Part shown: one piece after another, positions 1-64,000 of the stretch
How the letters are laid out: each line of letters begins with the position of its first letter
Position numbering within the stretch: position 1 is the first letter of the stretch
DNA from: Prosthecobacter fusiformis
GTDB taxonomy: Bacteria; Verrucomicrobiota; Verrucomicrobiia; Verrucomicrobiales; Verrucomicrobiaceae
NCBI RefSeq assembly: GCF_004364345.1
Contig: NZ_SOCA01000003.1
Location: forward strand, 372,001 to 436,000
Reading direction: 5' to 3'
DNA: 64,000 nt
Made by a program: the position numbers and the translations under genes
The notes under the pieces: model-generated
What the model was told of the DNA's origin: nothing
Seen by the model: the letters and a program-made list of their open reading frames with translations, nothing else
Databases searched by the model: none

Positions 1-1001
1 TGCGGTCCCAGCATGCGCAGTACGCTCTGGTGCGGGAAAATGAAGCGGAACCAGAATTTCAAAAATGGATCATCCAGCGCATAGCGGACGGAGCGGACAC
101 TCGGCTTGCTTTCCGTCAGCGGGTACCGCCGCTGCACATAGCCCAGGTCCACCAGGGTGCTGAGGTGGTAGTTCAACCCGCGCACATCAATCCCTGTTGT
201 GCTCGAAAGCTGCACTGGGGCCGTCTTTCCCTGCGCCAAGGCCATCAGCACTGCATGATAAGGCATGAGATCCCGCAGCTCCTCCCGCAGCAGAAATTCC
301 GGCTCCCGTGACAGGGCCGAAAGATCATCCAGAATCTTTGCCATGATGTTTTGCTCCACCGACTGCCGTTCATCAAAATTCAGCAGATACATCGGGATGC
401 CACCGCAGATGGCATAAACTCGCGCATGATCGGGGTCCGAATACCGGGGGTGAAACTCCGCTGCCTCCAGGTAATCAAAAGGCCTCAAGAGGATCTGTGC
501 TGTACGCCTGCCAAACAGAGGGCTCTTTTTTCCCAGTACCTCTCGTTCCATGAAACCAAGGTATGATCCACAGAGGATCAGCATCACTTTTCCTGATTTG
601 GACCAGTCCCGGTCCCACAGCGCCTGAATCACAGAAGGCAGCTCTGGGGCAGCCTCAGCCATCCATTGAAATTCATCCAGCGTCAGTACCAGTTTGGTTT
701 TTCCCGTCCACCTTTTCACCACCAGTTCAAGTGCCTCGCGCCATCCATTCACCCGTGCCTGTGCCAGCAGTGGCTCTTTTAATGAACGTGCGGCGATCTC
801 TAAAAACTCGCTGATCTGGCTCTCTCCCGGTGCCCGCTTCCCCACAAAGTAGATGCCCGTCTTTTTCTCCATGAAGTGGACGATCATCTCGCTCTTCCCC
901 ACGCGCCTGCGTCCATAGACGGGGATGAACGCGGCCGCCGGTCCGCGCCAGGCGGCCTCCAGCGCCCCAAGTTCCCGCTTTCTCCCTCGAAAGTTCATCA
1001 T
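1..1001 (-). CDS. ATP-binding protein, ATPase_2/DUF234 type (3' end outside window)
   Basis: The reverse strand is open from an ATG-ATG at 1001 down to the left edge of the window, so the C-terminus is missing. The start reads MMNFRGRKRELGAL, the usual opening of the archaeal-type ATPase_2 family. A Walker A motif (GRRRVGKS) lies near residue 30 and a Walker B motif (LVLTLDEFQW) near residue 105, followed by a sensor-like LILCGSY. The segment near residues 240-300 (VQLSSTTGIDVRGLNYHLSTL) looks like the winged-helix part that follows the ATPase in this family, then RYALDDPFLKFWFRF, which is typical of the DUF234 C-terminal region. The cellular role of these proteins is generally unknown. The upstream region carries two blocks of a 15-bp-period repeat that may be its operator. 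Confidence 0.85.
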   Translation of the reverse strand, partial: MMNFRGRKRELGALEAAWRGPAAAFIPVYGRRRVGKSEMIVHFMEKKTGIYFVGKRAPGESQISEFLEIAARSLKEPLLAQARVNGWREALELVVKRWTGKTKLVLTLDEFQWMAEAAPELPSVIQALWDRDWSKSGKVMLILCGSYLGFMEREVLGKKSPLFGRRTAQILLRPFDYLEAAEFHPRYSDPDHARVYAICGGIPMYLLNFDERQSVEQNIMAKILDDLSALSREPEFLLREELRDLMPYHAVLMALAQGKTAPVQLSSTTGIDVRGLNYHLSTLVDLGYVQRRYPLTESKPSVRSVRYALDDPFLKFWFRFIFPHQSVLRMLGP

Positions 1002-1013
1002 GACAGAGTTTAC

Positions 1014-1058
1014 TTTATCAAAGTGTATTTTGTCAAAACGTGTTTTGATGATGAGGAG
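1014..1058. promoter_or_regulatory. Proximal 15-bp-period repeat block, putative operator of the ATPase gene
   Basis: Three units with a 15-bp period: TTTATCAAAGTGTAT (1014-1028), TTTGTCAAAACGTGT (1029-1043), then TTTGATGATG starting at 1044. The last unit reads as an inverted ATCATCAAA half-site. The block starts 13 bp upstream of the ATPase start codon, so it would cover its promoter or leader. A closely similar block lies at 1216-1258. The periodicity is seen directly; an operator function is inferred. Confidence 0.55.
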
Positions 1059-1215
1059 TGTATTGCATTGTATTTTGGTTGCGGCGCTGATTTTAAAAAA
1101 CCTGCTGTTAGGCTAATGCGAATCCCGAAGGAATATCTCGAAGGGCGGAAAAGCCGGAGTGTGTAGGCGATGTCAGACGTCAATTTCCTGATCACAACCA
1201 GTTTTCATCTTCCGC

Positions 1216-1258
1216 TTTATCAAAACGTATTTCATCAAAGTATATTTTGATGATTTGA
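1216..1258. promoter_or_regulatory. Distal copy of the 15-bp-period repeat block
   Basis: TTTATCAAAACGTAT (1216-1230), TTCATCAAAGTATAT (1231-1245), then TTTGATGATTTGA (1246-1258). Unit order, 15-bp phasing and the final inverted half-site are the same as in the block at 1014-1058, 202 bp away. No gene lies between the two blocks. It may be a second operator or the leftover of a duplicated promoter. The rest of 1059-1484 holds no gene I can support. Confidence 0.5.
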
Positions 1259-1484
1259 AATCAGATGGTTTTATCTGTTTCGTTTGACCCGGGTTTTCTT
1301 GCTCGCCTGGACGATGGAGAGCCGTGGGTAGTGGTATGTTACCCAGGTAGGGGCTGACATGCCCCGGCATCTAGAAGAGGACGCGGGAATGGAGCCCAAA
1401 GTTTTGCTTTGGCTCCAGGAGGATCGCCTGACTGTTCAGGCAGGGTTTATCGGGTGCAGGCACTCAAGCCTCCGCGAAGGCTCC

Positions 1485-1844
1485 TTATTTGGCCTTTGGC
1501 ATCGCCTGGATGAGGAGATTGAAAAACTCGTTTTCATCGGCGGTCATGCCATCGCGCTCAAGCAGGGCTTTGACCACACCCAATACCTCGGCCTGGACGG
1601 TCTTGGTGGTGAATACGGCGGAGCGTTCTGTCAGGTAATCCATCACACCGTCATCGTCTTCGGCCACTTCGCGGGCGCGGGCGAAGGATTCTTCAATGAA
1701 GAGGCTTTTCGGGTATTCAGACTTCCAGCCTTTCGAGACGAAGGCAGACTGGATCAGGTCTTCTTCCACCAGGGAGATATGCGCGTCGGCATAGATCGAG
1801 AGGGAAAGGAGGTCAAACAGGGCTTCGCGCTGGGGTTGTGTCAT
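1485..1844 (-). CDS. Small TerB-like helical protein
   Basis: Predicted 119-residue soluble protein starting at the ATG at 1844 (MTQPQREALFDLL). An in-frame TTG 36 bp upstream is possible but less likely, because an AGGA sits about 12 nt before the ATG. The pattern of a calcium- or metal-site-like loop (YADAHISLVEEDLI) near the N-terminus and a matching DGMTADENEFFNLL near the C-terminus resembles the paired motifs of TerB-like domains (tellurite-resistance TerB/DjlA N-terminal family). It lies 68 bp downstream of leuA on the same strand and could be co-transcribed. The family assignment rests on motif shape only, so it is tentative. Confidence 0.55.
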   Translation of the reverse strand: MTQPQREALFDLLSLSIYADAHISLVEEDLIQSAFVSKGWKSEYPKSLFIEESFARAREVAEDDDGVMDYLTERSAVFTTKTVQAEVLGVVKALLERDGMTADENEFFNLLIQAMPKAK

Positions 1845-1912
1845 GGGTGTATATCCTGGCAACAGGCGGCTCAAGATCAAGCCGCTTGATGCCAGGAGGG
1901 TGATTTTATGGT

Positions 1913-3577
1913 TTATGCGGAACGGTTCACGGCGCTAGTGACGGCCTTGATAGAAGCCAATTCGATGTTGGTATCCACCCCGGCACCCCAGACAGTTTTG
2001 CCATCAGGCAGTTTGATCTGGATGTAAGCCAGGGCGCTGGCCTCGGAGCCGGAGCTGAGGCTTTGCTCACGGAAATTGGCTATCTCAAAGATAGGAGCCC
2101 CGCCATCGAGGATCAGGCCCTGGACAAAAGCGGCGATGGGGCCGTTGCCTGTGCCTGTGACGGCGATCTCCTGGCCCTCTTTGATCATGCTGCTGCGGCA
2201 GGTGAAGACACCATCCACACCATCCGCGTGGAAGTGGTGCAGAGCGTAAGGAGTTTCACGCTCAATGTATTCGTTCCAGAACATGTTGCGCAGTTCCGTG
2301 GCGGTGACCTCACGACCCAGGGTATCCACCAAATCGTTGGCGATGGGGCCGAATTCGCGCTGCATGTCCTTGGGCAGCTCAATGCCGAATTCGCTCTCCA
2401 GCAGGTAAGCCACGCCGCCTTTGCCGCTCTGGCTGTTCACGCGGATGACCTCACGGTATTCCCGGCCGATGTCATTGGGGTCAATGGTCAGGTAGGGGAC
2501 ATCCCAGATGGATTTGTGCTCATCGTATCCGGTCAGGCCTTTCTTGATGGCATCCTGATGGCTGCCGCTGAAGGCGGTGAAGACCAACTCGCCCGCATAC
2601 GGCTGGCGTGGTGGGACGGTCATGCCGGTAGTGCGCTCATACATATGGATGAGGCCGCTCATGTCGCTGAAATCCAGGCCGGGGGCGATGCCGTGCATGT
2701 AGAGGTTCATGGCCACCTGGACGATGTCCAGATTTCCCGTGCGCTCACCATTGCCGAAGAGGGTGCCTTCCACGCGGTCAGCCCCGGCCAGCAGGCCCAG
2801 CTCCGTGGCAGCGGTGCCAGTGCCACGGTCATTGTGGGTGTGCAGGCTGATGATCAGGCTCTCGCGGTTTTTGATATTTGTGCAGATCCATTCGATCTGG
2901 TCCGCATACACATTGGGCATGGCGACTTCGACGGTATCCGGCAGGTTAAGGATCATCCTCTTCTGCGGGGTGGGCTGCCAGACGTCCATGACGGCCTCGC
3001 TGATCTCTTTGGCGAATTCGACCTCCGTGGCGCTGAAGCTTTCCGGGGAATACTGCAGGGTGACTTGGGTTCCGGTTTCCTCCAGGCGATGCAGGCGGTC
3101 CTTGATCATCTGCGCGCCTTTGACGGCGATGGCAATGATCTCTTCCTTCGTTTTGCCAAACACATACTTACGCTGTGCTGGCGAAGTGGAGTTATACATG
3201 TGGATGACCACCTTTTTGGCCCCCATCAGGGATTCCACCGTCTTCTCGATCAAGTCTTCGCGAGCCTGCACCAGGCATTGGATGGTGACATCCTCCGGGA
3301 TACGGTTTTCTTCGATCAGACGCCGGTTGAAAGCGAATTCGGTGTTGGAGGCGGAAGGGAAACCTACCTCGATTTCCTTAAACCCGCACTTCACCAGCGC
3401 ATCGAACATTTCCAGTTTTTGGGAGACATTCATGGGCACAGCCAGGGCCTGATTGCCATCGCGAAGGTCCACGCTGCACCACAGAGGGGCCTGGGAAAGG
3501 TGGCGTGTGGGCCATTGACGGTTGGGCAGGGAGATCAGCGGAAACGGCTGATATTTGGAGGACGGATTCTTCAACAT
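1913..3577 (-). CDS. leuA: 2-isopropylmalate synthase
   Basis: A 554-residue protein catalysing the first committed step of leucine synthesis, condensing acetyl-CoA with 2-ketoisovalerate. The N-terminal TIM barrel (HMGL-like) starts near residue 30 with the metal and catalytic motif DLRDGNQAL. The metal-binding SLHTHNDRGTG lies near residue 245, and a GNGERTGN motif follows. The C-terminal part (from about residue 430) matches the LeuA allosteric dimer domain that binds leucine. The length fits the long LeuA type (about 550-560 residues). The chosen ATG gives the usual N-terminus (SKYQPFPLISLPNRQWP). No Shine-Dalgarno sequence and no leucine-rich leader peptide or T-box is visible in the 300 bp upstream. 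No other leu gene is nearby. Confidence 0.96.
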   Translation of the reverse strand: MLKNPSSKYQPFPLISLPNRQWPTRHLSQAPLWCSVDLRDGNQALAVPMNVSQKLEMFDALVKCGFKEIEVGFPSASNTEFAFNRRLIEENRIPEDVTIQCLVQAREDLIEKTVESLMGAKKVVIHMYNSTSPAQRKYVFGKTKEEIIAIAVKGAQMIKDRLHRLEETGTQVTLQYSPESFSATEVEFAKEISEAVMDVWQPTPQKRMILNLPDTVEVAMPNVYADQIEWICTNIKNRESLIISLHTHNDRGTGTAATELGLLAGADRVEGTLFGNGERTGNLDIVQVAMNLYMHGIAPGLDFSDMSGLIHMYERTTGMTVPPRQPYAGELVFTAFSGSHQDAIKKGLTGYDEHKSIWDVPYLTIDPNDIGREYREVIRVNSQSGKGGVAYLLESEFGIELPKDMQREFGPIANDLVDTLGREVTATELRNMFWNEYIERETPYALHHFHADGVDGVFTCRSSMIKEGQEIAVTGTGNGPIAAFVQGLILDGGAPIFEIANFREQSLSSGSEASALAYIQIKLPDGKTVWGAGVDTNIELASIKAVTSAVNRSA

Positions 3578-3876
3578 GACGGGACGGAATAAGAAAGCTT
3601 TAACAAGATTGGCATGTTTTGCAGGAAGGATTTTCCTGAAAATACCGGGTGAGGGATGCCGTGACGTGACGGCAAAGCATGGCGAGGAAACACGGGCCGC
3701 CTACCCTAGCGTAAGTCGCAGGGGGAGCAAAAGAAGGGCCTGAGCCGGAAGGGTCACAGCACCAATTAGTCATGGTACGGAGGAAAAGCACGCGTTTTTT
3801 TAGAAAGTGAAAATCTGAGAGGCGTATCTTGCCAAACGTCGGGTTCTGCCTAACATAGCATTGCTGCATGCAGCAC

Positions 3877-3966
3877 GGAAGGGTGGCTGAGTGGTCTAAA
3901 GTACCTGACTCGAAATCAGACGTGGGGGCAACTTCACCGTGGGTTCGAATCCCACCCCTTCCGCCA
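3877..3966 (+). tRNA. tRNA-Ser(CGA)
   Basis: The acceptor stem GGAAGGG (3877-3883) pairs with CCCTTCC (3956-3962), followed by discriminator G and an encoded CCA (3964-3966). The D-arm region (GTGGCTGAGTGGTCTAAAG) and T-arm (GGGTTCGAATCCC) are standard. The anticodon loop CTCGAAA gives anticodon CGA, which reads UCG serine codons. The long variable arm is that of a class II tRNA, consistent with serine. The recombinase-bearing element begins just downstream, so this tRNA may mark an integration site. Confidence 0.95.
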
Positions 3967-4172
3967 CTTTCTGAGAGATGAACCAGAAAGTACACTTTCA
4001 GACCCGCGTTTCCCCGCAAACACGCGGCGTCGTGGCTCTCTCAGATTGAGGTGATGGAGGGAAAACCACCTCCTGTTTCCCAATTCCCTCTCGCGTCTCT
4101 CAAACTGATTCAGGTCGTTGTACACTTTCCGGATTTCTGGAATTCTGAGAGGCTTTTTCGAATGGCACCTGC
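3967..4172. other. tRNA-proximal flank with repeated short motifs (possible attachment region)
   Basis: This gap between the tRNA-Ser and the recombinase stop contains an 8-bp inverted repeat ACTTTCTG/CAGAAAGT (3966-3990), directly after the CCA. Two 10-bp copies of GTACACTTTC occur at 3990-3999 and 4120-4129, and two 9-bp copies of TTCTGAGAG at 3969-3977 and 4143-4151, in opposite order. An imperfect inverted repeat (CGCGTTT with AAACACGCG) lies between them. The arrangement could be a recombinase attachment site or a tRNA terminator. I could not find a matching copy at the other end of the element. Confidence 0.3.
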
Positions 4173-5966
4173 TCAGGCAGGTTTCTCATTTTCGAACCCG
4201 AGGTCACTCAGTTGTTGTTTCCAGTCGAGTGAGCGGGGCACCAGGAGGTCCTGCACCTGGAGATGGGCTGGCTGCGTGCCCTGGAAAATCGATCGTTTGA
4301 TCGCTGGGGCGAGATAGGCGGCGTTCAGAAGCCGCCGCACATAAGCAGGTTTGATCCCATGTCGCTCGGTGATGTCCTGGAGCGATTTGTCTGGGTGTGT
4401 GATGAGTTCGGCTCGCCAAAACTCGGCCTGGGCGATGGTCTGGATCAAGGCTGGATTGGGTGCCGTTTCCCGTGTGGTGATGGCCTTGTCAGTCTCGCCG
4501 TCAATGATCTCGCATTTTCCACGCTGGGGCTTGAAGGACACGGATGCTGTGAGGATCACTTTATTTCCCTCCTGCGTCACTTTGGTAGGAATCGGAACAG
4601 GCAGTGTGTTTAGCTCGGCAACATTCGAGGGAGGGGCTGCGGCCAGTTTTGACAGGTGGTCAGCGGTGATGTGGATGGTCAGGGATTCTGGGCCGACGAT
4701 GATCTTGGGGGCAAGTGCTTCGAGCCATTTGGCATATTCAACAGGTGTGGTGAGTCCGGCGAGATGTCGCGCTTGCATGGAGAACCGATGCCGGATCTCT
4801 TCAGCAGTGAGGTCAGCTGGTACAGCCAAGTCAGTGAGTCCTGGCAGCGCATGGAAAAGCATGCGGCGAACCACTTCCTCCAGTAGCGTGGCATTCAGCG
4901 TCTTGAGGGGAGAAGAATCATAGCCCTGGCGGATGGCTTGCTGCGACACGTAGTAGCGATAGCGTTTGCGTGTCTTGGTGCCACCGGCGGCTTTTTCACT
5001 TTTGTTGGTGTAGGTCGGAGTCAGGGCCTGCCCGTCCAGGCCGACGAGGAACCCTTTCAGCGGATGAATGAGGCGGCTTTTGGCGATTGAGATTTCATTG
5101 CGATGACCGCTGATCTTTCGGTAGTCTGGCTGATGCTCTCGCAGCTTGGCCTGGACGGCGGCCCAGACTTCGGTGGAGATGATAGATTCATGCTCACCTG
5201 GATATTCCTGGCCTTTATGCCGGATCAGCCCCCGATACACGGGATTGGAAATCACCCGGTGCAGCTCTTTAGCCACCCAGGCTTTGGATTGCTGAACCCT
5301 GCCATTGCGGCTGACGAATGATTTGGTGGCCAGATTCTGTCGGTTCAGTTCAAGCACCGCCTCAATCAACCCGGTGCTCTCACGATACACCTGAAAGCAC
5401 TTCCTGACGGTTTCAGCTTCTGCCGGATTGATGACCAGTTTGCGATCCCGGACATCGTATCCAAGGGGAGGCACGCCGCCCATCCACATGCCCTTCTGTT
5501 TGGAAAGCGCGATCTTGTCGCGAATGCGTTCGCCGGTGACCTCACGCTCAAACTGGGCAAAGGAAAGCAGCACATTGAGGGTCAGTCTGCCCATGCTGCT
5601 GGAGGTGTTGAACTGCTGGGTGACGGAGACAAAAGAGACTCCGTGTTCGTCGAAGTGCTTCATGAGCTGGGCGAAGTCAGCTAGCGAACGTGAAAGGCGG
5701 TCCACCTTGTAAACCACCACGACATCAATCTTTCTTGATCGGATATCAGCCATGAGTTTCTGAAGGCCCGGTCGGTCCATGTGGCCCCCTGAAATCCCGC
5801 CGTCGTCGTAGTTTTCGTTCAGCGCTTTCCAACCCTCATGCTTCTGGGAGCGGATGAAAGCCGAGGCAGCGTCCCGTTGGGCATCCAGAGAGTTGTATTC
5901 CTGCTCCAGCCCTTCTTCAGAACTCTTTCGTGTGTAAATGGCGCAGCGTTTGATTGATTCAGCCAT
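4173..5966 (-). CDS. Serine recombinase (resolvase/invertase family, large type)
   Basis: A 597-residue site-specific DNA recombinase. The N-terminal resolvase domain (about 1-150) begins RCAIYTRKSSEEGL, with the catalytic serine in the YTRKSS motif. It contains VVYKVDRLSRSLADF and GRLTLNVLLSFAQFEREVTGER, which are hallmarks of the family. A Recombinase domain (about 170-290) follows with GYDVRDRKLVINPAEA. In the region that normally forms a zinc ribbon the cysteine pairs are absent: it reads FLVGLDGQALTPTYTNK and then RYRYYVSQQAIRQG, the variant usually seen beside DUF2924 genes. The gene overlaps the upstream DUF2924 gene by 8 bp and ends beside a tRNA-Ser, so it is probably the integrase of this element. 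Confidence 0.93.
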   Translation of the reverse strand: MAESIKRCAIYTRKSSEEGLEQEYNSLDAQRDAASAFIRSQKHEGWKALNENYDDGGISGGHMDRPGLQKLMADIRSRKIDVVVVYKVDRLSRSLADFAQLMKHFDEHGVSFVSVTQQFNTSSSMGRLTLNVLLSFAQFEREVTGERIRDKIALSKQKGMWMGGVPPLGYDVRDRKLVINPAEAETVRKCFQVYRESTGLIEAVLELNRQNLATKSFVSRNGRVQQSKAWVAKELHRVISNPVYRGLIRHKGQEYPGEHESIISTEVWAAVQAKLREHQPDYRKISGHRNEISIAKSRLIHPLKGFLVGLDGQALTPTYTNKSEKAAGGTKTRKRYRYYVSQQAIRQGYDSSPLKTLNATLLEEVVRRMLFHALPGLTDLAVPADLTAEEIRHRFSMQARHLAGLTTPVEYAKWLEALAPKIIVGPESLTIHITADHLSKLAAAPPSNVAELNTLPVPIPTKVTQEGNKVILTASVSFKPQRGKCEIIDGETDKAITTRETAPNPALIQTIAQAEFWRAELITHPDKSLQDITERHGIKPAYVRRLLNAAYLAPAIKRSIFQGTQPAHLQVQDLLVPRSLDWKQQLSDLGFENEKPA

Positions 5967-6408
5967 GATGGTTCTCCTTCAGTCCGAAAAACAAAGGTCC
6001 TGAAAGATGCTGGCCGGTGATCTTCCGGGCCAGCGCACTCAGGGATTTATAGGTCTCGCCTTCGCAGGCAAACTGACGTGGGCCGGTCACCTGGACCGTG
6101 ATACGTTTGCCCTCCCAGTCGCGGGTGAGCACCGAGCCTGTTTCCAGCGTGATCTTGGGAGCGGCTTTGAGTTCAGGAGCAGCGGTTTTCTGGTTTTGCA
6201 GTGACTTTTCAAACTCGGTCATATGGCGGCGCAATGACACGGTGGTATTTTTGTCGAGCCGCCCAAGCTCCGCCTCCTGCATGCGGTAGGCCAGTTCCCG
6301 AAGGAGACGGTCCGTGCGTGCAGGAGGCGGCTGCCTTCCTGGCAGCTTCCGCCACAAGTACAGCAGTTCCTCTTTGGTTAATTTTTGAAGTTCCTCAATG
6401 GATTGCAT
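5959..6408 (-). CDS. DUF2924 protein, partner of the serine recombinase
   Basis: A 149-residue protein from the ATG at 6408; an in-frame TTG at 6432 would add eight residues. The C-terminal half has the DUF2924 signature: RDWEGKRITVQV, then GETYKSLSALARKITG and GPLFFGL. DUF2924 genes are commonly found directly upstream of recombinase genes of this type in bacterial islands, and the 8-bp overlap with the recombinase indicates translational coupling. The N-terminal half (QKLTKEELLYLWRKL, PARTDRLLRELAYR) is helical. Its molecular role is unknown; it may be a recombinase accessory or DNA-binding factor. Confidence 0.85.
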   Translation of the reverse strand: MQSIEELQKLTKEELLYLWRKLPGRQPPPARTDRLLRELAYRMQEAELGRLDKNTTVSLRRHMTEFEKSLQNQKTAAPELKAAPKITLETGSVLTRDWEGKRITVQVTGPRQFACEGETYKSLSALARKITGQHLSGPLFFGLKENHHG

Positions 6409-6446
6409 TTCCCGCGACACACGCTCTACCAAGGCCTAACATCAAG

Positions 6447-7409
6447 TCATACAGAGAGGTTCGAAGCTAATTGAGACCGCAGGTTCTCCAGATGCCTTGA
6501 GGTGACCCAAGTGGGATCAAAAGCACCAATAGCTTTCCATTTCACACCATCCTCTTCGGGCAGGTCAATTTCACCCGTTTTAGGCGGCGAATACTCTCCC
6601 TGAAGATATTGAAATGAAAACGTTTCTCCACCCATTGCCTCCAAATGTCCCTGAATGTCCGTCCATTCTTCATGCGAATCTTGCAAAAGTTCACCTGGCT
6701 TCTGAATGTAGTGGACGTCTGGAGGGATATCCCAGGTCCAATCATTCAACGCAACCACTGGAATCGCGAATCTGGTCCAACCGCCCAGCTTCTGATGGAG
6801 GAACGAACTCAAGTCATCTTTTCCAAGCCGACGTGTGTTCAATATCATCATGCCTTCCTTCTGATTTTTTAACAGTCGGCCGATCTCGGCAAAATTTTCC
6901 AGCTTGAACCGGTCAAGGCTGTTCATGCTCTGCGGGTTGTCCATGATTACGATGTCACACTTTTTACGTTGGGAGGTATAACCGATGCCTGCATGCCGAA
7001 TGCCTCCGCCATAATTGAGTTCGAGTGTCCGTGAACACTTTGTTATTTTAGTTCGCGGGAAAATCGCACGATATCGTTGGGAACTCATCAGTTCAGCGCA
7101 CCGTTCCTGAATTTCAAATGCGGATCCTGGATCCTCTGACATGATCAGTACTGATTTTCTCGGATCCCGGCCTAGCACCCAGGCGGGAAACGATACCGAA
7201 CAAATGTGGGTTTTCAGATATCCGGGAGGCAGATTGAAAATCAGCCGGTTCATGCCGTGAGTTGGCTCATGATAAATCAACTGAAGGATCTCGGCCATCA
7301 GATCGATATGCCAGTTCCGCAGAAAGAATTCACCGGGATGCAGCTCTCGAAAGGCGAAGTCAATGAAGCTCCTGAACCGCATTCGGTAAATGAACTGCGC
7401 GTCGGTCAT
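6447..7409 (-). CDS. Shortened phage terminase large subunit-like ATPase
   Basis: A 320-residue protein matching the ATPase half of phage terminase large subunits. The opening (RSFIDFAFRELHPGEFF) and the P-loop variant NLPPGYLKTH (about 59-68) are typical, as is the following FPAWVLGRDP. The Walker B strand is CDIVIMDNPQ (about 151-160), where most relatives have two acidic residues; here the second is Asn. The coupling-like segment GMMILNTRRL follows. The C-terminal RNase H-like nuclease domain expected in a terminase of 450 or more residues is absent: the frame ends after LRSQLASNLSV. It overlaps the DUF5681 gene by 4 bp. It may be a repurposed or decayed packaging motor. Confidence 0.8.
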   Translation of the reverse strand: MTDAQFIYRMRFRSFIDFAFRELHPGEFFLRNWHIDLMAEILQLIYHEPTHGMNRLIFNLPPGYLKTHICSVSFPAWVLGRDPRKSVLIMSEDPGSAFEIQERCAELMSSQRYRAIFPRTKITKCSRTLELNYGGGIRHAGIGYTSQRKKCDIVIMDNPQSMNSLDRFKLENFAEIGRLLKNQKEGMMILNTRRLGKDDLSSFLHQKLGGWTRFAIPVVALNDWTWDIPPDVHYIQKPGELLQDSHEEWTDIQGHLEAMGGETFSFQYLQGEYSPPKTGEIDLPEEDGVKWKAIGAFDPTWVTSRHLENLRSQLASNLSV

Positions 7410-7780
7410 GATGCCGCTCCTCGTTTTGCTACGACACGTTGAACCTCAATGTAGGCAATCTTGTCGTCCATGGTTTCCTCGAAATCCTCGAGCTCCACCT
7501 CTTCATCCTGAACCAAGGAAAGAAGCGTGTTTCGAGCACTGGCCTTCCCTTTGATGGCATCGTTCACTATGGAAAGAAAGAGGGCTTTGCGTTTGGTGAT
7601 GGCATTGCCATTCACTGTGATCTTTTCGTCCAGGAGTTCATTCAGAAGCTCGGAGTTCGTTTGTTTCTTCTTAGGTCTGCCTTGAAGATTGCCAGACTGG
7701 CCCTTTTTAAACTGAAACTGCTTGGGAGGCTTTCCGTATCCCACCTCTTCTTCAGCCTCGATATGTTTTTTCCGTTTCAT
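7406..7780 (-). CDS. DUF5681 domain protein
   Basis: A 124-residue basic protein. The segment GYGKPPKQFQFKKGQSGN followed by LQGRPKKK (about residues 14-39) is the DUF5681 signature, usually found in small proteins next to phage terminase genes. It overlaps the terminase-like gene by 4 bp (ATGA) and follows the methyltransferase gene after only 4 bp, so the three genes form one operon. By position it could be a terminase small-subunit analogue that recognises DNA, but this is inferred. Confidence 0.8.
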   Translation of the reverse strand: MKRKKHIEAEEEVGYGKPPKQFQFKKGQSGNLQGRPKKKQTNSELLNELLDEKITVNGNAITKRKALFLSIVNDAIKGKASARNTLLSLVQDEEVELEDFEETMDDKIAYIEVQRVVAKRGAAS

Positions 7781-7784
7781 GGTA

Positions 7785-9110
7785 TCAACGAGAAGCCTTG
7801 TTTTTGTAGGTCATGCCAGATTCAGCGTGGATTGCATCCTTGCCCGTCCACTCCTGCCAACGTGTGATGGCCACATCGACATAGCGCGGGGACAGCTCGA
7901 TCCCGTGGCATATACGTCCGGTCTTCTCCGCGGCGATAAGAGTGCTGCCACTGCCGAGGAACGGGTCCAAAACGATCTCGCCACGTTTGGAACAATCCTT
8001 GAATGCATCTTCGATCATGGCCACTGGCTTGATGGTTGGATGAAGATTGAGCGCTTCTTTTCCGCCTTTGTCTCCGTCCGATTCCTTCAGGTGCATGACG
8101 GAAGGGTAATTCCACACATTGGTGCGATGCCGTCCATGCTGGCCTAACTCGAAGTGGTTCTGATGTTTTCCCTTACCGCTCTTGAACACGAAAACAAGCT
8201 CGTGCTGGCTTCTGTAGAAGGTTCCCATTCCTCCGGAGTTCTTGTTCCATACGCATAGGTTCTTCCATTCCGAATAGACATTCTTGCCTGCCGAAATCAG
8301 CTCTGGAGCATGACGCCAGTCCATGCAGATGTAATGTATGGATCCGCTCTTTGAAAACTTGGCCAAGTGGTCAAAGACCGTTTCTAGAAACTCTTGAAAT
8401 TGAGTGGAGGTCATTTCTCCTGCTCCCATGGCAAAGTCTCCGTGGCTTGCCTCACAAGTCTTGCCAATATCCTTGGCGGGCAAGTTATAAGGGGGATCGG
8501 TAAATATGATTGACGCTCTGTTTTTCCCTGGAAGGAGCGTCTTGTATGAGCCGTATTCAAGGCTGTCGCCGCACAAGATACGATGCACACCCAGATGCCA
8601 AAGGTCGCCAGTTTGAACAATGGCTGGAAGCGAGTCAGCCGCTGGCACGGGTGGCTCTTCTGAGGATGATTCATCTTCCAGAGCGAGGAGGTTTTCGATT
8701 TCACCATAGGCGAAGCCGGTGACTTCGAGGTCAAAGTCTAGATCGAGATCGGAAAGAATTTTGAAGTTCTCTGCCAGGAGAACGTTGTTCCATTCCCCGT
8801 TTTCGGTCAGCCTGTTATCGGCGATCATGAATGCATGGATTTTTGCATCGTCGAGATCGTCTGCACGGATGGTTGGCACTTGGTCTATGCCAAGTAATTT
8901 GCAGGCGGCTACACGGCCATGACCGCAGATCAACCGGTTGTTTCCATCAATGAGGACAGGCACTTTAAATCCAAAGGTTTGGATGCTGTCGGCGATCTGA
9001 CGGATCTGCTTTTTGCTGTGTTTACGGGCATTGTGCTGATGAGCGACCAGCGTGGATACGGCAATGGATTCAATTGAAGGAAGTGTGTTCATGAAAGGCG
9101 GTGTTGACAT
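7785..9110 (-). CDS. ParB-like nuclease domain fused to DNA adenine/cytosine-N4 methyltransferase
   Basis: A protein of about 441 residues from the ATG at 9110; another in-frame ATG lies at 9092. Residues about 18-110 form a ParB-like domain (HNARKHSKKQIRQIADSI, then the box ICGHGRVAACKLLG). The second half is a DNA methyltransferase with the catalytic motif DPPYN (about 205-209) before the SAM motif DPFLGSGSTL near the C-terminus, the beta-class order. The segment HPTIKPVAMIED is typical of phage-type methylases. Such ParB-methyltransferase fusions are frequent next to terminase genes in prophages and islands, probably protecting or marking element DNA. It leads the leftward operon ending in the recombinase gene. 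Confidence 0.92.
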   Translation of the reverse strand: MSTPPFMNTLPSIESIAVSTLVAHQHNARKHSKKQIRQIADSIQTFGFKVPVLIDGNNRLICGHGRVAACKLLGIDQVPTIRADDLDDAKIHAFMIADNRLTENGEWNNVLLAENFKILSDLDLDFDLEVTGFAYGEIENLLALEDESSSEEPPVPAADSLPAIVQTGDLWHLGVHRILCGDSLEYGSYKTLLPGKNRASIIFTDPPYNLPAKDIGKTCEASHGDFAMGAGEMTSTQFQEFLETVFDHLAKFSKSGSIHYICMDWRHAPELISAGKNVYSEWKNLCVWNKNSGGMGTFYRSQHELVFVFKSGKGKHQNHFELGQHGRHRTNVWNYPSVMHLKESDGDKGGKEALNLHPTIKPVAMIEDAFKDCSKRGEIVLDPFLGSGSTLIAAEKTGRICHGIELSPRYVDVAITRWQEWTGKDAIHAESGMTYKNKASR

Positions 9111-9524
9111 GCGGGCATGGATTGCCCGGTTAGATTTGTGCGCCCTGAATTCGGGCAAGCAGAACCATCACGGTTTTAGAGCCGCGATTTGACAGTAGTC
9201 AGGTTCAATAAGAGGTCTTTGAGACCTTTCCTGCCTTCACACTCCGAGCACCGCTCGGTGTAGGGGCACCGCCCCTCCATGTGACGTTCTGAAGGCACCG
9301 CCTTCAGGATTTTGGAAACATCGTTATTTGAAATCTGAGGCACTTTATCAGATGCGGGCTTTCACCCACACACAATTTCAGTGACATAACCATCGAAGCA
9401 TCGTGAAGTTAATCGTGCAAGCAATTTTCGTTCTGAAGACCATTTTTTTGGTGCTGACCAGCTCTATGCCAAACCAATTGTGTATCGCTGCCTGGCCACG
9501 CCGTATTGCATGGTTTCAGCGATA
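9111..9524. other. Non-coding interval at the right side of the mobile module
   Basis: No gene is supported here. It holds a cluster of three hairpins (annotated separately) and probably the promoter of the leftward operon, although I cannot assign promoter boxes with confidence. No obvious copy of the sequences flanking the recombinase end was found. Confidence 0.4.
9244..9307. repeat. Three consecutive hairpins sharing a CACCG loop
   Basis: Three perfect small inverted repeats stand in a row: CCGAGCACCGCTCGG (9244-9258), AGGGGCACCGCCCCT (9262-9276) and CTGAAGGCACCGCCTTCAG (9289-9307). The stems differ in sequence but all surround CACCG. This suggests compensatory selection for structure around a fixed loop, or a REP-like element cluster. 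No poly-T follows, so they are not simple terminators. Confidence 0.6.
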
Positions 9525-9764
9525 TTAATATCCTGCTTCACGCAGCAAATCAGACGCCCTTAATTCGAGCGCGAGGGCGATCCGCTCAACGGTTTCAATG
9601 TTGGGAGACCGCTCCCCTCTTTCCAGAAATCCAACATATGTTCGGTGATGGCCGGTTAATGCCGCGAAGTCCTCCTGAGATAGTCCCCTCTCTTCACGCA
9701 GCCGCCTCACCACGCGTCCAAGGCTGCGGGCGATTTCACGCGAGTTTTCTGATAAGGAGGCCAA
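9525..9764 (-). CDS. XRE-family helix-turn-helix regulator
   Basis: A 79-residue Cro/C1-type DNA-binding protein. The HTH spans about residues 17-71: LGRVVRRLREERGLSQEDFA, then LTGHHRTYVGFLERGERSPN, with NIETVERIALALE forming the last helices. The frame opens at a TTG (9764); an ATG nearby is out of frame, so the start is uncertain. It stands alone on the reverse strand, divergent from the lipoprotein gene at 9851. It may regulate the neighbouring mobile module, but nothing in the sequence proves this. Confidence 0.85.
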   Translation of the reverse strand: MASLSENSREIARSLGRVVRRLREERGLSQEDFAALTGHHRTYVGFLERGERSPNIETVERIALALELRASDLLREAGY

Positions 9765-9850
9765 GCGCCATTTAATAGCGTGCTGCTACCTTTTGCTCGA
9801 CATACAGAAAGTAGCGACAAATGTGCTATTGCCTCCGTGGCCACTCACCC

Positions 9851-10378
9851 ATGAAATTCATTCTTCCCTGCCTCCTCGCTTCCTTGATCACCATTTGCAT
9901 TCTGACTGGGTGCCAGTCGGTGAATTCCGCCATGACTCCAGGCGTTCGTGTGACGACGGATGATTTTGATGGCTCCAAAGTCATCAGGCAAGACCCGGTG
10001 AGTTCCTCCGCAAGCATGACGGAGGAGTGGCACACCCTCGGGTTCAGTTGGAATGCCGCGACTCCTAACAAGGTTTATCTCACGGTTGGCGTCTATGGCA
10101 CTCAGAACATCTTTGGCCTTGCCTTCAATACTGGTGGCCGGACGATTACCGCAGACACAGCCAGTCTGACAACGGAATATGGCCCTTGGTCAACCCGTCG
10201 TTTTGCAGTGGACTATAACGACTTCGAAAGCCTTGCGACCGCTCCAATGGTGAAGATGAAAGTTTCTGGCGCTAACACCTATGGAGTTTCATCCTTTGGA
10301 ACTTCAACTAACGCGTTGGTAGGAAAGAAGTTTCCAGCATTTCTTCAGCAGGTGCGGACAGCAAAAGGCAGCCAATGA
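9851..10378 (+). CDS. Hypothetical lipoprotein
   Basis: A 175-residue protein starting at the ATG at 9851 (MKFILPCLLASLITICILTGC). The basic N-terminus, hydrophobic stretch and LTGC lipobox mark it as a lipoprotein with its mature N-terminal Cys at about residue 21. The rest is polar and beta-rich (NKVYLTVGVYGTQNIFGLAF) with no family I recognise. It is not clearly in an operon with its neighbours. Confidence 0.75.
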   Translation: MKFILPCLLASLITICILTGCQSVNSAMTPGVRVTTDDFDGSKVIRQDPVSSSASMTEEWHTLGFSWNAATPNKVYLTVGVYGTQNIFGLAFNTGGRTITADTASLTTEYGPWSTRRFAVDYNDFESLATAPMVKMKVSGANTYGVSSFGTSTNALVGKKFPAFLQQVRTAKGSQ

Positions 10379-10471
10379 AAGATTGCAAGCTGGCTTTATC
10401 GCTGCCGGTTTAGCATGTCTCTTGTGGGAGACGTTTACAGATCCATGCTCTACAGCCTCTGCTTTCGCCCT

Positions 10472-10519
10472 TCGGTCGCGGTAGAGGTACGGGGCAACCC
10501 GTGTCCCTACCGCGACCGA
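10472..10519. repeat. 48-nt REP-like hairpin with GCAA loop and GTAG motif
   Basis: A nearly perfect palindrome with an outer 13-bp stem (10472-10484 with 10507-10519), an inner 9-position stem with one mismatch and two G-T pairs, and a GCAA tetraloop (GNRA type) closed by G-C pairs. The outer stem ends in GTAG, the tetranucleotide that typically precedes REP hairpins recognised by RAYT transposases. A RAYT-like gene lies about 460 bp downstream. It sits directly against the 5' remnant of a HTH gene. Confidence 0.6.
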
Positions 10520-10888
10520 TCAAAAAAACGCCGGTTGGACCTTGGCTTGAGGTAGATCGACGCCGCTCGAATGATCGGAATCTCGCCCTGCGTTCTTGAG
10601 CTTTGGGAACGGGAACGCCGCTCACCATGCGGAACCGATTGGCAACTGGTCATCAAATTTTTGGGCCATGACCCGAGACCAGCTCCAGAAACTCTCGGCG
10701 CTTGGCTCATCTGGTTTCGGAACCTCATCGGATCCGATCAGCGCAGGTTCGCAGAGTCGCTGCAAGTCGATGTCCGAACACTGCGAAAATGGGAACTCGG
10801 TCGCACGTTCATTCCAAGCAACTACCTTGAAAAAATGACCAGGCTTGCGAAAGAAAACGCGATTCAATTAATGGATTTGCAGCCATGA
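10520..10888 (+). pseudogene. Double helix-turn-helix protein, interrupted by TAG and lacking its 5' end
   Basis: From 10520 the frame reads SKKRRLDLGLR, then TAG, then IDAARMIGISPCVLELWER and on to the stop at 10888. Reading through the TAG restores the pattern of a HTH (RRLDLGLRQIDAARMIGIS), so a CAG-to-TAG change is the simplest explanation. After KFLGHDPRPAPETLGAWLIW a second HTH-like unit follows (DQRRFAESLQVDVRTLRKWE). This two-HTH layout separated by FLGHDP is common in small bacterial DNA-binding proteins. The ORF from the ATG at 10571 (105 residues) might still be made. The expected upstream part is replaced by the hairpin at 10472-10519. Confidence 0.6.
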
Positions 10889-10976
10889 CTTCTAGCACAT
10901 CGCTTCTCACGGTACAGCCTTGGTCCTGGTTCAGGCTGAGCCACTACGCAGCTTTCACGTCAAAAATATTTCACTC

Positions 10977-12113
10977 TCACTCAACCGCACGCACTCGTAA
11001 TCGCCGCAGGGAAAAAAGTTCGTTATCGCATTCGGTGAAGCGACGGGCTCCGTCTTTGCGCTTCGGTCCAAAAAGTTCACGGTTTTCCTGGAACACGCTC
11101 TCGACGAATTCCTTGCTACCTAAAACGAGGCCGTCGCTGAAGTAGCGCACGCGCAGGCGGATGAGTTCGGCAGGACTTAGCTTGCCTTTCTCGGCCAGCA
11201 CTTGACGGGCTTTTTGGATGCTGATTCCGGGCCGGGTGATGTTCTCATTTTGGGCATCGCGCACTTCGTTTCCGCTCGCAAACAGCAGGCTGCGATAGGC
11301 CTCCGCTGCATCATGGGAATTCCATCCGTCCATCGGCTTGGCGACAGCTTTGCATAGGCCGCGCTGTGCTCTTCGGCTGCCGCTGATGGCCTCAGCATAA
11401 CCGCACCAGCGGTAGTCTTTGGGATCATCGACTAGCTTGGCGCGGACGGGGTTCAGGTCGATGTAGGCGGCCATCGTCCGCAGTGCTTCGCCACCGCTTT
11501 CGACCATGACGCTTTTGAATCGGTCCATCCACAAGGTGCCTCTTCGGCCCCGGCGTTTGTTGAACCAGCGGCTGAAGCGTTCTTTGACTTCCTTGACGAA
11601 AATGGACAGGTCGCAAAACCGCTTCTTGATGGCCTCAAGCTTCTCCTGGACCCGCGTTTCCAGGCCCATCCGGCGAAGCTCCGTCAGGTCCTGACGCAGG
11701 AGTCCAACATAGGTTTTAATGTAGAGAATGGCCAGATGCTCCAAAAGCTTTTCCTCCCCTTCCGGACCGGAAAACCGCTCCAGTCACGCCTCCCTCTTTG
11801 GCACCTCCACGAGCAGGTGGAAGTGATTCCCCATGAGGCAGTATGTGACCAACTTTACCCCGCAAAAGTCCGACAGCCGCCACATCAGGCGCTTGAGAGC
11901 CTCCTTCTCCACATCATCAAAAAAGACCTCGCCACCGCAGGTGCGCGACATGACGTGGTAGCAATAACTCTCCATCGGTCCCCTGCCTACGACTCGCTTA
12001 CGTCCGCCTGACCAGGATCGCGCGGCAGGATAAGGGGCGGTCTTCGCATTGATGCCGACAAGCTGGGTTTCGAGTTCGTCGCGTTGCGGATCAGGGGTTT
12101 GAGTCGCTTTCAT
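10977..12113 (-). pseudogene. REP-associated (RAYT/Y1-type) transposase with internal TGA
   Basis: One frame of 379 codons runs from the ATG at 12113 to the stop at 10977, broken only by a TGA at 11786-11784. The N-terminal part has the family motif ESYCYHVMSRTCGGEVFF and the HUH motif GNHFHLLVEVP (about residues 97-104). The stop falls in KREA*LERFSGPEG, where a Trp codon (TGG) would fit. Beyond it come LEHLAILYIKTYVG, RRGTLWMDRFKSVMVE and AYIDLNPVRAKLVDDP, typical of the IS200-like tyrosine transposases that act on REP hairpins. The C-terminal extension after about residue 260 is also seen in Verrucomicrobia and Planctomycetes relatives, as far as I recall. It is probably inactive unless the stop is read through. 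Confidence 0.85.
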
Positions 12114-12145
12114 GCGTTGGAATTGGGTCGGGTATCAAGCACTGT

Positions 12146-12188
12146 ATGCCTGGCATCTTTTTTTCATGCCAGGCATCTTTTTCTTTTT
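12146..12188 (+). terminator. Tandem-palindrome terminator
   Basis: ATGCCTGGCAT (12146-12156) and its exact reverse complement ATGCCAGGCAT (12166-12176) enclose a T-rich loop, followed by CTTTTTCTTTTTTT. Each arm is itself palindromic around one base. It would terminate rightward transcripts and lies between the transposase start and the end of the immunity gene candidate. Confidence 0.6.
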
Positions 12189-12194
12189 TTATTC

Positions 12195-12590
12195 CTACTT
12201 GTCCTCCAAAACTGTAAATCGTCCCAGCACAGCAGCTTTTAGATTGAGCCATGCCGCAAATTCAACACTTAAATCAATTGAATTTCCCACGGCCAAACAT
12301 GTATGGCCGGGTTCTACCATAATATCAAAGTGATCTATATTATTACCTTCTTGGGGTGGATAAACGGTTAGATCATGATTCCCCAAGACAGCCAAATAAG
12401 CTTCACACTCGTCGAAATGGTCAACCTTATCAAGATTCACACCAATTGTTTGTGACAAGCAGCAAGCTACCTCATCTGCAGGTCGATTGGAGAATAACTT
12501 TACGTAGCATTCATATTTTCCTCCATCCGGAGCATTAGTCGAGAAAAAAGATTTGGGAGTCTCCCCTGAGTAATTGTTTTCTGATTTCAT
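12195..12590 (-). CDS. Candidate immunity protein for the giant RHS toxin
   Basis: A 131-residue acidic soluble protein with no signal peptide. Its ATG lies inside the last codons of the giant gene, overlapping it by 56 bp; no later in-frame ATG was seen, so translation is probably coupled. The sequence (GGKYECYVKLFSNRPADEV, HFDIMVEPGHTCLAVGNS, LNLKAAVLGRFTVLEDK) matches no family I recognise. Position directly after a C-terminal RHS toxin domain, small size and AT-rich composition are the classic traits of polymorphic-toxin immunity genes. A role as antitoxin or immunity factor is inferred from context only. Confidence 0.65.
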   Translation of the reverse strand: MKSENNYSGETPKSFFSTNAPDGGKYECYVKLFSNRPADEVACCLSQTIGVNLDKVDHFDECEAYLAVLGNHDLTVYPPQEGNNIDHFDIMVEPGHTCLAVGNSIDLSVEFAAWLNLKAAVLGRFTVLEDK

Positions 12591-13480
12591 CGTGAGTATA
12601 AATCCTGAATCTAAAAAACTCTGGGCGCAAACCTTGAAACTCAGGAAGGCTCCTTAGTGTCTCGTCGAATTGTCTCTGTGCAGCACGAACGCCGTCAATT
12701 TTAGTGCCCCAACGTTGTCTGACATTGCCTTTCCAGGCCTTGGCCATCTGATCGCTGACAATAAATGCGTCAACATCAAAGTCAAACCTGTTGAAATCTG
12801 CTCCCTTCACCGTTGTCCCACGTGCAAGACTCCCTCGATACCCAACTAGAGCATTTGGATCGATTTGCTTGGCGAATTTGGTATCAATAACATCTGCAAG
12901 CTGTGTTTGGATGGATGTTCTATCATATCCCCAATTCGAGCGTCCGTACCCAGAAATAACCTGATCACCGTTTTGATAGCGGAGTCTTCCAGCGCTGGAC
13001 AATTCGGATCTTAACGGGGCCAAAGCAGCCGTCCTGAGCGCTCCTAAGCCATATAGATTCAAGGCAAGATCCTTGGCTGTCTCCGCGGCCAGCACTCCTG
13101 TCTCCAGTATTCCGACAGTTGCCCGAATATTGCGTTCGCGGCGCGACATCAGTCCCATGTCCGCCAGAACTCCTAATGCTTCTTGCCCGTTTCTTTTATA
13201 GGCTGCGGCTGTGGCAATCGTCAGAGGATGCTCGGTCCCCATTTCTTCCGAAAGATTATACGCCGTTGTACTGAATATGTTTGATTCATTCGGTATTCCT
13301 AACTGAGAGCCACCAACACCTGTCTGCTTCATGATGCTTGCTGGCGTATGCACCGCACCACCACCATACCGAATGATATGTTGGTTCATGCTATCATTCA
13401 GCTGAAACCTGTTCATCTGCGACATCTCATACTGATGGTAGAATGATTCTGCCCGATTGATTTCCTGCTGCATCCGCCCA
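12535..13480 (-). other. Variable toxin tip of the giant protein with nucleotidyltransferase motif
   Basis: About 315 residues follow the RHS core (after YDYAGGDPVNFMDPDGR). A helical linker comes first (ATVGILETGVLAAETAKD). Near residues 8775-8800 the stretch GYRGSLARGT, then DFDVDAFIVSD, matches the GS...DxD active site of the polymerase-beta nucleotidyltransferase fold (acidic residues Asp8796, Asp8798 and Asp8800). Such domains occur as toxins in polymorphic systems, modifying nucleic acids or proteins. The tip is visibly richer in A and T than the rest of the gene, as expected for a swapped cassette. The exact target is unknown. Confidence 0.7.
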
Positions 13481-16400
13481 TCCGGGTCCATAAAATTCAC
13501 AGGATCTCCCCCGGCATAGTCATAGAGGGACATGCTGGCTCCGTGGCCTGCGGGATCAGGGGACAGGAAACGACCGCTGCCCGGCTCGTAATAACGGGCG
13601 CCGAGGTAATAGAAGCCCGTGACGTCCATGCGACGTCCACGCCAGACAGTGGATTCAGCCAGCGAACCGATGACAAAGCCGGTGTAGGTGGTGGTCAGCG
13701 AGCCAGGCGCAGGGCCATAACCGGTGCACTGGGTAGTCTGCCAGGACACGGTGGTGACGGCCGTCGTTTTCTGCTCGATCTGGCCGACGATGTTGCCGTA
13801 AAGATCTTCGACCAGGGCCGTCCAGAGACCGGTGGTATCATCCAGCAATGCCTCCATGCCGCCGATGCCGTTATGACCACCATAACTGCCGCTGCTGTCG
13901 GGTCCGTGGACTTTCCAGAGACGCTCCTGCCGGCTCAGATCGCTGCTGGTCGTGGAGTTACTCAAGCGTTCCACAGCCACTTCCAGGAATTCATGAAGCG
14001 GATCATACCAACTGCGCTCCTGCTGAGTGGTGCCGGTCACCAGACTGCCCGCCACCTTTTGAGTGATCTCCGTCTGGATTCGACGCCCCAGGGCATCATA
14101 CCAGGCCTCCCAAACGTACCCCTTGGCGACATCCCCGGTCACACCGATGCGGGCATGCTGGGTTTCCACGACTTGTACGAGACGGCCAGCATAATCCCAG
14201 GTGAGGTTTTGGATACGGGTCTCTGTGCTGCCGACTCTGAACGTGCGGCTGGTCACCAGACCTTCGGCATTGTAGCTGGTCTCAATTTTCTCAATTTTCT
14301 CCGGCTCCACCTCACGAGGGATCGCGAATGCCTGCATATCCTGCGCGGTAGAAACCTGCTGGTTTGGCAAGGCCATCGTGGCCTGAGCCCGCAACTGGTA
14401 ATCAAGCTCGGAGGGCCTGAGCCTCATGATGGCGTCCCACTCCGGAGGTGTGGTCTTAAGATTGACCGGTGACACCTGCACACGGAGGGAATCAGGGAAG
14501 CCTTCCCCCGCACGAGCGAGATCGAGCTCCACCATGTCCGGACTCACACTTGTGGTGCCTTCGGCCGCCTCCATCCGCCAGGCATCATTGCCAGACTCAT
14601 TCAGGACGCGGGCGAAGCCGTTGATGGAAGGGCTGCCGACGGTGTTGTGAGCGGTAGCCACTTCATAAGTCCCGGGTGCCTGCACCTTGGATCGTGTCCG
14701 GATACCCAGCCCTGTGGCATCAAACTCATGAAGAAGAAGCCTCGAAGTTCCGGCGAGGTAATCACCGGGGAGGGCTGCTACCGCCCCGCGCAACGGCATC
14801 TCCGAATATCCTTCACTCAAGAGGCGGCGACGTTTGTCATACTGGTAATCCCGGGTGTCCTTCCAGGCAGGCATGCCATCTCCGACATCCTCTCTCCAGG
14901 CTTCATACTTCTTCTGCCGATCATCATCGGTCCAGCTGAGAGCCTCTCTAAACATGGCAGAAGCGACCGTTCCGTTTCGGGACTGGGTGACAATCTCTTC
15001 GATGCGCCCCCGTCCGTCACGCTGGGTGATGTCCTGGATCCGCCAAGGATTCGTTTTCTGCTTCAGGAGACCGTCTGCCTCATAGAAAAACTCGAAGTCC
15101 TTTCCAGCCGAGCCGATCTTTGAAAGCCTGCTATCTGCGCCCCAATTAAAGGTATAAGCCCCCCCATGGCTAACCTCAAGACCGGCTTTAGCGGTCAATG
15201 GCACTTGAAGGGCCGAACGGCGGCCGCTCTTTTCATCATAGACATTCTCCAGGCTGCTGACTTTCTCGGCACCTGCAAAAACCTCTTCCTTTCCGATGCG
15301 GCCGTGGCTGTCGAACGTACGTTCTAGCGTCGTGCTGATCCCGCCGGAGACGGTTCTGGTGCTGTGGGTTGCTGTGCCACCGACCGTTTCAATGACGGTC
15401 CGGGCCATGCCACGGGCGTCGTACTGAGCGTACTCACGAGCGATATTGCGGCTGCTCTCAATGCCTGAGCAGGAATAAAGCGAGATCCGCCCGAAGTCAT
15501 CGTAGCTGAACTTATGAGTAAGCGGGTTGGATGAAGAGGCGTCCTGATATTGCGTTTCCACATCCAGGGCTCCTGCCCAGGCATGCGGCTCAGTGGAGCT
15601 GTAATAGCTCTGCGTCCGCAGCCTCTGGGTGTCTGTATTCGCCACCGCCTGAAGCTGTGAACCGGCCGCAAATGCGGGCGGTGCAGCTTTCAGGTAGCTT
15701 GCCGTCGGACGCCCGGCCAGGTCAGTCAGGCTGACCTGGGTGAGCCCCCCGGGCATGGTGTAGGCAGTGAACATGCCGCTGCGGGATCCGCTCGACGCCT
15801 CAACCACCATTTCATTGGCGTCGATGAAACCGTAGTGGTAGCTGCTGGTCTTGAGGTCCGGCAACTCGGTCTGAACGACGCGGTTTAGCGCATCGTAAGT
15901 CATCCTGGTGACAAGCTCGCTGGTCACCTCGTCCTGGATACCCATTTGACCTTTGCTGATGACTTCGACAGGGTTTCCAGCCGCGTCATAGACTGTCCTC
16001 GCCATTCCGCCGCCGTTAGGCAGACTGAGGACGGTTTTACCACTGACATCGGTATAGGTCGTCCCCAAGAGCCTTTCAGATCCGGCTTCTCCCTGATAGG
16101 TGCGGGTCCAATTCTGCAAAGGATCGTATTCCGTCCGGGAACGCCTGACGGTTCCGGCCGTCGGCACGAAGGCTCCAGATCCCGGGGAGGGAGCGGAGAA
16201 CACCGTCGTGACCGTCGGCCTACCCAGAGCATCCAGTAACGTCTCCGTCACTTCCACGTTACCTGCCGTTGCGGCCGGACGGTAGCTCGTGGTCTTTTTC
16301 GCTTCAGGGTCATAGATGTGGTGGACGGCAGCATGGACCGGACCTCCAGGACTGTGAGGCTGGCTTACCATCAACGGTCGGCCGATTTTGTCGTAGCTAG

Positions 16401-19400
16401 TCGTGGTCTGATAACCCGCGATGTCCTTGCTCAACACAACCTGGCCACGGGAGTTGGTCTTGGTAACTTCAGTGCCGAGAGGTTCGGCCGAATCCGCACT
16501 GCGGATGGTTTTGGTCACGGTGTTCGCCGGATCGTTGTAGGAAAACTCTGCCCAAGTACCTGGAGTCAATTCTTGTACGGCCACTCTCCCGTCGTAGAAA
16601 TAGGTGGTTCCCAATTTAATGCCATTGGCTCCTATGACGTAGTAGGGCTTACCTGTTGCGGTTGTCCCCGTTTCTGTGGTTGCGCCCGCAGCATCCTGGA
16701 TGCGGACACCCGCCTCCCGCAGGTAATAATCTGTCTCAGTTACCGGATTAAAATCCATAGAGGATATGGCATCGTCCGCCACCGCTCCTGAAGTTTTGTT
16801 GACACGGTATGCCAGATATTGTGTGGTTTGCTGGCTTAACGGTTCTGCCGATCCCTTTGCAAAAGCTCGCGATTCAATGACACGTCCCATCCGGTCATAC
16901 TTCGACTCGCTATAGTTCCCGCGTGGGTCCGTGGCTTTGACGAGGTCGCCGAACAAATTGTATTCGTTGGTCACTACCGCAAATAAGTCAGCACCTGGCA
17001 CTGCCTCCACGCCAGAACCATCCTCCTTCGCACGGCTTCGCCAGCTTGTCTGCTCGACGGCACGGCCCATGCCGTCATAACGCGTGAAGGTATAATCCTC
17101 CGGATTGGAACGTGACCCGTCCGTCCACTCCACTTCCCCGTTCAGGTTGTAGTAGGTGTAGTTCCAGGCCACCTGTCTGCCGTTGGCGTCTAGACGCTCC
17201 TCCCAGATCTGGCGCCCCATGTCATCATAGGCATAAACCGTCTTCCGCCCGGCAGCATCCTTCTGCCAAATCAATTCATGACGGTTGTTATAGACAAAAG
17301 TGGTCTCCACATCCGGAACAGCTGTGACGCCGCTGTATTGAATTTGCCGGGTTTTCAGCCCCTTTGTGGTGTATTCAAATTTGGTGTGGGCAAAGTCCGG
17401 GGTCCCTGAAACTTCCTTGCCAACATAGATATCGGTCAGCACTCCGTTGGCAAAGGGACGTGTATCGTAGCCTGCGTCGGCGTAGATGTTTTTGGTTTGT
17501 CCAAGAACTGCATAGACACCGCCTGCTGCTTCGGCAGACTGGGTGATGACACTTGGCAAATAGGGATAGTCCACTTCATCGTCCTCCCCATTATAGATAT
17601 AATCCGTCTTCATGGTCACGGCAGGGGAACCTTCCATACCTGTATTCGGCACCACCATGGTAATCGTTTTCGGCAGATCCAGAAGACCCGTTTTTGACTG
17701 ATGTCTGGAAGGAATGTCGGAAAGTTGCAGATAGGTGGTCTGTGTGCTCAGGCTTTCGGTGCCATCCAGGCCATCAAGATCTCCCGTCATGGTGGTCTTT
17801 TTGACATTGCCCCGGGCATCATACTCAAAGGTGTTTTTAAGACCTTTGGAGTCCACTGCCTCCTTGGTGCTGCGCGCGTAGCCGTGAGTCTCTCCAGCGC
17901 TGTACTCCGACCAGCTTTGTTCATAACCGTTTGCATCCCTCATGTTGGTCATGAAGTTATACTTGTAGGTATAAGTTCTGGCGCGCCCGTAGGCATCATA
18001 AACCTTGGTAATGCCATGATAAAATTGGCCATTTTCCTTATCGATCGAATAATCTGGAGTTCCCGATGAGTCGTAACTGGCCCTATACCGGTCCATAGCG
18101 CTGTAGTCAAAAACCGCCGTGATGACCTCGTCGTAGGACTCCTGAACAGGCTCGCCAGCCCTTGAGGAATCATAGACGGTATAGGTTTTCGAAACCTTCG
18201 GAGTGGCCTTCGTTTCTGAAACAACCGTGAAATTCACCGTCGGCGCAGCGCCGCCAAGCCTGCCTGCGGTGCTCCTCTGCACAATCACACGACGGAGGTC
18301 ATCATATTCATTGGACACCGTCCGTCCTTCTGGGAAGAACTCACGGTCAATCATGTGGGTGGAATAAGTTCCTTTTTTGCCGTTTTCATCGGTTTCCTCC
18401 TTTAACTGGTAGGAATATCGGAAGACGGAACCGTCGGGTCTCTCCACTTTCTCTAAATCCCCGTATTGGCTGTAGGTGTATTTGACCGCCCGGCCGTCCG
18501 TGGAGACGATTTCTGTCACTTGGGCATGGCCGTCGTAATAAAAAGTGACCGCCTGTCCGCTGCTGCTTTTAATGGTACGAATTTGGCCAAATTCCGGATA
18601 GAATGCTGACTCGTAGTAGCTGAATTCAAGATAGTTACCGGCATGGTCCATCCATCTATGGAGATAAGGCCTCTCTCTTTTGATGGAATTATCGACCGCG
18701 AACTGCCTCATTTTATATTCGCGGACGCTGCCATTGCGGGAAGTGAGTTCATAGATCGTCTCTGTCCCGACCTTTTTCTTAGTTATCGTGTTGTGCTGCA
18801 GGCCACGACCGTCAGTATTGACGAGTTCAGGATTGTCCTTCCATGTCACTTCCCACTTGGTGGGATTTGAACCAGAACCCGCAACCGGTGTATACTTCAG
18901 GACGGTCCCGTCCATTTCCGCTCCCATGAAGGATTTATCGCCTTCGGTGTTCGTTTGCAAATAAGGCATCATGAAGAACAACCAGCCATAGCCCATCATG
19001 TTATGCGCCTCATTGAGAGAAGAATAATGCCGCCGGATTTGCAGAGGCAGAGCCCCTGGCAAGGTCAGATCCACCGCATCCACATAAAAGGCCCCTGTCA
19101 TGCTGTTGACGGGATCAGCCACCGTCGGCTGCATGACAGTATTTTGGTTTCCGAGGTCCCCGCCGTTGATGGAGGCGAGTGACAGCTCCTTCAAGTCAAA
19201 ACCTAGCATGTCGGCATAGCGTCCATAGCTGTACAATCCACTGATATCCGAGGGCGCAAAGTCATAGAGGCTTCCACCAATGCTCTGCCAGTAATCGCTA
19301 AACCCAAAAGTAGAACTTCTCCAGTTCCTGGCCATGTCCCAGCCGAACAGGCTGTCATTGCGACTGCTTAGCCAGGAAGTATCGAATGCTGAGTAGCCAC

Positions 19401-22400
19401 CTACATCTGCCATCATTAAGCCTGAGTAATCAACGTCCGAGCCACTTGCAAAATTCAAACCCACGCCGCCTGTTGCGCTTGCCGCGTTGGGGCCCAGGAT
19501 GAACGCAGCTGTGCCGCTCCAGGTATTATTGGCCCCGTTGACCTTTCCGGGTGTCACATAAGCGGTGACGAAGCTTGGATCGCCATAAGTTCCACTCGTC
19601 ATCGAATTCACGACCATCTGCCACTGCCGGGGATTCCAATCCTTTAACTTACGGGTTGCCACGGGATTCAACCCGCCTTTCGGATTGACGTGGGTGTATT
19701 CCACCTCCCCAGCAGCCGCATAATTTGCCGCAGTCAGGGCGATCACCGGTGTTTCAAGGGCATTTTCGTCTCTTAGTTGACGGTGCAGAAGGTTGATCGT
19801 CGAGATCGCATCTGTGTCATCTTTCGGATAGTACCGGTCAATGGTAATGTGCTCCAGAGCCGACTGCTCAAGATTGATAAACGCAGCTGCTTCTGCGGCG
19901 ATCATACGTCCGCGTCCTCCCGAGTCTGGACGCAGATCCCAGGCCCCAGCAAAGGCCGTGCGGCTTGAGAAGATGTCCAAAGCCGGAAGGCTGCGTTTCT
20001 TCGTCTCAGGATCCTGACGGAGCTGCGCACAGCCCCAGTTACGGAAAGTGGCCGGAGACAGCTTGAAAAGTTCCGATATCCGACGCAGAGAATCCGCCAT
20101 CCGCTGATGATAGGTCATTCCCATTTGGTGGACCACGCTCACCGTCGTACCTTCATCACCGTTTGTTTTCCGGTCATACCAGAATTGGTCTTCATTCGCA
20201 CGTTGCATGCGCTGGCTGACGCGCCCCACATTCAGGCAGAATGCTGAAAGCGTATCGAGAGGATATTCTACAGTCTGCGATTCTTGCAGAACCTCACGGA
20301 TTCCCAGATAGCTTTCCGGTTGGGATTGGGCAGGAGAGCCTGCCCAGCTACGATGCCGCTCTGTAGCGACACGCAGGCTGTAAAACGTCGCTTTGGAACT
20401 GCTGAAGACCTTGTGCTGTGCACCCAGCAGGAAAGAGTCTGTGCGGGCACCTTTATCGATATAATAGGGATCCACATAGTCCAGATTGTAGGCAAAGCCG
20501 AGTTGGCCGTTAAAAGTACTGGTGCGGTTACGGTTGAAGTTACCTTGCGTATACCCGGGCCGGAACTGATGAAGATGGGCGGTGACCCCGTTGGCCTTGT
20601 TATCAAACCAAAAACTCCTGTTATGCAGGTCGGAAACATTAAACGGCCCCAGCTCGCCAAGACGGAGGGCGAGCCTGGTAAACCGCTTGCCAAGAGTAAA
20701 TCCGGCTTTCGATTCGCTGGCGTCAATAATGACCGAGTTTCCAGAGATACTCTTGATAGTCGCGCGGCGTGTTCCGTCCGATGGCTGCTGGTCGTCGTCT
20801 AGAGTGACCGAAAGACTGTTCACCAGCCCACCGATCTCAAGACCATCCTCATCGACCTGGGCAATCAGATCTCCGACTTTGAACGCGGTGGCTTTGGAAA
20901 ACACCAGTTCAATGTCGCCATCGTCTTCTGTGTTGATGGCTAGAAGTGCGTCCATCACAAGAGGAGCAGCCGCCCGCGCGTAGTGTGCACGGATTTCAAA
21001 AGTCATTTGGTCAAAGAGACCTCCGACATCTTTGTACGACTCAACAACCCGTGGGAGAAGAAGATGTTCATCTCCCGAACGCCGGATGCGATGCCCAATG
21101 GCAAAAAGGTCCATCGAAGCAGTGCCACCCAATTTGGCGGTATAGGTCAATGTGTCGTCCGTCGTATTTTTAGTTCGGTGCAAGGTCTGGATGACAACGG
21201 GCAGGTTTTCACCCGTGACCGACAGCCCATCCGGCGAAACCGGAACGACAACCTGCCCCACAGCAAATTTACCCAGAGGATTTTCATTCCTGGTCTCGGG
21301 CGCGGTCACACCAGCAATTGGCTCTGAATTTGGATCCAAACAGGCCACCTCAATGGTCACCGTCCGTTCTGCCGAATTAACCGCCGAAATCACACCGTTA
21401 CTGACAGTCGAGCTGGTAAGACCACTAGCAATCGCGGTTTCATAACTCAGGAATGGCCGAGGAAGGTCGGTCCAATCAGAGTAATGATGCTTCCTCAAAC
21501 GGCTGGTGTATCCAAAGTCTCCCAGCCTCATAGCCCGGAACTCAGGCTTAGAAGCCAGAAACTCCCCAGCTTTCCGTTCCAGCGTCTCAAGTGGGCTTTC
21601 CTTGATTGCGGCATCGTCGTAGATGCGATTGTCGCGCGCCAGATAGGCCTTGACCCAGGTAAGCGGTGAATTGATTGCCTTACGAGCAGGGGTCTCTCCG
21701 TCTGTCGGCTCCTCTGGGTGCTGATACACCTCCCACAGGTCACGTCCTTCTTTGACCTCCATGTCCTTCAGCCATGGGAAAACGGATACCCATTCATCTT
21801 CAATGTAGGCGGCGACATAGGGATAGCTCACAGCGATCAATCTCTCTGGCAAAACATTCCCTTTGGAATCCGGCACACCATGCACCTGCATGCGCAGAAG
21901 ATTTGACACCGTGCTGTCGAGCAAATGCATGGTTCCCTCTTGTGGGAAGAGATAAGTGGCCGGGATTCCGGCCTTGCGCAGCAGATAAACCAACAACGCA
22001 CATTGCTCCTTTGGAGAGCCCTGGCGTTCCTGGAAAACGCCCACCGCATTCCGGTTTAGGCCACCATCGTTTAAGGAGCGTTCATAGACACGGCCATTCT
22101 CCTTGAAGGCCACCATATCAGCGAGCTCGATCTCATTAATAACGAAGTTAACAAGCCGCAAAGGGTCACTTTCCATGTCTTCCACAAAGGCATCCAGAAT
22201 TGGGTGACGCAGCAGTTCTGGCGAATGATCTAACTGGCTCCAGTCATCTCTCTGGGAGGAACCGCCGTTGAAGGCGGTACCGTTCGGCAGCAGAGCCCCG
22301 AGGGTGTAGCAGTCATAAATGCCACCAGTCGATGATTCGATCGAGCAATCAACCAGCAGCGAGCCGCTGCTGGCTGCAGCCGCACGGTGGACGATGCTGC

Positions 22401-25400
22401 CATTGCGATAATAAGACACGACCGTCCCCACACGACGGATGACATACCAGTCTGTGTCTGCAGCGGTGCCTAAATCATTGACCTGTTTGCCGCTTTCGAT
22501 GATCCTGATCGTCGGGAAGCCAGTTGTCGATTTGACCAAGGCTATGCCATAGTCCAGATCATTCCAGTGTGCGGTTCGGTTGATCAAATTAAACCCGACC
22601 GCAGCTTCGACACCCGGGGTGAAGGAGAACTTCACAGCACCATCTTTGGGGACAGCAGCCAGGCTTTCAGCATCGCTATTCCATATCACTCCTTGGATTG
22701 AGGACGATTTACGCAGGCCACCTCTTTTTCGTTCAGCTTCATCTGCGTTATCATCGCCGGTGCCGCCACTCCGGGTCAGACGATGACGCGTCCAATAAAC
22801 TGGGATAACCTCATTCAGATCTGTAGCAGTAGCTCCCATGGCCATTTTCCACTCATCACGGATCAAATGCCCGTTCGCAGGAGGAATGGCGTTCTTACCT
22901 TGAAGAGAGGTAAGATTGCTCGCCTGACTCAGCTCCCAGTCATCGGGCAGATCATCGCTGTCTGAATCACACCAAGTATACTCGACGGCGTGGGTGCCAT
23001 TCAGGCTTGATGTCACCGTCGAAGCCACCCATAACGGCTCATACACGGTCTGCGGGAACGTGTAGACGGGTGCATAGTGAAGGTAGGTAGGTGAAGTATT
23101 GCTTTGATACCCCATCCAGACAGTGACCTTGCCGCCTCGTCTCACCAACCCGAAATTAGGAGCGTTATCAGCGTCGCTGGTGAGGTAAGGTTTGACCTTG
23201 TCTTCAGAGACAGCCCCCCGGTAGTGTGCTGTCGCCACTCCCTTTGCGAAATTGATCCCAAAGTCAATGGTTTTAGCCGCAGTCTGAGCAACGCCGCCTG
23301 TTAGACCAATAGTGAACGAGGGCTTAGGCCCCGGAACTTTGAACCACATGGCTCCATCACCCCAAATCGCATGCTCGCTACGGTTTCCATTCCACTCAAC
23401 TTCGGTCAATTTACCGCTCCGTGGGTTCAGCGGATCAGTTCCAGCTGCAGCTTCTTGAAGATTGGTGGCACCATCAGCCCCTGCCGTGTCGATATCTTCC
23501 TCAGGGCTGAGCGTGGTATTCGTTCCGGCCGCAGCTATCTCCACAGTATTCAGGATCCCGTCATTATCCTCATCGACCTCCGAAGTTATGATGGACCGTA
23601 AGAGAGCTCCCTTGCTGACTACACTGGTGGAGTTGCTGTAGACGGAGACATCAGCGACGTAAGAAGGAGACGGCGTGAGCGCAACAACCGTCAGGAACTT
23701 GTAGCCATCCCGGAGATAGCTGACGGACTTTTTCACCTCCCCATTGACAATGTTGCTGTCGATTTTCAACCCCAGGCGGGAGATTTCGTTCAGCGTGCCA
23801 TGAACTGGCCATTCAACGCCATTGGCGACAACATTGAACTCAGTTGCGGAGGTCTGGAAACCAAAATCGAGGTCACTGTCCGCAGGACTGTCATTGCTCG
23901 AGGTGATGCCTGCGCTCATGATCGCTCCGGGAGCGACCTTGAATTCTACAGTGCCGCCTTCAGGGATTACCAGCCTGGACTGAGCGTCTGAATCCCAACC
24001 CTTACCGGACGAACGTACGAGTCCGTCCTTGCCCTCCGTCGGGTCCAGCTTACCACGCAGCCTTACCCACTCAGGGTAAAGAACCGTCGCGGTTGCCGGC
24101 TCATCATAAACGGCATCATTGCCGTGCGCGAAGTAGCTCTCAGACAAGCCGACCGTGTAACCATTGCCAGCGTCCACAGCCACCGCTTGAGCAAAAAGAT
24201 TGGCTGTTTCAAGAACAGGGAATTGATGAATCGCCACACCGTCCACCCAGACACCAATTTTCCCGCTGCTGCGCACAAGGCCAAACTGAGTGTTTGGCGT
24301 GTAGGCTCCCAGGTAAGTCTGGCTTTTCAGATCCAGCTTGTTCAAGCTATCCGCTTTGTTTCTAGAACATGCCCATGCCCGGCCACCGCCACTATTCCGA
24401 GAGGCCACGGCTATCGCTCCAGTTCCGCCGCCGCCAGTGAACCCCACCGTGGGTACTGATGTGTAGCCGCTTCCGCTGTTGGTGACAATGACGGCACCAA
24501 CACCGAACTTGACAGTGACAATCGCGCCAGAGCCAGTCCCGCCGCTAAGGGCCACAGATCCCGTCGGCGGGACCGTGTAAATGCCGCCATTGTAAACAGA
24601 GAGCGTGACGATTCCTTTCGTCGAGCTTACTTTATCAACTCGGAACGCAGTAGGCATCGTGCTCGTTCCGCCAGGAAAGGTTAGAATGTCCCCGACCACA
24701 TAGTTTGTGCCTGCCGAGTTGATGGTGGTAGTACCAACAGCTTTCAAGCTCGTCGTGGCTGAAGCTTCGCTGCCTCCACCTCCAGTAAAGGTGACACCCG
24801 GACAACTGGTGTAACCGGTACCCGGTGCTTTCACTGAAATTCTGGTGACAATGCTACCGACCTCATCAGGCAAAAGGTAAACGCCATAGTCCACATCTGT
24901 GGTGGCTCTGGTAAGGGTGGATGAATTTTCATAGGCATCAAAGCCGACCACCAGCCTGCCAGAATGCGCAAAGCCCTTGAACCAAAGAGCTCCATCACTC
25001 TTCAATTTCTGTCCAGGCGTTGAGGTCTGGTAGGCAGAGGAGGCCGAACTGAACGAAGATGACGTCAATGCCATGGCTCCTGTCGTGGCATTTCCGATCT
25101 CAGTTCCTCGCGCTATCCATGTTAATTTAGCGGTAGAATTAGCCCCTGCTGGCGCGCTTACACTGGCTTTTGAACTTGAGGCAAACTCCTGGATGTTGGT
25201 AAGGCCGTCAGAGTCAGCATCCGCACCTGCTCCTTTATCCGGGAAGTTGAAATACTGAGTGTAAGTCGGCGTTCCGGACAAGTTGCCTCCTAAATCGGAT
25301 TTTTCCCACTCATCCAGCATGCCGTCTGCATCCACATCACCACTGGAGTAAATCCGGCATGAGCTAATTCCAGCGCTCTCAGGTACTAAGGAGCAATCCA

Positions 25401-28400
25401 CCCACAGCGGGCTGGCATCTTCACGCTCAACCTCTCCTTTCATCTCACCATCTTTCCAAAACTGAACCTGATTACCTTCCACAACAATGCGAAAAACCGT
25501 CTCGCTATACCAGCTGCCCATGCTGACGGTTGTCTTTGAACCTGGATGCTTATAAACAGCCTGTTTTAGTTTGGCGTCGTAGCCGATGTAATACTCAAGG
25601 TCCTCCTTGGTGCCACTATCGTTCTGGACAGTCAATCCAAGAGCGAGTTCCACTTTGCCGATGCCAGCTGGGTCTGCACGGAAGCTGACAGAGCCGTCCC
25701 CGGTGATTGGGATGCTGCTCTGCGCATCCGCCGCTGCAGTTCCCTTGCCCGGCTCCGTCACTAGCACACCCGCTGAAGGCGAGGTGGTCCAACGATGTCG
25801 CACCCACTGAACTGGATGTGTGCGGCTCAACGCATCGTATGGATGAGTGCCATCCAGGAATTCCTGGAAGTCGGTGGCACCGTCACCATCCTGATCCCGG
25901 CCTGCTCCGTCATCGGTCATGTTGATGGAGCCAAAGTAAAGTTTCTCCCAGAAATCTAGGATCTGGTCACCATCCGAGTCGCCGGCCGAATACTGCAGCT
26001 TGCACTCTGAAAGCTTCGCGTTAACCGAAAGAACTGCATCCACACACAAAGGGGCGTCCTCCCTTTTTTCAAACTCATAAAAAGGGGTGAAAACGCTCTG
26101 ATCTCCAGCGCTGCCAATCCACACAGTGACCTTGCCTTCTTCTCTGAAAAGACCGAAAACAGTGTCGGTAGTGACTTTGCCCAGATGAGCTTTCGATACT
26201 TCTGTCGAGGCGTTTTTACCGTTGTAGTATGCCCATGCCACACTGCTGGCGTCAATGTGGATTCCATAGTCTATGTCATTTAACGTCCGGTCAACGTTGT
26301 TGGCGCTCAGCCCGACCGTCAGCACAGGGTTGGCGGTGCTCCCGGTGATGCTAGATGCTTTAAACCAGACACCGCCATCCGCCAGGATGCGTTTGGAACC
26401 GCTTGTCAGATCAGCGATGACTACAGGCGTGTAGTCGAGGCGACGGACAGGAGAGCCGCTGTCAGCGGCTGCATGCTCACTCCAGAAATACCGGCCTGGT
26501 GTAGGTGTAGAGGTCGTGGCATGAATGTCCGCAGCGGGCTGCCACGCAAACGTATGCAGGGTCGCTCCCAGGCGTGGATGAGGAGGGGTTCCGACTGAAC
26601 CGGTTGAAATGCGGCAGCTCTTGATGGCCGCAGTGACGGTGGAGCTGGTGGCTCCAAAAGTGGCATCAACCCAAAGAGGTGAAACAAGATCTGTTTTGTG
26701 AGTCGAGTGAACCAGAAGGCCGTCCACAAAATAATCCACCCATTCGTCACGTACGCCGAGGCGGAAGATAGTGCTGGTGGAATATGTTCCGAGGGTCCAG
26801 GCAGCTTTTCCAGGCTCGATCAGGCTGACATCCCCGTTCAGCAGCAGGTCAAAGCCATATTCCACATCGTCCTTTTTGGCGGAGTCATTGCTGACCGTTA
26901 GGCCGACGGTCACTGCTGCCAACTGCTCCATGGAGAATGAAACATTCCCATCAACAGGAATAGGCACGATACTCTGCGCGTCTGATGTGTTGACGACTGT
27001 CGATACGGGAACAGATAGGGATGTCGTTCCGGATCCCGCCTCCGCTTTGCCTCGCAGGCGTCCCCAGGTCATGCCGGTCGATTTGCTATCTGCGCTTTTC
27101 GGGTCTGTCCCCTCATAAAACTCCTCGACAATCTTGCGGTCATCATCATCGCCGAAAGTCGAATCACCCAAGATAGCAGACACCGGAAGGGTCAGAAATT
27201 TCTCAATCTCCCAGACATCAGGAACACCGTCCCCATCTTTATCTGACCGCCAAATTTTACACTCTGCAAGCTTAGCCTGTGAAGTGTAAAAATATGTATC
27301 TACGACCAGAGGAGCCATTTCAAACTCAGGGAATGCATAGAAAGGAGTTCCATCTTTCCAAATCACCAGCTTACCGCTCTTGCGCACGATCCCCCATTGA
27401 GTCCCACCGTTCCCGCTGGCATCTGCGGCAACAACTTTACCTAAATATCGATCAACCGCAGAAAACGCTCCATTATGGTAGGCATAGGCATCGCCATCCG
27501 CCTCGATATAAACTCCGAATTCGACATCCGCAGCCGTCGCGGCATCTGCTGTTCCACGTTGTTTCCTTAGGCCTACCGAAAGAACCTTGTCGGCTGAACC
27601 AAAGCGGAACCAAACCCCGCAGTCCCCATTCAGGGGCGTGGTAGAATAGGCAGAGGCATTCCCGGTAGCATTACGGATCAAGACCGGTGAGGTTTCTGAA
27701 TATGTTAAGAGAGTTGAATTATAGATCCAGGTGACGTTTTCAAGATTTCCTGCTGCAGCCTGAAACTGAAGATCACTCGTTGTCTCGCTCGGATTGGTGT
27801 TAGGCGATGTCGCCTGAGCCCACTCAACGATATTCGCAGACCCGTCGGCATCAATGTCCGACGTATTGTTCGATGAATCCGTGTATGCAGCGACTGTTCC
27901 GGGTGTCACTTCAGCCAGGCGGGTCTCATCTTTCACCACACCGTCTAGAGCGGCACCTGGCATCAGCGGAAACTTCATCTTGTGGAGGTCAATTTCCCAA
28001 CTATCCACAAGCTGATCGGCATCCACATCGTCTTTCGAGTAGAGCCAGCATTCCTCAATCATCCCGGCGGCATCCTCGAACGCCGTATCCACCCATAGAG
28101 GTTCCTTGTTGGCACGCGGCACAGCATGGATCAAGACTCCATCCCTGAGGTAACGGACCTCTCCTTCACTGACCTCAAGTCGGAACCAGGTGGCGCTGTC
28201 ATATTTCCCAGTGACCGCAGGATCCACGTTCACTCCATTGACCTGGACTTGGTAGTTATCAGTGCTCAGATAAATGCCATAGTTAAGATCCGCTTTGGTC
28301 GCAGAAAGGTTCTTCTCGGACAGCCCAACAGCAATACGTTTCCCCGTCTGCGCGGGACGGAAGCTCAGCGATCCTCCAGTCCGGATGGCCACGTTGCTTT

Positions 28401-31400
28401 GGGCATCCTGCGTGGCAGCCGAGCTCACTAGACCGCCTGTATTCCGGATGCTCCAGGCCGGATCATCCGTTTTCATGGCAGGGTTTCTCAACCGGACCCA
28501 CTTCACAGGGGAGGCGTAACTCAGCCGCCCTGTCAGCGGGTTGGCGTCTGTCCCGTGCTGGAACTCCTGCAGATTCGTGCGGTCATCACCATCATCGAAT
28601 TGCCCCGGAAGACGAGGATCGAACTCCCAGATGTCATCCATTGTTTTGCCTTCCCCAAGCTGGGCCAGCTCCCAATCGTCATCCATCATGTCCCCGTCTT
28701 TATCACCTTTACCAGGGACGAACTGAACACTAACTGTGCCATTGCCCGCGCCCAGGCCAGGGCCCAGGCTCCCAGCCCCAAAAGCGGTATCAAAGCGCAG
28801 GGGAGCATACTCTTTCTCTGGGAAGGTGAAAAGCTTCACACAATCGGAGCGATATTGCATCTCGATGCCTTTCTCGCGTGAAAGCCATACCGACACTTCT
28901 CCATCTCGGCGAACCAACCCAAGCGTTCCATTGCGGTAATAGGAAGTCTCTACCCCGCCCAAATGTCCCCCAATTGATGCCTGGGACACGCCCTTATAAA
29001 AGGCTGTGACATAGCCCCCATCAATCTGTAACCCGTAATCGATATCATCAACGGTTCCTGAACCGCTACCGGCGTTCAAACCTACTGTTAAAGGTCCCCA
29101 CCAGCTTCTAAATGTAAACCAAGCAGCACCATCGTGTAAAATCCGCTCGCGCGTCTCAGCTATCAGGGAATAAGAAGAATAGGTTCCGCTAAAACCTGGT
29201 GATATACTTCCTAGCAAGATTGTGGACGTTACATTCGACGGCCCCCGAATCTGAAATGTAGGTAGAAACGCGCGACCACTCTTCACGTCATTGCTATTTG
29301 TTTCAAGAGCGGCCTCCCAAGCATTCAGAGAGTTGTCATCATCAATCAACGTCGCCTGATAAAGACCAGCAGTATAGGGCCCGTTGACTGGACTACCAGC
29401 ACCGAATGCCGTATCTACGTAAAGAGGCGAAAACTGCTGCTGGTCTGCATCGTCAAAGATGTGGTGGCAAGCACCATCTTTCCACAACTGAACCTGACCA
29501 CTTTGACGGATTAGGGCAAAGACGGTGACAGGCACCCCTGGATTTGCTGCATGATCAGCCTTGGTCTGGGTCGTGCCAGCCGAACGGACCAGCGAGCCCT
29601 TCCAATAAACTTTCGCTATGCCGCTGGCATCCAGTTTAACCCCATAGTCAATGTCTGCCTCTGTCATCGCTGAACTGATACCTGTGGAATCTACAGTATT
29701 TAATCCGACCATGAAACCCGCCGAGCGATTCAGAAAACTGAAGATAAAAGCTCCGTCATGGGTAAGTTTCCGCTCACTTCGGGCTTCGCCTGAGGATGCA
29801 GAAAATTGTTGACCTGCGCCTAATGTCACAGCCATCCCGCTGCTGTCATAATTGGTAAACTGCGCCAGATCCGCCCTCGGAGGGTCTGTCGGCGGTGCCC
29901 AGTGCCATCCCCATGAAAGCGGTTCAGCTTTGGCGTCACCTGCACTCGGAGGCAAAATGACATCCCATGAATTCAGATGCCCTTGGACAAAACATGATTC
30001 GGCCACACCAGCTTTATACTCTGAAATCGATGTTCCGCCTGCCGTCACATCAAAAGCGGTATCGGCATACATGGCCGCCGTCGGAACAGTCTTTTGACTA
30101 AAGGTGAACAATTTGACGCCTCCCCTCCAAATCGAAACCTCTCCCTCTTTTCGCACAATGGCCATCACAGATGCGGAAGTCGATGATGCAGGTATCACCT
30201 CACCCAGATTCCCGCCTGAAGATTGGACGACCCCCTGATAAACGGCATAAGCAGTGCGTGTGCTCGAATTGGCGGCCACATAACGAATTCCATAGTCGAT
30301 ATCCTCTTCAGTTTTAGACGCACTGGCCAGCCCGGATGACTCAAGCTGGTTGAGCCCGACGGTATAAGTCCCCCTGGCGCTATTAAAGCTGAAGAGAAAG
30401 GCACCATCACCGAGCAGTTTATTCTTGCTGATCATTTCAGCAGTAAAACTCATATAAGAGGGGGAGTCCGCTGATGTAGTAAAGAGCATTCCAGTCCTTG
30501 TACTATTCCAGGAAAAACTACTGCCATACGAACTTCGCCCCACCCAATTTAAAGAACTTACGTTTTTCGGATTTCCCAAGAGCAGCCAGCGCCACTGCAA
30601 TTTTCCAAGGCTTCTCATTATGCCATCGTTATTGCCATCGGGTTCAAATCTTTGCAGCTTGTCGATAGGCAAAGGACTTTCTTCGATGTTGGCAGCCAAT
30701 TCGCCAGCCTCCCATTCATCAAGAAGGCCGTCACCATCCAAATCCGTTTCCGAATAAAGATAGGATTCCGGCATGCCGGTTGACGAACCCGAAGGAATGT
30801 AAAGATCCACCCAAAGATCCTTCGAATCGACGCGCGGGATTCGATAAATCTCATGCCCGTCTTTAAGATAACTCACTTCATCCGGCGAGACCTTCAGTTG
30901 AAGTTGGGATTGAGTGTTGTAGGTCCAATTATTTTTAATGTAGGCCGTCGAACTGGCCGGGGTGCGCAGCCACAACTGCCCGTTTGCCTGGAAAGAGAAG
31001 CCATAAAGGATATCCGTTTCGACCGCAGCGGTGTTATTTGCTGTGAATCCCGCAGCCATGAGTTCAACGGCGATCACTCTGAAAGAGAACACGCCTGACT
31101 TGCCGCCGCTGATGGAGACGGCGCTCTGGGCCTCCCCAGCGCCCGCTAAGTTGCCACTATCTCCACTAATATTGCCTATGTTGCTGGTTGGGTTGGTATA
31201 GCAGTCTCTACGTCGAGTCCACTGCACCGGTAGAGAAAACTGCCTGCCTTGCCCACCACTTTCAGCAACTCCCTCTTCATAAGGATCAGTGCCGTGAATA
31301 AATTCATCGACATCCGAAACGCCGTCACCATCGGAGTCCTTGGGCATCCCGTCTCCAGCAGTTCCTCCCAGCTTGGAGAGGTCACTCGCATAGCGGGTTT

Positions 31401-34400
31401 CCCATTCATCTGGCAGACCGTCCTCGTCGCCATCCCCATTGACCATGACACATTCAGAAAGTCTCGAATCAATCGTTCCTGAGGCAATGTAGTGGTCCAC
31501 CAACAGAGGCGAGGTCTCGGTGTCCGCAAAGGTATAAACCGGGGCGCCATCCATCCAGACGGTGATCGCGCCTGCCCGGCGCACCAATCCGAATTCAGTG
31601 ACTCCTGGAGTGTAGTCTCCAAGCGTAGCTAACGCTGAAGTGCCCCCCTTTTTCCAGACGGTGGCTGTGCTGGTAGTCGCTGTCGGAGTCAGACGGACGG
31701 AGAACTGGATATCCGAATAGGCTGTGGAGGCGCTTTCCACAGTGAGACCGAGCGACATGATGGGCATGCCCGTGACGAAAGGTGCCGATCTGAACCAGAC
31801 AGCACCATCCCCGTAAATCTTGGTGGGAGAAACACCGCCCGTCCAGGTAAAGGACTCTGCTTTGCCACTCTCAAGCACCTTGGGATCCGCGCGCACGGCG
31901 TATTCCCGGCGGTTGGTGTCATTGGATGGCCCGGAAGGGCGGTCGGAATCAGCTTCTGCGGAAAACCCGCTGAGGAGGGACCAGTAGCTCGAATGATCGG
32001 AGGCGGAAGAGCGCAATTCCTGCCAGGTCTTGGTCTGGGTGTTCGCATAAGTTCCTTCCCATGCGTCCGCCATGCCGTCCGCATCTTCATCTGTGCTGGA
32101 ATAAAGAAGACACTTGGACATAGCAGTGGTCACTGTCTTCAGTTCCACCTTTCCCCACAGCGGAGCTGTGGAAGTCCTTTTGACAGTCCGGAAGACGACT
32201 CCGTTCCGTATAAAGCGGATATCCTGGCCCGCGACATCCACCCGGAATTTACTGATGGCAGGCGGGCTGGCCCCGGCAGTGAGGTCAGCATACACGCCCA
32301 GGTCTTCCCCTGCGGCATCGGTCGTCGGATCGACCACAAAAAGCCGTCCAGGAACCGTGACAACTCCGCTTGCGACCGTGCCCGGCTTGAACCACAGAAG
32401 AAACTGTTCTCCGTCTGTGGCAGCAGGATCCAGATTGCTGGTCAGGCCCACTTTAAACTCTTTTTGATGATCGGTGGTCGCCGCCGCCGCCAGTTCAAAA
32501 TAAATGCTGCCTTTGACTCTGTTGTCCCAGGCGGGCTCACCCGTGCCGATGCTGACCACGCTTCGTGCGCTGCCATCCCAGGTGGCGGTTCCCGTTTTGG
32601 CGACTGAGCCGGTCGTGGCGTTGACGGTCGCTTTCTTCAACCGGGTCCAGCTTACCGGGAACGAGCGGCTCACCAAGTCTTTCGCGTGTGTCCCTTGGAG
32701 GAACTCCTGTAAGGCCGTGAAGCCATCGGGGTCAGGCCCGCTGCCTTCATCAAAAGTAGTGTCATTGAAGCCAGCCAGCGCGGCCCCATGGTCAGGAGCC
32801 GCCGTCCCTTCGGCCTCAGGTATGGACACAGGATCTTTATTTAGCTGAGCCATCTCCCACGCATCAGGCAACTCATCAGCGTCCGCAAGCGACTCATCCG
32901 CGCCCGTGGTTTCCGGCAGCAGTTCACGGTCTTTTTTAACAGCACGTAGCATCGGGAGGTATGTCGTCGTGGGTGTCGGCACGAGCGCATTGACGAACAG
33001 CGGCGCAGACTGCCGCAGCGGGAAGGTGTAAACCGGGACATCGTCTTTATAGACCGTGACATCGCTATTCCGGCGCACCAGGCCAAAGACTGTGTTTTGA
33101 TCGAAGACACCCAGCGCGTACGGACGCTCAAACTTGAGTACCGTGCCTGTATAGACGCCTTTGTAAAAGAAGTAGGCCGTTCCGCTGGAGTTTGAATTTC
33201 CCTTTCCTACCACGGCATAGTCGAAACTTGTCGCAGCCGTCTGTGACTGCATGTTCAGCCCCACAACGGTCTCAGACCCGGAGGTAGGGCTCATGCGGAA
33301 CCAGACGCTTTCGTCAGCCTGGATCTTCGTCATGCTGTTGGAGACTAAAGGATCGGGGAAAGGAATGTCCCGGGCGCTTCCGATCCAGTAAGAGCGGGCA
33401 TTTCCATCGGAGAGGTACTCCTGCAGGTTATCCGCCCCATCTGTAAAGACCGTCGCAGAAGTATTGGTAAAACTGTCGTTGTCCTGCCCGGGTTTAAAAG
33501 CATCGAGATCGCCAACGGTATTCAATCCCAAGGCCGTAAGGTTTCCACCTTCAGGGCTGCGTTCCCAGGAGTCCAGAAGACCGTCAGCATCCAGATCAAA
33601 ATTTGACTGCATCCGCGCCCCGACAACACCTGCATTATTGATCACATTTGCACCTGCATAGAAGCAGGCATCCCCCCAAAGAGGCACCTCAGGATCACAA
33701 GGAGCCGCATAGACGATGTCTCCGTTGACATAGTATCTCACTTCATTGCCGACGACCTGTAGCCGTAGTCGCGTTTCGTGGTTGTAAGTTCCACTATAGG
33801 TGGTCAATGCAACTCCATCGACGATGATATGCAGGATGGAATCGGATTCTTGAGCAGTTGCCGTATTGTCAGTTCCGGTGCCCAGAAACCCATATTTAAT
33901 GTCGGTGATGTCATACTTGTCATTTTTGGCGGACAATCCGGCGGCAGTTTTATGGGAGCCTTGTTCGAAACGGAAGCTGAACCAGCCTCCCCCTTTGATA
34001 GGAATGCTGCTTTGAGCATCTGCCACAGCTGCATTCACCGCCGGAGCTGGTAGGCTCGGTGCAGATCCAGGGGCATAACGGAGAACGTATGCAGGAGCGT
34101 TTGCCCTTCCCACAATCGCCACACGCACAGAGTCCAAAGCATGCACGCCCGTGAAATCGATGCCGGTCACAATCGTGCTGGATTTCCAGGACACGCCATC
34201 GTCTGCCATGAAACGCTGCAAAATGGCGTTGTTACGGCCAACGGCAAAGACATTCATTGAGGCATCGCAGGAAATGGAAAGAAGCTCCTCCGTCAAAGGC
34301 GTGGTTTCCTGTTCCCATTGGCCATTGGTGAAACGCCAGATCCTGCCTTTTTCACCTGCGATCCACAATTCCCCGGTGCTGACTGAGACTGTCACCGCAT

Positions 34401-37400
34401 TGTATAGAATAGAGCTGTCAGGGACCTGTATTTCCCCCACATTCACACTGTCATCCCAATGGTTAATCCTGCCATCTTCCCTCAGCAGGTAAACGTGGCC
34501 GGAGCCCCCCGCAACGCTTGTATACGAAGTTGTATCCGCAGTGGAAAGGTTTTGCCAGGAAGTTCCATTGTAACGTAGCACCGTTCCTTCACCACCTACA
34601 GCCCAGACATCGCTTTCAGAACTACCCCAAATAGCTTTTAAATCGTTCGTAACCCCCGAAGCCTGCACCACCCATGCGCTTCCCGCTGAGGCGGCATGGA
34701 GAATGGTTCCACCAGCTCCGACCGCCCAAAATTTGTTTCCGGACGTCCCCCAGATACCATATAAGTGCTGGGTGGTTCCCGAAGACTCTTTGGTCCAGTT
34801 TGACACGGAAGATTCGGCCGTCGCCTCAAATCTGCCAATGTAACCGGAGTCGCCGACCACCCACGTGTTGTCGCCGGAGGTGCCAACAGAGGTAGTAGTC
34901 GTCCAGATGGCATTGGCTTTCCCATATTCGTTCTGGTCCTCTCGGTTCCACACCGATCCTGCCTGGGTTTTAGTAAAAGCCAGAGTCGAATAAAACCGAT
35001 CGTCCGTATTCTGAAGTGACCGTGCCCGCTGAGTATCGGAGTTACGCATCCGAGACCATTGGACCTCCCGGAGATGATCCAGTGGATTGGTGGGGTCGGT
35101 TCCATCCCAATATTCCTGGCGGTTTTGAGACAAATCCTGATCGGCATCATCTCTGGGTTGGAAATTCTCAAGAGCTTGGCTGACCTCCTCAGGGTCGACC
35201 GAGTTCAGGGCAGAGTCCAACGTGATGTCTAGATGAGCTAACTCCCACACGTCACTGACTTCATCTGCGTCGATGTCGCCACTGCTGTAGCGAGAATTTT
35301 CCCAATTAGAAGTCTCTGCCTTCCATCTGACACTCACTGGCCCATAGGAAGCTTCCGGGAAGGTATAGATCGGCAAACCATTGCGCCAGACAGTCACCTT
35401 TCCAGCTTTCCGGACAATCCCGAAACGGTCTACGTTATTCTCGGCGTATCCCAGGTTGGCTACCTGGACTCCTTGATAATAAGCGACTGCCGAGCGTTTC
35501 TCTCCACTTACCAAAGATAAAAAGGCGACTCCATAGTCGATGACACTTTCATACGAAGAGACATAGGTATCCAACCCGATCATCTCATCTTTGGTATCTA
35601 ATGCGCTCCCTGGATTGAACCAGACTCCCCCGTCTTCCAGAACTTTGACAGCAGCCCTGTAAGACACCGTTGCAGGTATATAAATATCAGGAACGTCGGC
35701 TATCGTCTGAGCATCCGCCAGAGCAGTCATCTTTCCATGGAACTTGAGTTGGGCATAGGTTCCCTGCGAGTATTCCTCTAGGTTAGTCGCGAGGTCCTCG
35801 TCAGCATCGCCCGTCGTTTCAAATTCATTAATCTGTCGCAGCAGGCGGTCCGACGGAATGGCGTCCAATCCCATGTTGGCTCCTGCGACTCCCTGCTCCC
35901 AGTCATCGGGCAGCTGATCAGCATCCACATCTCCGGCGGAATAAAGACGGCATTCTTCTAGAAGCCCTCCCGAATGTACAATGCAATCAGCTACAGGCCA
36001 GAGCGGCAGCGCATTTGCTCTCGGCACTGTCAGCCTCACCACATCATCCACTATAAACTGCACCTCGTTTAAGGTGACATCCAGCCTGAACACCGAAGCC
36101 ACCGTGTAAGGGGATGTCGTGTAACGCACATCGGTCGGCACTCCTGAAGCATTGGGATAACGGGCATACAGCTTCCAGCCATAAGTCTCCGTGTATTTGT
36201 ATCTCCAGCCGTATTGGGAATCATCCGTAGCCTGATTCACACCGGTAGTACCGGAATTTGGATTTGTCGTAAGACCGACGTTGACATTTTTATTCACAGT
36301 CCCAAACCTGAAGCTCATTTTGCCCCGGTCATAAACCGGGATGGAGCCAACGGCATCCGCGCCGCTAACGGGAAACGACAGCCCGCCGCCACCTTCGGAT
36401 GCCAGTGTCACAATGCCTTTTCTCTGAACGGCCCAGTTTACAGGATTGGCGACACTCCATCGGTCGTTGGGATCCGTGCCATCAAAAAGCTCTCTAGATT
36501 CATCAACACCATCACCATCCACGTCGCCAACAACGGTGGATTCAGAAAACGCACCGCTCAAAACCTCTTCCTCTTCCATCTGCTGAGCACCTACGACAAC
36601 AGTATTGCCCTTCCACTTCACCTCGAGCGAACCTGCGAAGACACGTTCAAAGTAAATACTCACCTGTAGGGGGCCCGTCCATTTACCATTGATTATTTTG
36701 GTGGACTCAAGATAGTTGCCTCCAGGCAGATTATAACGTTCAAGGACAACTTGGTCACCAACACGCTTCAATGCATAGTCAATGCCTTTGTATTCCTCGT
36801 AGTCATTCTCCACGGTAAAGTAGAATCTCTTTTTGGTGGACAAATCCGTGATGTAGAACCAGCAAACAGGATAGGCTGGCATCAACTTGTAACGTCCGCA
36901 TTTGTCAACGTAACCGTTTCCGGTCGAAACCTTATAGTAATCATACCTTTCTTGGGGGCCATGCGGTCGGAAAGAATGATTGGATACCATGATAACCCCG
37001 TCGCCAGTCAGCGCTTCAGTGGATTTCGACACCAAAACGGGATCTACCCTTTTGGGTTTTGTCTCACAAACTGGTACTGCCATTTTATGTTCCAGGTGCT
37101 TGATGAGATAGTGCTCGGAAAAAACAGCCGTTCTTGTGCCTCCATTTCCAGTGCTAACAGTCACATACTTCTCGTTGTTAGATTTCATTGGCACCGGCTT
37201 GAACGGTACTGCCGAGAGCGGCAATGAGACAGGTGCCAGCGATCTCGCCTTTTCAGCGGCAGTTTTATCCAGATAGGTGGAGGGTGAGATCACTCCATGA
37301 AAGGCAGGTGTATCCAGCAGGGTGGTCCGCCAGACGGGCTTTTGTTCGAAACCCATGGCGTACACGGGCGCGTAATTCGATGTGGCAGGAGTAGCCTCGG

Positions 37401-39168
37401 CCCAATAAGGACTAACGGAGGGGCGCTGCGATCCTGCGATAGGGTGGCTGTAATGACAGGCCCAAAGGCGATTGTCCTCAAAAACTAGCAAACCAGGATC
37501 CCTGTTCAAGACACCTTCGGTATCCACAGCGCTCCAGTAGGTCACTCCCTGAAGCTCCTTCCACCGGGCGATATTGGTCAGGTCACCGGTTCCGGAAGTG
37601 TGCGAGCTGACTGCCACATAGACTTTGGTGATGCCACTGGTCAAAGTGGTGATGAGGTCTCCGGAACGATAGTATTTTCCTGCGGTGCTATAGATACGTG
37701 CCTGGCTTTCTGTCTCCCAGCGGCTACTCCAGTTGGCCCCAAAGTCCGGGCGCTCTGATACGAGGGAGGTGTGATCTGACTTGGCGCGGTAAGAACGTTT
37801 TTGGGTACCATCATCGTGCCATACCCATTCGCCGGCCAGATAGTTGTCTCCAGTTTTCCACACCCGTGATGGTCCAATCGGCGCCAGTTGCGTCACCATG
37901 TCAGGAACGGCAGCTGCCGCTGAGGAGGTGATATCATCCGTGACAATATGCCATTGCCCTGACCACAAAACCAGGTCGCCACGGTTGTATGAGGTTCCAC
38001 CCGTCCACAAACGGCCGGCTTTCTTCCAATAGCTTTCATTCCCAGCTGCGCCTGGAATGCGAGCTGGGTCAGTTTTTATAAGGGGTTGGGAAACATAGAC
38101 ATTTCCATTGTGCTGCACCCAGCTGCCAGCGTGATGATCGTCTGAAACGTTCCATGTGGAGAGTCGCTCTATTGTCAGGGGTTTAACAGCAGGCCAGTTT
38201 CGCTGTCCAGCCAAGACGCTACCTTTATAGGATACAATCACCCCATAATCCTTATCCAGACCAACATGGGTCAAAAACAAAGGGTAAGCCGTGCTTTCTT
38301 GTCCGTGCAGTGGGGACAGCCCAAATTGCTCCCAATCCGAACTCGCAGTCAGAAATTGAATTGTGGTCTTCAAGACCCCGGTGGTGACCCCTGCCACGTT
38401 CACAGTACTGACACGGCTGAGCTGATAGCCATTCTCCCCAAATCTCTCCCAGTCCGCTGAAAGTTTGTCCGGGTGGGAGGCCCCCAGAGGATTCGGCAAA
38501 TCAATGGTATCATCATCAATCCATGCTCCATCTGCTTTAGAGTAGATCGAGATTTTGATTTCATCTTTTTCCCCTGAACTGCCCGCAGGTTGTTGTCCGG
38601 CAACAAAGGCAAAGCGATAAGGTTCATTGACAAACAAGACCGAGGAATCTGTGAGAGGCACCTCGTTGGAGGCTGCTCCAAAGTAGGCCATCGGATTTTT
38701 CACAGGGAAATAGCGGATCTCCCAGCCTGGCTGGCGGGCTTCCACACCATTGATGCGTGTGAAGGTCTTATTCAGAGCGATTCGGGAGTCTGCCCAGGCC
38801 TGATAAACAATCGCGTTTTGTTCACCTGAAAGCGCTTCCGTCAGCCATGGAGGAACGCTCATGCCAGGACTTTCAACCGGGCCAATAATTGGCAAGCCAA
38901 TGCCCTTCTGATAATCCAAAGGAATCAATGACCATCCTGTGCCAGGCTCAGACCAAGGTGCGCTGCTATCTCCTGGTGGCAGAAGCCCCGAAAGATCATC
39001 CATGGCCGACACCCGCGCAGCTTCAGGATTGGGCTGGCCATTGATTATTTCAACAGGCTCAGTCTTCAGCCGATGAAACCATTTCTGGCTATTCTGCCCT
39101 TGAGCTGAAGCCTCGCAGGCAAGCAACAAAAATGACAATACCAGCAAAGAAAAAGACATTAACTTCAT
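12535..39168 (-). CDS. Giant secreted RHS/YD-repeat polymorphic toxin (about 8,877 residues)
   Basis: A single uninterrupted 26.6-kb frame. The ATG at 39168 gives a clear signal peptide (MKLMSFSLLVLSFLLLACEASA); an in-frame TTG at 39192 is less likely. Order of parts: sugar-binding-like repeats (about 336-530); about 19 modules separated by DxDxDG calcium-binding motifs (about 880-5630), one with an inserted beta-propeller; a transglutaminase-like segment with Cys5723; a linker; DUF6531 (VADPVNSMTGAFYVDAVDLT, about 6690); YD repeats to about 8500; the RHS core end LGARYYEPGSGRFLSPDP; and a variable tip with an NTase motif. RHS cages enclose toxic tips and are used in contact-dependent competition. 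The gene follows a lipoprotein gene with no gap and overlaps the immunity candidate. The length far exceeds usual RHS proteins (1,500-3,000 residues). Confidence 0.9.
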   Translation of the reverse strand: MKLMSFSLLVLSFLLLACEASAQGQNSQKWFHRLKTEPVEIINGQPNPEAARVSAMDDLSGLLPPGDSSAPWSEPGTGWSLIPLDYQKGIGLPIIGPVESPGMSVPPWLTEALSGEQNAIVYQAWADSRIALNKTFTRINGVEARQPGWEIRYFPVKNPMAYFGAASNEVPLTDSSVLFVNEPYRFAFVAGQQPAGSSGEKDEIKISIYSKADGAWIDDDTIDLPNPLGASHPDKLSADWERFGENGYQLSRVSTVNVAGVTTGVLKTTIQFLTASSDWEQFGLSPLHGQESTAYPLFLTHVGLDKDYGVIVSYKGSVLAGQRNWPAVKPLTIERLSTWNVSDDHHAGSWVQHNGNVYVSQPLIKTDPARIPGAAGNESYWKKAGRLWTGGTSYNRGDLVLWSGQWHIVTDDITSSAAAAVPDMVTQLAPIGPSRVWKTGDNYLAGEWVWHDDGTQKRSYRAKSDHTSLVSERPDFGANWSSRWETESQARIYSTAGKYYRSGDLITTLTSGITKVYVAVSSHTSGTGDLTNIARWKELQGVTYWSAVDTEGVLNRDPGLLVFEDNRLWACHYSHPIAGSQRPSVSPYWAEATPATSNYAPVYAMGFEQKPVWRTTLLDTPAFHGVISPSTYLDKTAAEKARSLAPVSLPLSAVPFKPVPMKSNNEKYVTVSTGNGGTRTAVFSEHYLIKHLEHKMAVPVCETKPKRVDPVLVSKSTEALTGDGVIMVSNHSFRPHGPQERYDYYKVSTGNGYVDKCGRYKLMPAYPVCWFYITDLSTKKRFYFTVENDYEEYKGIDYALKRVGDQVVLERYNLPGGNYLESTKIINGKWTGPLQVSIYFERVFAGSLEVKWKGNTVVVGAQQMEEEEVLSGAFSESTVVGDVDGDGVDESRELFDGTDPNDRWSVANPVNWAVQRKGIVTLASEGGGGLSFPVSGADAVGSIPVYDRGKMSFRFGTVNKNVNVGLTTNPNSGTTGVNQATDDSQYGWRYKYTETYGWKLYARYPNASGVPTDVRYTTSPYTVASVFRLDVTLNEVQFIVDDVVRLTVPRANALPLWPVADCIVHSGGLLEECRLYSAGDVDADQLPDDWEQGVAGANMGLDAIPSDRLLRQINEFETTGDADEDLATNLEEYSQGTYAQLKFHGKMTALADAQTIADVPDIYIPATVSYRAAVKVLEDGGVWFNPGSALDTKDEMIGLDTYVSSYESVIDYGVAFLSLVSGEKRSAVAYYQGVQVANLGYAENNVDRFGIVRKAGKVTVWRNGLPIYTFPEASYGPVSVRWKAETSNWENSRYSSGDIDADEVSDVWELAHLDITLDSALNSVDPEEVSQALENFQPRDDADQDLSQNRQEYWDGTDPTNPLDHLREVQWSRMRNSDTQRARSLQNTDDRFYSTLAFTKTQAGSVWNREDQNEYGKANAIWTTTTSVGTSGDNTWVVGDSGYIGRFEATAESSVSNWTKESSGTTQHLYGIWGTSGNKFWAVGAGGTILHAASAGSAWVVQASGVTNDLKAIWGSSESDVWAVGGEGTVLRYNGTSWQNLSTADTTSYTSVAGGSGHVYLLREDGRINHWDDSVNVGEIQVPDSSILYNAVTVSVSTGELWIAGEKGRIWRFTNGQWEQETTPLTEELLSISCDASMNVFAVGRNNAILQRFMADDGVSWKSSTIVTGIDFTGVHALDSVRVAIVGRANAPAYVLRYAPGSAPSLPAPAVNAAVADAQSSIPIKGGGWFSFRFEQGSHKTAAGLSAKNDKYDITDIKYGFLGTGTDNTATAQESDSILHIIVDGVALTTYSGTYNHETRLRLQVVGNEVRYYVNGDIVYAAPCDPEVPLWGDACFYAGANVINNAGVVGARMQSNFDLDADGLLDSWERSPEGGNLTALGLNTVGDLDAFKPGQDNDSFTNTSATVFTDGADNLQEYLSDGNARSYWIGSARDIPFPDPLVSNSMTKIQADESVWFRMSPTSGSETVVGLNMQSQTAATSFDYAVVGKGNSNSSGTAYFFYKGVYTGTVLKFERPYALGVFDQNTVFGLVRRNSDVTVYKDDVPVYTFPLRQSAPLFVNALVPTPTTTYLPMLRAVKKDRELLPETTGADESLADADELPDAWEMAQLNKDPVSIPEAEGTAAPDHGAALAGFNDTTFDEGSGPDPDGFTALQEFLQGTHAKDLVSRSFPVSWTRLKKATVNATTGSVAKTGTATWDGSARSVVSIGTGEPAWDNRVKGSIYFELAAAATTDHQKEFKVGLTSNLDPAATDGEQFLLWFKPGTVASGVVTVPGRLFVVDPTTDAAGEDLGVYADLTAGASPPAISKFRVDVAGQDIRFIRNGVVFRTVKRTSTAPLWGKVELKTVTTAMSKCLLYSSTDEDADGMADAWEGTYANTQTKTWQELRSSASDHSSYWSLLSGFSAEADSDRPSGPSNDTNRREYAVRADPKVLESGKAESFTWTGGVSPTKIYGDGAVWFRSAPFVTGMPIMSLGLTVESASTAYSDIQFSVRLTPTATTSTATVWKKGGTSALATLGDYTPGVTEFGLVRRAGAITVWMDGAPVYTFADTETSPLLVDHYIASGTIDSRLSECVMVNGDGDEDGLPDEWETRYASDLSKLGGTAGDGMPKDSDGDGVSDVDEFIHGTDPYEEGVAESGGQGRQFSLPVQWTRRRDCYTNPTSNIGNISGDSGNLAGAGEAQSAVSISGGKSGVFSFRVIAVELMAAGFTANNTAAVETDILYGFSFQANGQLWLRTPASSTAYIKNNWTYNTQSQLQLKVSPDEVSYLKDGHEIYRIPRVDSKDLWVDLYIPSGSSTGMPESYLYSETDLDGDGLLDEWEAGELAANIEESPLPIDKLQRFEPDGNNDGIMRSLGKLQWRWLLLGNPKNVSSLNWVGRSSYGSSFSWNSTRTGMLFTTSADSPSYMSFTAEMISKNKLLGDGAFLFSFNSARGTYTVGLNQLESSGLASASKTEEDIDYGIRYVAANSSTRTAYAVYQGVVQSSGGNLGEVIPASSTSASVMAIVRKEGEVSIWRGGVKLFTFSQKTVPTAAMYADTAFDVTAGGTSISEYKAGVAESCFVQGHLNSWDVILPPSAGDAKAEPLSWGWHWAPPTDPPRADLAQFTNYDSSGMAVTLGAGQQFSASSGEARSERKLTHDGAFIFSFLNRSAGFMVGLNTVDSTGISSAMTEADIDYGVKLDASGIAKVYWKGSLVRSAGTTQTKADHAANPGVPVTVFALIRQSGQVQLWKDGACHHIFDDADQQQFSPLYVDTAFGAGSPVNGPYTAGLYQATLIDDDNSLNAWEAALETNSNDVKSGRAFLPTFQIRGPSNVTSTILLGSISPGFSGTYSSYSLIAETRERILHDGAAWFTFRSWWGPLTVGLNAGSGSGTVDDIDYGLQIDGGYVTAFYKGVSQASIGGHLGGVETSYYRNGTLGLVRRDGEVSVWLSREKGIEMQYRSDCVKLFTFPEKEYAPLRFDTAFGAGSLGPGLGAGNGTVSVQFVPGKGDKDGDMMDDDWELAQLGEGKTMDDIWEFDPRLPGQFDDGDDRTNLQEFQHGTDANPLTGRLSYASPVKWVRLRNPAMKTDDPAWSIRNTGGLVSSAATQDAQSNVAIRTGGSLSFRPAQTGKRIAVGLSEKNLSATKADLNYGIYLSTDNYQVQVNGVNVDPAVTGKYDSATWFRLEVSEGEVRYLRDGVLIHAVPRANKEPLWVDTAFEDAAGMIEECWLYSKDDVDADQLVDSWEIDLHKMKFPLMPGAALDGVVKDETRLAEVTPGTVAAYTDSSNNTSDIDADGSANIVEWAQATSPNTNPSETTSDLQFQAAAGNLENVTWIYNSTLLTYSETSPVLIRNATGNASAYSTTPLNGDCGVWFRFGSADKVLSVGLRKQRGTADAATAADVEFGVYIEADGDAYAYHNGAFSAVDRYLGKVVAADASGNGGTQWGIVRKSGKLVIWKDGTPFYAFPEFEMAPLVVDTYFYTSQAKLAECKIWRSDKDGDGVPDVWEIEKFLTLPVSAILGDSTFGDDDDRKIVEEFYEGTDPKSADSKSTGMTWGRLRGKAEAGSGTTSLSVPVSTVVNTSDAQSIVPIPVDGNVSFSMEQLAAVTVGLTVSNDSAKKDDVEYGFDLLLNGDVSLIEPGKAAWTLGTYSTSTIFRLGVRDEWVDYFVDGLLVHSTHKTDLVSPLWVDATFGATSSTVTAAIKSCRISTGSVGTPPHPRLGATLHTFAWQPAADIHATTSTPTPGRYFWSEHAAADSGSPVRRLDYTPVVIADLTSGSKRILADGGVWFKASSITGSTANPVLTVGLSANNVDRTLNDIDYGIHIDASSVAWAYYNGKNASTEVSKAHLGKVTTDTVFGLFREEGKVTVWIGSAGDQSVFTPFYEFEKREDAPLCVDAVLSVNAKLSECKLQYSAGDSDGDQILDFWEKLYFGSINMTDDGAGRDQDGDGATDFQEFLDGTHPYDALSRTHPVQWVRHRWTTSPSAGVLVTEPGKGTAAADAQSSIPITGDGSVSFRADPAGIGKVELALGLTVQNDSGTKEDLEYYIGYDAKLKQAVYKHPGSKTTVSMGSWYSETVFRIVVEGNQVQFWKDGEMKGEVEREDASPLWVDCSLVPESAGISSCRIYSSGDVDADGMLDEWEKSDLGGNLSGTPTYTQYFNFPDKGAGADADSDGLTNIQEFASSSKASVSAPAGANSTAKLTWIARGTEIGNATTGAMALTSSSFSSASSAYQTSTPGQKLKSDGALWFKGFAHSGRLVVGFDAYENSSTLTRATTDVDYGVYLLPDEVGSIVTRISVKAPGTGYTSCPGVTFTGGGGSEASATTSLKAVGTTTINSAGTNYVVGDILTFPGGTSTMPTAFRVDKVSSTKGIVTLSVYNGGIYTVPPTGSVALSGGTGSGAIVTVKFGVGAVIVTNSGSGYTSVPTVGFTGGGGTGAIAVASRNSGGGRAWACSRNKADSLNKLDLKSQTYLGAYTPNTQFGLVRSSGKIGVWVDGVAIHQFPVLETANLFAQAVAVDAGNGYTVGLSESYFAHGNDAVYDEPATATVLYPEWVRLRGKLDPTEGKDGLVRSSGKGWDSDAQSRLVIPEGGTVEFKVAPGAIMSAGITSSNDSPADSDLDFGFQTSATEFNVVANGVEWPVHGTLNEISRLGLKIDSNIVNGEVKKSVSYLRDGYKFLTVVALTPSPSYVADVSVYSNSTSVVSKGALLRSIITSEVDEDNDGILNTVEIAAAGTNTTLSPEEDIDTAGADGATNLQEAAAGTDPLNPRSGKLTEVEWNGNRSEHAIWGDGAMWFKVPGPKPSFTIGLTGGVAQTAAKTIDFGINFAKGVATAHYRGAVSEDKVKPYLTSDADNAPNFGLVRRGGKVTVWMGYQSNTSPTYLHYAPVYTFPQTVYEPLWVASTVTSSLNGTHAVEYTWCDSDSDDLPDDWELSQASNLTSLQGKNAIPPANGHLIRDEWKMAMGATATDLNEVIPVYWTRHRLTRSGGTGDDNADEAERKRGGLRKSSSIQGVIWNSDAESLAAVPKDGAVKFSFTPGVEAAVGFNLINRTAHWNDLDYGIALVKSTTGFPTIRIIESGKQVNDLGTAADTDWYVIRRVGTVVSYYRNGSIVHRAAAASSGSLLVDCSIESSTGGIYDCYTLGALLPNGTAFNGGSSQRDDWSQLDHSPELLRHPILDAFVEDMESDPLRLVNFVINEIELADMVAFKENGRVYERSLNDGGLNRNAVGVFQERQGSPKEQCALLVYLLRKAGIPATYLFPQEGTMHLLDSTVSNLLRMQVHGVPDSKGNVLPERLIAVSYPYVAAYIEDEWVSVFPWLKDMEVKEGRDLWEVYQHPEEPTDGETPARKAINSPLTWVKAYLARDNRIYDDAAIKESPLETLERKAGEFLASKPEFRAMRLGDFGYTSRLRKHHYSDWTDLPRPFLSYETAIASGLTSSTVSNGVISAVNSAERTVTIEVACLDPNSEPIAGVTAPETRNENPLGKFAVGQVVVPVSPDGLSVTGENLPVVIQTLHRTKNTTDDTLTYTAKLGGTASMDLFAIGHRIRRSGDEHLLLPRVVESYKDVGGLFDQMTFEIRAHYARAAAPLVMDALLAINTEDDGDIELVFSKATAFKVGDLIAQVDEDGLEIGGLVNSLSVTLDDDQQPSDGTRRATIKSISGNSVIIDASESKAGFTLGKRFTRLALRLGELGPFNVSDLHNRSFWFDNKANGVTAHLHQFRPGYTQGNFNRNRTSTFNGQLGFAYNLDYVDPYYIDKGARTDSFLLGAQHKVFSSSKATFYSLRVATERHRSWAGSPAQSQPESYLGIREVLQESQTVEYPLDTLSAFCLNVGRVSQRMQRANEDQFWYDRKTNGDEGTTVSVVHQMGMTYHQRMADSLRRISELFKLSPATFRNWGCAQLRQDPETKKRSLPALDIFSSRTAFAGAWDLRPDSGGRGRMIAAEAAAFINLEQSALEHITIDRYYPKDDTDAISTINLLHRQLRDENALETPVIALTAANYAAAGEVEYTHVNPKGGLNPVATRKLKDWNPRQWQMVVNSMTSGTYGDPSFVTAYVTPGKVNGANNTWSGTAAFILGPNAASATGGVGLNFASGSDVDYSGLMMADVGGYSAFDTSWLSSRNDSLFGWDMARNWRSSTFGFSDYWQSIGGSLYDFAPSDISGLYSYGRYADMLGFDLKELSLASINGGDLGNQNTVMQPTVADPVNSMTGAFYVDAVDLTLPGALPLQIRRHYSSLNEAHNMMGYGWLFFMMPYLQTNTEGDKSFMGAEMDGTVLKYTPVAGSGSNPTKWEVTWKDNPELVNTDGRGLQHNTITKKKVGTETIYELTSRNGSVREYKMRQFAVDNSIKRERPYLHRWMDHAGNYLEFSYYESAFYPEFGQIRTIKSSSGQAVTFYYDGHAQVTEIVSTDGRAVKYTYSQYGDLEKVERPDGSVFRYSYQLKEETDENGKKGTYSTHMIDREFFPEGRTVSNEYDDLRRVIVQRSTAGRLGGAAPTVNFTVVSETKATPKVSKTYTVYDSSRAGEPVQESYDEVITAVFDYSAMDRYRASYDSSGTPDYSIDKENGQFYHGITKVYDAYGRARTYTYKYNFMTNMRDANGYEQSWSEYSAGETHGYARSTKEAVDSKGLKNTFEYDARGNVKKTTMTGDLDGLDGTESLSTQTTYLQLSDIPSRHQSKTGLLDLPKTITMVVPNTGMEGSPAVTMKTDYIYNGEDDEVDYPYLPSVITQSAEAAGGVYAVLGQTKNIYADAGYDTRPFANGVLTDIYVGKEVSGTPDFAHTKFEYTTKGLKTRQIQYSGVTAVPDVETTFVYNNRHELIWQKDAAGRKTVYAYDDMGRQIWEERLDANGRQVAWNYTYYNLNGEVEWTDGSRSNPEDYTFTRYDGMGRAVEQTSWRSRAKEDGSGVEAVPGADLFAVVTNEYNLFGDLVKATDPRGNYSESKYDRMGRVIESRAFAKGSAEPLSQQTTQYLAYRVNKTSGAVADDAISSMDFNPVTETDYYLREAGVRIQDAAGATTETGTTATGKPYYVIGANGIKLGTTYFYDGRVAVQELTPGTWAEFSYNDPANTVTKTIRSADSAEPLGTEVTKTNSRGQVVLSKDIAGYQTTTSYDKIGRPLMVSQPHSPGGPVHAAVHHIYDPEAKKTTSYRPAATAGNVEVTETLLDALGRPTVTTVFSAPSPGSGAFVPTAGTVRRSRTEYDPLQNWTRTYQGEAGSERLLGTTYTDVSGKTVLSLPNGGGMARTVYDAAGNPVEVISKGQMGIQDEVTSELVTRMTYDALNRVVQTELPDLKTSSYHYGFIDANEMVVEASSGSRSGMFTAYTMPGGLTQVSLTDLAGRPTASYLKAAPPAFAAGSQLQAVANTDTQRLRTQSYYSSTEPHAWAGALDVETQYQDASSSNPLTHKFSYDDFGRISLYSCSGIESSRNIAREYAQYDARGMARTVIETVGGTATHSTRTVSGGISTTLERTFDSHGRIGKEEVFAGAEKVSSLENVYDEKSGRRSALQVPLTAKAGLEVSHGGAYTFNWGADSRLSKIGSAGKDFEFFYEADGLLKQKTNPWRIQDITQRDGRGRIEEIVTQSRNGTVASAMFREALSWTDDDRQKKYEAWREDVGDGMPAWKDTRDYQYDKRRRLLSEGYSEMPLRGAVAALPGDYLAGTSRLLLHEFDATGLGIRTRSKVQAPGTYEVATAHNTVGSPSINGFARVLNESGNDAWRMEAAEGTTSVSPDMVELDLARAGEGFPDSLRVQVSPVNLKTTPPEWDAIMRLRPSELDYQLRAQATMALPNQQVSTAQDMQAFAIPREVEPEKIEKIETSYNAEGLVTSRTFRVGSTETRIQNLTWDYAGRLVQVVETQHARIGVTGDVAKGYVWEAWYDALGRRIQTEITQKVAGSLVTGTTQQERSWYDPLHEFLEVAVERLSNSTTSSDLSRQERLWKVHGPDSSGSYGGHNGIGGMEALLDDTTGLWTALVEDLYGNIVGQIEQKTTAVTTVSWQTTQCTGYGPAPGSLTTTYTGFVIGSLAESTVWRGRRMDVTGFYYLGARYYEPGSGRFLSPDPAGHGASMSLYDYAGGDPVNFMDPDGRMQQEINRAESFYHQYEMSQMNRFQLNDSMNQHIIRYGGGAVHTPASIMKQTGVGGSQLGIPNESNIFSTTAYNLSEEMGTEHPLTIATAAAYKRNGQEALGVLADMGLMSRRERNIRATVGILETGVLAAETAKDLALNLYGLGALRTAALAPLRSELSSAGRLRYQNGDQVISGYGRSNWGYDRTSIQTQLADVIDTKFAKQIDPNALVGYRGSLARGTTVKGADFNRFDFDVDAFIVSDQMAKAWKGNVRQRWGTKIDGVRAAQRQFDETLRSLPEFQGLRPEFFRFRIYTHDEIRKQLLRGDSQIFFLD
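13480..19130 (-). other. DUF6531 and YD-repeat (RHS cage) region of the giant protein
   Basis: This part encodes residues about 6,680-8,562. It begins with the DUF6531 start (PVNSMTGAFYVDAVDLTLPG, then LPLQIRRHYSS) and holds many YD-type repeats such as RPDGSVFRYSY, YDDLRRVIVQRS, YDDMGRQIWEERL, YDRMGRVIESRA and YDALNRVVQTEL. It ends in the conserved RHS-associated core (GFYYLGARYYEPGSGRFLSP). In known RHS proteins this region folds into a hollow cocoon and the conserved end can self-cleave to free the tip. Confidence 0.92.
21765..22045 (-). other. Transglutaminase-like segment in the giant protein
   Basis: Residues about 5709-5802. The stretch RQGSPKEQCALLVYLLRKAG, then IPATYLF, has the Cys-helix layout of transglutaminase-like (papain-fold) domains, with Cys5723 as the likely nucleophile. 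It is followed by VAAYIEDEWVSVFPWLKD, where such domains have their acidic residue. A His partner could be that of RMQVHGVP. In RHS-type proteins a protease-like domain may take part in processing; this is inference. Confidence 0.6.
22270..36535 (-). repeat. Array of about 19 tandem protein modules with calcium-binding linkers
   Basis: Residues about 880-5633. Each module of roughly 200-220 residues is a beta-rich, lectin-like unit ending in a motif such as DVDADQLPDDWE, DSDGDQILDFWE or DKDGDGVPDVWE, the EF-hand-like calcium loops of thrombospondin type-3/dockerin repeats. Two subtypes are visible: A with GDGAVWF, VGL, DYG, GKVTVWxDGxPxYTF; and B with SIPIxGDGSVSF, NDS, YG, EVxYxxDG, VPR, PLWVD. 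They mostly alternate B-A-B-A, except for three A units in a row near 28.6-30.7 kb. They probably form a long rod at the cell surface. Confidence 0.8.
34060..34915 (-). other. Beta-propeller-like insertion inside module 3 of the giant protein
   Basis: Residues about 1418-1700 carry short repeats such as TSGDNTWVVGDSGYIGRFE, TSGNKFWAVGAGGTILH, SSESDVWAVGGEGTVLRYNG and STGELWIAGEKGRIWRFTNG, spaced about 45 residues apart. This pattern is that of BNR/photosystem-stability-factor-like propeller blades. It interrupts a B-type module whose second half resumes with VADAQSSIPIKGGGWFSF. Confidence 0.65.
37580..38160 (-). other. Carbohydrate-binding-like repeats near the N-terminus of the giant protein
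   Basis: Residues about 336-530 contain repeated units with the pattern W-x-G-x-x-Y-x-x-G-D/E-x-V-x-x-x-G-x-x-Y/W: HHAGSWVQHNGNVYVS, GTSYNRGDLVLWSGQWHIV, DNYLAGEWVWHDDGTQKRSY and KYYRSGDLITTL. This resembles chitin-binding type 5/12 modules. Binding to a sugar surface is inferred. Confidence 0.5.
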
Positions 39169-39192
39169 AAAATTATAGATCCAGCTGATCAA

Positions 39193-39489
39193 TTAGGGGT
39201 TATTCTTTGGTGCCCCTTGTGACCGTATTTTTTCCAATTCTTTCATTGCCTGTTGGCGGGCCGTCTCTCTTAAAGCTGGTGTCTGAACACGTCCTGAAGT
39301 GCCAGAATCTAGTGTTTGCCCTGGCTTGTCAGTCTCCATAGTATGAATGGCTGGGCCAGGAGGGACGTCGGGCAACTGTGCGGGCACACTAGGAGGATCG
39401 GTTATCTCAGCAGCTCCAGGCTTGGGAGGCTCGTTTTTGAAGCATCCTGAAAGCACCATTACTCCAAATATAACAAGAACATATCTCAT
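39193..39489 (-). CDS. Small lipoprotein upstream of the giant toxin
   Basis: A 98-residue protein with a lipoprotein signal (MRYVLVIFGVMVLSGCFKNE) and a Pro-rich, unstructured mature part ending in a basic helix (RETARQQAMKELEKIRSQ). Its stop lies 24 bp before the giant gene's ATG and directly touches the alternative TTG start, so the two are co-transcribed. It could help anchor or export the giant protein, but no family is recognised. Confidence 0.75.
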   Translation of the reverse strand: MRYVLVIFGVMVLSGCFKNEPPKPGAAEITDPPSVPAQLPDVPPGPAIHTMETDKPGQTLDSGTSGRVQTPALRETARQQAMKELEKIRSQGAPKNNP

Positions 39490-39503
39490 CTGGACAGTGG
39501 GGG

Positions 39504-40809
39504 TTAGTTAGCAACTGGTTTAGTGATGACGATTTCAAGTTGAGTGACGGAGTCATTTATCGGTGCTGCATCCGTGCCGTCATTTGTTTCATCCCCGTCT
39601 GAGTCCACCTTATAAAAAAGACTTCTTGTGACATACAGCTCATGGCTGTCGGGGACACCATCTCCATCCAGGTCCTCTTCCACTGCCTCCGCATTAAATT
39701 CATGGGCACCGACATCAGCATTGCTGCCAACGACTCGCGCCCTACCGCGGATATCATTAGTAAGGGCAGGAGGGTCGGAATCCGCGATTGATGCTGCGTC
39801 GATGCAGGCAGAGCCATACGCCAGCATTCCCTGAATCAGTCCCGGCGTGTCATCCTGATTGTGATTCACATTCGGATAAGGAACTTCAATACCACGCACA
39901 TCACTATACTTAATTGAAACCGATGCGATCTGGTCATCATCCGGCGTGTCATGCACTTCCGACTCAATCCCTGCGTTCCACAAAATGGAATTGGTAACCG
40001 AAATCGATGAATTCCCATCCGTGCCGAGAGTCTTGATGCCCACCCCTGTACCTTCACCGCCTGCCGCCGTAAATCCTGCGATAGTCGAGAATGCGACACG
40101 TGCTTCATGCTGATTGTTCATTTGAATGCCAGCAGTAAGGCCATCTTGAAGAAGACATCCGACGACATCCAGTTTACTTTGGGTGTTTGCTATACTGTGA
40201 ACGCCATGCAGCCCGCCTTGGGTTACACAGAGGACGACAGCGTGAACCCCGTCGCCCACCAACTTAATAGCGGTCCGGGGAGCCAATCCTTCTCCTGATG
40301 CAATAACACGAAAACCGCTTAGATATAAATCGCGTGAACTCGCGATTACAAAGTCATTTGCGTCATCGGCCGGAAGTTGGATAACCGTTTTAAAAGCGTC
40401 TGTTTCTTCTGCAATGATAAATATCCGTTTAGCATCAAGGCCAGTATTATCGACGCATTCCACATACGGTGCCAAATTTGGCTTGGCACGAACCAGGATG
40501 ATTGAATCCTCTTCCGTGAGCGAAGCCACGGCGGCGGCTATTGTCGGAAAATCATCTGGCACAATGATGTCTGGCGTCAGTCCTGTTGCCAGATTAGCCG
40601 GTGTTCCTTTTTTGTATTCTGCCAAATTGGGGTAGCCGTCGCCATCGGTGTCTTCAAACCGATCATTCCTCGCTACATCTAAGCCATTTTCTATTTCATA
40701 AGCGTCTGAAATACCATCGCCATCAGTATCCGCACCCCCTTGAGCTGCAAGTTCACGTGCTCAAAAAGAGCAAAACGCAGGCTGAAACATAAGGTAATCG
40801 CATTTTCAT
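39504..40809 (-). pseudogene. Secreted parallel beta-helix protein with calcium motifs, apparent frameshift after the signal peptide
   Basis: The ATG at 40809 encodes a signal-peptide-like start (MKMRLPYVSACVLLFLST) that meets a TGA at 40755-40753. From 40760 another frame continues with ARELAAQGGADTDGDGIS, the expected signal-cleavage region, and runs without a stop to 39504. The body has two DTDGDG calcium motifs, a beta-helix part (about 80-330: IIVPDDFPTIAAAVASL, SVTNSILWNAG, YSDVRGIEVPYPNV, GSACIDAA, VGAHEF) typical of right-handed beta-helix proteins, and a C-terminal DLDGDGVPDSHELY and DSDGDETNDGTDAAP. Without the frameshift it would be a secreted protein of about 430 residues in one operon with the lipoprotein and the giant toxin. 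A sequencing error or programmed frameshift cannot be excluded. Confidence 0.7.
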
Positions 40810-42014
40810 TAGGTGCAGAAATCCCGTAGCAGCATATAGACCGACTTGTAAATAAATTTTTCTTTAAGGCACCTCTGGAAACCTATTTTGCCAGGGATGG
40901 ACTTTCATCGGGCAGAAACCAGTGCATCGATAGGACATGAAGCGCTACCGCAAGAGAGAGGAGGAGGTCTTTTCAGCGCCCTTGAGCACGAGCAGGTCGT
41001 ATCCAGCAAAAGCACCGGCATCCTCAAACTGCGCAATCTCATCTCCTAGGATGAGCATCCGCCTCTTCTTGAAGAGCGCACCGGCTATGCCACACGCGGC
41101 TTGAGCAATGCGGCTTGCCGCCCTTGCTCAAGTGCTCATGTTCATAAGCGCAAGCAGCCTGTCGGACTTTGACAAGCGCCAGAAGTGTTAAAAAGTCCTA
41201 TGGCCTGCTTTGTGTACATTAACCACGACACGCCACTGCTGCTGCCCCCTGACCTGCGGGACTGGCAGCCTGAAGGGCACCTGGTGCACTTGCAGACGCC
41301 CGCAGCGAGATATCCTGCAAAGACTGATAACAGGGAACACGGGAATTGGGCGTCCAAAACCACTGACAATCAGCGCCTTGGAGAGAGGCGAGAGGCTCCA
41401 AAATCAACAATGACCTACCTTTTGCTCCGAATGTCCGTGTAAATTCGCGTTATCAGGGAATTCAGAGAGACCATTTCGATCCCAGAATAGTCCACCGCCA
41501 TTCTTCGCCGACTTTAGGAGGTGAAGAATGCCCTCCGAAGCTCGCAGAGCGCAGGGTGGGCTCCACCTTTTCCGCCCGGCTTCGAATGGCACGCCTCTTT
41601 GCCTATTCGAAATGCTATGTGCTAGGTCTATTTGATTCGGAGCAACGCAGCCACATACAAGGGCTACACGGGATTCACCGAGGATCTAGGCCGATGGCCG
41701 TGACATTTGTCAATCCGGCTGGAATCCTGCTTTGATAGCCTCCTTCAGAACCCCACCCCACGACTGTGATCCGCCCGGATGGCGAGGCTGATGTGGGAGG
41801 ATGAGCCAGCAAGCGAACCATAGAACTCTTTCCAAACTTTCCCAATCTTCACACCAATTTCATTCATTGAATGATTCACGCGAGCGGGCCTGATAGCCGA
41901 TTTCCAAGATTTTAATTTGGGCACAAAGAAATTTAGCTTCCTTGAGAAGAAAGGTCTGGACGCTCTACCTTTCACGTTACTTTTGTATGCCTTGGGGTCG
42001 GGCAATCTAGACGC
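40810..42014. other. Gene-poor interval with decayed sequence
   Basis: About 1.2 kb with no intact gene. It contains an IS1182-like transposase fragment (annotated separately). A leftward open stretch at about 40930-41080 ends RMLILGDEIAQFEDAGAF and then LLVLKGAEKTSSSLLR, unassigned and possibly a 3' remnant of a gene. The part from 41640 to 42014 holds nothing I recognise other than the presumed promoter of the sigma factor gene. Confidence 0.5.
41200..41289 (+). pseudogene. N-terminal fragment of an IS1182-type transposase
   Basis: A 30-codon stretch reads YINHDTPLLLPPDLRDWQPE and then GHLVH, the conserved N-terminal motif of IS1182/DUF772-type transposases. The similarity ends abruptly after HLVH, where the frame continues with unrelated sequence. 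No catalytic part and no terminal inverted repeats are visible, so this is a remnant of an old insertion. Confidence 0.6.
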
Positions 42015-42575
42015 ATGGGCAATGAAAAATCCATTCCTCCATCTGAGCCAGGCATGAGTTTGATGCCATCGGGAGGCTTTGAGAGTCTGTTGTCGGAGCA
42101 TTCGGCTTCCATCCGTTTTTACGTTCGCTCGTTGATGCCGGGCTATGAAGGCGCGGACGATCTGGCACAGGATACGATGATCAAGCTTTGGGAGAAGCGT
42201 GACCAATACATGGAGGGCACGCGTTTCAAAGCCTGGGCTTTTCAGACGGCCAAATACCTGGTGCTAAACCAGCGCCGGAAGCTGGCACGCTCCCCCGTGA
42301 TTCTGCTGGATGACGAATTAGTGGAGCAGATCGACAGGCGCTGGATGGAGATGGAGCCCATCCCCACCGATGAAGCCCATGCGGCGCTGAGCCAGTGCCT
42401 GGAGCTGTTGAAAACGGAGGACCGAAATCTTTTGCATGCCCGTTATGCAACCGAGACTTCTTTGGAGACATATGCTGAGCAGGAAGGGACCCGGCCTGGC
42501 ACTTTAAAAGCCCGTTTGTTTCGTCTTCGGGACGCCCTCCGTGATTGCATTGACCGACGCCTTGGAAACTCATGA
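42015..42575 (+). CDS. ECF-type RNA polymerase sigma factor
   Basis: A 186-residue sigma-70-like regulator. Region 2 (about 25-95) includes ADDLAQDTMIKLWEKRDQY and FKAWAFQTAKYLVLNQRRK; region 4 (about 120-180) includes LECLELLKTEDR-like helices (LSQCLELLKTEDRNLLHARY) and TLKARLFRLRDALRDC. It belongs to the ECF groups of Planctomycetes and Verrucomicrobia that are paired with FecR-like proteins. Its stop overlaps the FecR-like gene by 4 bp (ATGA), so the two are translated together. It probably drives the adjacent polysaccharide-utilisation genes; its target promoter is not identifiable here. Confidence 0.93.
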   Translation: MGNEKSIPPSEPGMSLMPSGGFESLLSEHSASIRFYVRSLMPGYEGADDLAQDTMIKLWEKRDQYMEGTRFKAWAFQTAKYLVLNQRRKLARSPVILLDDELVEQIDRRWMEMEPIPTDEAHAALSQCLELLKTEDRNLLHARYATETSLETYAEQEGTRPGTLKARLFRLRDALRDCIDRRLGNS

Positions 42576-44002
42576 TCCCCACTCCTCCAGAAGATCCTTT
42601 CAAACTGAACCGCAGGCTCGATCGGCTGATCGAAGGCAGTCTGACGGCTGAGGAAGCACAGGAGGTGCAGGCCTGGATGAAGTCAGATCCGGAGATCCTG
42701 TCTCTCTACCTGGAGAAAATGCGGATGGAATCGCTGTTGAGGGACCATGCCTGGCCAGCCAGACCGAAGGCTGCGAGGTGGCGTACAAACGCACGTCAGG
42801 CACTGGTTTGGGCTGCGGCTGCCGTGATCCTGCTGTCCGCCATTGGTTTGTTTTGGCGCTATGATTCGCCTCCTGGATCTGCACTCGCAGATGGAAGTGG
42901 GCTTCCAAGTGTTCAGTTTTCGGCGGCCTCGGTCTTTGATACCACTTTGGCCCGGCTTCCGGATGATGGAAGGCTTCAGTTCGGGGACGGGGTTATCATG
43001 AATGATGGTTCGGTTTCCATACGTCTTCCCAGCGGTGTGGAGGCGGTGCTGAAAAGTCCGTCCCGTTTTGCGATCACAGGTGCCAATCGGTTGAAGCTGG
43101 ACCATGGGGCAGGCTGGTTTCGGGTGCCTCCGGCGGCGAAGGGATTTACGGTGGATCTGCCAGAAATGGAGGTCGTGGACCTGGGCACTGTCTTCACGGT
43201 ATCCGTGGACGAAGAGGAACATCAAGTCCAGGTGGAGCAAGGTCTGGTGGAGGTCAGGCAGCGCCTGGGTGAGATTCCTGTGCGGCAGTTGAAAGCGGGG
43301 GAAAAACTGATGCGGCGTGCGAATCAGCAGACGGTGCAGGTGGTTTCGGGGACTTCGTTGATGGACCCTCTGGCCATGATGGAAAAGCCGGAGATTGTTT
43401 TCCAGGAATCACTGGCTGCTGTGCCTGATCAGCCTTTCACGGAGAGGCAGCCTTTGAAGGGAACCTGGACCGTGCTGGAGGGAGATCCGCAAATCAGCAA
43501 GGGGCGCTTTGCTGCGAAGTCGAGCTTCACGCACCTCATGGGCCGTTTTACCCGCCCTATCGAGTCTTCGGAAAACGCGGTCATCATGGTCAGTTTCAAG
43601 TCGGCCTCGCCCATGTCCCTCTTCCACTCCAAAGGATTTGCTGGAGTCAGTCTGTTTGATGGAGATGGCGAGATGTTCTTCCTCGGTGATAAATACACCG
43701 ACTCCTATTCATGGGAACTGGTGGCTTATGGCAGGAACTTTTGGAGGCCTGGCGAAGGTCAGAAAAAGCCGGCTTACAATCTGGCCATCCAGGGCAGTGA
43801 AGAGACTTTCACCCTGCGTTACCGTCAGCGCACGGGTACCTTTGAGGTTTTTCGCGGCTGGGGGGTGCAGGGGCTGCCGGTCGTCCGTGGGATGACCGAT
43901 CCGGGACTGCGATTTGATGGGGTGCGCGTGGCCAATGGTCAAGGAGGTGACTTCTCATTCGAGGAACTCCAGGTCTCCGTGATCAAAGATACGGCGGAGT
44001 GA
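42572..44002 (+). CDS. FecR-domain anti-sigma-like membrane protein
   Basis: A 476-residue protein. The cytoplasmic N-terminus (about 1-70; LIEGSLTAEEAQEVQAWMKS) is the anti-sigma-type helical region, followed by one membrane segment (about 77-95, ALVWAAAAVILLSAIGLFW). A FecR domain spans about 120-250 (SVSIRLPSGVEAVLKSPSRF, GAGWFRVPPAAKGFTVDLP, EVVDLGTVFTVSVDE, QVEQGLVEVRQRLGE, LKAGEKL). The C-terminal part (about 290-470) resembles a lectin-like jelly-roll fold, which may sense a sugar outside the cytoplasm. It is translationally coupled to the ECF sigma gene and probably controls it. Confidence 0.88.
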   Translation: MIPTPPEDPFKLNRRLDRLIEGSLTAEEAQEVQAWMKSDPEILSLYLEKMRMESLLRDHAWPARPKAARWRTNARQALVWAAAAVILLSAIGLFWRYDSPPGSALADGSGLPSVQFSAASVFDTTLARLPDDGRLQFGDGVIMNDGSVSIRLPSGVEAVLKSPSRFAITGANRLKLDHGAGWFRVPPAAKGFTVDLPEMEVVDLGTVFTVSVDEEEHQVQVEQGLVEVRQRLGEIPVRQLKAGEKLMRRANQQTVQVVSGTSLMDPLAMMEKPEIVFQESLAAVPDQPFTERQPLKGTWTVLEGDPQISKGRFAAKSSFTHLMGRFTRPIESSENAVIMVSFKSASPMSLFHSKGFAGVSLFDGDGEMFFLGDKYTDSYSWELVAYGRNFWRPGEGQKKPAYNLAIQGSEETFTLRYRQRTGTFEVFRGWGVQGLPVVRGMTDPGLRFDGVRVANGQGGDFSFEELQVSVIKDTAE

Positions 44003-44104
44003 ACAAGAGGTGGTGAGTGGGGGCGTCTGGAGCATCCACCATGTTTTTTGGAAACTGTGCAACCGTACGGAGAGTCAGGACATTTGCGGTCAGCCCAACC
44101 CGCT

Positions 44105-46108
44105 ATGAGATCCCTTTGCACTGCCATCCTTGGCCTCCTCGTTCTTTCGCCTGCCCAGGCCGCCCCCTCGGGACAGGAAATCACGGCCCGTCAGGATCGG
44201 CGGCGTATTCTCTCGCTGGCGGACAATGCGCTGAAAATGGTGCCGGTGAGCATCACTCAGAATCAATCCCCTTTGAGCGAAGGTAGGCCTAACGAGTTTT
44301 TCTCCATGAGCGACTACTACTGGCCTGATCCGGCGAAGCCGGATGGTAAGCCCTACATCATGCGGGATGGCCAGTCGAATCCTGGCAATTTCAACAAACA
44401 TCGCGAGGCCCTCATGGACATGCGGGATGCCACGTCTGCGCTAGCAGCGGCTTATGCCCTGACCCAGGACGAGCGTTATGCGAAGAAGGCAGTGCAGATG
44501 CTGAAGGTCTTTTTCCTGGATGAAGAAACTCGGATGCAGCCCAGTCTGGATCATGCCCAGACCATCGTGGGGAAGCCGACGCCGGATCGCGGTACGGGTC
44601 TGATTGATACCTTGCATTTGGTGGAGGTGCCACTGGCCGTGCTGACGCTTCGGAATTCCACAGCCATGGAACCTGCCATCTTTGAGAATCTGCGGCAATG
44701 GTTCGCCGATTACACTTCCTGGTTTGCAACCAGCGGGAAAGGCAGGAACGAGGCGAAGGCCAGGAACAATCATGCGGTGGCTTACTGGCTGCAGCTCGCC
44801 GCCTTTGCTACACTCACGGAGGACATCGAGCTTCTGCGGGAATGCCGCAGGCAGTTTAAAGAGGTGTTTGTGCCTGTGCAGATGGCTGCCGATGGCGGCT
44901 TTCCTTTAGAGCTGGGCCGCACCAAACCCTACGCCTACTCGATCTTTCAGCTCGATAACATGGCCGCGCTCTGCCAGCTGCTGTCCAGTGAGTCTGACAA
45001 TCTTTGGGCCTTTACCACTCCAGACGGCAGGTGCATGGCCAAGGCAGTGGCCTTTCTTTACCCTTATCTGGCCGACAAAACCTGCTGGCCTTTGAAGCCG
45101 GACATCCATGCCTGGGAGGGCTGGCCGGTGAGGCAGCCCGCGTTGTTGTTCAGTGGTCTTGCCTTTCATGAAGACAAGTATCTGAAACTGTGGCGTGAGC
45201 TGAAGCCTGATCCGGAAGACTTTGAGATCCGGCGTAACAATGCGATCACCCAGCCTCTGCTATGGACGACAATTTTTGATCACTCCGGTGCCACCCCTGC
45301 GCCGAAAAAGATCCGGGCTCAGCATGTGTTTGAGCCTAACAAAAAGCTCATCTTCGAAGATGATTTCCAGAGCGGACTTCTTGAGCGTTGGAACATCTCT
45401 GAGGATGATCGTTATGCCCTGCCTGCTGCCTCCCCCGAGCGCATTCAGGTGGTGGATGCGCCAGGGTTGCCAGATGGGGCCAAGGCTGCACGCTTTACCG
45501 TCAAACGTGCCCCGAATTCTTTCCGCTCGGAAATTTCGCTGCCTCACGAAGATGGTTTTCAAGAGCGGTGGTATTCCGCCCGCATCCTTATCCCTGAAGA
45601 TTGGGGTTTCGATCCTGCAAAAGCGCACGACATCGTCATGCAGTGGCACAGCATTCCTGGAAACTGGCAGCCGACTCATCCAAATCTGGCCATTTCGGTG
45701 AGCAATGACCGATGGTTCATCAGACAGAGCTTCGGCTCCCCGCAGGAGGGCCCCACGCGGCGCAGTGAACAGCTGAATGAGCGTGTGCGCAGAGGTGGCT
45801 GGGTCTCCTGGGTCGTCCATGCGAAATGGTCTCCGAAAGAGGATGGACTCATACAAATCTGGAAGGACGGCAAGAGGGTCTTCGATCAAGCTGGTCCCAA
45901 TGTCTATGGCACCATCGGTGTTGAATACACGCCTTACATGAAGACCGGCATCTATCATCCAGTGTGGCACACGGACACCGATGAAAAGCACCAGGCTTTT
46001 GAGGCTGAAATACCTGTTGTCACCGTCAAGACTGTCTATGTGACCGATGTCATAATCGGCAGCGAACGTTCAGCTCTGGAAGACTTTATTGCCCCAGCCC
46101 AACCCTAA
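44105..46108 (+). CDS. Two-domain polysaccharide lyase (alginate-lyase family plus heparin-lyase-I-like)
   Basis: A 667-residue secreted enzyme from the ATG at 44105, which gives a signal peptide (MRSLCTAILGLLVLSPAQA). The first domain (about 45-390) matches the Alginate_lyase family (PF05426): SMSDYYWPDPAKPDGKPY, RDATSALAAAYALT, GLIDTLHLVEVPLAVL and RNNHAVAYWLQLAAFA, with Asn-His as likely catalytic residues. The second (about 410-660) matches the Polysacc_lyase/heparin lyase I type jelly-roll: DDFQSGLLERWN, FRSEIS, HDIVMQWHSIPG, WVSWVVHAKWSP and YMKTGIYHP. The fusion suggests attack on uronic-acid polymers. Actual substrate is unknown. It lies between the FecR-like gene and a Tat-exported oxidoreductase. 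Confidence 0.88.
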   Translation: MRSLCTAILGLLVLSPAQAAPSGQEITARQDRRRILSLADNALKMVPVSITQNQSPLSEGRPNEFFSMSDYYWPDPAKPDGKPYIMRDGQSNPGNFNKHREALMDMRDATSALAAAYALTQDERYAKKAVQMLKVFFLDEETRMQPSLDHAQTIVGKPTPDRGTGLIDTLHLVEVPLAVLTLRNSTAMEPAIFENLRQWFADYTSWFATSGKGRNEAKARNNHAVAYWLQLAAFATLTEDIELLRECRRQFKEVFVPVQMAADGGFPLELGRTKPYAYSIFQLDNMAALCQLLSSESDNLWAFTTPDGRCMAKAVAFLYPYLADKTCWPLKPDIHAWEGWPVRQPALLFSGLAFHEDKYLKLWRELKPDPEDFEIRRNNAITQPLLWTTIFDHSGATPAPKKIRAQHVFEPNKKLIFEDDFQSGLLERWNISEDDRYALPAASPERIQVVDAPGLPDGAKAARFTVKRAPNSFRSEISLPHEDGFQERWYSARILIPEDWGFDPAKAHDIVMQWHSIPGNWQPTHPNLAISVSNDRWFIRQSFGSPQEGPTRRSEQLNERVRRGGWVSWVVHAKWSPKEDGLIQIWKDGKRVFDQAGPNVYGTIGVEYTPYMKTGIYHPVWHTDTDEKHQAFEAEIPVVTVKTVYVTDVIIGSERSALEDFIAPAQP

Positions 46109-46150
46109 ACGCGGGACTGCTCAGCCTTTATTTACTCCAATACACATTTT

Positions 46151-47482
46151 ATGAACCAACCCACTGTTTTTTCACGTCGTCACTTCCTGAAAACCGCCGG
46201 TACCAGTCTCTTTGCCGCACCCTTCATCACCAGCGGACTTCGGGCTGCCTCGCCTAACGGCAAGCTTCGTCACGCTGCCTTTGGTGCCGGGGGCATGTCA
46301 TGGCGTGACATCGTTTCTCTGGCGGACCATCCCATGCTGGAGTTGGCGGCGGTTTGTGATGTGGACACACGACAGTTCGACAAAATAAAGAAGCAGTTCC
46401 CCAAGGCCAAGCTGTATCAGGACTGGCGGGAAATGTTGGAGAAAGAGGGGGATAGCATCGATTCTGTGAATGTCTCCACCCCCGACCACATGCATGCGCC
46501 GATGGGGCTGCGCTCGATGGACCTGGGCAAGCACCTGTATGGCCAAAAACCGCTAGCTCAAACATTGCACGAATGTCGCAAGCTGATGCTCAAGGCGCGA
46601 GAAAAGGGCGTGATGACGCAGATGGGCATCCAGGCATCATCCGATTTTACGGAGCGTTATGCGGTGGAACTCGTGCACCTCGGGCTCATCGGCAAGGTGA
46701 AGGAGGTGCACACTTTCTCGAATAAGAAATGGGGTGATATGGAGCCAGTGCCGACCAGTGCCAGCCCTGTGCCTGCGGAATTGGATTGGAACATGTGGTT
46801 AGGCCCCGTCACGGACCGTCCGTATATCGAGGGCTACTATCATCCCAAAGAGTGGCGGAAGCGCCGTGACTTTGGCACTGGCACCCTTGGAGACATGGGC
46901 TGCCACATGTTCAGTGGCTGGTTTCGTGCACTGGAATTGGCCGCGCCAATCGCGGTGAAATCGTTGGGAGCCACTCCACTGAATGCAGTGAACTGGGCCA
47001 CCGACTGCGTGGTCGAATACACTTTCAAAGGTACGGAAAGAACTGAAAAAGACACCATCAAGGTGACTTGGTATGATGGTGATGCTCGCCCCCCTGTGGC
47101 TATCACTTCTCTGGTTCCAGAGGGCAAGTTCCCCGATCAGGGCAGCATTTATATTGGGACAGAAGGTGTGCTGCTGCACCAGCATACCAGCACGCCGATG
47201 CTTTATCCGCGTGAAAAATTCACGGGCTTTCGTTACCCGAAACTGCAACCGCGCAATCACTGGTTTGATTATGTGGACTGCTGCTTGAAAGGTGGCAGCA
47301 CACGCCCCACCGCCCATTTTGACTATGCGGCACCTCTTACCGAAGCCGTCCTCCTGGGGTGCATCGCCACGGTCTTCCCCAAGGAGAATCTGACATGGGA
47401 TGCCGAGGCCTTGAAGATTACCAATCACGAGGCAGCCCACGGCATGGTCACTCGCCAGTATCGCCCAGGCTGGGAAATTTGA
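46151..47482 (+). CDS. Gfo/Idh/MocA oxidoreductase with Tat signal
   Basis: A 443-residue NAD(P)-type oxidoreductase with a twin-arginine signal (SRRHFLKTAGTSLFAAPF), so it acts outside the cytoplasm. The Rossmann domain begins LRHAAFGAGGMS, and VNVSTPDHMHAPMG follows. The usual EKP motif reads YGQKPLAQ, with Gln instead of Glu. The C-terminal domain contains DFGTGTLGDMGCHMF and WFDYVDCCLKGG, typical of the exported Planctomycetes/Verrucomicrobia members of the family. It lies in the lyase-sulfatase operon and probably oxidises or rearranges a sugar product. Confidence 0.93.
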   Translation: MNQPTVFSRRHFLKTAGTSLFAAPFITSGLRAASPNGKLRHAAFGAGGMSWRDIVSLADHPMLELAAVCDVDTRQFDKIKKQFPKAKLYQDWREMLEKEGDSIDSVNVSTPDHMHAPMGLRSMDLGKHLYGQKPLAQTLHECRKLMLKAREKGVMTQMGIQASSDFTERYAVELVHLGLIGKVKEVHTFSNKKWGDMEPVPTSASPVPAELDWNMWLGPVTDRPYIEGYYHPKEWRKRRDFGTGTLGDMGCHMFSGWFRALELAAPIAVKSLGATPLNAVNWATDCVVEYTFKGTERTEKDTIKVTWYDGDARPPVAITSLVPEGKFPDQGSIYIGTEGVLLHQHTSTPMLYPREKFTGFRYPKLQPRNHWFDYVDCCLKGGSTRPTAHFDYAAPLTEAVLLGCIATVFPKENLTWDAEALKITNHEAAHGMVTRQYRPGWEI

Positions 47483-47519
47483 TTGTAGATTGCATCGTTT
47501 GTTATGCCCTTGTCATCGC

Positions 47520-49016
47520 ATGAAATCTTCTTTGCCCTTCATCCTCCTGCCCTTCGCGCTTGGTTTCACAGCGCTTGCTGAGGAAAATCCCCCGCAGCCG
47601 AATGTCCTCTTCATTGCCGTGGACGATCTCAATGACTGGATCGGCTGCATGAAAGGACATCCACAGGCCAGGACACCGAACATCGACCGGTTGGCGGAAC
47701 GCGGGATGCTCTTCACTAACGCCCACTGCGCTGCTCCTGTATGCCTGGCTTCCCGCACGGCCTTGTTTAGCGGTCGCTATCCCGACCAGACCGGTGTTTT
47801 TAGCAACTGGGGAAAGACCAAGGGCAAGGCACCGGCCAAGTCATGGCAGATGCCCCTGCACTTCGCTGCTTCGGGTTATGAAACGCTAGGGGCGGGAAAG
47901 CTGTACCACTCGGCATCTCCCCAGTTCTTTGATGACTACTACGACACCGAAAACCGCTGGAGTCCATTCACTCAGGAGCAGGCCCGTTACATCGACGCTG
48001 AGCTTCCCACCAAAAGCAGCGCTAAGCCGAGGCACCTGATTCAAAACGGCCCTGGTGGTCGCGACTGGATACTGCCTCTCAATGGCCTGCCGAGCGAGCG
48101 CAATCCTGACAGCAATGAAGGCGAGTCCTTTGATTGGGGGCCGGTCGATGTCGCAGACGAAGAAATGGGCGATACCCGGGTCACTCAGTGGGCCACGAAA
48201 AAGATCGAAGAGAAACGAGCCAAACCCTTTTTTCTCGGCGTCGGTTATTACCGGCCTCACATCCCCCTCTTTGCCCCTCAACAGGATTTTGATTCACTGC
48301 CGCCCGTTGAAGCCATCCAACTGCCCGCCAGTATCCCTGACGACTTGGATGATATCGGCGAGGCTGGAAGGAAGTTTGCGCTGGATCCCATCACCGCAGG
48401 CACTCACAAACTGGTGACCGACCACGATCAATGGCAAGAGGCTGTCCGCGCCTACCTCGCTTGCATCACCTATGTGGACCGACAGATTGGCAGCTTGGTC
48501 ACGGCACTGAATGCCAGCCCTCATGCCGACAATACCTGGATCATTCTTTTCAGCGATCACGGATGGCAGTTAGGCGAAAAGCAACACTGGGGTAAATGGA
48601 CGGGCTGGAGAGCCTCTACCCGCCTGCCTTTGATTATCGTGCCTCCCGCCAGCTTTCAGGCCGCACGTGGAAAAGTTTGTGCAGAAGCTGTCAGCCTGAT
48701 GGATCTCTATCCCACCTTGATCGAGGTCTGCAACTTGGCTGAAAAGAAAGGCGTCGCTGGTCAGTCCCTCGTTCCGCTGATGAAGAATCCTGCTTTGGAA
48801 ACCGGACGCGGCGTCATCACCGCCTTTGATCCGGGCAATCATGCGCTTTCGACTCGCGACTGGCGCTACTTGCGTTACCACAGTGGCGAAGAGGAGCTTT
48901 ATGACATCCAGGCTGATCCTCATGAGTGGCACAACCTGGCCCAGGACACCGCGCATCAGGCCCGGCTGGGCGAACTCCGCACTCAGTTGGAGGAAGAATT
49001 GAAGAACATCCGATAA
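47520..49016 (+). CDS. Sulfatase, iduronate-2-sulfatase-like
   Basis: A 498-residue exported sulfatase from the ATG at 47520 (signal MKSSLPFILLPFALGFTALA). The metal site VDDLNDWIGCMKGHPQA (about 34-50) is that of iduronate-2-sulfatase-like enzymes (type S1_7). The formylglycine motif is CLASRTALFSG with Cys75 and Arg79, so the Pro of the common CxPSR is replaced by Ala. Later motifs YYRPHIPLFAPQ, FSDHGWQLGEKQHWGK and ELYDIQADPHEWHNLA complete the active site. It lies 8 bp before a second sulfatase gene. It probably removes sulfate from uronic-acid residues; a maturase gene (FGE or anSME) is not in the window. Confidence 0.93.
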   Translation: MKSSLPFILLPFALGFTALAEENPPQPNVLFIAVDDLNDWIGCMKGHPQARTPNIDRLAERGMLFTNAHCAAPVCLASRTALFSGRYPDQTGVFSNWGKTKGKAPAKSWQMPLHFAASGYETLGAGKLYHSASPQFFDDYYDTENRWSPFTQEQARYIDAELPTKSSAKPRHLIQNGPGGRDWILPLNGLPSERNPDSNEGESFDWGPVDVADEEMGDTRVTQWATKKIEEKRAKPFFLGVGYYRPHIPLFAPQQDFDSLPPVEAIQLPASIPDDLDDIGEAGRKFALDPITAGTHKLVTDHDQWQEAVRAYLACITYVDRQIGSLVTALNASPHADNTWIILFSDHGWQLGEKQHWGKWTGWRASTRLPLIIVPPASFQAARGKVCAEAVSLMDLYPTLIEVCNLAEKKGVAGQSLVPLMKNPALETGRGVITAFDPGNHALSTRDWRYLRYHSGEEELYDIQADPHEWHNLAQDTAHQARLGELRTQLEEELKNIR

Positions 49017-49023
49017 TGCCACA

Positions 49024-50508
49024 ATGAACAGACTATTCATTTTATCGCTCGGGCTGAGCCTGATGCTGCCTATGGCCTCGCATGCTGCTGAAAGCATGCG
49101 CCGACCCAACATCCTCTGGCTCATTGGGGAAAATCTCTCTCATGACCTCGGCTGCTATGGTGCCAAGAATGTCCACACACCCAACCTGGATGCACTGGCC
49201 TCAGAAGGGGTGCGTTATACACGGGTGTTTGCCACCAACCCAGCCTGTGCGCCCAGCCGTTCAGCTTTCTTTGCGGGCATGTATCAGACCACGACGGATA
49301 CGCATCCTATGCGCTCCCATCGTGATGATGACTTCAGGCTTCCCGAGGGCGTCAGGCCTGTCACTCATCGTCTCAAAGACGCAGGATATTATACCGCCAA
49401 CATTAAGACCGTCGGGCAGGACACGGTGGGCACTGGGAAACTAGACCTGAATTATGTCAACGAAGGCTCCATCTATCATGAAGGTTCCAGCGCATGGGAA
49501 ACGGTGAAGAATCGCCAGCCTTTTTTCGCAGTCGTGAATGCTGAGGAAAACGAGTATGACATCTATGACCGGAAGAGTGCGGAAAAAGAGAGAGTCGAAT
49601 GGGTGGGGGAAAGCATCCATGTCCAGCACGCCAAACCCGAAAGCGGGACGCCACCGCCTTATTATCCGGATCACCCGGTGGTGAGGCAGGAGTGGGCGCG
49701 TTATTTAAACTCCGTCTCCGGAATGGATCTTCGGTTTGGCAAAGTGCTGGCTCAGTTGCGTGCCGAGGGTCTCGAAGATAATACCATCATCATCTTCTTC
49801 GGTGACAATGGCCAGTTGGAGCCTCGTGGCATTCACTGGTGCTATGACAACGGTTTGCGGGTGCCTATGATCATCAAATGGCCAAAGAACTTTCCTGCTC
49901 CGACCCAGATTAAAGCAGGGACCGTGGATGAGCGCATTCATAGCCTGATCGATGTCACGGCGACGACGCTGGCTCTGGCAGGATTGCCAAAACCAGCCTT
50001 GATGCAGGGCCGCGTCTTTTTAGGGGACCTCGCAGAGGCCCCCCGCACCTTTGCCTTCTCCGCCAGGGACCGCATTGATGAAACACAGCAGCGCATTCGC
50101 TCGGTACACGAAGAACGGTATCATTACATCCGCACCATCTCCAGCGGACCCACCTTTGCCTCACTGAACCGTTATAAGGAAAAATGCTTTGCCATCATGC
50201 CAGTCATGAGAGACCTGCATGCCCAGGGCAAGCTCACCGGACCTGCCTTGGAACTCATGCAGCGCACCGGCCCATGCGAGGAGCTTTATGATACAGAGGC
50301 TGATCCGCATGAGATAAATAATCTTGCCGGATCTCAGGAGCCCACTCATCGCGAGGCCCTGATCCGCCTGCGTGCGGCATTGGATGCCTGGATGGTCGAA
50401 ACAGGTGACCGGGGAGCCGTTCCTGAGGCTCCTGAAGTGGTCGCCCCCTTTGCGGGGGAGATGCACCAATGGTTCGGCACACCTGCCTGGGCACAGCCCA
50501 AACAATAG
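49024..50508 (+). CDS. Sulfatase, heparan N-sulfatase-like
   Basis: A 494-residue exported sulfatase with signal peptide MNRLFILSLGLSLMLPMASHA. The first metal motif is LIGENLSHDLGCYG, with Glu-Asn where many sulfatases have Asp-Asp, as in the sulfamidase-like S1_8 group. The formylglycine motif is CAPSRSAFFAG (Cys75, Arg79). FFGDNGQLEPRGIHWCYDNG supplies the second metal and sulfate ligands, and ELYDTEADPHEINNLA closes the domain. It follows the other sulfatase after 8 bp and is co-transcribed. By similarity it may act on N-sulfated glucosamine; not proven. Confidence 0.92.
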   Translation: MNRLFILSLGLSLMLPMASHAAESMRRPNILWLIGENLSHDLGCYGAKNVHTPNLDALASEGVRYTRVFATNPACAPSRSAFFAGMYQTTTDTHPMRSHRDDDFRLPEGVRPVTHRLKDAGYYTANIKTVGQDTVGTGKLDLNYVNEGSIYHEGSSAWETVKNRQPFFAVVNAEENEYDIYDRKSAEKERVEWVGESIHVQHAKPESGTPPPYYPDHPVVRQEWARYLNSVSGMDLRFGKVLAQLRAEGLEDNTIIIFFGDNGQLEPRGIHWCYDNGLRVPMIIKWPKNFPAPTQIKAGTVDERIHSLIDVTATTLALAGLPKPALMQGRVFLGDLAEAPRTFAFSARDRIDETQQRIRSVHEERYHYIRTISSGPTFASLNRYKEKCFAIMPVMRDLHAQGKLTGPALELMQRTGPCEELYDTEADPHEINNLAGSQEPTHREALIRLRAALDAWMVETGDRGAVPEAPEVVAPFAGEMHQWFGTPAWAQPKQ

Positions 50509-50595
50509 CGGACGCAGCATTTTTTATGCAACCCTCATCAGAGGTAGGACATGGGCAAGTGAACCACCGGTTCCAACCCAACCAACCACCCTCTG

Positions 50596-51558
50596 ATGAA
50601 GTCCTTTTTGTTAGCCCTTGTCGTTTTTGTTACTTTCGCCTCCTGTCTTAATGCCGACGATCATCCCTTTTTGGGGCGATGGGCTTTGACCACACCTGCT
50701 GGTCAGGCAGCTTGGCTTGGCGTCAAAGAGGAAGCTGGCCATCTTTCCGCTGAGGTGCTGTGGGGCCGGGGCAGTGTGCTACCCGCCGACATGGTCTTTG
50801 TGAATGAAGGTGTGCTGAACATCCAGCGCACGATCCCAGGCAAAAAAAGTGTCACTCGACAAACACTTACCGCCACGGTGCATGAGGAAGGGCTCAGGAT
50901 CACGTCGGTCATTACTAAAGAGGATGGAACGGAGATCGAAAAGGGCGTCTGCGAGGCAGCGCGTCTGGCGGCTATTCCTGCACGCCCGGACCTTAATCAA
51001 GTGCAGTGGGATGATCCCGTCCCACTCATTGCGCCATCCGGCTTGGACGGCTGGCAGTTGGTGGAAGAAGGCGCACCCAACGGCTGGGCCGTCAAAGACG
51101 GAGTGCTCTCAAACCGGGTGACCAAGATCAATGGCAAACGCTATGGCAATTTGCGGACTCAGAAGGTCTTCAATGACTTCAAGCTGACCGCGGAGGTGCG
51201 CACCCTGCCGGAGAGCAACAGCGGCATCTACCTGCGCGGGATTTATGAAATCCAGATCGCCGAGTCTTTTGGCAAACCGCTCAATTCTCATCACATGGGC
51301 GCTCTCTATACCCGCATCACACCTGCGGTAGCAGCGGAAAAGCCTCCGGGGGAATGGCAGACCCTGGAGATCATCCTGGTGGCCCGGCATGTCACAGTGG
51401 TCCTGAATGGCAAGACATTGATGGACAACCAGCCCGCACTCGGCTGCACCGGAGGTGCTCTGACCAGTGATGACTCACAGGCAGGCCCGATCATGCTTCA
51501 GGGAGACCACAGCGATATCGACTATCGCAACATGGTCCTGACTCCTGTGCGCCAATAG
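50596..51558 (+). CDS. DUF1080 (3-keto-disaccharide hydrolase-like) exported protein
   Basis: A 320-residue protein with an N-terminal signal (MKSFLLALVVFVTFASCLNA; the FASC site could be a weak lipobox). The N-terminal part (about 25-120) is an extra beta domain. From about 145 comes the DUF1080 jelly-roll: SGLDGWQLVEEGAPNGWAVK, GNLRTQKVFNDFKLTAEVR, ESNSGIYLRGIYEIQIAES, MGALYTRITP and LQGDHSDIDYRNMVLTP. Family members act on 3-keto-sugars produced by Gfo/Idh-type oxidoreductases, which fits the neighbours. It is downstream of the sulfatases on the same strand. Confidence 0.92.
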   Translation: MKSFLLALVVFVTFASCLNADDHPFLGRWALTTPAGQAAWLGVKEEAGHLSAEVLWGRGSVLPADMVFVNEGVLNIQRTIPGKKSVTRQTLTATVHEEGLRITSVITKEDGTEIEKGVCEAARLAAIPARPDLNQVQWDDPVPLIAPSGLDGWQLVEEGAPNGWAVKDGVLSNRVTKINGKRYGNLRTQKVFNDFKLTAEVRTLPESNSGIYLRGIYEIQIAESFGKPLNSHHMGALYTRITPAVAAEKPPGEWQTLEIILVARHVTVVLNGKTLMDNQPALGCTGGALTSDDSQAGPIMLQGDHSDIDYRNMVLTPVRQ

Positions 51559-51641
51559 GACCCTCGTCTTCACAGGCTTAGCCTGAGCCCTCTGAGGAGG
51601 AGGCGAAGCCGAACCTTTTTCACGCAATCACACTCATTGTT

Positions 51642-53540
51642 ATGTCATCTTCAAGTTCCACCCGTTCTCACTCCGAAATTTTCGAGAAAATCCCCGTTCA
51701 CGTTTTTGCCACTCCCACAGCCGCAGCCCGTGAGCTGGCTGCTGAGGTGCGACAACTGATTGAATACCGCAAGGCAGAAGGACGAAATGCCGTCCTGGGG
51801 CTCGCCACTGGCAGCACTCCAGTGCCCTTCTATCGTGAACTGATCCGCCTCCACCGGGAGGAAGGTCTCAGCTTCCAGAACGTCATTACTTTCAACCTGG
51901 ACGAATATTACGGTCTGGCCCCTGAACATCCGGAAAGTTACGCGCGTTTCATGGCGGAACAGTTGTTCAACCATATCGATATTCCCAACGAAAATATTCA
52001 CATTCCCAGCGGTCAGGTCCCAGGGAACCAAGTGTTCGTTCATTGCCGTGAGTATGAAGAAGCGATCGAGAAGGCAGGTGGTATTGACCTGCAAATCCTC
52101 GGAATTGGAAGGACGGGTCACATCGGCTTCAATGAACCGGGATCGAGTAAGGAATCCCTGACGCGGCGGATCACCCTGGACCGCATTACCCGACAGGATG
52201 CGGCGGGCGATTTTCGGGGAGAACAAAACGTCCCTCACTTTGCCATCACCATGGGCGTCGGCACGATTTTGCGTGGGCGCAAGTTGGCCCTCATGGCCTG
52301 GGGTGAAAATAAAGCGGGCATCGTCGCTAGGGCTGTCGAAGGATCGGTGACGGATACGGTGTCCGCTTCCTTTCTTCAGGAGCATCCAGACGCGCGGTTT
52401 TTTGTCGATCAAGGCGCGGCTTCAGAACTCGTGCGGTTCAAGCTGCCATGGCTCGTCGGTCCTGCCTCATGGAGTCCGGCGGAATCCATGCGTGCGGTCT
52501 GCTGGCTGAGCAAGAAACTGGGAAGGCCGGTGCTTAAACTGGTGGATGAAGATTACAACGAGAACGGGCTGTCTGATTTACTGAGCGAGCAGGGCCCGGC
52601 TTATCAGTTGAACATCCGCATCTTCAATCGTCTGCAAAACACGATCACAGGCTGGCCAGGTGGCAAACCCCACGAAGATGACACCTACAGGCCTGAACGG
52701 GCGAAGCCCTACCCCAAACAATGCCTGGTCTTCAGCCCAGAACCCCAGGATGCCGTGGTGGCCATGGCAGGCACCATGGAGCGTCTACAGGACCAGGGAA
52801 ACCATGTCTATCTGGCCAATCTGACCAGTGGCTCCCTTCGGGTGAGTGACAGTGAAGCGGATAAATTCGCAGGCACGCTGAATGAGCTGGCTATCAGCAC
52901 GGATGAGTCGGCCGCATGGCTTCCCCAAAAGGCGTATGCCGATGAAGTTCTGCGAATCCTTGCCGAGAAAGGCGAGGTCGGCGAAGACCCGGAACTGCTG
53001 CGGCGGCTGAAGGCTCTCATTCTGCGTGGTGAGTCCAGGGATGCCGCACAAGCGATTCACATTGCCTCCTCGGAGGTGAGTTTTCTGGATTTGCCTTTCT
53101 ATGAAAAGGGACGTTATCGCCGCTTCAAAACCACTGAGGAAGACGTGGTCGCCGTTGCATCACTTCTGCGGCAGCAACGCCCTAACCAAATCTATCTCAC
53201 TGGCCACAGCTCGGACCCCTCTTCGGTGTCTGCAATGACTTTTTCCATCGTGATGCAGGCCTTGCAACAATGCATGGGGGAAGACTGGCGCAGCGCGTGC
53301 AGCATCTGGATTTACTCAGGCAAGGAAAAGCCTTTTGCTCCGCATGAGATCGACATGGCGGTGCCAATGAGTCCCACGCAGATGGAAAGAAAGCAGCGTG
53401 CACTGGGCCGGTTTCAGCAACTGACTTCCCTGGAGGTGCAGGCTCCAGATCGTGACCGTGCCACCGCCCGGCATTATGATGACCTGGGGCTGGCTCAATA
53501 CGAAGCCATTGAGTGTTTCCAGCGCTGGCGCGCTGCGTAG
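51642..53540 (+). CDS. nagB: Glucosamine-6-phosphate deaminase fused to a degenerate PIG-L domain
   Basis: A 632-residue cytoplasmic protein. Residues about 17-275 form NagB, which turns glucosamine-6-phosphate into fructose-6-phosphate and ammonia: LATGSTPVPFYRELI, TFNLDEYYGL (Asp87), and LGIGRTGHIGFNEPGS with His160 and Glu165. Residues about 355-600 resemble a PIG-L (LmbE) deacetylase. However, the metal-binding HPDDE motif reads SPEPQDAV (365-372), and the later DPHGTHR-type motif reads DPSSVSAM (525-532), so all zinc ligands appear lost. This NagB/PIG-L fusion is known in Bacteroidetes with an intact second domain. Here the second domain is probably structural or regulatory. It links the locus to amino-sugar breakdown. 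Confidence 0.9.
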   Translation: MSSSSSTRSHSEIFEKIPVHVFATPTAAARELAAEVRQLIEYRKAEGRNAVLGLATGSTPVPFYRELIRLHREEGLSFQNVITFNLDEYYGLAPEHPESYARFMAEQLFNHIDIPNENIHIPSGQVPGNQVFVHCREYEEAIEKAGGIDLQILGIGRTGHIGFNEPGSSKESLTRRITLDRITRQDAAGDFRGEQNVPHFAITMGVGTILRGRKLALMAWGENKAGIVARAVEGSVTDTVSASFLQEHPDARFFVDQGAASELVRFKLPWLVGPASWSPAESMRAVCWLSKKLGRPVLKLVDEDYNENGLSDLLSEQGPAYQLNIRIFNRLQNTITGWPGGKPHEDDTYRPERAKPYPKQCLVFSPEPQDAVVAMAGTMERLQDQGNHVYLANLTSGSLRVSDSEADKFAGTLNELAISTDESAAWLPQKAYADEVLRILAEKGEVGEDPELLRRLKALILRGESRDAAQAIHIASSEVSFLDLPFYEKGRYRRFKTTEEDVVAVASLLRQQRPNQIYLTGHSSDPSSVSAMTFSIVMQALQQCMGEDWRSACSIWIYSGKEKPFAPHEIDMAVPMSPTQMERKQRALGRFQQLTSLEVQAPDRDRATARHYDDLGLAQYEAIECFQRWRAA

Positions 53541-53719
53541 GAAACGCGGGTCTTTCAAAAAAGTTGGCGGGTGCCTGCAATTTTTGCAACCGAAGGAAGC
53601 GCCAGGACATCCGCTTGATGACAGCACGTCTCCCCAACGTCCTTCACCGCCCCGATGAAGACGCGAAAGGAGAAGTGCTTTGCCGCCCTCACGAAACCTC
53701 AATCCCCTCAAGTTTCATC

Positions 53720-55495
53720 ATGGCCCATCTCATCCTGCATCATGCGTGCCTCCGGTCAGCACTCCATCTTATCAAGAAATGTCCCGCCTCTCTGCTGACG
53801 CTGGCGCTTCTCCAATCCCCTTTGGAGGCGGCCAGCCTCTGGTGGGATGCCTTGCCAAGCACGGCGAATGGAGCGTCGAATGCCGGAACGGGAGGATGGT
53901 TTACCACCGGCACTTGGGACAAAGGATCCGACAACGGATATCAGACCTGGGTGGATAATAATGATGCGATCATCAACGGAACTTCCACCGTTCAAATCAA
54001 TGCAAATGTCATCGCCAACACTCTGAGCGTTACTGGCAATGTCAACCTTCAGGCTCTCAATGCCACCCCTGTCATACCAGTCTTCACTCTGACAAACGGT
54101 GGCTCGATCGCCAATAACGCCACCATGAACTTTGGCGGAAATGCGACCACCGCGGGTGCTGCGCTTGATGTGCGTCTTGGTGGAGACATCAATACTAGCG
54201 TCACCGGAACCCGGGGAACCTTGACGCTTTCGGCTGGCTCCACCATTTCCTCCAATTTGACAGGAACGACGCGCACCATTTATGCCAATGTCAGTCTTGG
54301 CAATGGACCAGGCAGTTTCTTGGGAACTTTTGGCAACGTCGATTTGCCCGGCACCATCGCCATCAGCGGAAACATGGGAAGCGGTGGAGGCACGACGCGC
54401 ATTTTTGGGATCGCCTCCGGCACCACCGTGGAGGTGGCTGGTAACTATACCAGTTTGTCGGCAGGGGCGAGCGGAACGGGCGGTCTGCGGGTCCAAGGCG
54501 GTGGAACACTGAAGGTCAATGGAATGACAACGGGCGCTAATCCCGCACCCAATCTCGGTAATTTTATCGTCGGGACAGGGACGGATGCCACGACTCTGGA
54601 GTTGACCTGCAACGGTGTCATGACCAGCGCCAACAGCGATAACACACCAGGCATCGTGGGCACCATGGCCAGCAACATTACGATCGGTTCGGCCAACAGC
54701 ACCTTCCGCGTGAATTCCACTTTTAGCGGCTCGGCCACGGCGGGCGTGCAGACTATGTCCGGGGTGATCTCCGGCACTGGAAAACTCGTCCAGCAGGGTG
54801 CTGGCACACTGGCCCTGACCAATACCAACACCTACACCGGCACCACCACCGTCAGCGGTGGTGTCTTGCAGGTCGGCAGAGCGGGTGCGGGCAGCACTGG
54901 CACCGGGTCTGTCACCGTGGAGACGGGAGGGACCATCCTTGGCACCGGAATCGTTCGTGGCAGTTCATTCACGGCCCAAAGCGGCTCGATCATCCATGCC
55001 GGGGATGGTTTGGCTACGACGGATTTCGGGTCTTTGAGATTCACTCCCAGTTCTGGCAGTGGCAGCTTTAATTTTGCAGCCGGCAGTTCGACGCTTCTCG
55101 GTCTGAATCCTGGAGGAAGCGGGGATCTGTTAAGCTTCGATGGCCTCTCAGGAGGCACGCTCACTTTCAATGGAAATCTCACCATCACCGCACCTGGGTA
55201 TGTGCCGACATCCGAGGAGACATTCAACCTGCTGGACTGGGCAAATCTCACCACCACCTTCGCCAGCCGTTATGCATCGAGTTCCTACAGCGACTTTTTG
55301 CTTGGCAATGGCGATGACAATCTGGGCTTCGATCTCCCAAATATCGCAGGCTCCGGTTACGGGTGGGATATCAGTCAGTTCATCACCAATGGCACCATCA
55401 GCACCGTTTTTATCATTCCGGAGCCTGGCCGCACCAGCCTGATCTTTGGTGGCGTGTTTGGCTTGTGGATGCGTCGTCGTCGCCCGGTTGCCTAA
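53720..55495 (+). CDS. PEP-CTERM protein with autotransporter-associated beta repeats
   Basis: A 591-residue exported protein from the ATG at 53720, with a long signal (ending LALLQSPLEAASLWWD). The middle is Gly/Thr/Ser/Asn-rich parallel beta structure with an autotransporter-associated repeat at about 345-400 (GTGKLVQQGAGTLALTN, NTYTGTTTVSGGVLQVG). The C-terminus IIPEPGRTSLIFGGVFGLWMRRRR is a PEP-CTERM sorting signal: PEP, a hydrophobic stretch and basic end. Such proteins are cut by exosortase and released or anchored at the surface, often with exopolysaccharide. It may bind the polymer attacked by this locus. Confidence 0.9.
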   Translation: MAHLILHHACLRSALHLIKKCPASLLTLALLQSPLEAASLWWDALPSTANGASNAGTGGWFTTGTWDKGSDNGYQTWVDNNDAIINGTSTVQINANVIANTLSVTGNVNLQALNATPVIPVFTLTNGGSIANNATMNFGGNATTAGAALDVRLGGDINTSVTGTRGTLTLSAGSTISSNLTGTTRTIYANVSLGNGPGSFLGTFGNVDLPGTIAISGNMGSGGGTTRIFGIASGTTVEVAGNYTSLSAGASGTGGLRVQGGGTLKVNGMTTGANPAPNLGNFIVGTGTDATTLELTCNGVMTSANSDNTPGIVGTMASNITIGSANSTFRVNSTFSGSATAGVQTMSGVISGTGKLVQQGAGTLALTNTNTYTGTTTVSGGVLQVGRAGAGSTGTGSVTVETGGTILGTGIVRGSSFTAQSGSIIHAGDGLATTDFGSLRFTPSSGSGSFNFAAGSSTLLGLNPGGSGDLLSFDGLSGGTLTFNGNLTITAPGYVPTSEETFNLLDWANLTTTFASRYASSSYSDFLLGNGDDNLGFDLPNIAGSGYGWDISQFITNGTISTVFIIPEPGRTSLIFGGVFGLWMRRRRPVA

Positions 55496-55512
55496 CCATT
55501 AATTTTACTGCC

Positions 55513-55734
55513 ATGCCACGTGCTTCCCGATATTCCCCGGCTGAAAAAGCAGCCATCCTCTCATCCGCCCGGGCCCAGATGCGAGCCGGGGCTAAGATCG
55601 GCGACATCGCCACGAACTTGGGAGTCCAGAGTGATTCCCTGCGCGGATGGTTGCGGCAGCAGACCTTGGACATGCTCTACCCACAACTGGAACGCAGTCA
55701 GAACCCACGGGCCCGCAGCAGCCTGCCACGATAA
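55513..55734 (+). CDS. Small helix-turn-helix protein
   Basis: A 73-residue basic protein from the ATG at 55513. The region YSPAEKAAILSSARAQMRAG, then AKIGDIATNLGVQSDSLRGWLRQQ, resembles the homeodomain-like HTH of IS3-type transposase OrfA proteins and of small regulators derived from them. No transposase partner or inverted repeats are nearby, so it may be a domesticated DNA-binding protein of this locus. It starts 17 bp after the PEP-CTERM gene. Confidence 0.65.
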   Translation: MPRASRYSPAEKAAILSSARAQMRAGAKIGDIATNLGVQSDSLRGWLRQQTLDMLYPQLERSQNPRARSSLPR

Positions 55735-55801
55735 TTCTCTCTCTCAGCATGCGACGCGTGGCCTGATCTGATCTGGCCATGCCGTCCTCTTATTCTCTTC
55801 A

Positions 55802-56839
55802 ATGAACCTACCCAACTCAGACAAACTTCGCGTGGCCGTCATCGGACACGGCTGGGCCGCTTCCGCCCACATCGCCGCCATCAACCAGACAGGTATGGCC
55901 ACCGTCAGCACGATATGCAGTTCCCGACCGCTCGACGCGACGGAACTCAGTCAGACGTACGGCTGTGAAATTAGGACCACCACGGACTACAGCGAGGTCC
56001 TCAGCGACCCCTCCATTGATGTGATCGATATCACCGGACTGCCCGCCACTCATGCCCGCCAGTTCATCGAAGCTGCAGAGGCCGGAAAACATATCATCGT
56101 GGAAAAACCCATCGCCATGAATCTGGCGGACTGTGAGGCAATGGCCGCCGCTGCGGATAAAGCCGGGATCAAAACTTGCGTCTGTTTTGAAGTACGTTAC
56201 TCCGCCCAGATGCAGGCCAGCAGGGCCATGCTGGATGAAGGGTTGCTGGGCGATGTCCATTATGCTGAGGTGGACTACTATCACGGCATCGGTCCCTGGT
56301 ATGGCCAGTTCCGCTGGAACACCCAAAAACAGAATGGTGGGAGTGCCCTGCTCACCGCTGGTTGCCATGCATTGGACGCACTGCTCATGCTCATGGGCAC
56401 GGACGTGGAGGAGGTGACCAGCTACAGCACGCGCTCCAGCAGCCCCGTTTTTGCCCCTTATGAATACCCGACGGCCAGCACCACCCTGCTCAAGTTCCGC
56501 TCGGGCAAAGTGGCCAAATGTGCCGCTGTGGTGGACTGCCTTCAGCCTTATTACTTCAGGACACATCTCATTGGCAGTGAAGGCTCTCTGCTGGATAACA
56601 AATTTCATAGTACCAAGCTTCGTACCGACAAAGCACAGTGGAGTCAGCTTGCTTTCCCGATGCTGGACTCGGGAGATGTCAAAGATCATCCGTATCAGAG
56701 CCAGTTCCAAAGTTTCTTCACAGCCATCCGGGAAGGCCAGCAAATGCCGCTTACCAGCCTGAATGATGCCCTCCAGACATTCCGCATCCTTTTTGCCGCT
56801 GATGAGTCCGCCGCTTTGGGGCGTCCGGTGCGCCTGTAA
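55802..56839 (+). CDS. Gfo/Idh/MocA family oxidoreductase (cytoplasmic)
   Basis: A 345-residue NAD(P)-dependent sugar dehydrogenase without signal peptide. The Rossmann fold begins RVAVIGHGWAASAHIAAI. The motif DITGLPATHARQFIEAAEAG and the catalytic EKP (KHIIVEKPIAMN, about 98-109) are intact. The C-terminal domain has GGSALLTAGCHALDALLMLMG and LIGSEGSLLDNKF. Unlike the Tat-exported paralogue upstream it would act on sugars after import. The PIG-L gene follows after 30 bp. Confidence 0.94.
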   Translation: MNLPNSDKLRVAVIGHGWAASAHIAAINQTGMATVSTICSSRPLDATELSQTYGCEIRTTTDYSEVLSDPSIDVIDITGLPATHARQFIEAAEAGKHIIVEKPIAMNLADCEAMAAAADKAGIKTCVCFEVRYSAQMQASRAMLDEGLLGDVHYAEVDYYHGIGPWYGQFRWNTQKQNGGSALLTAGCHALDALLMLMGTDVEEVTSYSTRSSSPVFAPYEYPTASTTLLKFRSGKVAKCAAVVDCLQPYYFRTHLIGSEGSLLDNKFHSTKLRTDKAQWSQLAFPMLDSGDVKDHPYQSQFQSFFTAIREGQQMPLTSLNDALQTFRILFAADESAALGRPVRL

Positions 56840-56869
56840 TCCAGCTTTTTATATCCCCACAACCCAACC

Positions 56870-57667
56870 ATGGACCGCCCTTCTGTTCTTGCCCTCTTCG
56901 CCCATCCTGACGACATCGAATTTTGTGCCGCAGGTACCCTGCTGATGCTGCAACAGCGCGGCTGGGATCTTCATTACTGCAACCTCTGCACCGGTCACGG
57001 TGGCTCCATCCAGATGGACGGACCGACAACCGCCGCCACCCGTCTCCAGGAGGCGAAGAATGCGGCGGATTTGCTGAAGGCGGCTTTTTATCCGCCCATC
57101 TCTGACGATCTCATGCTCACTTACACACCTGATCATCTGTGTAAGGTGGCCGCGATTGTGCGCCAGACTAAGCCCTCCATCGTCCTGACTCATGCTCTTT
57201 CCGATTACATGGAGGACCACATGAATGCAGCGCGCCTGGCGGTGACGGCGGCCTTTGCCCATGGCATCCCCAACTTCGTCACCCAACCGGCCACCCCTGC
57301 CTTTTTCCACGACGTCACGGTTTACCATGCCTTGCCCCATGGTCTGCGTGATCCTTTGCGCAGACAGGTGCGGGCAGGACAGTACGTGGACACCACCCCG
57401 GTGCATCAGCAGAAACGTGCGGCGCTGGCGGCACATGAGTCTCAGAAAGACTGGCTGGATGTGAGCCAGGGCATGGACTCTTATCTGGTCAGCATGGACG
57501 AGATGTCACGGAAGATCGGCAGCCTGTCGGGCAAGTTTGAACATGCCGAGGGCTGGAGACGCCATCTGCATCTTGGATTCAGCGCTAAGGAGATCGATCC
57601 TTTGAGCGAGGCCTTGGCGGAAGCCTGCATCGTGGACCCCGGTTATGAGCAGTCACTGGAGTTCTAA
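56870..57667 (+). CDS. PIG-L (LmbE) family deacetylase
   Basis: A 265-residue cytoplasmic zinc-dependent deacetylase. The metal motif AHPDDIE (residues 11-17) is intact, and ALSDYMEDHMNAARL carries the later His ligand. Family members remove acetyl from N-acetylglucosamine derivatives. The gene lies between an oxidoreductase and a transporter, each within about 30 bp, so they share an operon. It may supply the deacetylase function that the degenerate PIG-L domain of the NagB fusion has lost. Confidence 0.92.
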   Translation: MDRPSVLALFAHPDDIEFCAAGTLLMLQQRGWDLHYCNLCTGHGGSIQMDGPTTAATRLQEAKNAADLLKAAFYPPISDDLMLTYTPDHLCKVAAIVRQTKPSIVLTHALSDYMEDHMNAARLAVTAAFAHGIPNFVTQPATPAFFHDVTVYHALPHGLRDPLRRQVRAGQYVDTTPVHQQKRAALAAHESQKDWLDVSQGMDSYLVSMDEMSRKIGSLSGKFEHAEGWRRHLHLGFSAKEIDPLSEALAEACIVDPGYEQSLEF

Positions 57668-57697
57668 TTGAGGTAATCAGAACCAGGAATCACGTCC

Positions 57698-58924
57698 ATG
57701 ACCCATTCATACCTCCGCGCGCGATTGTCATACTTGATGTTCGTCCAGTATTTCATCTGGGCCTGCTGGTATGTAAGCATGGGCACCTATCTGGTGAAAA
57801 CTCTTCACTTTGACGGAGCCCAGGTCGGCCTTGCTTATGGAGCCTTCGCCATCGCGGCCATGATTTCACCTTTCCTCACGGGCCTGCTTGCGGACCGCTA
57901 TTTCGCCTCGGAAAAGATCATCGGTGTCCTGGGCATCCTTGGTGCCGTGGTACTTTGCGTGCTGCCTAGCCTGAAGACCTTCAGCAGCTTTTATCCCGCT
58001 CTGATCCTATACTGCCTGCTGTATGTGCCCACCCTGGCGCTCGGCAACGCCCTGTCTCTGCATCATCTCAAAAACCCGAAGAAGGACTTTCCCCGGGTAA
58101 AGCTCTTTTCAGCCGTCGGATTTGTAGCTGGACTGATAGGTCTGAACTTCCTAAATGGGGCGGAATCCAGCATCCAGTTTTATTTGGCAGGCGCTGGCTC
58201 GCTGGTCCTGGGACTCTATGCTTTCTTCCTTCCCCACACACCTCCGATGAAGCAGGGAAAGGATGTCAGCGTGGGTGAAATCCTGGGGCTGGATGCACTG
58301 GCCTTGTTAAAGAGGCCCTCCTTCGCCGTCTTCATGGCGTCCATGTTTTTTCTGTGCATCCCTCTTTATTTCTATTTTGTGAATCTGGGAATCTATCTCA
58401 CCGAACTGAAGTGGGAGAACATGCTGGCAAAGACCTCCCTGGCCCAGGTTTCAGATGTCATCTTCTTCCTCCTGCTGCCGTGGTTTCTTCACCGGTTGGG
58501 TTATAAAAAGACCATCCTGCTCGGCATCGCCTGTTGGGTGGCCCGCTACCTCCTTCTGGCCACCAGTGCACAGTCCCCTGGCTGGCAGGAGGCATGGATC
58601 TTCGCCGCGATTCTGCTTCATGGTGCCTGCTATGATTTTCTTTTTATCGCCGGTCAGCTTTATGTGGATGAAACTGCCGGGCCACGCATGCGCGGCGCGG
58701 CCCAGGGCCTCATTGCCTTTGTCACCTGGGGTGCAGGCTCTTTCCTCGGCACTTTACTGGCTGGCCAAGTACTCGCTGCTAACGTCCTCGTTACACCTTC
58801 CGTGATCGGCTTGTCCCACGACTGGCAGGCTATCTGGCAGGTTCCTGCATTATGCAGTCTTGCCGTCATGGCATTTTTCTTCACCTTTTTCAAAGAAGCT
58901 CATAGCGGGCGAGCCAGTTCTTAG
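57698..58924 (+). CDS. NupG-like major facilitator transporter
   Basis: A 408-residue inner membrane protein with about 12 hydrophobic segments. The start LRARLSYLMFVQYFIWACWY and GLAYGAFAIAAMISPFLTG, then LADRYFASEKIIG, are typical of the nucleoside:H+ symporter (NupG/XapB) family. The mid-region LHHLKNPKKDFPRVKLFSAV and the later QLYVDETAGPRMRGAAQGLI also fit. In Verrucomicrobia and Planctomycetes, members of this family often sit in sugar operons, so it may import a sugar product. It closes the rightward locus; no terminator hairpin is obvious after it. Confidence 0.9.
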   Translation: MTHSYLRARLSYLMFVQYFIWACWYVSMGTYLVKTLHFDGAQVGLAYGAFAIAAMISPFLTGLLADRYFASEKIIGVLGILGAVVLCVLPSLKTFSSFYPALILYCLLYVPTLALGNALSLHHLKNPKKDFPRVKLFSAVGFVAGLIGLNFLNGAESSIQFYLAGAGSLVLGLYAFFLPHTPPMKQGKDVSVGEILGLDALALLKRPSFAVFMASMFFLCIPLYFYFVNLGIYLTELKWENMLAKTSLAQVSDVIFFLLLPWFLHRLGYKKTILLGIACWVARYLLLATSAQSPGWQEAWIFAAILLHGACYDFLFIAGQLYVDETAGPRMRGAAQGLIAFVTWGAGSFLGTLLAGQVLAANVLVTPSVIGLSHDWQAIWQVPALCSLAVMAFFFTFFKEAHSGRASS

Positions 58925-59113
58925 TGATTCACACCTTTCTCGGCGTGAAATTTGGCATCCACCTTCGCGCTGGGGCGAAATAATCCGATTAGATGAAGGG
59001 GTTGGAGCGAGCGGTGAAATTGGTTTCTAGGACATTTCGGCGAAAGGCATTTTTGGGAAAAGATGGTTTTCTTTGGGTGAAGTTGAATAGCTGGCTGCAA
59101 AAAGGGGTCAGAG

Positions 59114-60244
59114 ATGGGTATGAAAACAAAAACTTTTCCTCTGAGCCTGGGTTTTGGCGCGGTGGCGCTGCTGGGGGCTTGTGTGATTGGTCTGCCCCTG
59201 ACTGCGATGGCGCGGCCCGGCGATGAGTCCAGCCGCGAGCGATCCCCAAGCCAGGCACGTCCTTCTTCTTCCAGTAGGCCTTCCATTTCACGGCCTTCGC
59301 CCTCTTCGTCGAGACCGTCGATATCGCGGCCCTCTCCCTCTTCTTCCTCGTCTTCGCGGCCGTCGTTTACACGTCCGTCAACATCTTCGAGTTCATCCCG
59401 ACCGTCATTCACGCGTCCCTCGACGTCTTCAAGTTCCCGGCCTTCGATCACACGCCCACCGACTTCTTCGGGATCATCTCGGCCCTCGTTCACTCGTCCC
59501 TCGACGCCTTCTAGCTCCCGCCCTTCGGTTTCACGCCCGCCGAGCTCTTCGAGTTCGTCCCGCCCTTCATTCACACGGCCACCCACGACTTCGAGTTCCC
59601 GGCCTTCGTTCACACGTCCGCCGACCTCATCGGGTTCATCACGTCCATCATTCACGCGCCCACCTACATCTTCGGACTCCAGGCCTTCCTTTACGCGTCC
59701 TTCGACTCCGAGCCGTTCTCCAAGCAGCCGGGAAGAAATCCGCAGGCCAGAAAGTTCCCGCAGTGATTCATTTTCCCGCCGTCCAGGCTCAAGCTTCGGG
59801 CGTCCTGGATTCACCACAGCCTCCAGCAGCAGGCATCGTCACTTCCATGATTCGTCACGCTTCGCCAGTATTGACCGTCATGTAGCCTTTCGTTCTTATC
59901 CGCGCAGCCATTATCGGTTGTGCCATGGGCAAGGTTACCGTGGTCTGGGCTGGTATTTCGGTCCGCCGAACATGTCTTACTACTATGAGACTCCCGGCGT
60001 GTACTATTACAGCTCTCTGACCGCCGCTCCATCCACCTATGTGAACCTGTCGTATTCCCCAGCCAATTCACTGGACTACGCTGTGCAGGAGTCCCTGGCT
60101 GAACTGGGATACTATGACGGTCCTCTGGACGGCGACATCGGTCCAATGTCGCGCCTCGCAATCGCCAATTTCCAGGCTGACAATGGCCTGGAACCCACCG
60201 GGATTATTGACGAAACCCTCGTCGATTATCTCGGGATTCAGTGA
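59114..60244 (+). CDS. Secreted Ser/Pro/Arg-repeat protein with peptidoglycan-binding domain
   Basis: A 376-residue envelope protein. The N-terminus has a signal peptide (FGAVALLGACVIGLPLTAMA); LGAC could act as lipobox, but AMA-RP could be a normal cleavage site. Residues about 50-205 hold eleven copies of RPS(F/I/V)(T/S)RP separated by Ser/Thr/Pro runs, a disordered basic linker. A Tyr-rich part (NMSYYYETPGVYYYSS) precedes a C-terminal PG_binding_1 domain (SLAELGYYDGPLDGDIGP to FQADNGLEPTGIIDETLV). A strong terminator follows. It probably crosslinks the wall and outer layers. Confidence 0.85.
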   Translation: MGMKTKTFPLSLGFGAVALLGACVIGLPLTAMARPGDESSRERSPSQARPSSSSRPSISRPSPSSSRPSISRPSPSSSSSSRPSFTRPSTSSSSSRPSFTRPSTSSSSRPSITRPPTSSGSSRPSFTRPSTPSSSRPSVSRPPSSSSSSRPSFTRPPTTSSSRPSFTRPPTSSGSSRPSFTRPPTSSDSRPSFTRPSTPSRSPSSREEIRRPESSRSDSFSRRPGSSFGRPGFTTASSSRHRHFHDSSRFASIDRHVAFRSYPRSHYRLCHGQGYRGLGWYFGPPNMSYYYETPGVYYYSSLTAAPSTYVNLSYSPANSLDYAVQESLAELGYYDGPLDGDIGPMSRLAIANFQADNGLEPTGIIDETLVDYLGIQ

Positions 60245-60274
60245 TGCGAGAGACAGGAGTGATTTTAAACCACA

Positions 60275-60317
60275 AATGCCCAGCAATGTGTCTATTGCTG
60301 GGCATTCGTGTTTTTTT
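60275..60317 (+). terminator. Rho-independent terminator
   Basis: A perfect 13-bp stem AATGCCCAGCAAT (60275-60287) and ATTGCTGGGCATT (60294-60306) with a 6-nt loop, followed by CGTG and seven T residues. It ends the peptidoglycan-binding protein's transcript; the opposite-strand gene ends at 60376. Confidence 0.92.
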
Positions 60318-60375
60318 GAATGTTTCCTGAGCAGGTGGGTTTCTTGAATGCTGACGGGGGCCTTGCGGTTCCCAG

Positions 60376-61482
60376 TTACTTGGAGAGGTGGAAGCCGCTA
60401 TTGGCCATCAGCTCTCCGTTCATGAGGATGTCCACACCGTGTTGACCGGGGTGGTGGAGGCGGGTAGTGAAGTCTTTGATGGTTTGCTCACGGGTGAGGG
60501 TGATGGTTTCACCGGGGGCGAGGGTGAACTCTTTCCATTTGAAGACTTTGGCGGAGGTGCTGCCACTTTTTTTAACGTAGTGAAGTGCGTAATCGACGAC
60601 GAGGCGCTGGGGGACGGTGGCTATGGACTGAAGCTGGAGGGTGAGGCGGATTTTTTGGCCTAACTGAATGTTGTCTGGCGTGACGGTGAAGTGGTGGATT
60701 TTGACTTCGACCTTGCCGCTGGCTCCGATGATAGCGAGGGCCCTGGGATCTCCCTTTTTGATGAGAGTGCGGAGGGCGTGGCGGGCGATCCAGGTGGTGT
60801 GTGGGCTTTCACCCAGGGGCCAGGTGTGGAGGAGATCGAGCACCCAAGCGGGGTGGTCTTTGGTGATGTCGTTGAGGTGGTTGGCGACGGATTTTCGGAC
60901 GTAAAGACTAGGGTCAGCGCGGAGGTTTTGGAGGATGGGGAGGACGGGGGTGGGATCGGCGATGAGGGCATCGAGCCTGAAGGACCAGGGGAGACGTGGG
61001 CGGCATCCCTCACTGGCGAGGCGGCGGACGTGGTCGTTGTCATCGCGGGACCAAGCCTCCATGACGGCGAGAGTGCGTGGGAGGTCTTGACGGAGGAAGG
61101 GACGGATGGCGAACTCGGCAGAGCTAAAGGGAGTAAAATATTTGAGGGCCTCGAGGGAGAGATCGAAGTGCTGGAGGCCGTATTGAGCAACGTAATCGGG
61201 AAGGACGAGACCGACGAAGCTGTGGTTGATGCGGGGGGCGAGGGCGCGGAGGATTTTGACGGCGGCGGGGTATTTGCTTGGAAGGGTCGCGTGAAGGCTC
61301 TCGGTGGTACGGCGGAGGCGCTGCATGAGGGAGAGCTCGTCGAGATCAGTGAGGGCAAGCTTGAGGAAGTGTTTGGAGTCGAATGCTGGCTGGAGGGCCG
61401 TGACCTCGCTGGCGATGTGGCGGAGGCGGGGGGCATCGAACCAGTCTTTCAGGGCGGGGGCGGGAGGTACTTCTTCAGTCAT
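60376..61482 (-). CDS. AlkC-like DNA alkylation repair glycosylase
   Basis: A 368-residue protein from the ATG at 61482; an in-frame ATG at 61533 would add 17 residues of low complexity. The N-terminal two thirds are HEAT-like helices (LRHIASEVTALQPAFDSKHF, FAIRPFLRQDLPRTLAVMEA, RRLASEGCRPRLPWSFRL, YVRKSVANHLNDITKDHPAW), typical of AlkC/AlkD glycosylases that remove alkylated bases. The last 110 residues (KVEVKIHHFTVTPDNIQLGQ, KIRLTLQLQS, GQHGVDILMNGEL) form an Ig-like domain, the hallmark of AlkC. It stands alone on the reverse strand. Confidence 0.88.
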   Translation of the reverse strand: MTEEVPPAPALKDWFDAPRLRHIASEVTALQPAFDSKHFLKLALTDLDELSLMQRLRRTTESLHATLPSKYPAAVKILRALAPRINHSFVGLVLPDYVAQYGLQHFDLSLEALKYFTPFSSAEFAIRPFLRQDLPRTLAVMEAWSRDDNDHVRRLASEGCRPRLPWSFRLDALIADPTPVLPILQNLRADPSLYVRKSVANHLNDITKDHPAWVLDLLHTWPLGESPHTTWIARHALRTLIKKGDPRALAIIGASGKVEVKIHHFTVTPDNIQLGQKIRLTLQLQSIATVPQRLVVDYALHYVKKSGSTSAKVFKWKEFTLAPGETITLTREQTIKDFTTRLHHPGQHGVDILMNGELMANSGFHLSK

Positions 61483-61788
61483 GGGTTTAGAAGCTAGGAG
61501 CAGTGGGTGCGGTGACGTGGGAGATTCGGTCATGGGGGCGCTGCGGCGGCCAAAGATGATGAAAGAGAGCATGTCTGGAGCAGACATGGCCCGAGGGACT
61601 GACAACGGTGTGTCAGGAGAGTGAGAAAAAATGACGAATGGCGGAGGGGGAGAACGGTATTCCGTGGTGCGCGAACCACGTCACGGGGGAGCTTGCGATC
61701 CATGGAGGGGTCCCCATCAAAGCAGCGGTCACGGCTAATTTCTTCGAACTTCAGGACTCTTCGTGACTGTAAGGCAGGTGAGAGGAAG

Positions 61789-62118
61789 TCAGTCTTTGCG
61801 GACTTTCTCGGCGATCTGGAAGATAGCGAGGATGACCTCCATGATCACGCGGGCGGTGAGCACGTACATGAGAAAGGCGACCGGGCCGGTGACAAGGGTA
61901 AAGAGGCCGTAAAAAAGGCCGACGCTGAAGCCGCTGGCCATCCACCCTAGCGCGGCGAGGGTGGCGGCAATGAGGCTCAGAGCGTAAAGAACACGGATGA
62001 GGTGGGGCGTAACGAACCTTTTGAATGAGAAATCGAGGACAAGGTCCATCACAGCACGTACTTCGGACCAGAGGGAGGTGGTGCCCTGGGAGAGTTTTTC
62101 AGGTGGGGGCGCGCTCAT
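61789..62118 (-). CDS. DUF4282 inner membrane protein
   Basis: A 109-residue protein from the ATG at 62118. After a Pro-rich start, DLVLDFSFKRFVTPHLIRVL and two membrane segments (LYALSLIAATLAALGWM and LFYGLFTLVTGPVAFLMYVL), then TARVIMEVILAIFQI, match the DUF4282 pattern. Function unknown. A longer version from 62217 is open but unlike the family. It is divergent from mfd. Confidence 0.82.
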   Translation of the reverse strand: MSAPPPEKLSQGTTSLWSEVRAVMDLVLDFSFKRFVTPHLIRVLYALSLIAATLAALGWMASGFSVGLFYGLFTLVTGPVAFLMYVLTARVIMEVILAIFQIAEKVRKD

Positions 62119-62345
62119 AGGGAGGTAACGTGGCGGGGGGTGGAGTTTGTGCAAGAGATGGGAGCTGGATTCCGCATGTGCGATTGGCCAATGAGCAGGT
62201 GGAACGGGAAGGCTCATGCCGCCAGGAGCGGCCGTAGCATTTTGAGGTGTGGCTCGGGTTGCGAGGGCAGGGTTTGTGCGCCTTCGTGAGGATGAGGGGC
62301 GTTTATACCCTGCTATTTGTGTCTGATCCTGTCCCGGTGAAAAAG

Positions 62346-62369
62346 GCGGCGCGTAAAGCCGCCCCTACG
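62346..62369. repeat. REP-like hairpin upstream of mfd
   Basis: GGCGGC (62346-62351) pairs with GCCGCC (62359-62364) around a 7-nt loop, followed by CCTAC. On the reverse strand this reads GTAG and then the hairpin, the same GTAG-plus-hairpin layout as the element at 10472-10519. The rest of 62119-62414 is intergenic. Confidence 0.4.
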
Positions 62370-62414
62370 AAACGCAAACACTCCCCTCCTGCTGCGAAGC
62401 GGGAGAGGGTGGAA

Positions 62415-64000
62415 ATGCATGGCTTAGTGGCCGCAGTGCTGGAAACGGAGGTGTTTGCTACAAAGCTGAAGGGACTGGGTGGAAAAAAGGAGATCGTGCT
62501 GGACCATGTGACAAGAGAGGCCCGGGCCTTTGCTGTGGCAGTGGTGATGGGGCATGTCGCGAAGGCAATCCCGGGACGAAGGCTGTGGGTGCTGTGCCCG
62601 GATGTGAAGACACAGGATGCGCTGCACGCTGAGCTGATGGTATGGGGATGCCCTGCACTTTATTTTCCGAGGCAGAGCGCGCTGGATCTGGAGGCACTGC
62701 AAGACCCGGAAAGCCTAGCGGAGCGGGTGTCTGTGTTGAGCCGCTGGCGGGAGCATGCTCCAGACTGTCCGCTGGCGCTGGTGGTCTGTGCGGAGAGTCT
62801 GGGAGAGACCGTGCCGGCTGCGAGGGAGATCGAGAACCAGCGGCGGACGTTGGAGGTGGGTGCCAAGCTGGACGTGGAGGCTTTCCTGGAGGAACTAGAC
62901 GGGGCGGGTTATGAAAGGGTGCCGGTGGTGATGGAGCGTGGCCAGTTTGCACGACGCGGGGGCATTGTGGACTTTTTTTCCTGGCAGGCTGAGGAGCCGT
63001 TGAGGCTGGAGTTTTTCGATGATGAGCTGGAGTCCATTCGGGCTTTTGACATTCATCATCAGGCGTCTATTCGGCGGATGGAGAGGGCAGGGATTCTCTT
63101 GCAGATCAGCGAGGCGGCGGCGGATGAGGGAAAGGTGGAGGACTATCTGCTGCCGGAGGATATAGTGCTGATGGTGGGCGGGGATGAATCGAGGCCGTGC
63201 CAGGTGCGGATCGTGGAAGATGCGGCACCTGGTGAAATGGTGGAGGACTATGGGACGGCGATTCATGAGAATCCGCTGGGGGTCTTTGATGCATCGGACT
63301 TTGTGCTGCATGAGGCGCGGCGGAAGCAGTTTCAAATGCAGGTGAAGGAGTGGCAGGGAATGGGGTGGCGGACGGTGGTTTTTTTCCACAATGAGGCAGA
63401 GAAAGAGCGTTTTGCGGAGCTGTCCGAAACACTGGAGATGAAGCCTCTGGAAAGTTTGTTAGGCCTGCTTTACCGGGGCTTCACAGTGCCTGCGGCAAAG
63501 CTGGCGGTACTAACCGGTGCGGAAATCTTTGGCCGACACCAGCACACGCGACGGGTTCGGGGGTCGAAGCTGGATGACCCGGAGACTTTGAGGAAGGCGC
63601 GGGATGTTTTGCGCGAACTGCGGGACGGGGATCTAGTGGTGCATGCGGACCATGGGGTGGCGCGGTATGGCGGGGTGAGCACACGCATTGCGCCTGGGGG
63701 GCGGCGTGAGGAGGTGCTGGTGCTGCACTATGCGGATGAGGCGAAGTTTTTTGTACCTGTGGCCCAGGCGCACATGGTGACGCGGTATGTAGGCGTAGGT
63801 GGGAAAGCCCCGGCCCTCAGCAAGCTGGGGGGCGCGTCATGGCAGAAGACACGGAAGAGCGCGGAGAAAAGTGTGGAGGAATTTGCCGCGAAGATGCTGA
63901 CGATCAGTGCAGAAAGGCAGAGCGTGACGGGCTATGCCTTTTCCCACGATACGAAGTGGCAGGTGGAGTTTGAGAACTCGTTCCTTTATCGGGAAACACC
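62415..64000 (+). CDS. mfd: Transcription-repair coupling factor Mfd (3' end outside window)
   Basis: An open frame from the ATG at 62415, preceded by a purine-rich GAGAGGGTGGAA, to the window edge (528 codons). In-frame starts at 62337 (GTG) and 62292 (ATG) would add basic residues but would place a REP-like hairpin in the coding region. The N-terminal UvrB-like part includes FARRGGIVDFFSWQAEE and RLEFFDDELESIRAFD. The RNA-polymerase-interacting CarD-like domain includes DLVVHADHGVARYGGV and LHYADEAKFFVPVAQAHMV. Mfd removes stalled RNA polymerase from DNA lesions and recruits the UvrABC system; the helicase part lies outside the window. Confidence 0.93.
   Translation, partial: MHGLVAAVLETEVFATKLKGLGGKKEIVLDHVTREARAFAVAVVMGHVAKAIPGRRLWVLCPDVKTQDALHAELMVWGCPALYFPRQSALDLEALQDPESLAERVSVLSRWREHAPDCPLALVVCAESLGETVPAAREIENQRRTLEVGAKLDVEAFLEELDGAGYERVPVVMERGQFARRGGIVDFFSWQAEEPLRLEFFDDELESIRAFDIHHQASIRRMERAGILLQISEAAADEGKVEDYLLPEDIVLMVGGDESRPCQVRIVEDAAPGEMVEDYGTAIHENPLGVFDASDFVLHEARRKQFQMQVKEWQGMGWRTVVFFHNEAEKERFAELSETLEMKPLESLLGLLYRGFTVPAAKLAVLTGAEIFGRHQHTRRVRGSKLDDPETLRKARDVLRELRDGDLVVHADHGVARYGGVSTRIAPGGRREEVLVLHYADEAKFFVPVAQAHMVTRYVGVGGKAPALSKLGGASWQKTRKSAEKSVEEFAAKMLTISAERQSVTGYAFSHDTKWQVEFENSFLYRET

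Follow-up and report, generated by a model that had tools for sequence, protein, structure and literature searches.

The Ntox45 domain is an RHS-linked toxin of the alpha+beta type that has a DxD motif, occurs in actinobacteria, alphaproteobacteria and bacteroidetes and is listed without an immunity family (Zhang et al. 2012, PMC3482391). It has been placed with the Pol-beta nucleotidyltransferases (NTases) (PMC5512222), and NTase-type tips on RHS proteins are therefore no new idea. NTase-related toxin domains of the RelA/SpoT type are likewise found on polymorphic toxins (PMC3482391), and MenT toxins transfer a nucleotide to tRNA (PMC11375011). Photorhabdus Rhs1 provides the architectural parallel, as it combines a YD-repeat shell with an exchangeable C-terminal toxin that follows a DPxG motif (PMC8636562), a layout shared by the protein analysed here. 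In a 64-kb stretch of Prosthecobacter fusiformis DNA (hereafter, the window) we found a toxin-immunity pair that is new, both of its families being new within this well-known type of bacterial weapon. We hold with reasonable, though far from complete, confidence that the locus represents a polymorphic RHS toxin system in which an exchangeable tip of the NTase type is paired with a cognate immunity protein encoded by an overlapping gene.

The carrier is a giant RHS (YD-repeat) protein, whose gene (39192-12535, minus strand) is an open reading frame of 8885 codons. Translation probably starts at the ATG at 39168, ahead of the signal-peptide-like MKLMSFSLLVLSFLLLAC, and the N-terminus resembles a signal peptide or lipobox. 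The presence of RHS/YD repeats is evident from Pfam matches (DUF6531, E=4e-15; RHS_repeat, E=5e-14). The RHS shell region begins with DUF6531 (18943-19116, minus), and the RHS core ends with DPDG (13477-13488, minus), where the homologous cores of relatives diverge; the residue that follows DPDG is R, not L. In the approximately 6700 residues before DUF6531 (window 19200-39192, minus) Pfam recognised almost nothing. This part consists of repeated segments with DxDxDG stretches resembling calcium loops and includes, as judged by eye, a transglutaminase-like segment. Three more RHS genes are present in the same genome (C1:114597-116309, C1:241095-243236 and C2:868649-869710, in frames of 1968, 3032 and 2081 aa).

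When the end of the RHS core was used as a query against 68 genomes belonging to the same family, strong matches came from seven, one being the window's own genome. Wherever the end of the protein was readable, the relatives' cores remain alike as far as DPxG, beyond which they continue into differing tips of at least four kinds. In L023, L027 and L028 a HINT domain is combined with another tip, whereas inspection by eye pointed to an ADP-ribosyltransferase-like tip in L020, HExxH-containing tips in L021, L025 and L026, and yet another tip in L022, where the next gene is SMI1/KNR4-like. Most of these tips are then followed by a small gene that differs as well. In L020, L021, L022 and L025 each tip precedes a different small gene of its own, maybe its immunity gene.

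The tip itself has its only relative among 72,556 plasmid records (tblastn) in a distant bacterium, the soil betaproteobacterium Eleftheria terrae. The matching protein is of the RHS/LysM type (WP_301261020.1, plasmid NZ_CP106953.1), with 34% identity over residues 206-313 of the 314-residue query (E=2e-7). We assembled 321 ORFs from the relatives' RHS loci and the E. terrae locus as a BLAST test set. In this set the RHS core was 46-63% identical to RHS proteins at seven loci of relatives and matched the E. terrae RHS at chance level alone (E=4.8). The last ~108 residues, by contrast, matched only E. terrae (35%, E=1e-11), as did the small protein encoded behind them. Thus, toxin and immunity gene have travelled together. 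Relatives share the core without the tip, while an RHS protein with an unrelated core shares the tip together with the downstream gene; this criss-cross is what the exchange of a C-terminal cassette would leave behind and strongly supports the swapped toxin-immunity cassette that an earlier note, made from the DNA letters, had proposed.

The carrier in E. terrae has LysM and an RHS core that lacks a significant match to that of the window. The GS and DxD motifs are conserved between the tip and this homologue, the only one found, although a long insertion separates them in E. terrae. A gene of the SIR2 family and a nucleoside 2-deoxyribosyltransferase gene adjoin the E. terrae toxin gene (L008:20325-22483), an arrangement that looks like a defence module.

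The E. terrae match also changes the presumed extent of the toxin. According to the earlier note, the tip comprised 315 residues. Since the match starts 205 residues in and continues to the C-terminus, only the last 110-150 residues make up the toxin domain, and what precedes it is a linker of about 200 residues from the core to the toxin domain (12865-13476, minus), unmatched in the E. terrae protein. The C-terminal toxin domain common to both proteins (12538-12864, minus) has a predicted NTase fold, judging by sub-threshold profiles discussed below. The two motifs reported near the C-terminus of the giant protein are indeed there: GSLARGT (12814-12834, minus; residues 8787-8793), the predicted NTase GS loop, and DFDVDAF (12763-12783, minus; residues 8804-8810), the predicted metal-binding DxD strand. 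The strict motif of GS, spacer and DxD arises in 0.4% of shuffled tips and occurs once in the whole 8885-residue protein. The tip and the small gene are also as AT-rich as had been claimed. The GC content of 12195-12970 is 0.439, whereas 776-bp windows average 0.545 (sd 0.031); of all stretches of this length in the 64 kb, the one with the lowest GC begins at 12151. GC3 falls from 0.67 in the RHS core before them to 0.42 in the tip and 0.36 in the small gene.

Elsewhere in the window, tRNA-Ser(CGA) (3877-3966) adjoins a gene for a large serine recombinase (4173-5966; Resolvase/Recombinase), near which lie DUF2924, DUF5681 and a ParB-methylase fusion (7785-9158). The region 3877-9158 looks like an integrated mobile element; an exact search did not find a flanking repeat of the tRNA.

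The small gene (12590-12195, minus) starts with an ATG and encodes 131 aa. It begins 56 bp within the toxin gene, exactly as the earlier note had it, so that the two reading frames overlap at 12535-12590 (minus). By inspection, a possible weak ribosome-binding site, AGGA, lies 12 nt before the ATG (12603-12606, minus), and there is no alternative in-frame ATG, GTG or TTG in the ~30 codons after it. Among the 321 ORFs, the 131-aa protein is best matched by a 128-aa ORF of E. terrae (31% over 58 aa, E=2e-4), the second-best match having E=3.6; as a single comparison the E. terrae match gives E=5e-7. Neither of these two small proteins is matched by a known family. The PLSDB gene table, itself incomplete, does not list the 128-aa ORF, which overlaps the stop codon of the homologous toxin by 4 nt instead of the 56 bp seen in the window. 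The sole homologue of the small protein found thus sits behind a homologous tip rather than away from RHS genes. It could be argued that the small ORF overlaps the toxin gene by chance or is unrelated to it, as its sequence match is limited to 31% over 58 residues and no known immunity family was matched in Pfam or NCBIfam profiles. Such an explanation is very improbable. The match is exactly to the ORF overlapping the stop codon of the homologous toxin, it is the best of 321 and has E=5e-7 as a single comparison, and the reading frame is intact in both the window and E. terrae. Because the gene has been co-inherited with the tip across distant lineages, immunity is by far the best reading of it, and we conclude from this one independent pair that the 131-aa protein is very probably the cognate immunity protein. 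Its family could not be recognised when the locus was first inspected, and it is one that has not been modelled before.

For the tip, a 154-aa domain served as the query in searches against NTase profiles. In Pfam its sole match was NTP_transf_2 (E=0.054, short of the usual limits), and in PADLOC nothing matched but a pair of CBASS oligonucleotide cyclases, at E=0.0025 and 0.015, likewise short of the limit; six shuffled versions of the domain matched nothing there. In NCBIfam the top match was an unrelated T3SS needle protein (E=0.019), followed by an archaeal CCA enzyme (E=0.14). By hhalign, the tip aligned with SMODS cyclases from related genomes at E=0.0022, and eight profiles with shuffled columns scored 0.29-0.66. 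GS...DxD is where each of the NTase-superfamily profiles aligns (NTP_transf_2, the PADLOC cyclases, the CCA enzyme and SMODS), yet no NTase profile reached a curated or usual limit in Pfam, PADLOC, NCBIfam or hhalign, and the E. terrae homologue on its own matched no NTase model in Pfam or PADLOC. Acids conserved after DxD in the two members are D102, E127, E138 and D147 of the 154-aa domain, none of which could be placed on the strand expected to provide the third catalytic acid of an NTase. Structure prediction from a single sequence was of no help: the AlphaFold models reached a pLDDT of 41 for the tip and 33 for the 131-aa protein, and Foldseek found no relevant match. The NTase-fold active-site pattern suggested earlier therefore stands as far as the conserved GS...DxD and the concordance of the profiles at this site are concerned, but every profile match is sub-threshold. 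Taken together, the concordant profiles and the conserved motifs make an NTase fold of the tip likely.

These data leave some room for a toxin tip with a cognate immunity protein whose enzyme is not an NTase. In that case GS and DxD would be part of some other alpha+beta fold, for example that of a nuclease whose metal site has DxD. Polymorphic toxin tips are very commonly nucleases (PMC3482391), and the lack of a significant NTase profile, the unplaced third acid and the failed single-sequence structure prediction would all fit. On the other hand, three profile libraries and hhalign independently put models of the NTase superfamily on the same motif, and shuffled sequences do not attract them, so we consider a non-NTase enzyme possible but rather unlikely. 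It is harder still to see the tip as a degenerate or inactive remnant devoid of toxic activity. Apart from the third catalytic residue, what might suggest decay is an IS200-like (Y1_Tnp) transposase gene located directly downstream of the immunity gene (window 10977-12113, minus), its frame being broken by a stop near 11785. However, the toxin frame is intact across 8885 codons, and both motifs as well as the immunity frame are conserved with a distant homologue, which makes an inactive tip highly doubtful.

Two members of each family were found. In scans of the same phylum that covered as many as 388 genomes, no copy was genuine except that of the window. Single-protein searches of genome contigs with the tip and the small protein, searches of viral contigs with the two-member profiles, protein searches in phages and a DNA search in E. 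coli genomes gave no match, and searches of the PDB by sequence and by profile returned noise only. The weak matches from the phylum scans that were discarded as chance include one within a repetitive adhesin-like locus (L004), two antisense to a metabolic gene (L006) and a glycosyltransferase gene (L046), respectively, and one with E=0.045 (L007).

Within the favoured scheme of an NTase-type tip and its cognate immunity protein, we infer the chemistry, target, delivery and neutralisation as follows. The giant carrier would be secreted or anchored at the cell surface, its YD-repeat shell presumably enclosing the C-terminal end, and the tip may be released by aspartyl autoproteolysis near DPxG, by analogy with Rhs1 (PMC8636562). 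Delivery from the surface appears more likely than by a type VI secretion system (T6SS), given an N-terminus that resembles a signal peptide or the signal of a lipoprotein. The last 110-150 residues would act as a small Pol-beta-type NTase, in which GS and DxD bind Mg-NTP, and inside the rival cell would transfer a nucleotide either to RNA, such as tRNA ends, or to protein. In the producer and its kin, the 131-aa protein would bind and block the tip. A more speculative scheme, to which we give very little credence, has the tip as a delivered cousin of CBASS cyclases and the 131-aa protein as its dedicated blocker. If true, the nucleotide signal made by the tip would trigger or mimic the rival's own abortive-infection response.

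Toxin-immunity pairs that have not been modelled are a source of new antibacterial enzyme chemistries. In the present case, a clean natural swap between distant lineages defines the minimal toxin domain, its likely active site and the cognate inhibitor.

How, then, does this pair relate to the known systems? In RelA/SpoT-type toxins the layout of GS and DxD differs from that of the tip. Neither their profile nor that of AbiEii/MenT appeared among the tip's Pfam matches at E<=10, and we rejected membership in both groups. For the MenT and AbiEii NTase toxins, cell poisoning by nucleotide transfer has been proposed (PMC11375011), as we propose for the tip, but they act in the cytosol, as modules of toxin-antitoxin or phage-defence systems, and belong to another sequence family. 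CBASS oligonucleotide cyclases (CD-NTases; SMODS, PF18144; PADLOC Cyclase) share with the tip a GSxxRGT-like loop followed by DxD and provide its best sub-threshold profile matches. However, they are cytosolic defence enzymes of 300-450 aa, whereas the tip is a short RHS end in which no third acid was identified, and we saw no CBASS genes next to it. Rhs1 is delivered by a T6SS; the 8885-aa carrier has a predicted signal peptide, and no T6SS adaptor was recognised in it. Ntox45 was not among the Pfam or NCBIfam matches of the tip by name. By its published description, however, it resembles the tip in being an RHS toxin domain of alpha+beta structure with DxD, general-secretion-type carriers and, probably in the case of the tip, Pol-beta NTase likeness, and the tip may be a relative of it. 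The two differ in the lineages from which Ntox45 is listed and in that Ntox45 has no listed immunity family and the tip has a candidate immunity gene; if the tip is Ntox45-like, a toxin family published without an immunity family would gain one.

Follow-up and report, generated by a model that had tools for sequence, protein, structure and literature searches.

The gene at positions 51642..53540 (+ strand) of the window, the 64,000-nucleotide stretch of Prosthecobacter fusiformis DNA analysed here, encodes a glucosamine-6-phosphate (GlcN6P) deaminase domain (NagB) fused to a PIG-L/LmbE-fold domain that has lost its zinc site. The dead state of this second domain is widely conserved, is maintained under purifying selection, and is accompanied by residues that have become invariant. 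From these sequence patterns, we propose, with a probability of roughly 0.45, that an active deaminase is joined to an ancient pseudodeacetylase whose refitted pocket takes up an anionic ligand and serves to control or organise the deaminase, with the deaminase activity, the ligand and the regulatory effect all being predictions.

The open reading frame (632 amino acids) belongs to the PRK02122 NagB-PIG-L family over its full length, with residues 5-630 matching NCBIfam model PRK02122.1 (profile positions 17-651 of 653) at 752.4 bits against a curated cut-off of 384. Pfam assigns Glucosamine_iso (PF01182) to residues 24-245 and then PIG-L (PF02585) to residues 362-524, the latter at 40.9 bits with a cut-off of 28.2. 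An AlphaFold2 model likewise has two domains (mean pLDDT 91.7, pTM 0.87; the model of an intact relative has a pLDDT of 90.4). The NagB domain (residues 18-268; 51693..52445, + strand) was delimited by PF01182, by alignment to 2bkv and 1cd5, and by Foldseek, which returns NagB structures for the first half (2bkv, TM 0.96 by target length). It is followed by a conserved helical linker (residues 269-358; 52446..52715, + strand), recognised from the model and from conservation by domain, that carries an ITGWPGGK motif common to dead and intact fusions. The remaining domain (residues 360-629; 52719..53528, + strand) was identified by PF02585 and by a Foldseek match of the second half to diacetylchitobiose deacetylase 8bgo (E 1e-8), with which profile matches agree. 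Fold and profile match thus place it in the PIG-L superfamily by descent.

The initial annotation held that HPDDE had become SPEPQ and DPHGTH had become DPSSVS, and both changes can be read directly in this open reading frame. When aligned with intact fusions, which have S-P-H-P-D-D-D and D-P-H-G-T-H at these places, the window protein carries SPEPQD (residues 365-370; 52734..52751, + strand) in place of SPHPDD, such that the first zinc-binding His is Glu, the catalytic Asp is Gln and the second Asp is retained. Similarly, DPSSVS (residues 525-530; 53214..53231, + strand) replaces DPHGTH and both of its His residues are gone. The protein therefore lacks both the HPDD zinc/base motif of active PIG-L/LmbE N-deacetylases and the HxxH motif, which supplies the third zinc ligand. 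A further His kept by all 39 intact copies examined is F591 in the window protein.

To place these losses in context, 141 fusion copies were aligned, drawn from 56 relatives, 289 genomes within the phylum, a genome collection and four further loci. Dead copies number 102 (81 distinct at <98% identity) and intact copies 39. All 102 dead copies come from Verrucomicrobiota, are spread over many families and have lost the same sites, which bears out the earlier suggestion of a domain that is metal-dead yet retained (102/102 sampled verrucomicrobial copies of this type). The intact copies are from Bacteroidota and Balneolota, plus nine that belong to the window's own class (families f9 and f12), and one genome (G124) carries both an intact (L041) and a dead (L144) fusion. 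No dead form was present among the copies read from a separate 297-genome draw around Bacteroidota, where HPDDD (HMDDD in one case) and DPHGTH are kept throughout. In several of the Bacteroidota fusions (L205, L207, L209 and L211-L213), the NagB loop GNGHIGFNE[P/S]G replaces GRTGHIGFNEPG, with FNESGS in L211-L213. No viral relatives were found.

Prosthecobacter fusiformis itself has a second dead fusion (G000:C3:253439-255307), which is ~69% identical to the window copy and carries SPEPQD and DPSSVA. A KDPG-aldolase-like gene lies directly upstream of this second copy (L146:7347-9317, at ~253 kb of G000:C3) and a groEL-like gene further up, unlike the window fusion, which sits in a sulfatase neighbourhood. 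Across the dead clade, no conserved gene neighbours were found, with shared blocks occurring only within small groups.

These data also bear on the prospect that an unneeded domain is simply decaying, in this strain or lineage. The dead domain is indeed less conserved than NagB (48% versus 66% mean identity) and evolves ~1.5x faster than NagB in the same copies, whereas the two halves of intact copies evolve at about equal rates; some constraint has therefore been relaxed. However, within Verrucomicrobiales every sampled fusion is dead with the same substitutions, so that the close relatives with HPDDE that the initial annotation had named as its refutation were not found and strain-level decay is ruled out. 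The identical substitutions across the sampled families, the full-length open reading frames, a dN/dS of ~0.27 and the newly invariant residues all run counter to decay more generally, which the survey refutes and which we regard as extremely improbable. Rough dN/dS estimates, from overlapping pairs near saturation, are ~0.27 for the PIG-L domain and 0.18 for NagB in dead copies, and 0.29 and 0.30, respectively, in intact copies. Despite its relaxation relative to NagB, the dead domain is under clear constraint.

Moreover, the dead domain has conserved positions of its own, as revealed by comparing 39 dead with 26 intact representatives (<80% identity). E367 is present in 101/102 dead copies where all intact copies have His. 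A stretch that adjoins the LPFY substrate-loop segment, GRYRRF in the window protein (residues 490-495; 53109..53126, + strand), provides the signature of the dead clade, GRYRxF, in which R491 and Y492 (101/102 each) and R493 and F495 (102/102 each) are nearly or fully invariant but unfixed in the 39 intact copies. R454 and K443 (102/102 each) and R462 (100/102) are similarly constant, T520 (100/102) replaces an Ala found in all intact copies, and S528 (99/102) replaces a Gly found in 37 of 39. None of the E, GRYRxF, R454, K443, T520 or S528 states is fixed in intact copies. Basic and aromatic side chains, such as occur in pockets for phosphates or sugars, predominate among the added residues.

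The loops that formed the old pocket are the best-conserved part of the dead domain. Because the pocket set used at first included the just-noticed GRYRxF motif, the test was repeated without it, and mean entropy was 0.87 bits for the pocket loops versus 1.79 bits for the rest of the domain (0/20,000 permutations); these loops are defined by homology to PIG-L, and it is this loop homology that assigns the residues to the lining of one pocket. Since the clade-specific invariant set lies at and around the old pocket, the sequences indicate that the domain is refitted and not merely retained.

Another reading of the same residues is that the domain has kept an enzymatic function but altered its chemistry, with E367, D370 and D525 supplying carboxylates that would hold a different metal or support a metal-free reaction. 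Positions 367 and 525 are indeed acidic in 102/102 dead copies each, and position 370 in 100/102. Nevertheless, we judge this improbable because neither the old base position 369 (Q, S, H, L, T, M or A) nor the third-ligand position 530 is constrained, because H591 is mostly lost, and because two copies have H or N at position 370.

We instead favour a series of events in which the starting point would be a two-enzyme protein, a PIG-L/LmbE-type N-deacetylase and a deaminase, that persists in Bacteroidota and some Verrucomicrobiota. In an ancestor shared by most verrucomicrobial copies, the zinc site would have been dismantled (His to Glu, with loss of the Asp base and of HxxH), and the pocket would have gained its new invariant set of E367, R454, R462, R491-Y-R493-x-F495, T520 and S528. 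The most likely occupant of this refitted pocket is an anionic ligand, for which a sugar phosphate from the deaminase's own pathway is a plausible candidate, and the pocket would control or organise the NagB deaminase. Two observations weigh against this account, namely the faster evolution of the domain relative to NagB in dead copies and the apparent absence of the domain from Akkermansia-like lineages.

The main rival to such a ligand-binding, regulatory pocket is a purely structural role, wherein the dead domain holds the NagB assembly through an oligomer or domain-domain interface and its invariant residues form that interface without any ligand. Pseudoenzymes often turn into scaffolds, and conservation of the linker equals that of NagB in both dead and intact forms. 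In addition, it takes a neighbouring subunit to complete the active site of diacetylchitobiose deacetylase (Dac; PMC9779004), suggesting a tendency of the PIG-L fold to assemble at this very place. Conservation nevertheless centres on the old pocket loops, which speaks against a scaffold, although an arrangement like that of Dac could equally put these loops at a subunit interface. On balance, we regard a purely structural role as a serious but somewhat doubtful alternative.

A tree built from the NagB-domain columns places the intact copies on one side of a branch (99/98). The dead copies form either a clade or a grade; an AU test does not reject a single clade (p 0.23), and the shared sequence signature favours a single origin of the dead state. 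Twelve standalone NagBs from two families (f2 and f6) fall inside the dead Verrucomicrobiales part of the tree with moderate support (81/92). The standalone proteins that nest among dead-fusion NagBs (L060-L063, L148-L151 and L156-L158) include Akkermansia-like ones, a label that we infer for the f2/g2 proteins in part from a C-terminus, AASLL, encoded by a published Amuc_1822 primer. These Akkermansia-like NagBs probably arose by loss of the dead domain, and an order running from intact fusion to dead fusion to loss of the dead domain fits the tree. Versions with an intact domain, a dead one or none are thus all found in present-day lineages, and G124 carries an intact and a dead copy within one genome, so the passage from enzyme to pseudoenzyme can be put to a direct test.

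The intact PIG-L half may be a GlcNAc6P deacetylase that acts before the NagB half deaminates. We infer this candidate activity from the scarcity of NagA in genomes with intact fusions, with 14 of 19 such genomes outside Verrucomicrobiota (those of L112-L143) yielding nothing beyond short, weak NagA matches, and from MurQ-like or kinase-like genes (named from reading their sequences) near some intact fusions. The intact form may therefore explain GlcNAc6P deacetylation in many Bacteroidota that have no recognisable NagA. NagA-like matches of at least 140 bits, a line chosen after the matches were seen, occur in 28/34 dead-only but 9/26 intact-only genomes (Fisher p 0.0004). However, this contrast lies mostly between phyla and is not significant within Verrucomicrobiota alone (p 0.17), and NagA as a replacement for the lost deacetylase activity was consequently rejected. 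In several genomes of the order, a NagA-like gene overlaps a divergent NagB-like gene (as in L165:2550-4198; 247 aa, GIGENAHLAFND) while the fusion lies elsewhere in the same genome.

Near the window fusion, the separate intact PIG-L gene reported 3.3 kb downstream is real. It is a single-domain gene (56870-57667) that keeps HPDD and is BshB1-like, scoring 100 bits against a BshB1 cut-off of 182.5. A repeat-rich secreted protein with a PEP-CTERM-like tail at its end (IPEPGRTSLIFGGVFGLWMRRRR) is encoded at 53513-55495.

The first half of the window protein has both the fold and the catalytic residues of a GlcN6P deaminase. The NagB active site had been described as intact, and this holds for D87, H160, E165 and K224, which correspond to D72, H143, E148 and K208 of E. 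coli NagB. It does not hold for the equivalent of E. coli D141, where the window protein has T158; Thr is the rule at this position across the whole fusion family, and the structurally solved B. subtilis NagB aligns an Asn there. The two fusions are the sole NagB-type proteins found in the Prosthecobacter fusiformis genome. Given its catalytic residues and the demonstrated activity of a related standalone enzyme (PMC5902328), the window protein is predicted to be an active deaminase.

Comparison with known systems helps to place this protein. The solved E. coli NagB (1cd5) shares its deaminase fold and catalytic equivalents, but lacks a PIG-L domain. The two also differ at E. coli K160, a residue of the GlcNAc6P allosteric site, which aligns with Ile in the window protein. 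The Akkermansia muciniphila NagB, Amuc_1822, deaminates GlcN6P and is not activated by GlcNAc6P (PMC5902328); it is homologous to the window deaminase and to a standalone NagB placed beside the dead-fusion NagBs on the tree, and Akkermansia-like standalone NagBs share the active-site signature GRTGHIGFNEPGS, but Amuc_1822 lacks the second domain. The change of K160 to Ile and the unresponsiveness of the Akkermansia enzyme leave room for control of NagB by the second domain, or for no such control. A bolder proposal, which we consider rather unlikely, is that the former GlcNAc-type deacetylase pocket serves as a putative sugar-phosphate sensor replacing the GlcNAc6P allosteric site of NagB, and that these domains constitute a phylum-wide class of pseudodeacetylases. 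If true, the old enzyme site of the pathway would now regulate the next enzyme in cis.

For the second half, Dac (8bgo, 3we7; CE14 / PIG-L superfamily) is the closest solved protein in fold and sequence, but it retains a His-Asp-His zinc triad (PMC9779004), of which the window domain lacks two ligands along with the base Asp. The whole protein most resembles the Bacteroidota-type NagB-PIG-L fusion, PRK02122 / NF002557 ('glucosamine-6-phosphate deaminase-like protein'), in domain order, linker and length, with an identical NagB site (GRTGHIGFNEPGS). This fusion family is already known as an NCBIfam model, whereas no description of the fusion or of its dead GRYRxF-bearing branch was found in the open literature searched, although one may exist. 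Annotation of such proteins by PRK02122 or PF02585 does not imply a deacetylase. The PIG-L half of the window protein differs from that of the Bacteroidota-type fusion by lacking the zinc ligands and base and by carrying the clade-specific E367, GRYRxF, R454, T520 and S528.
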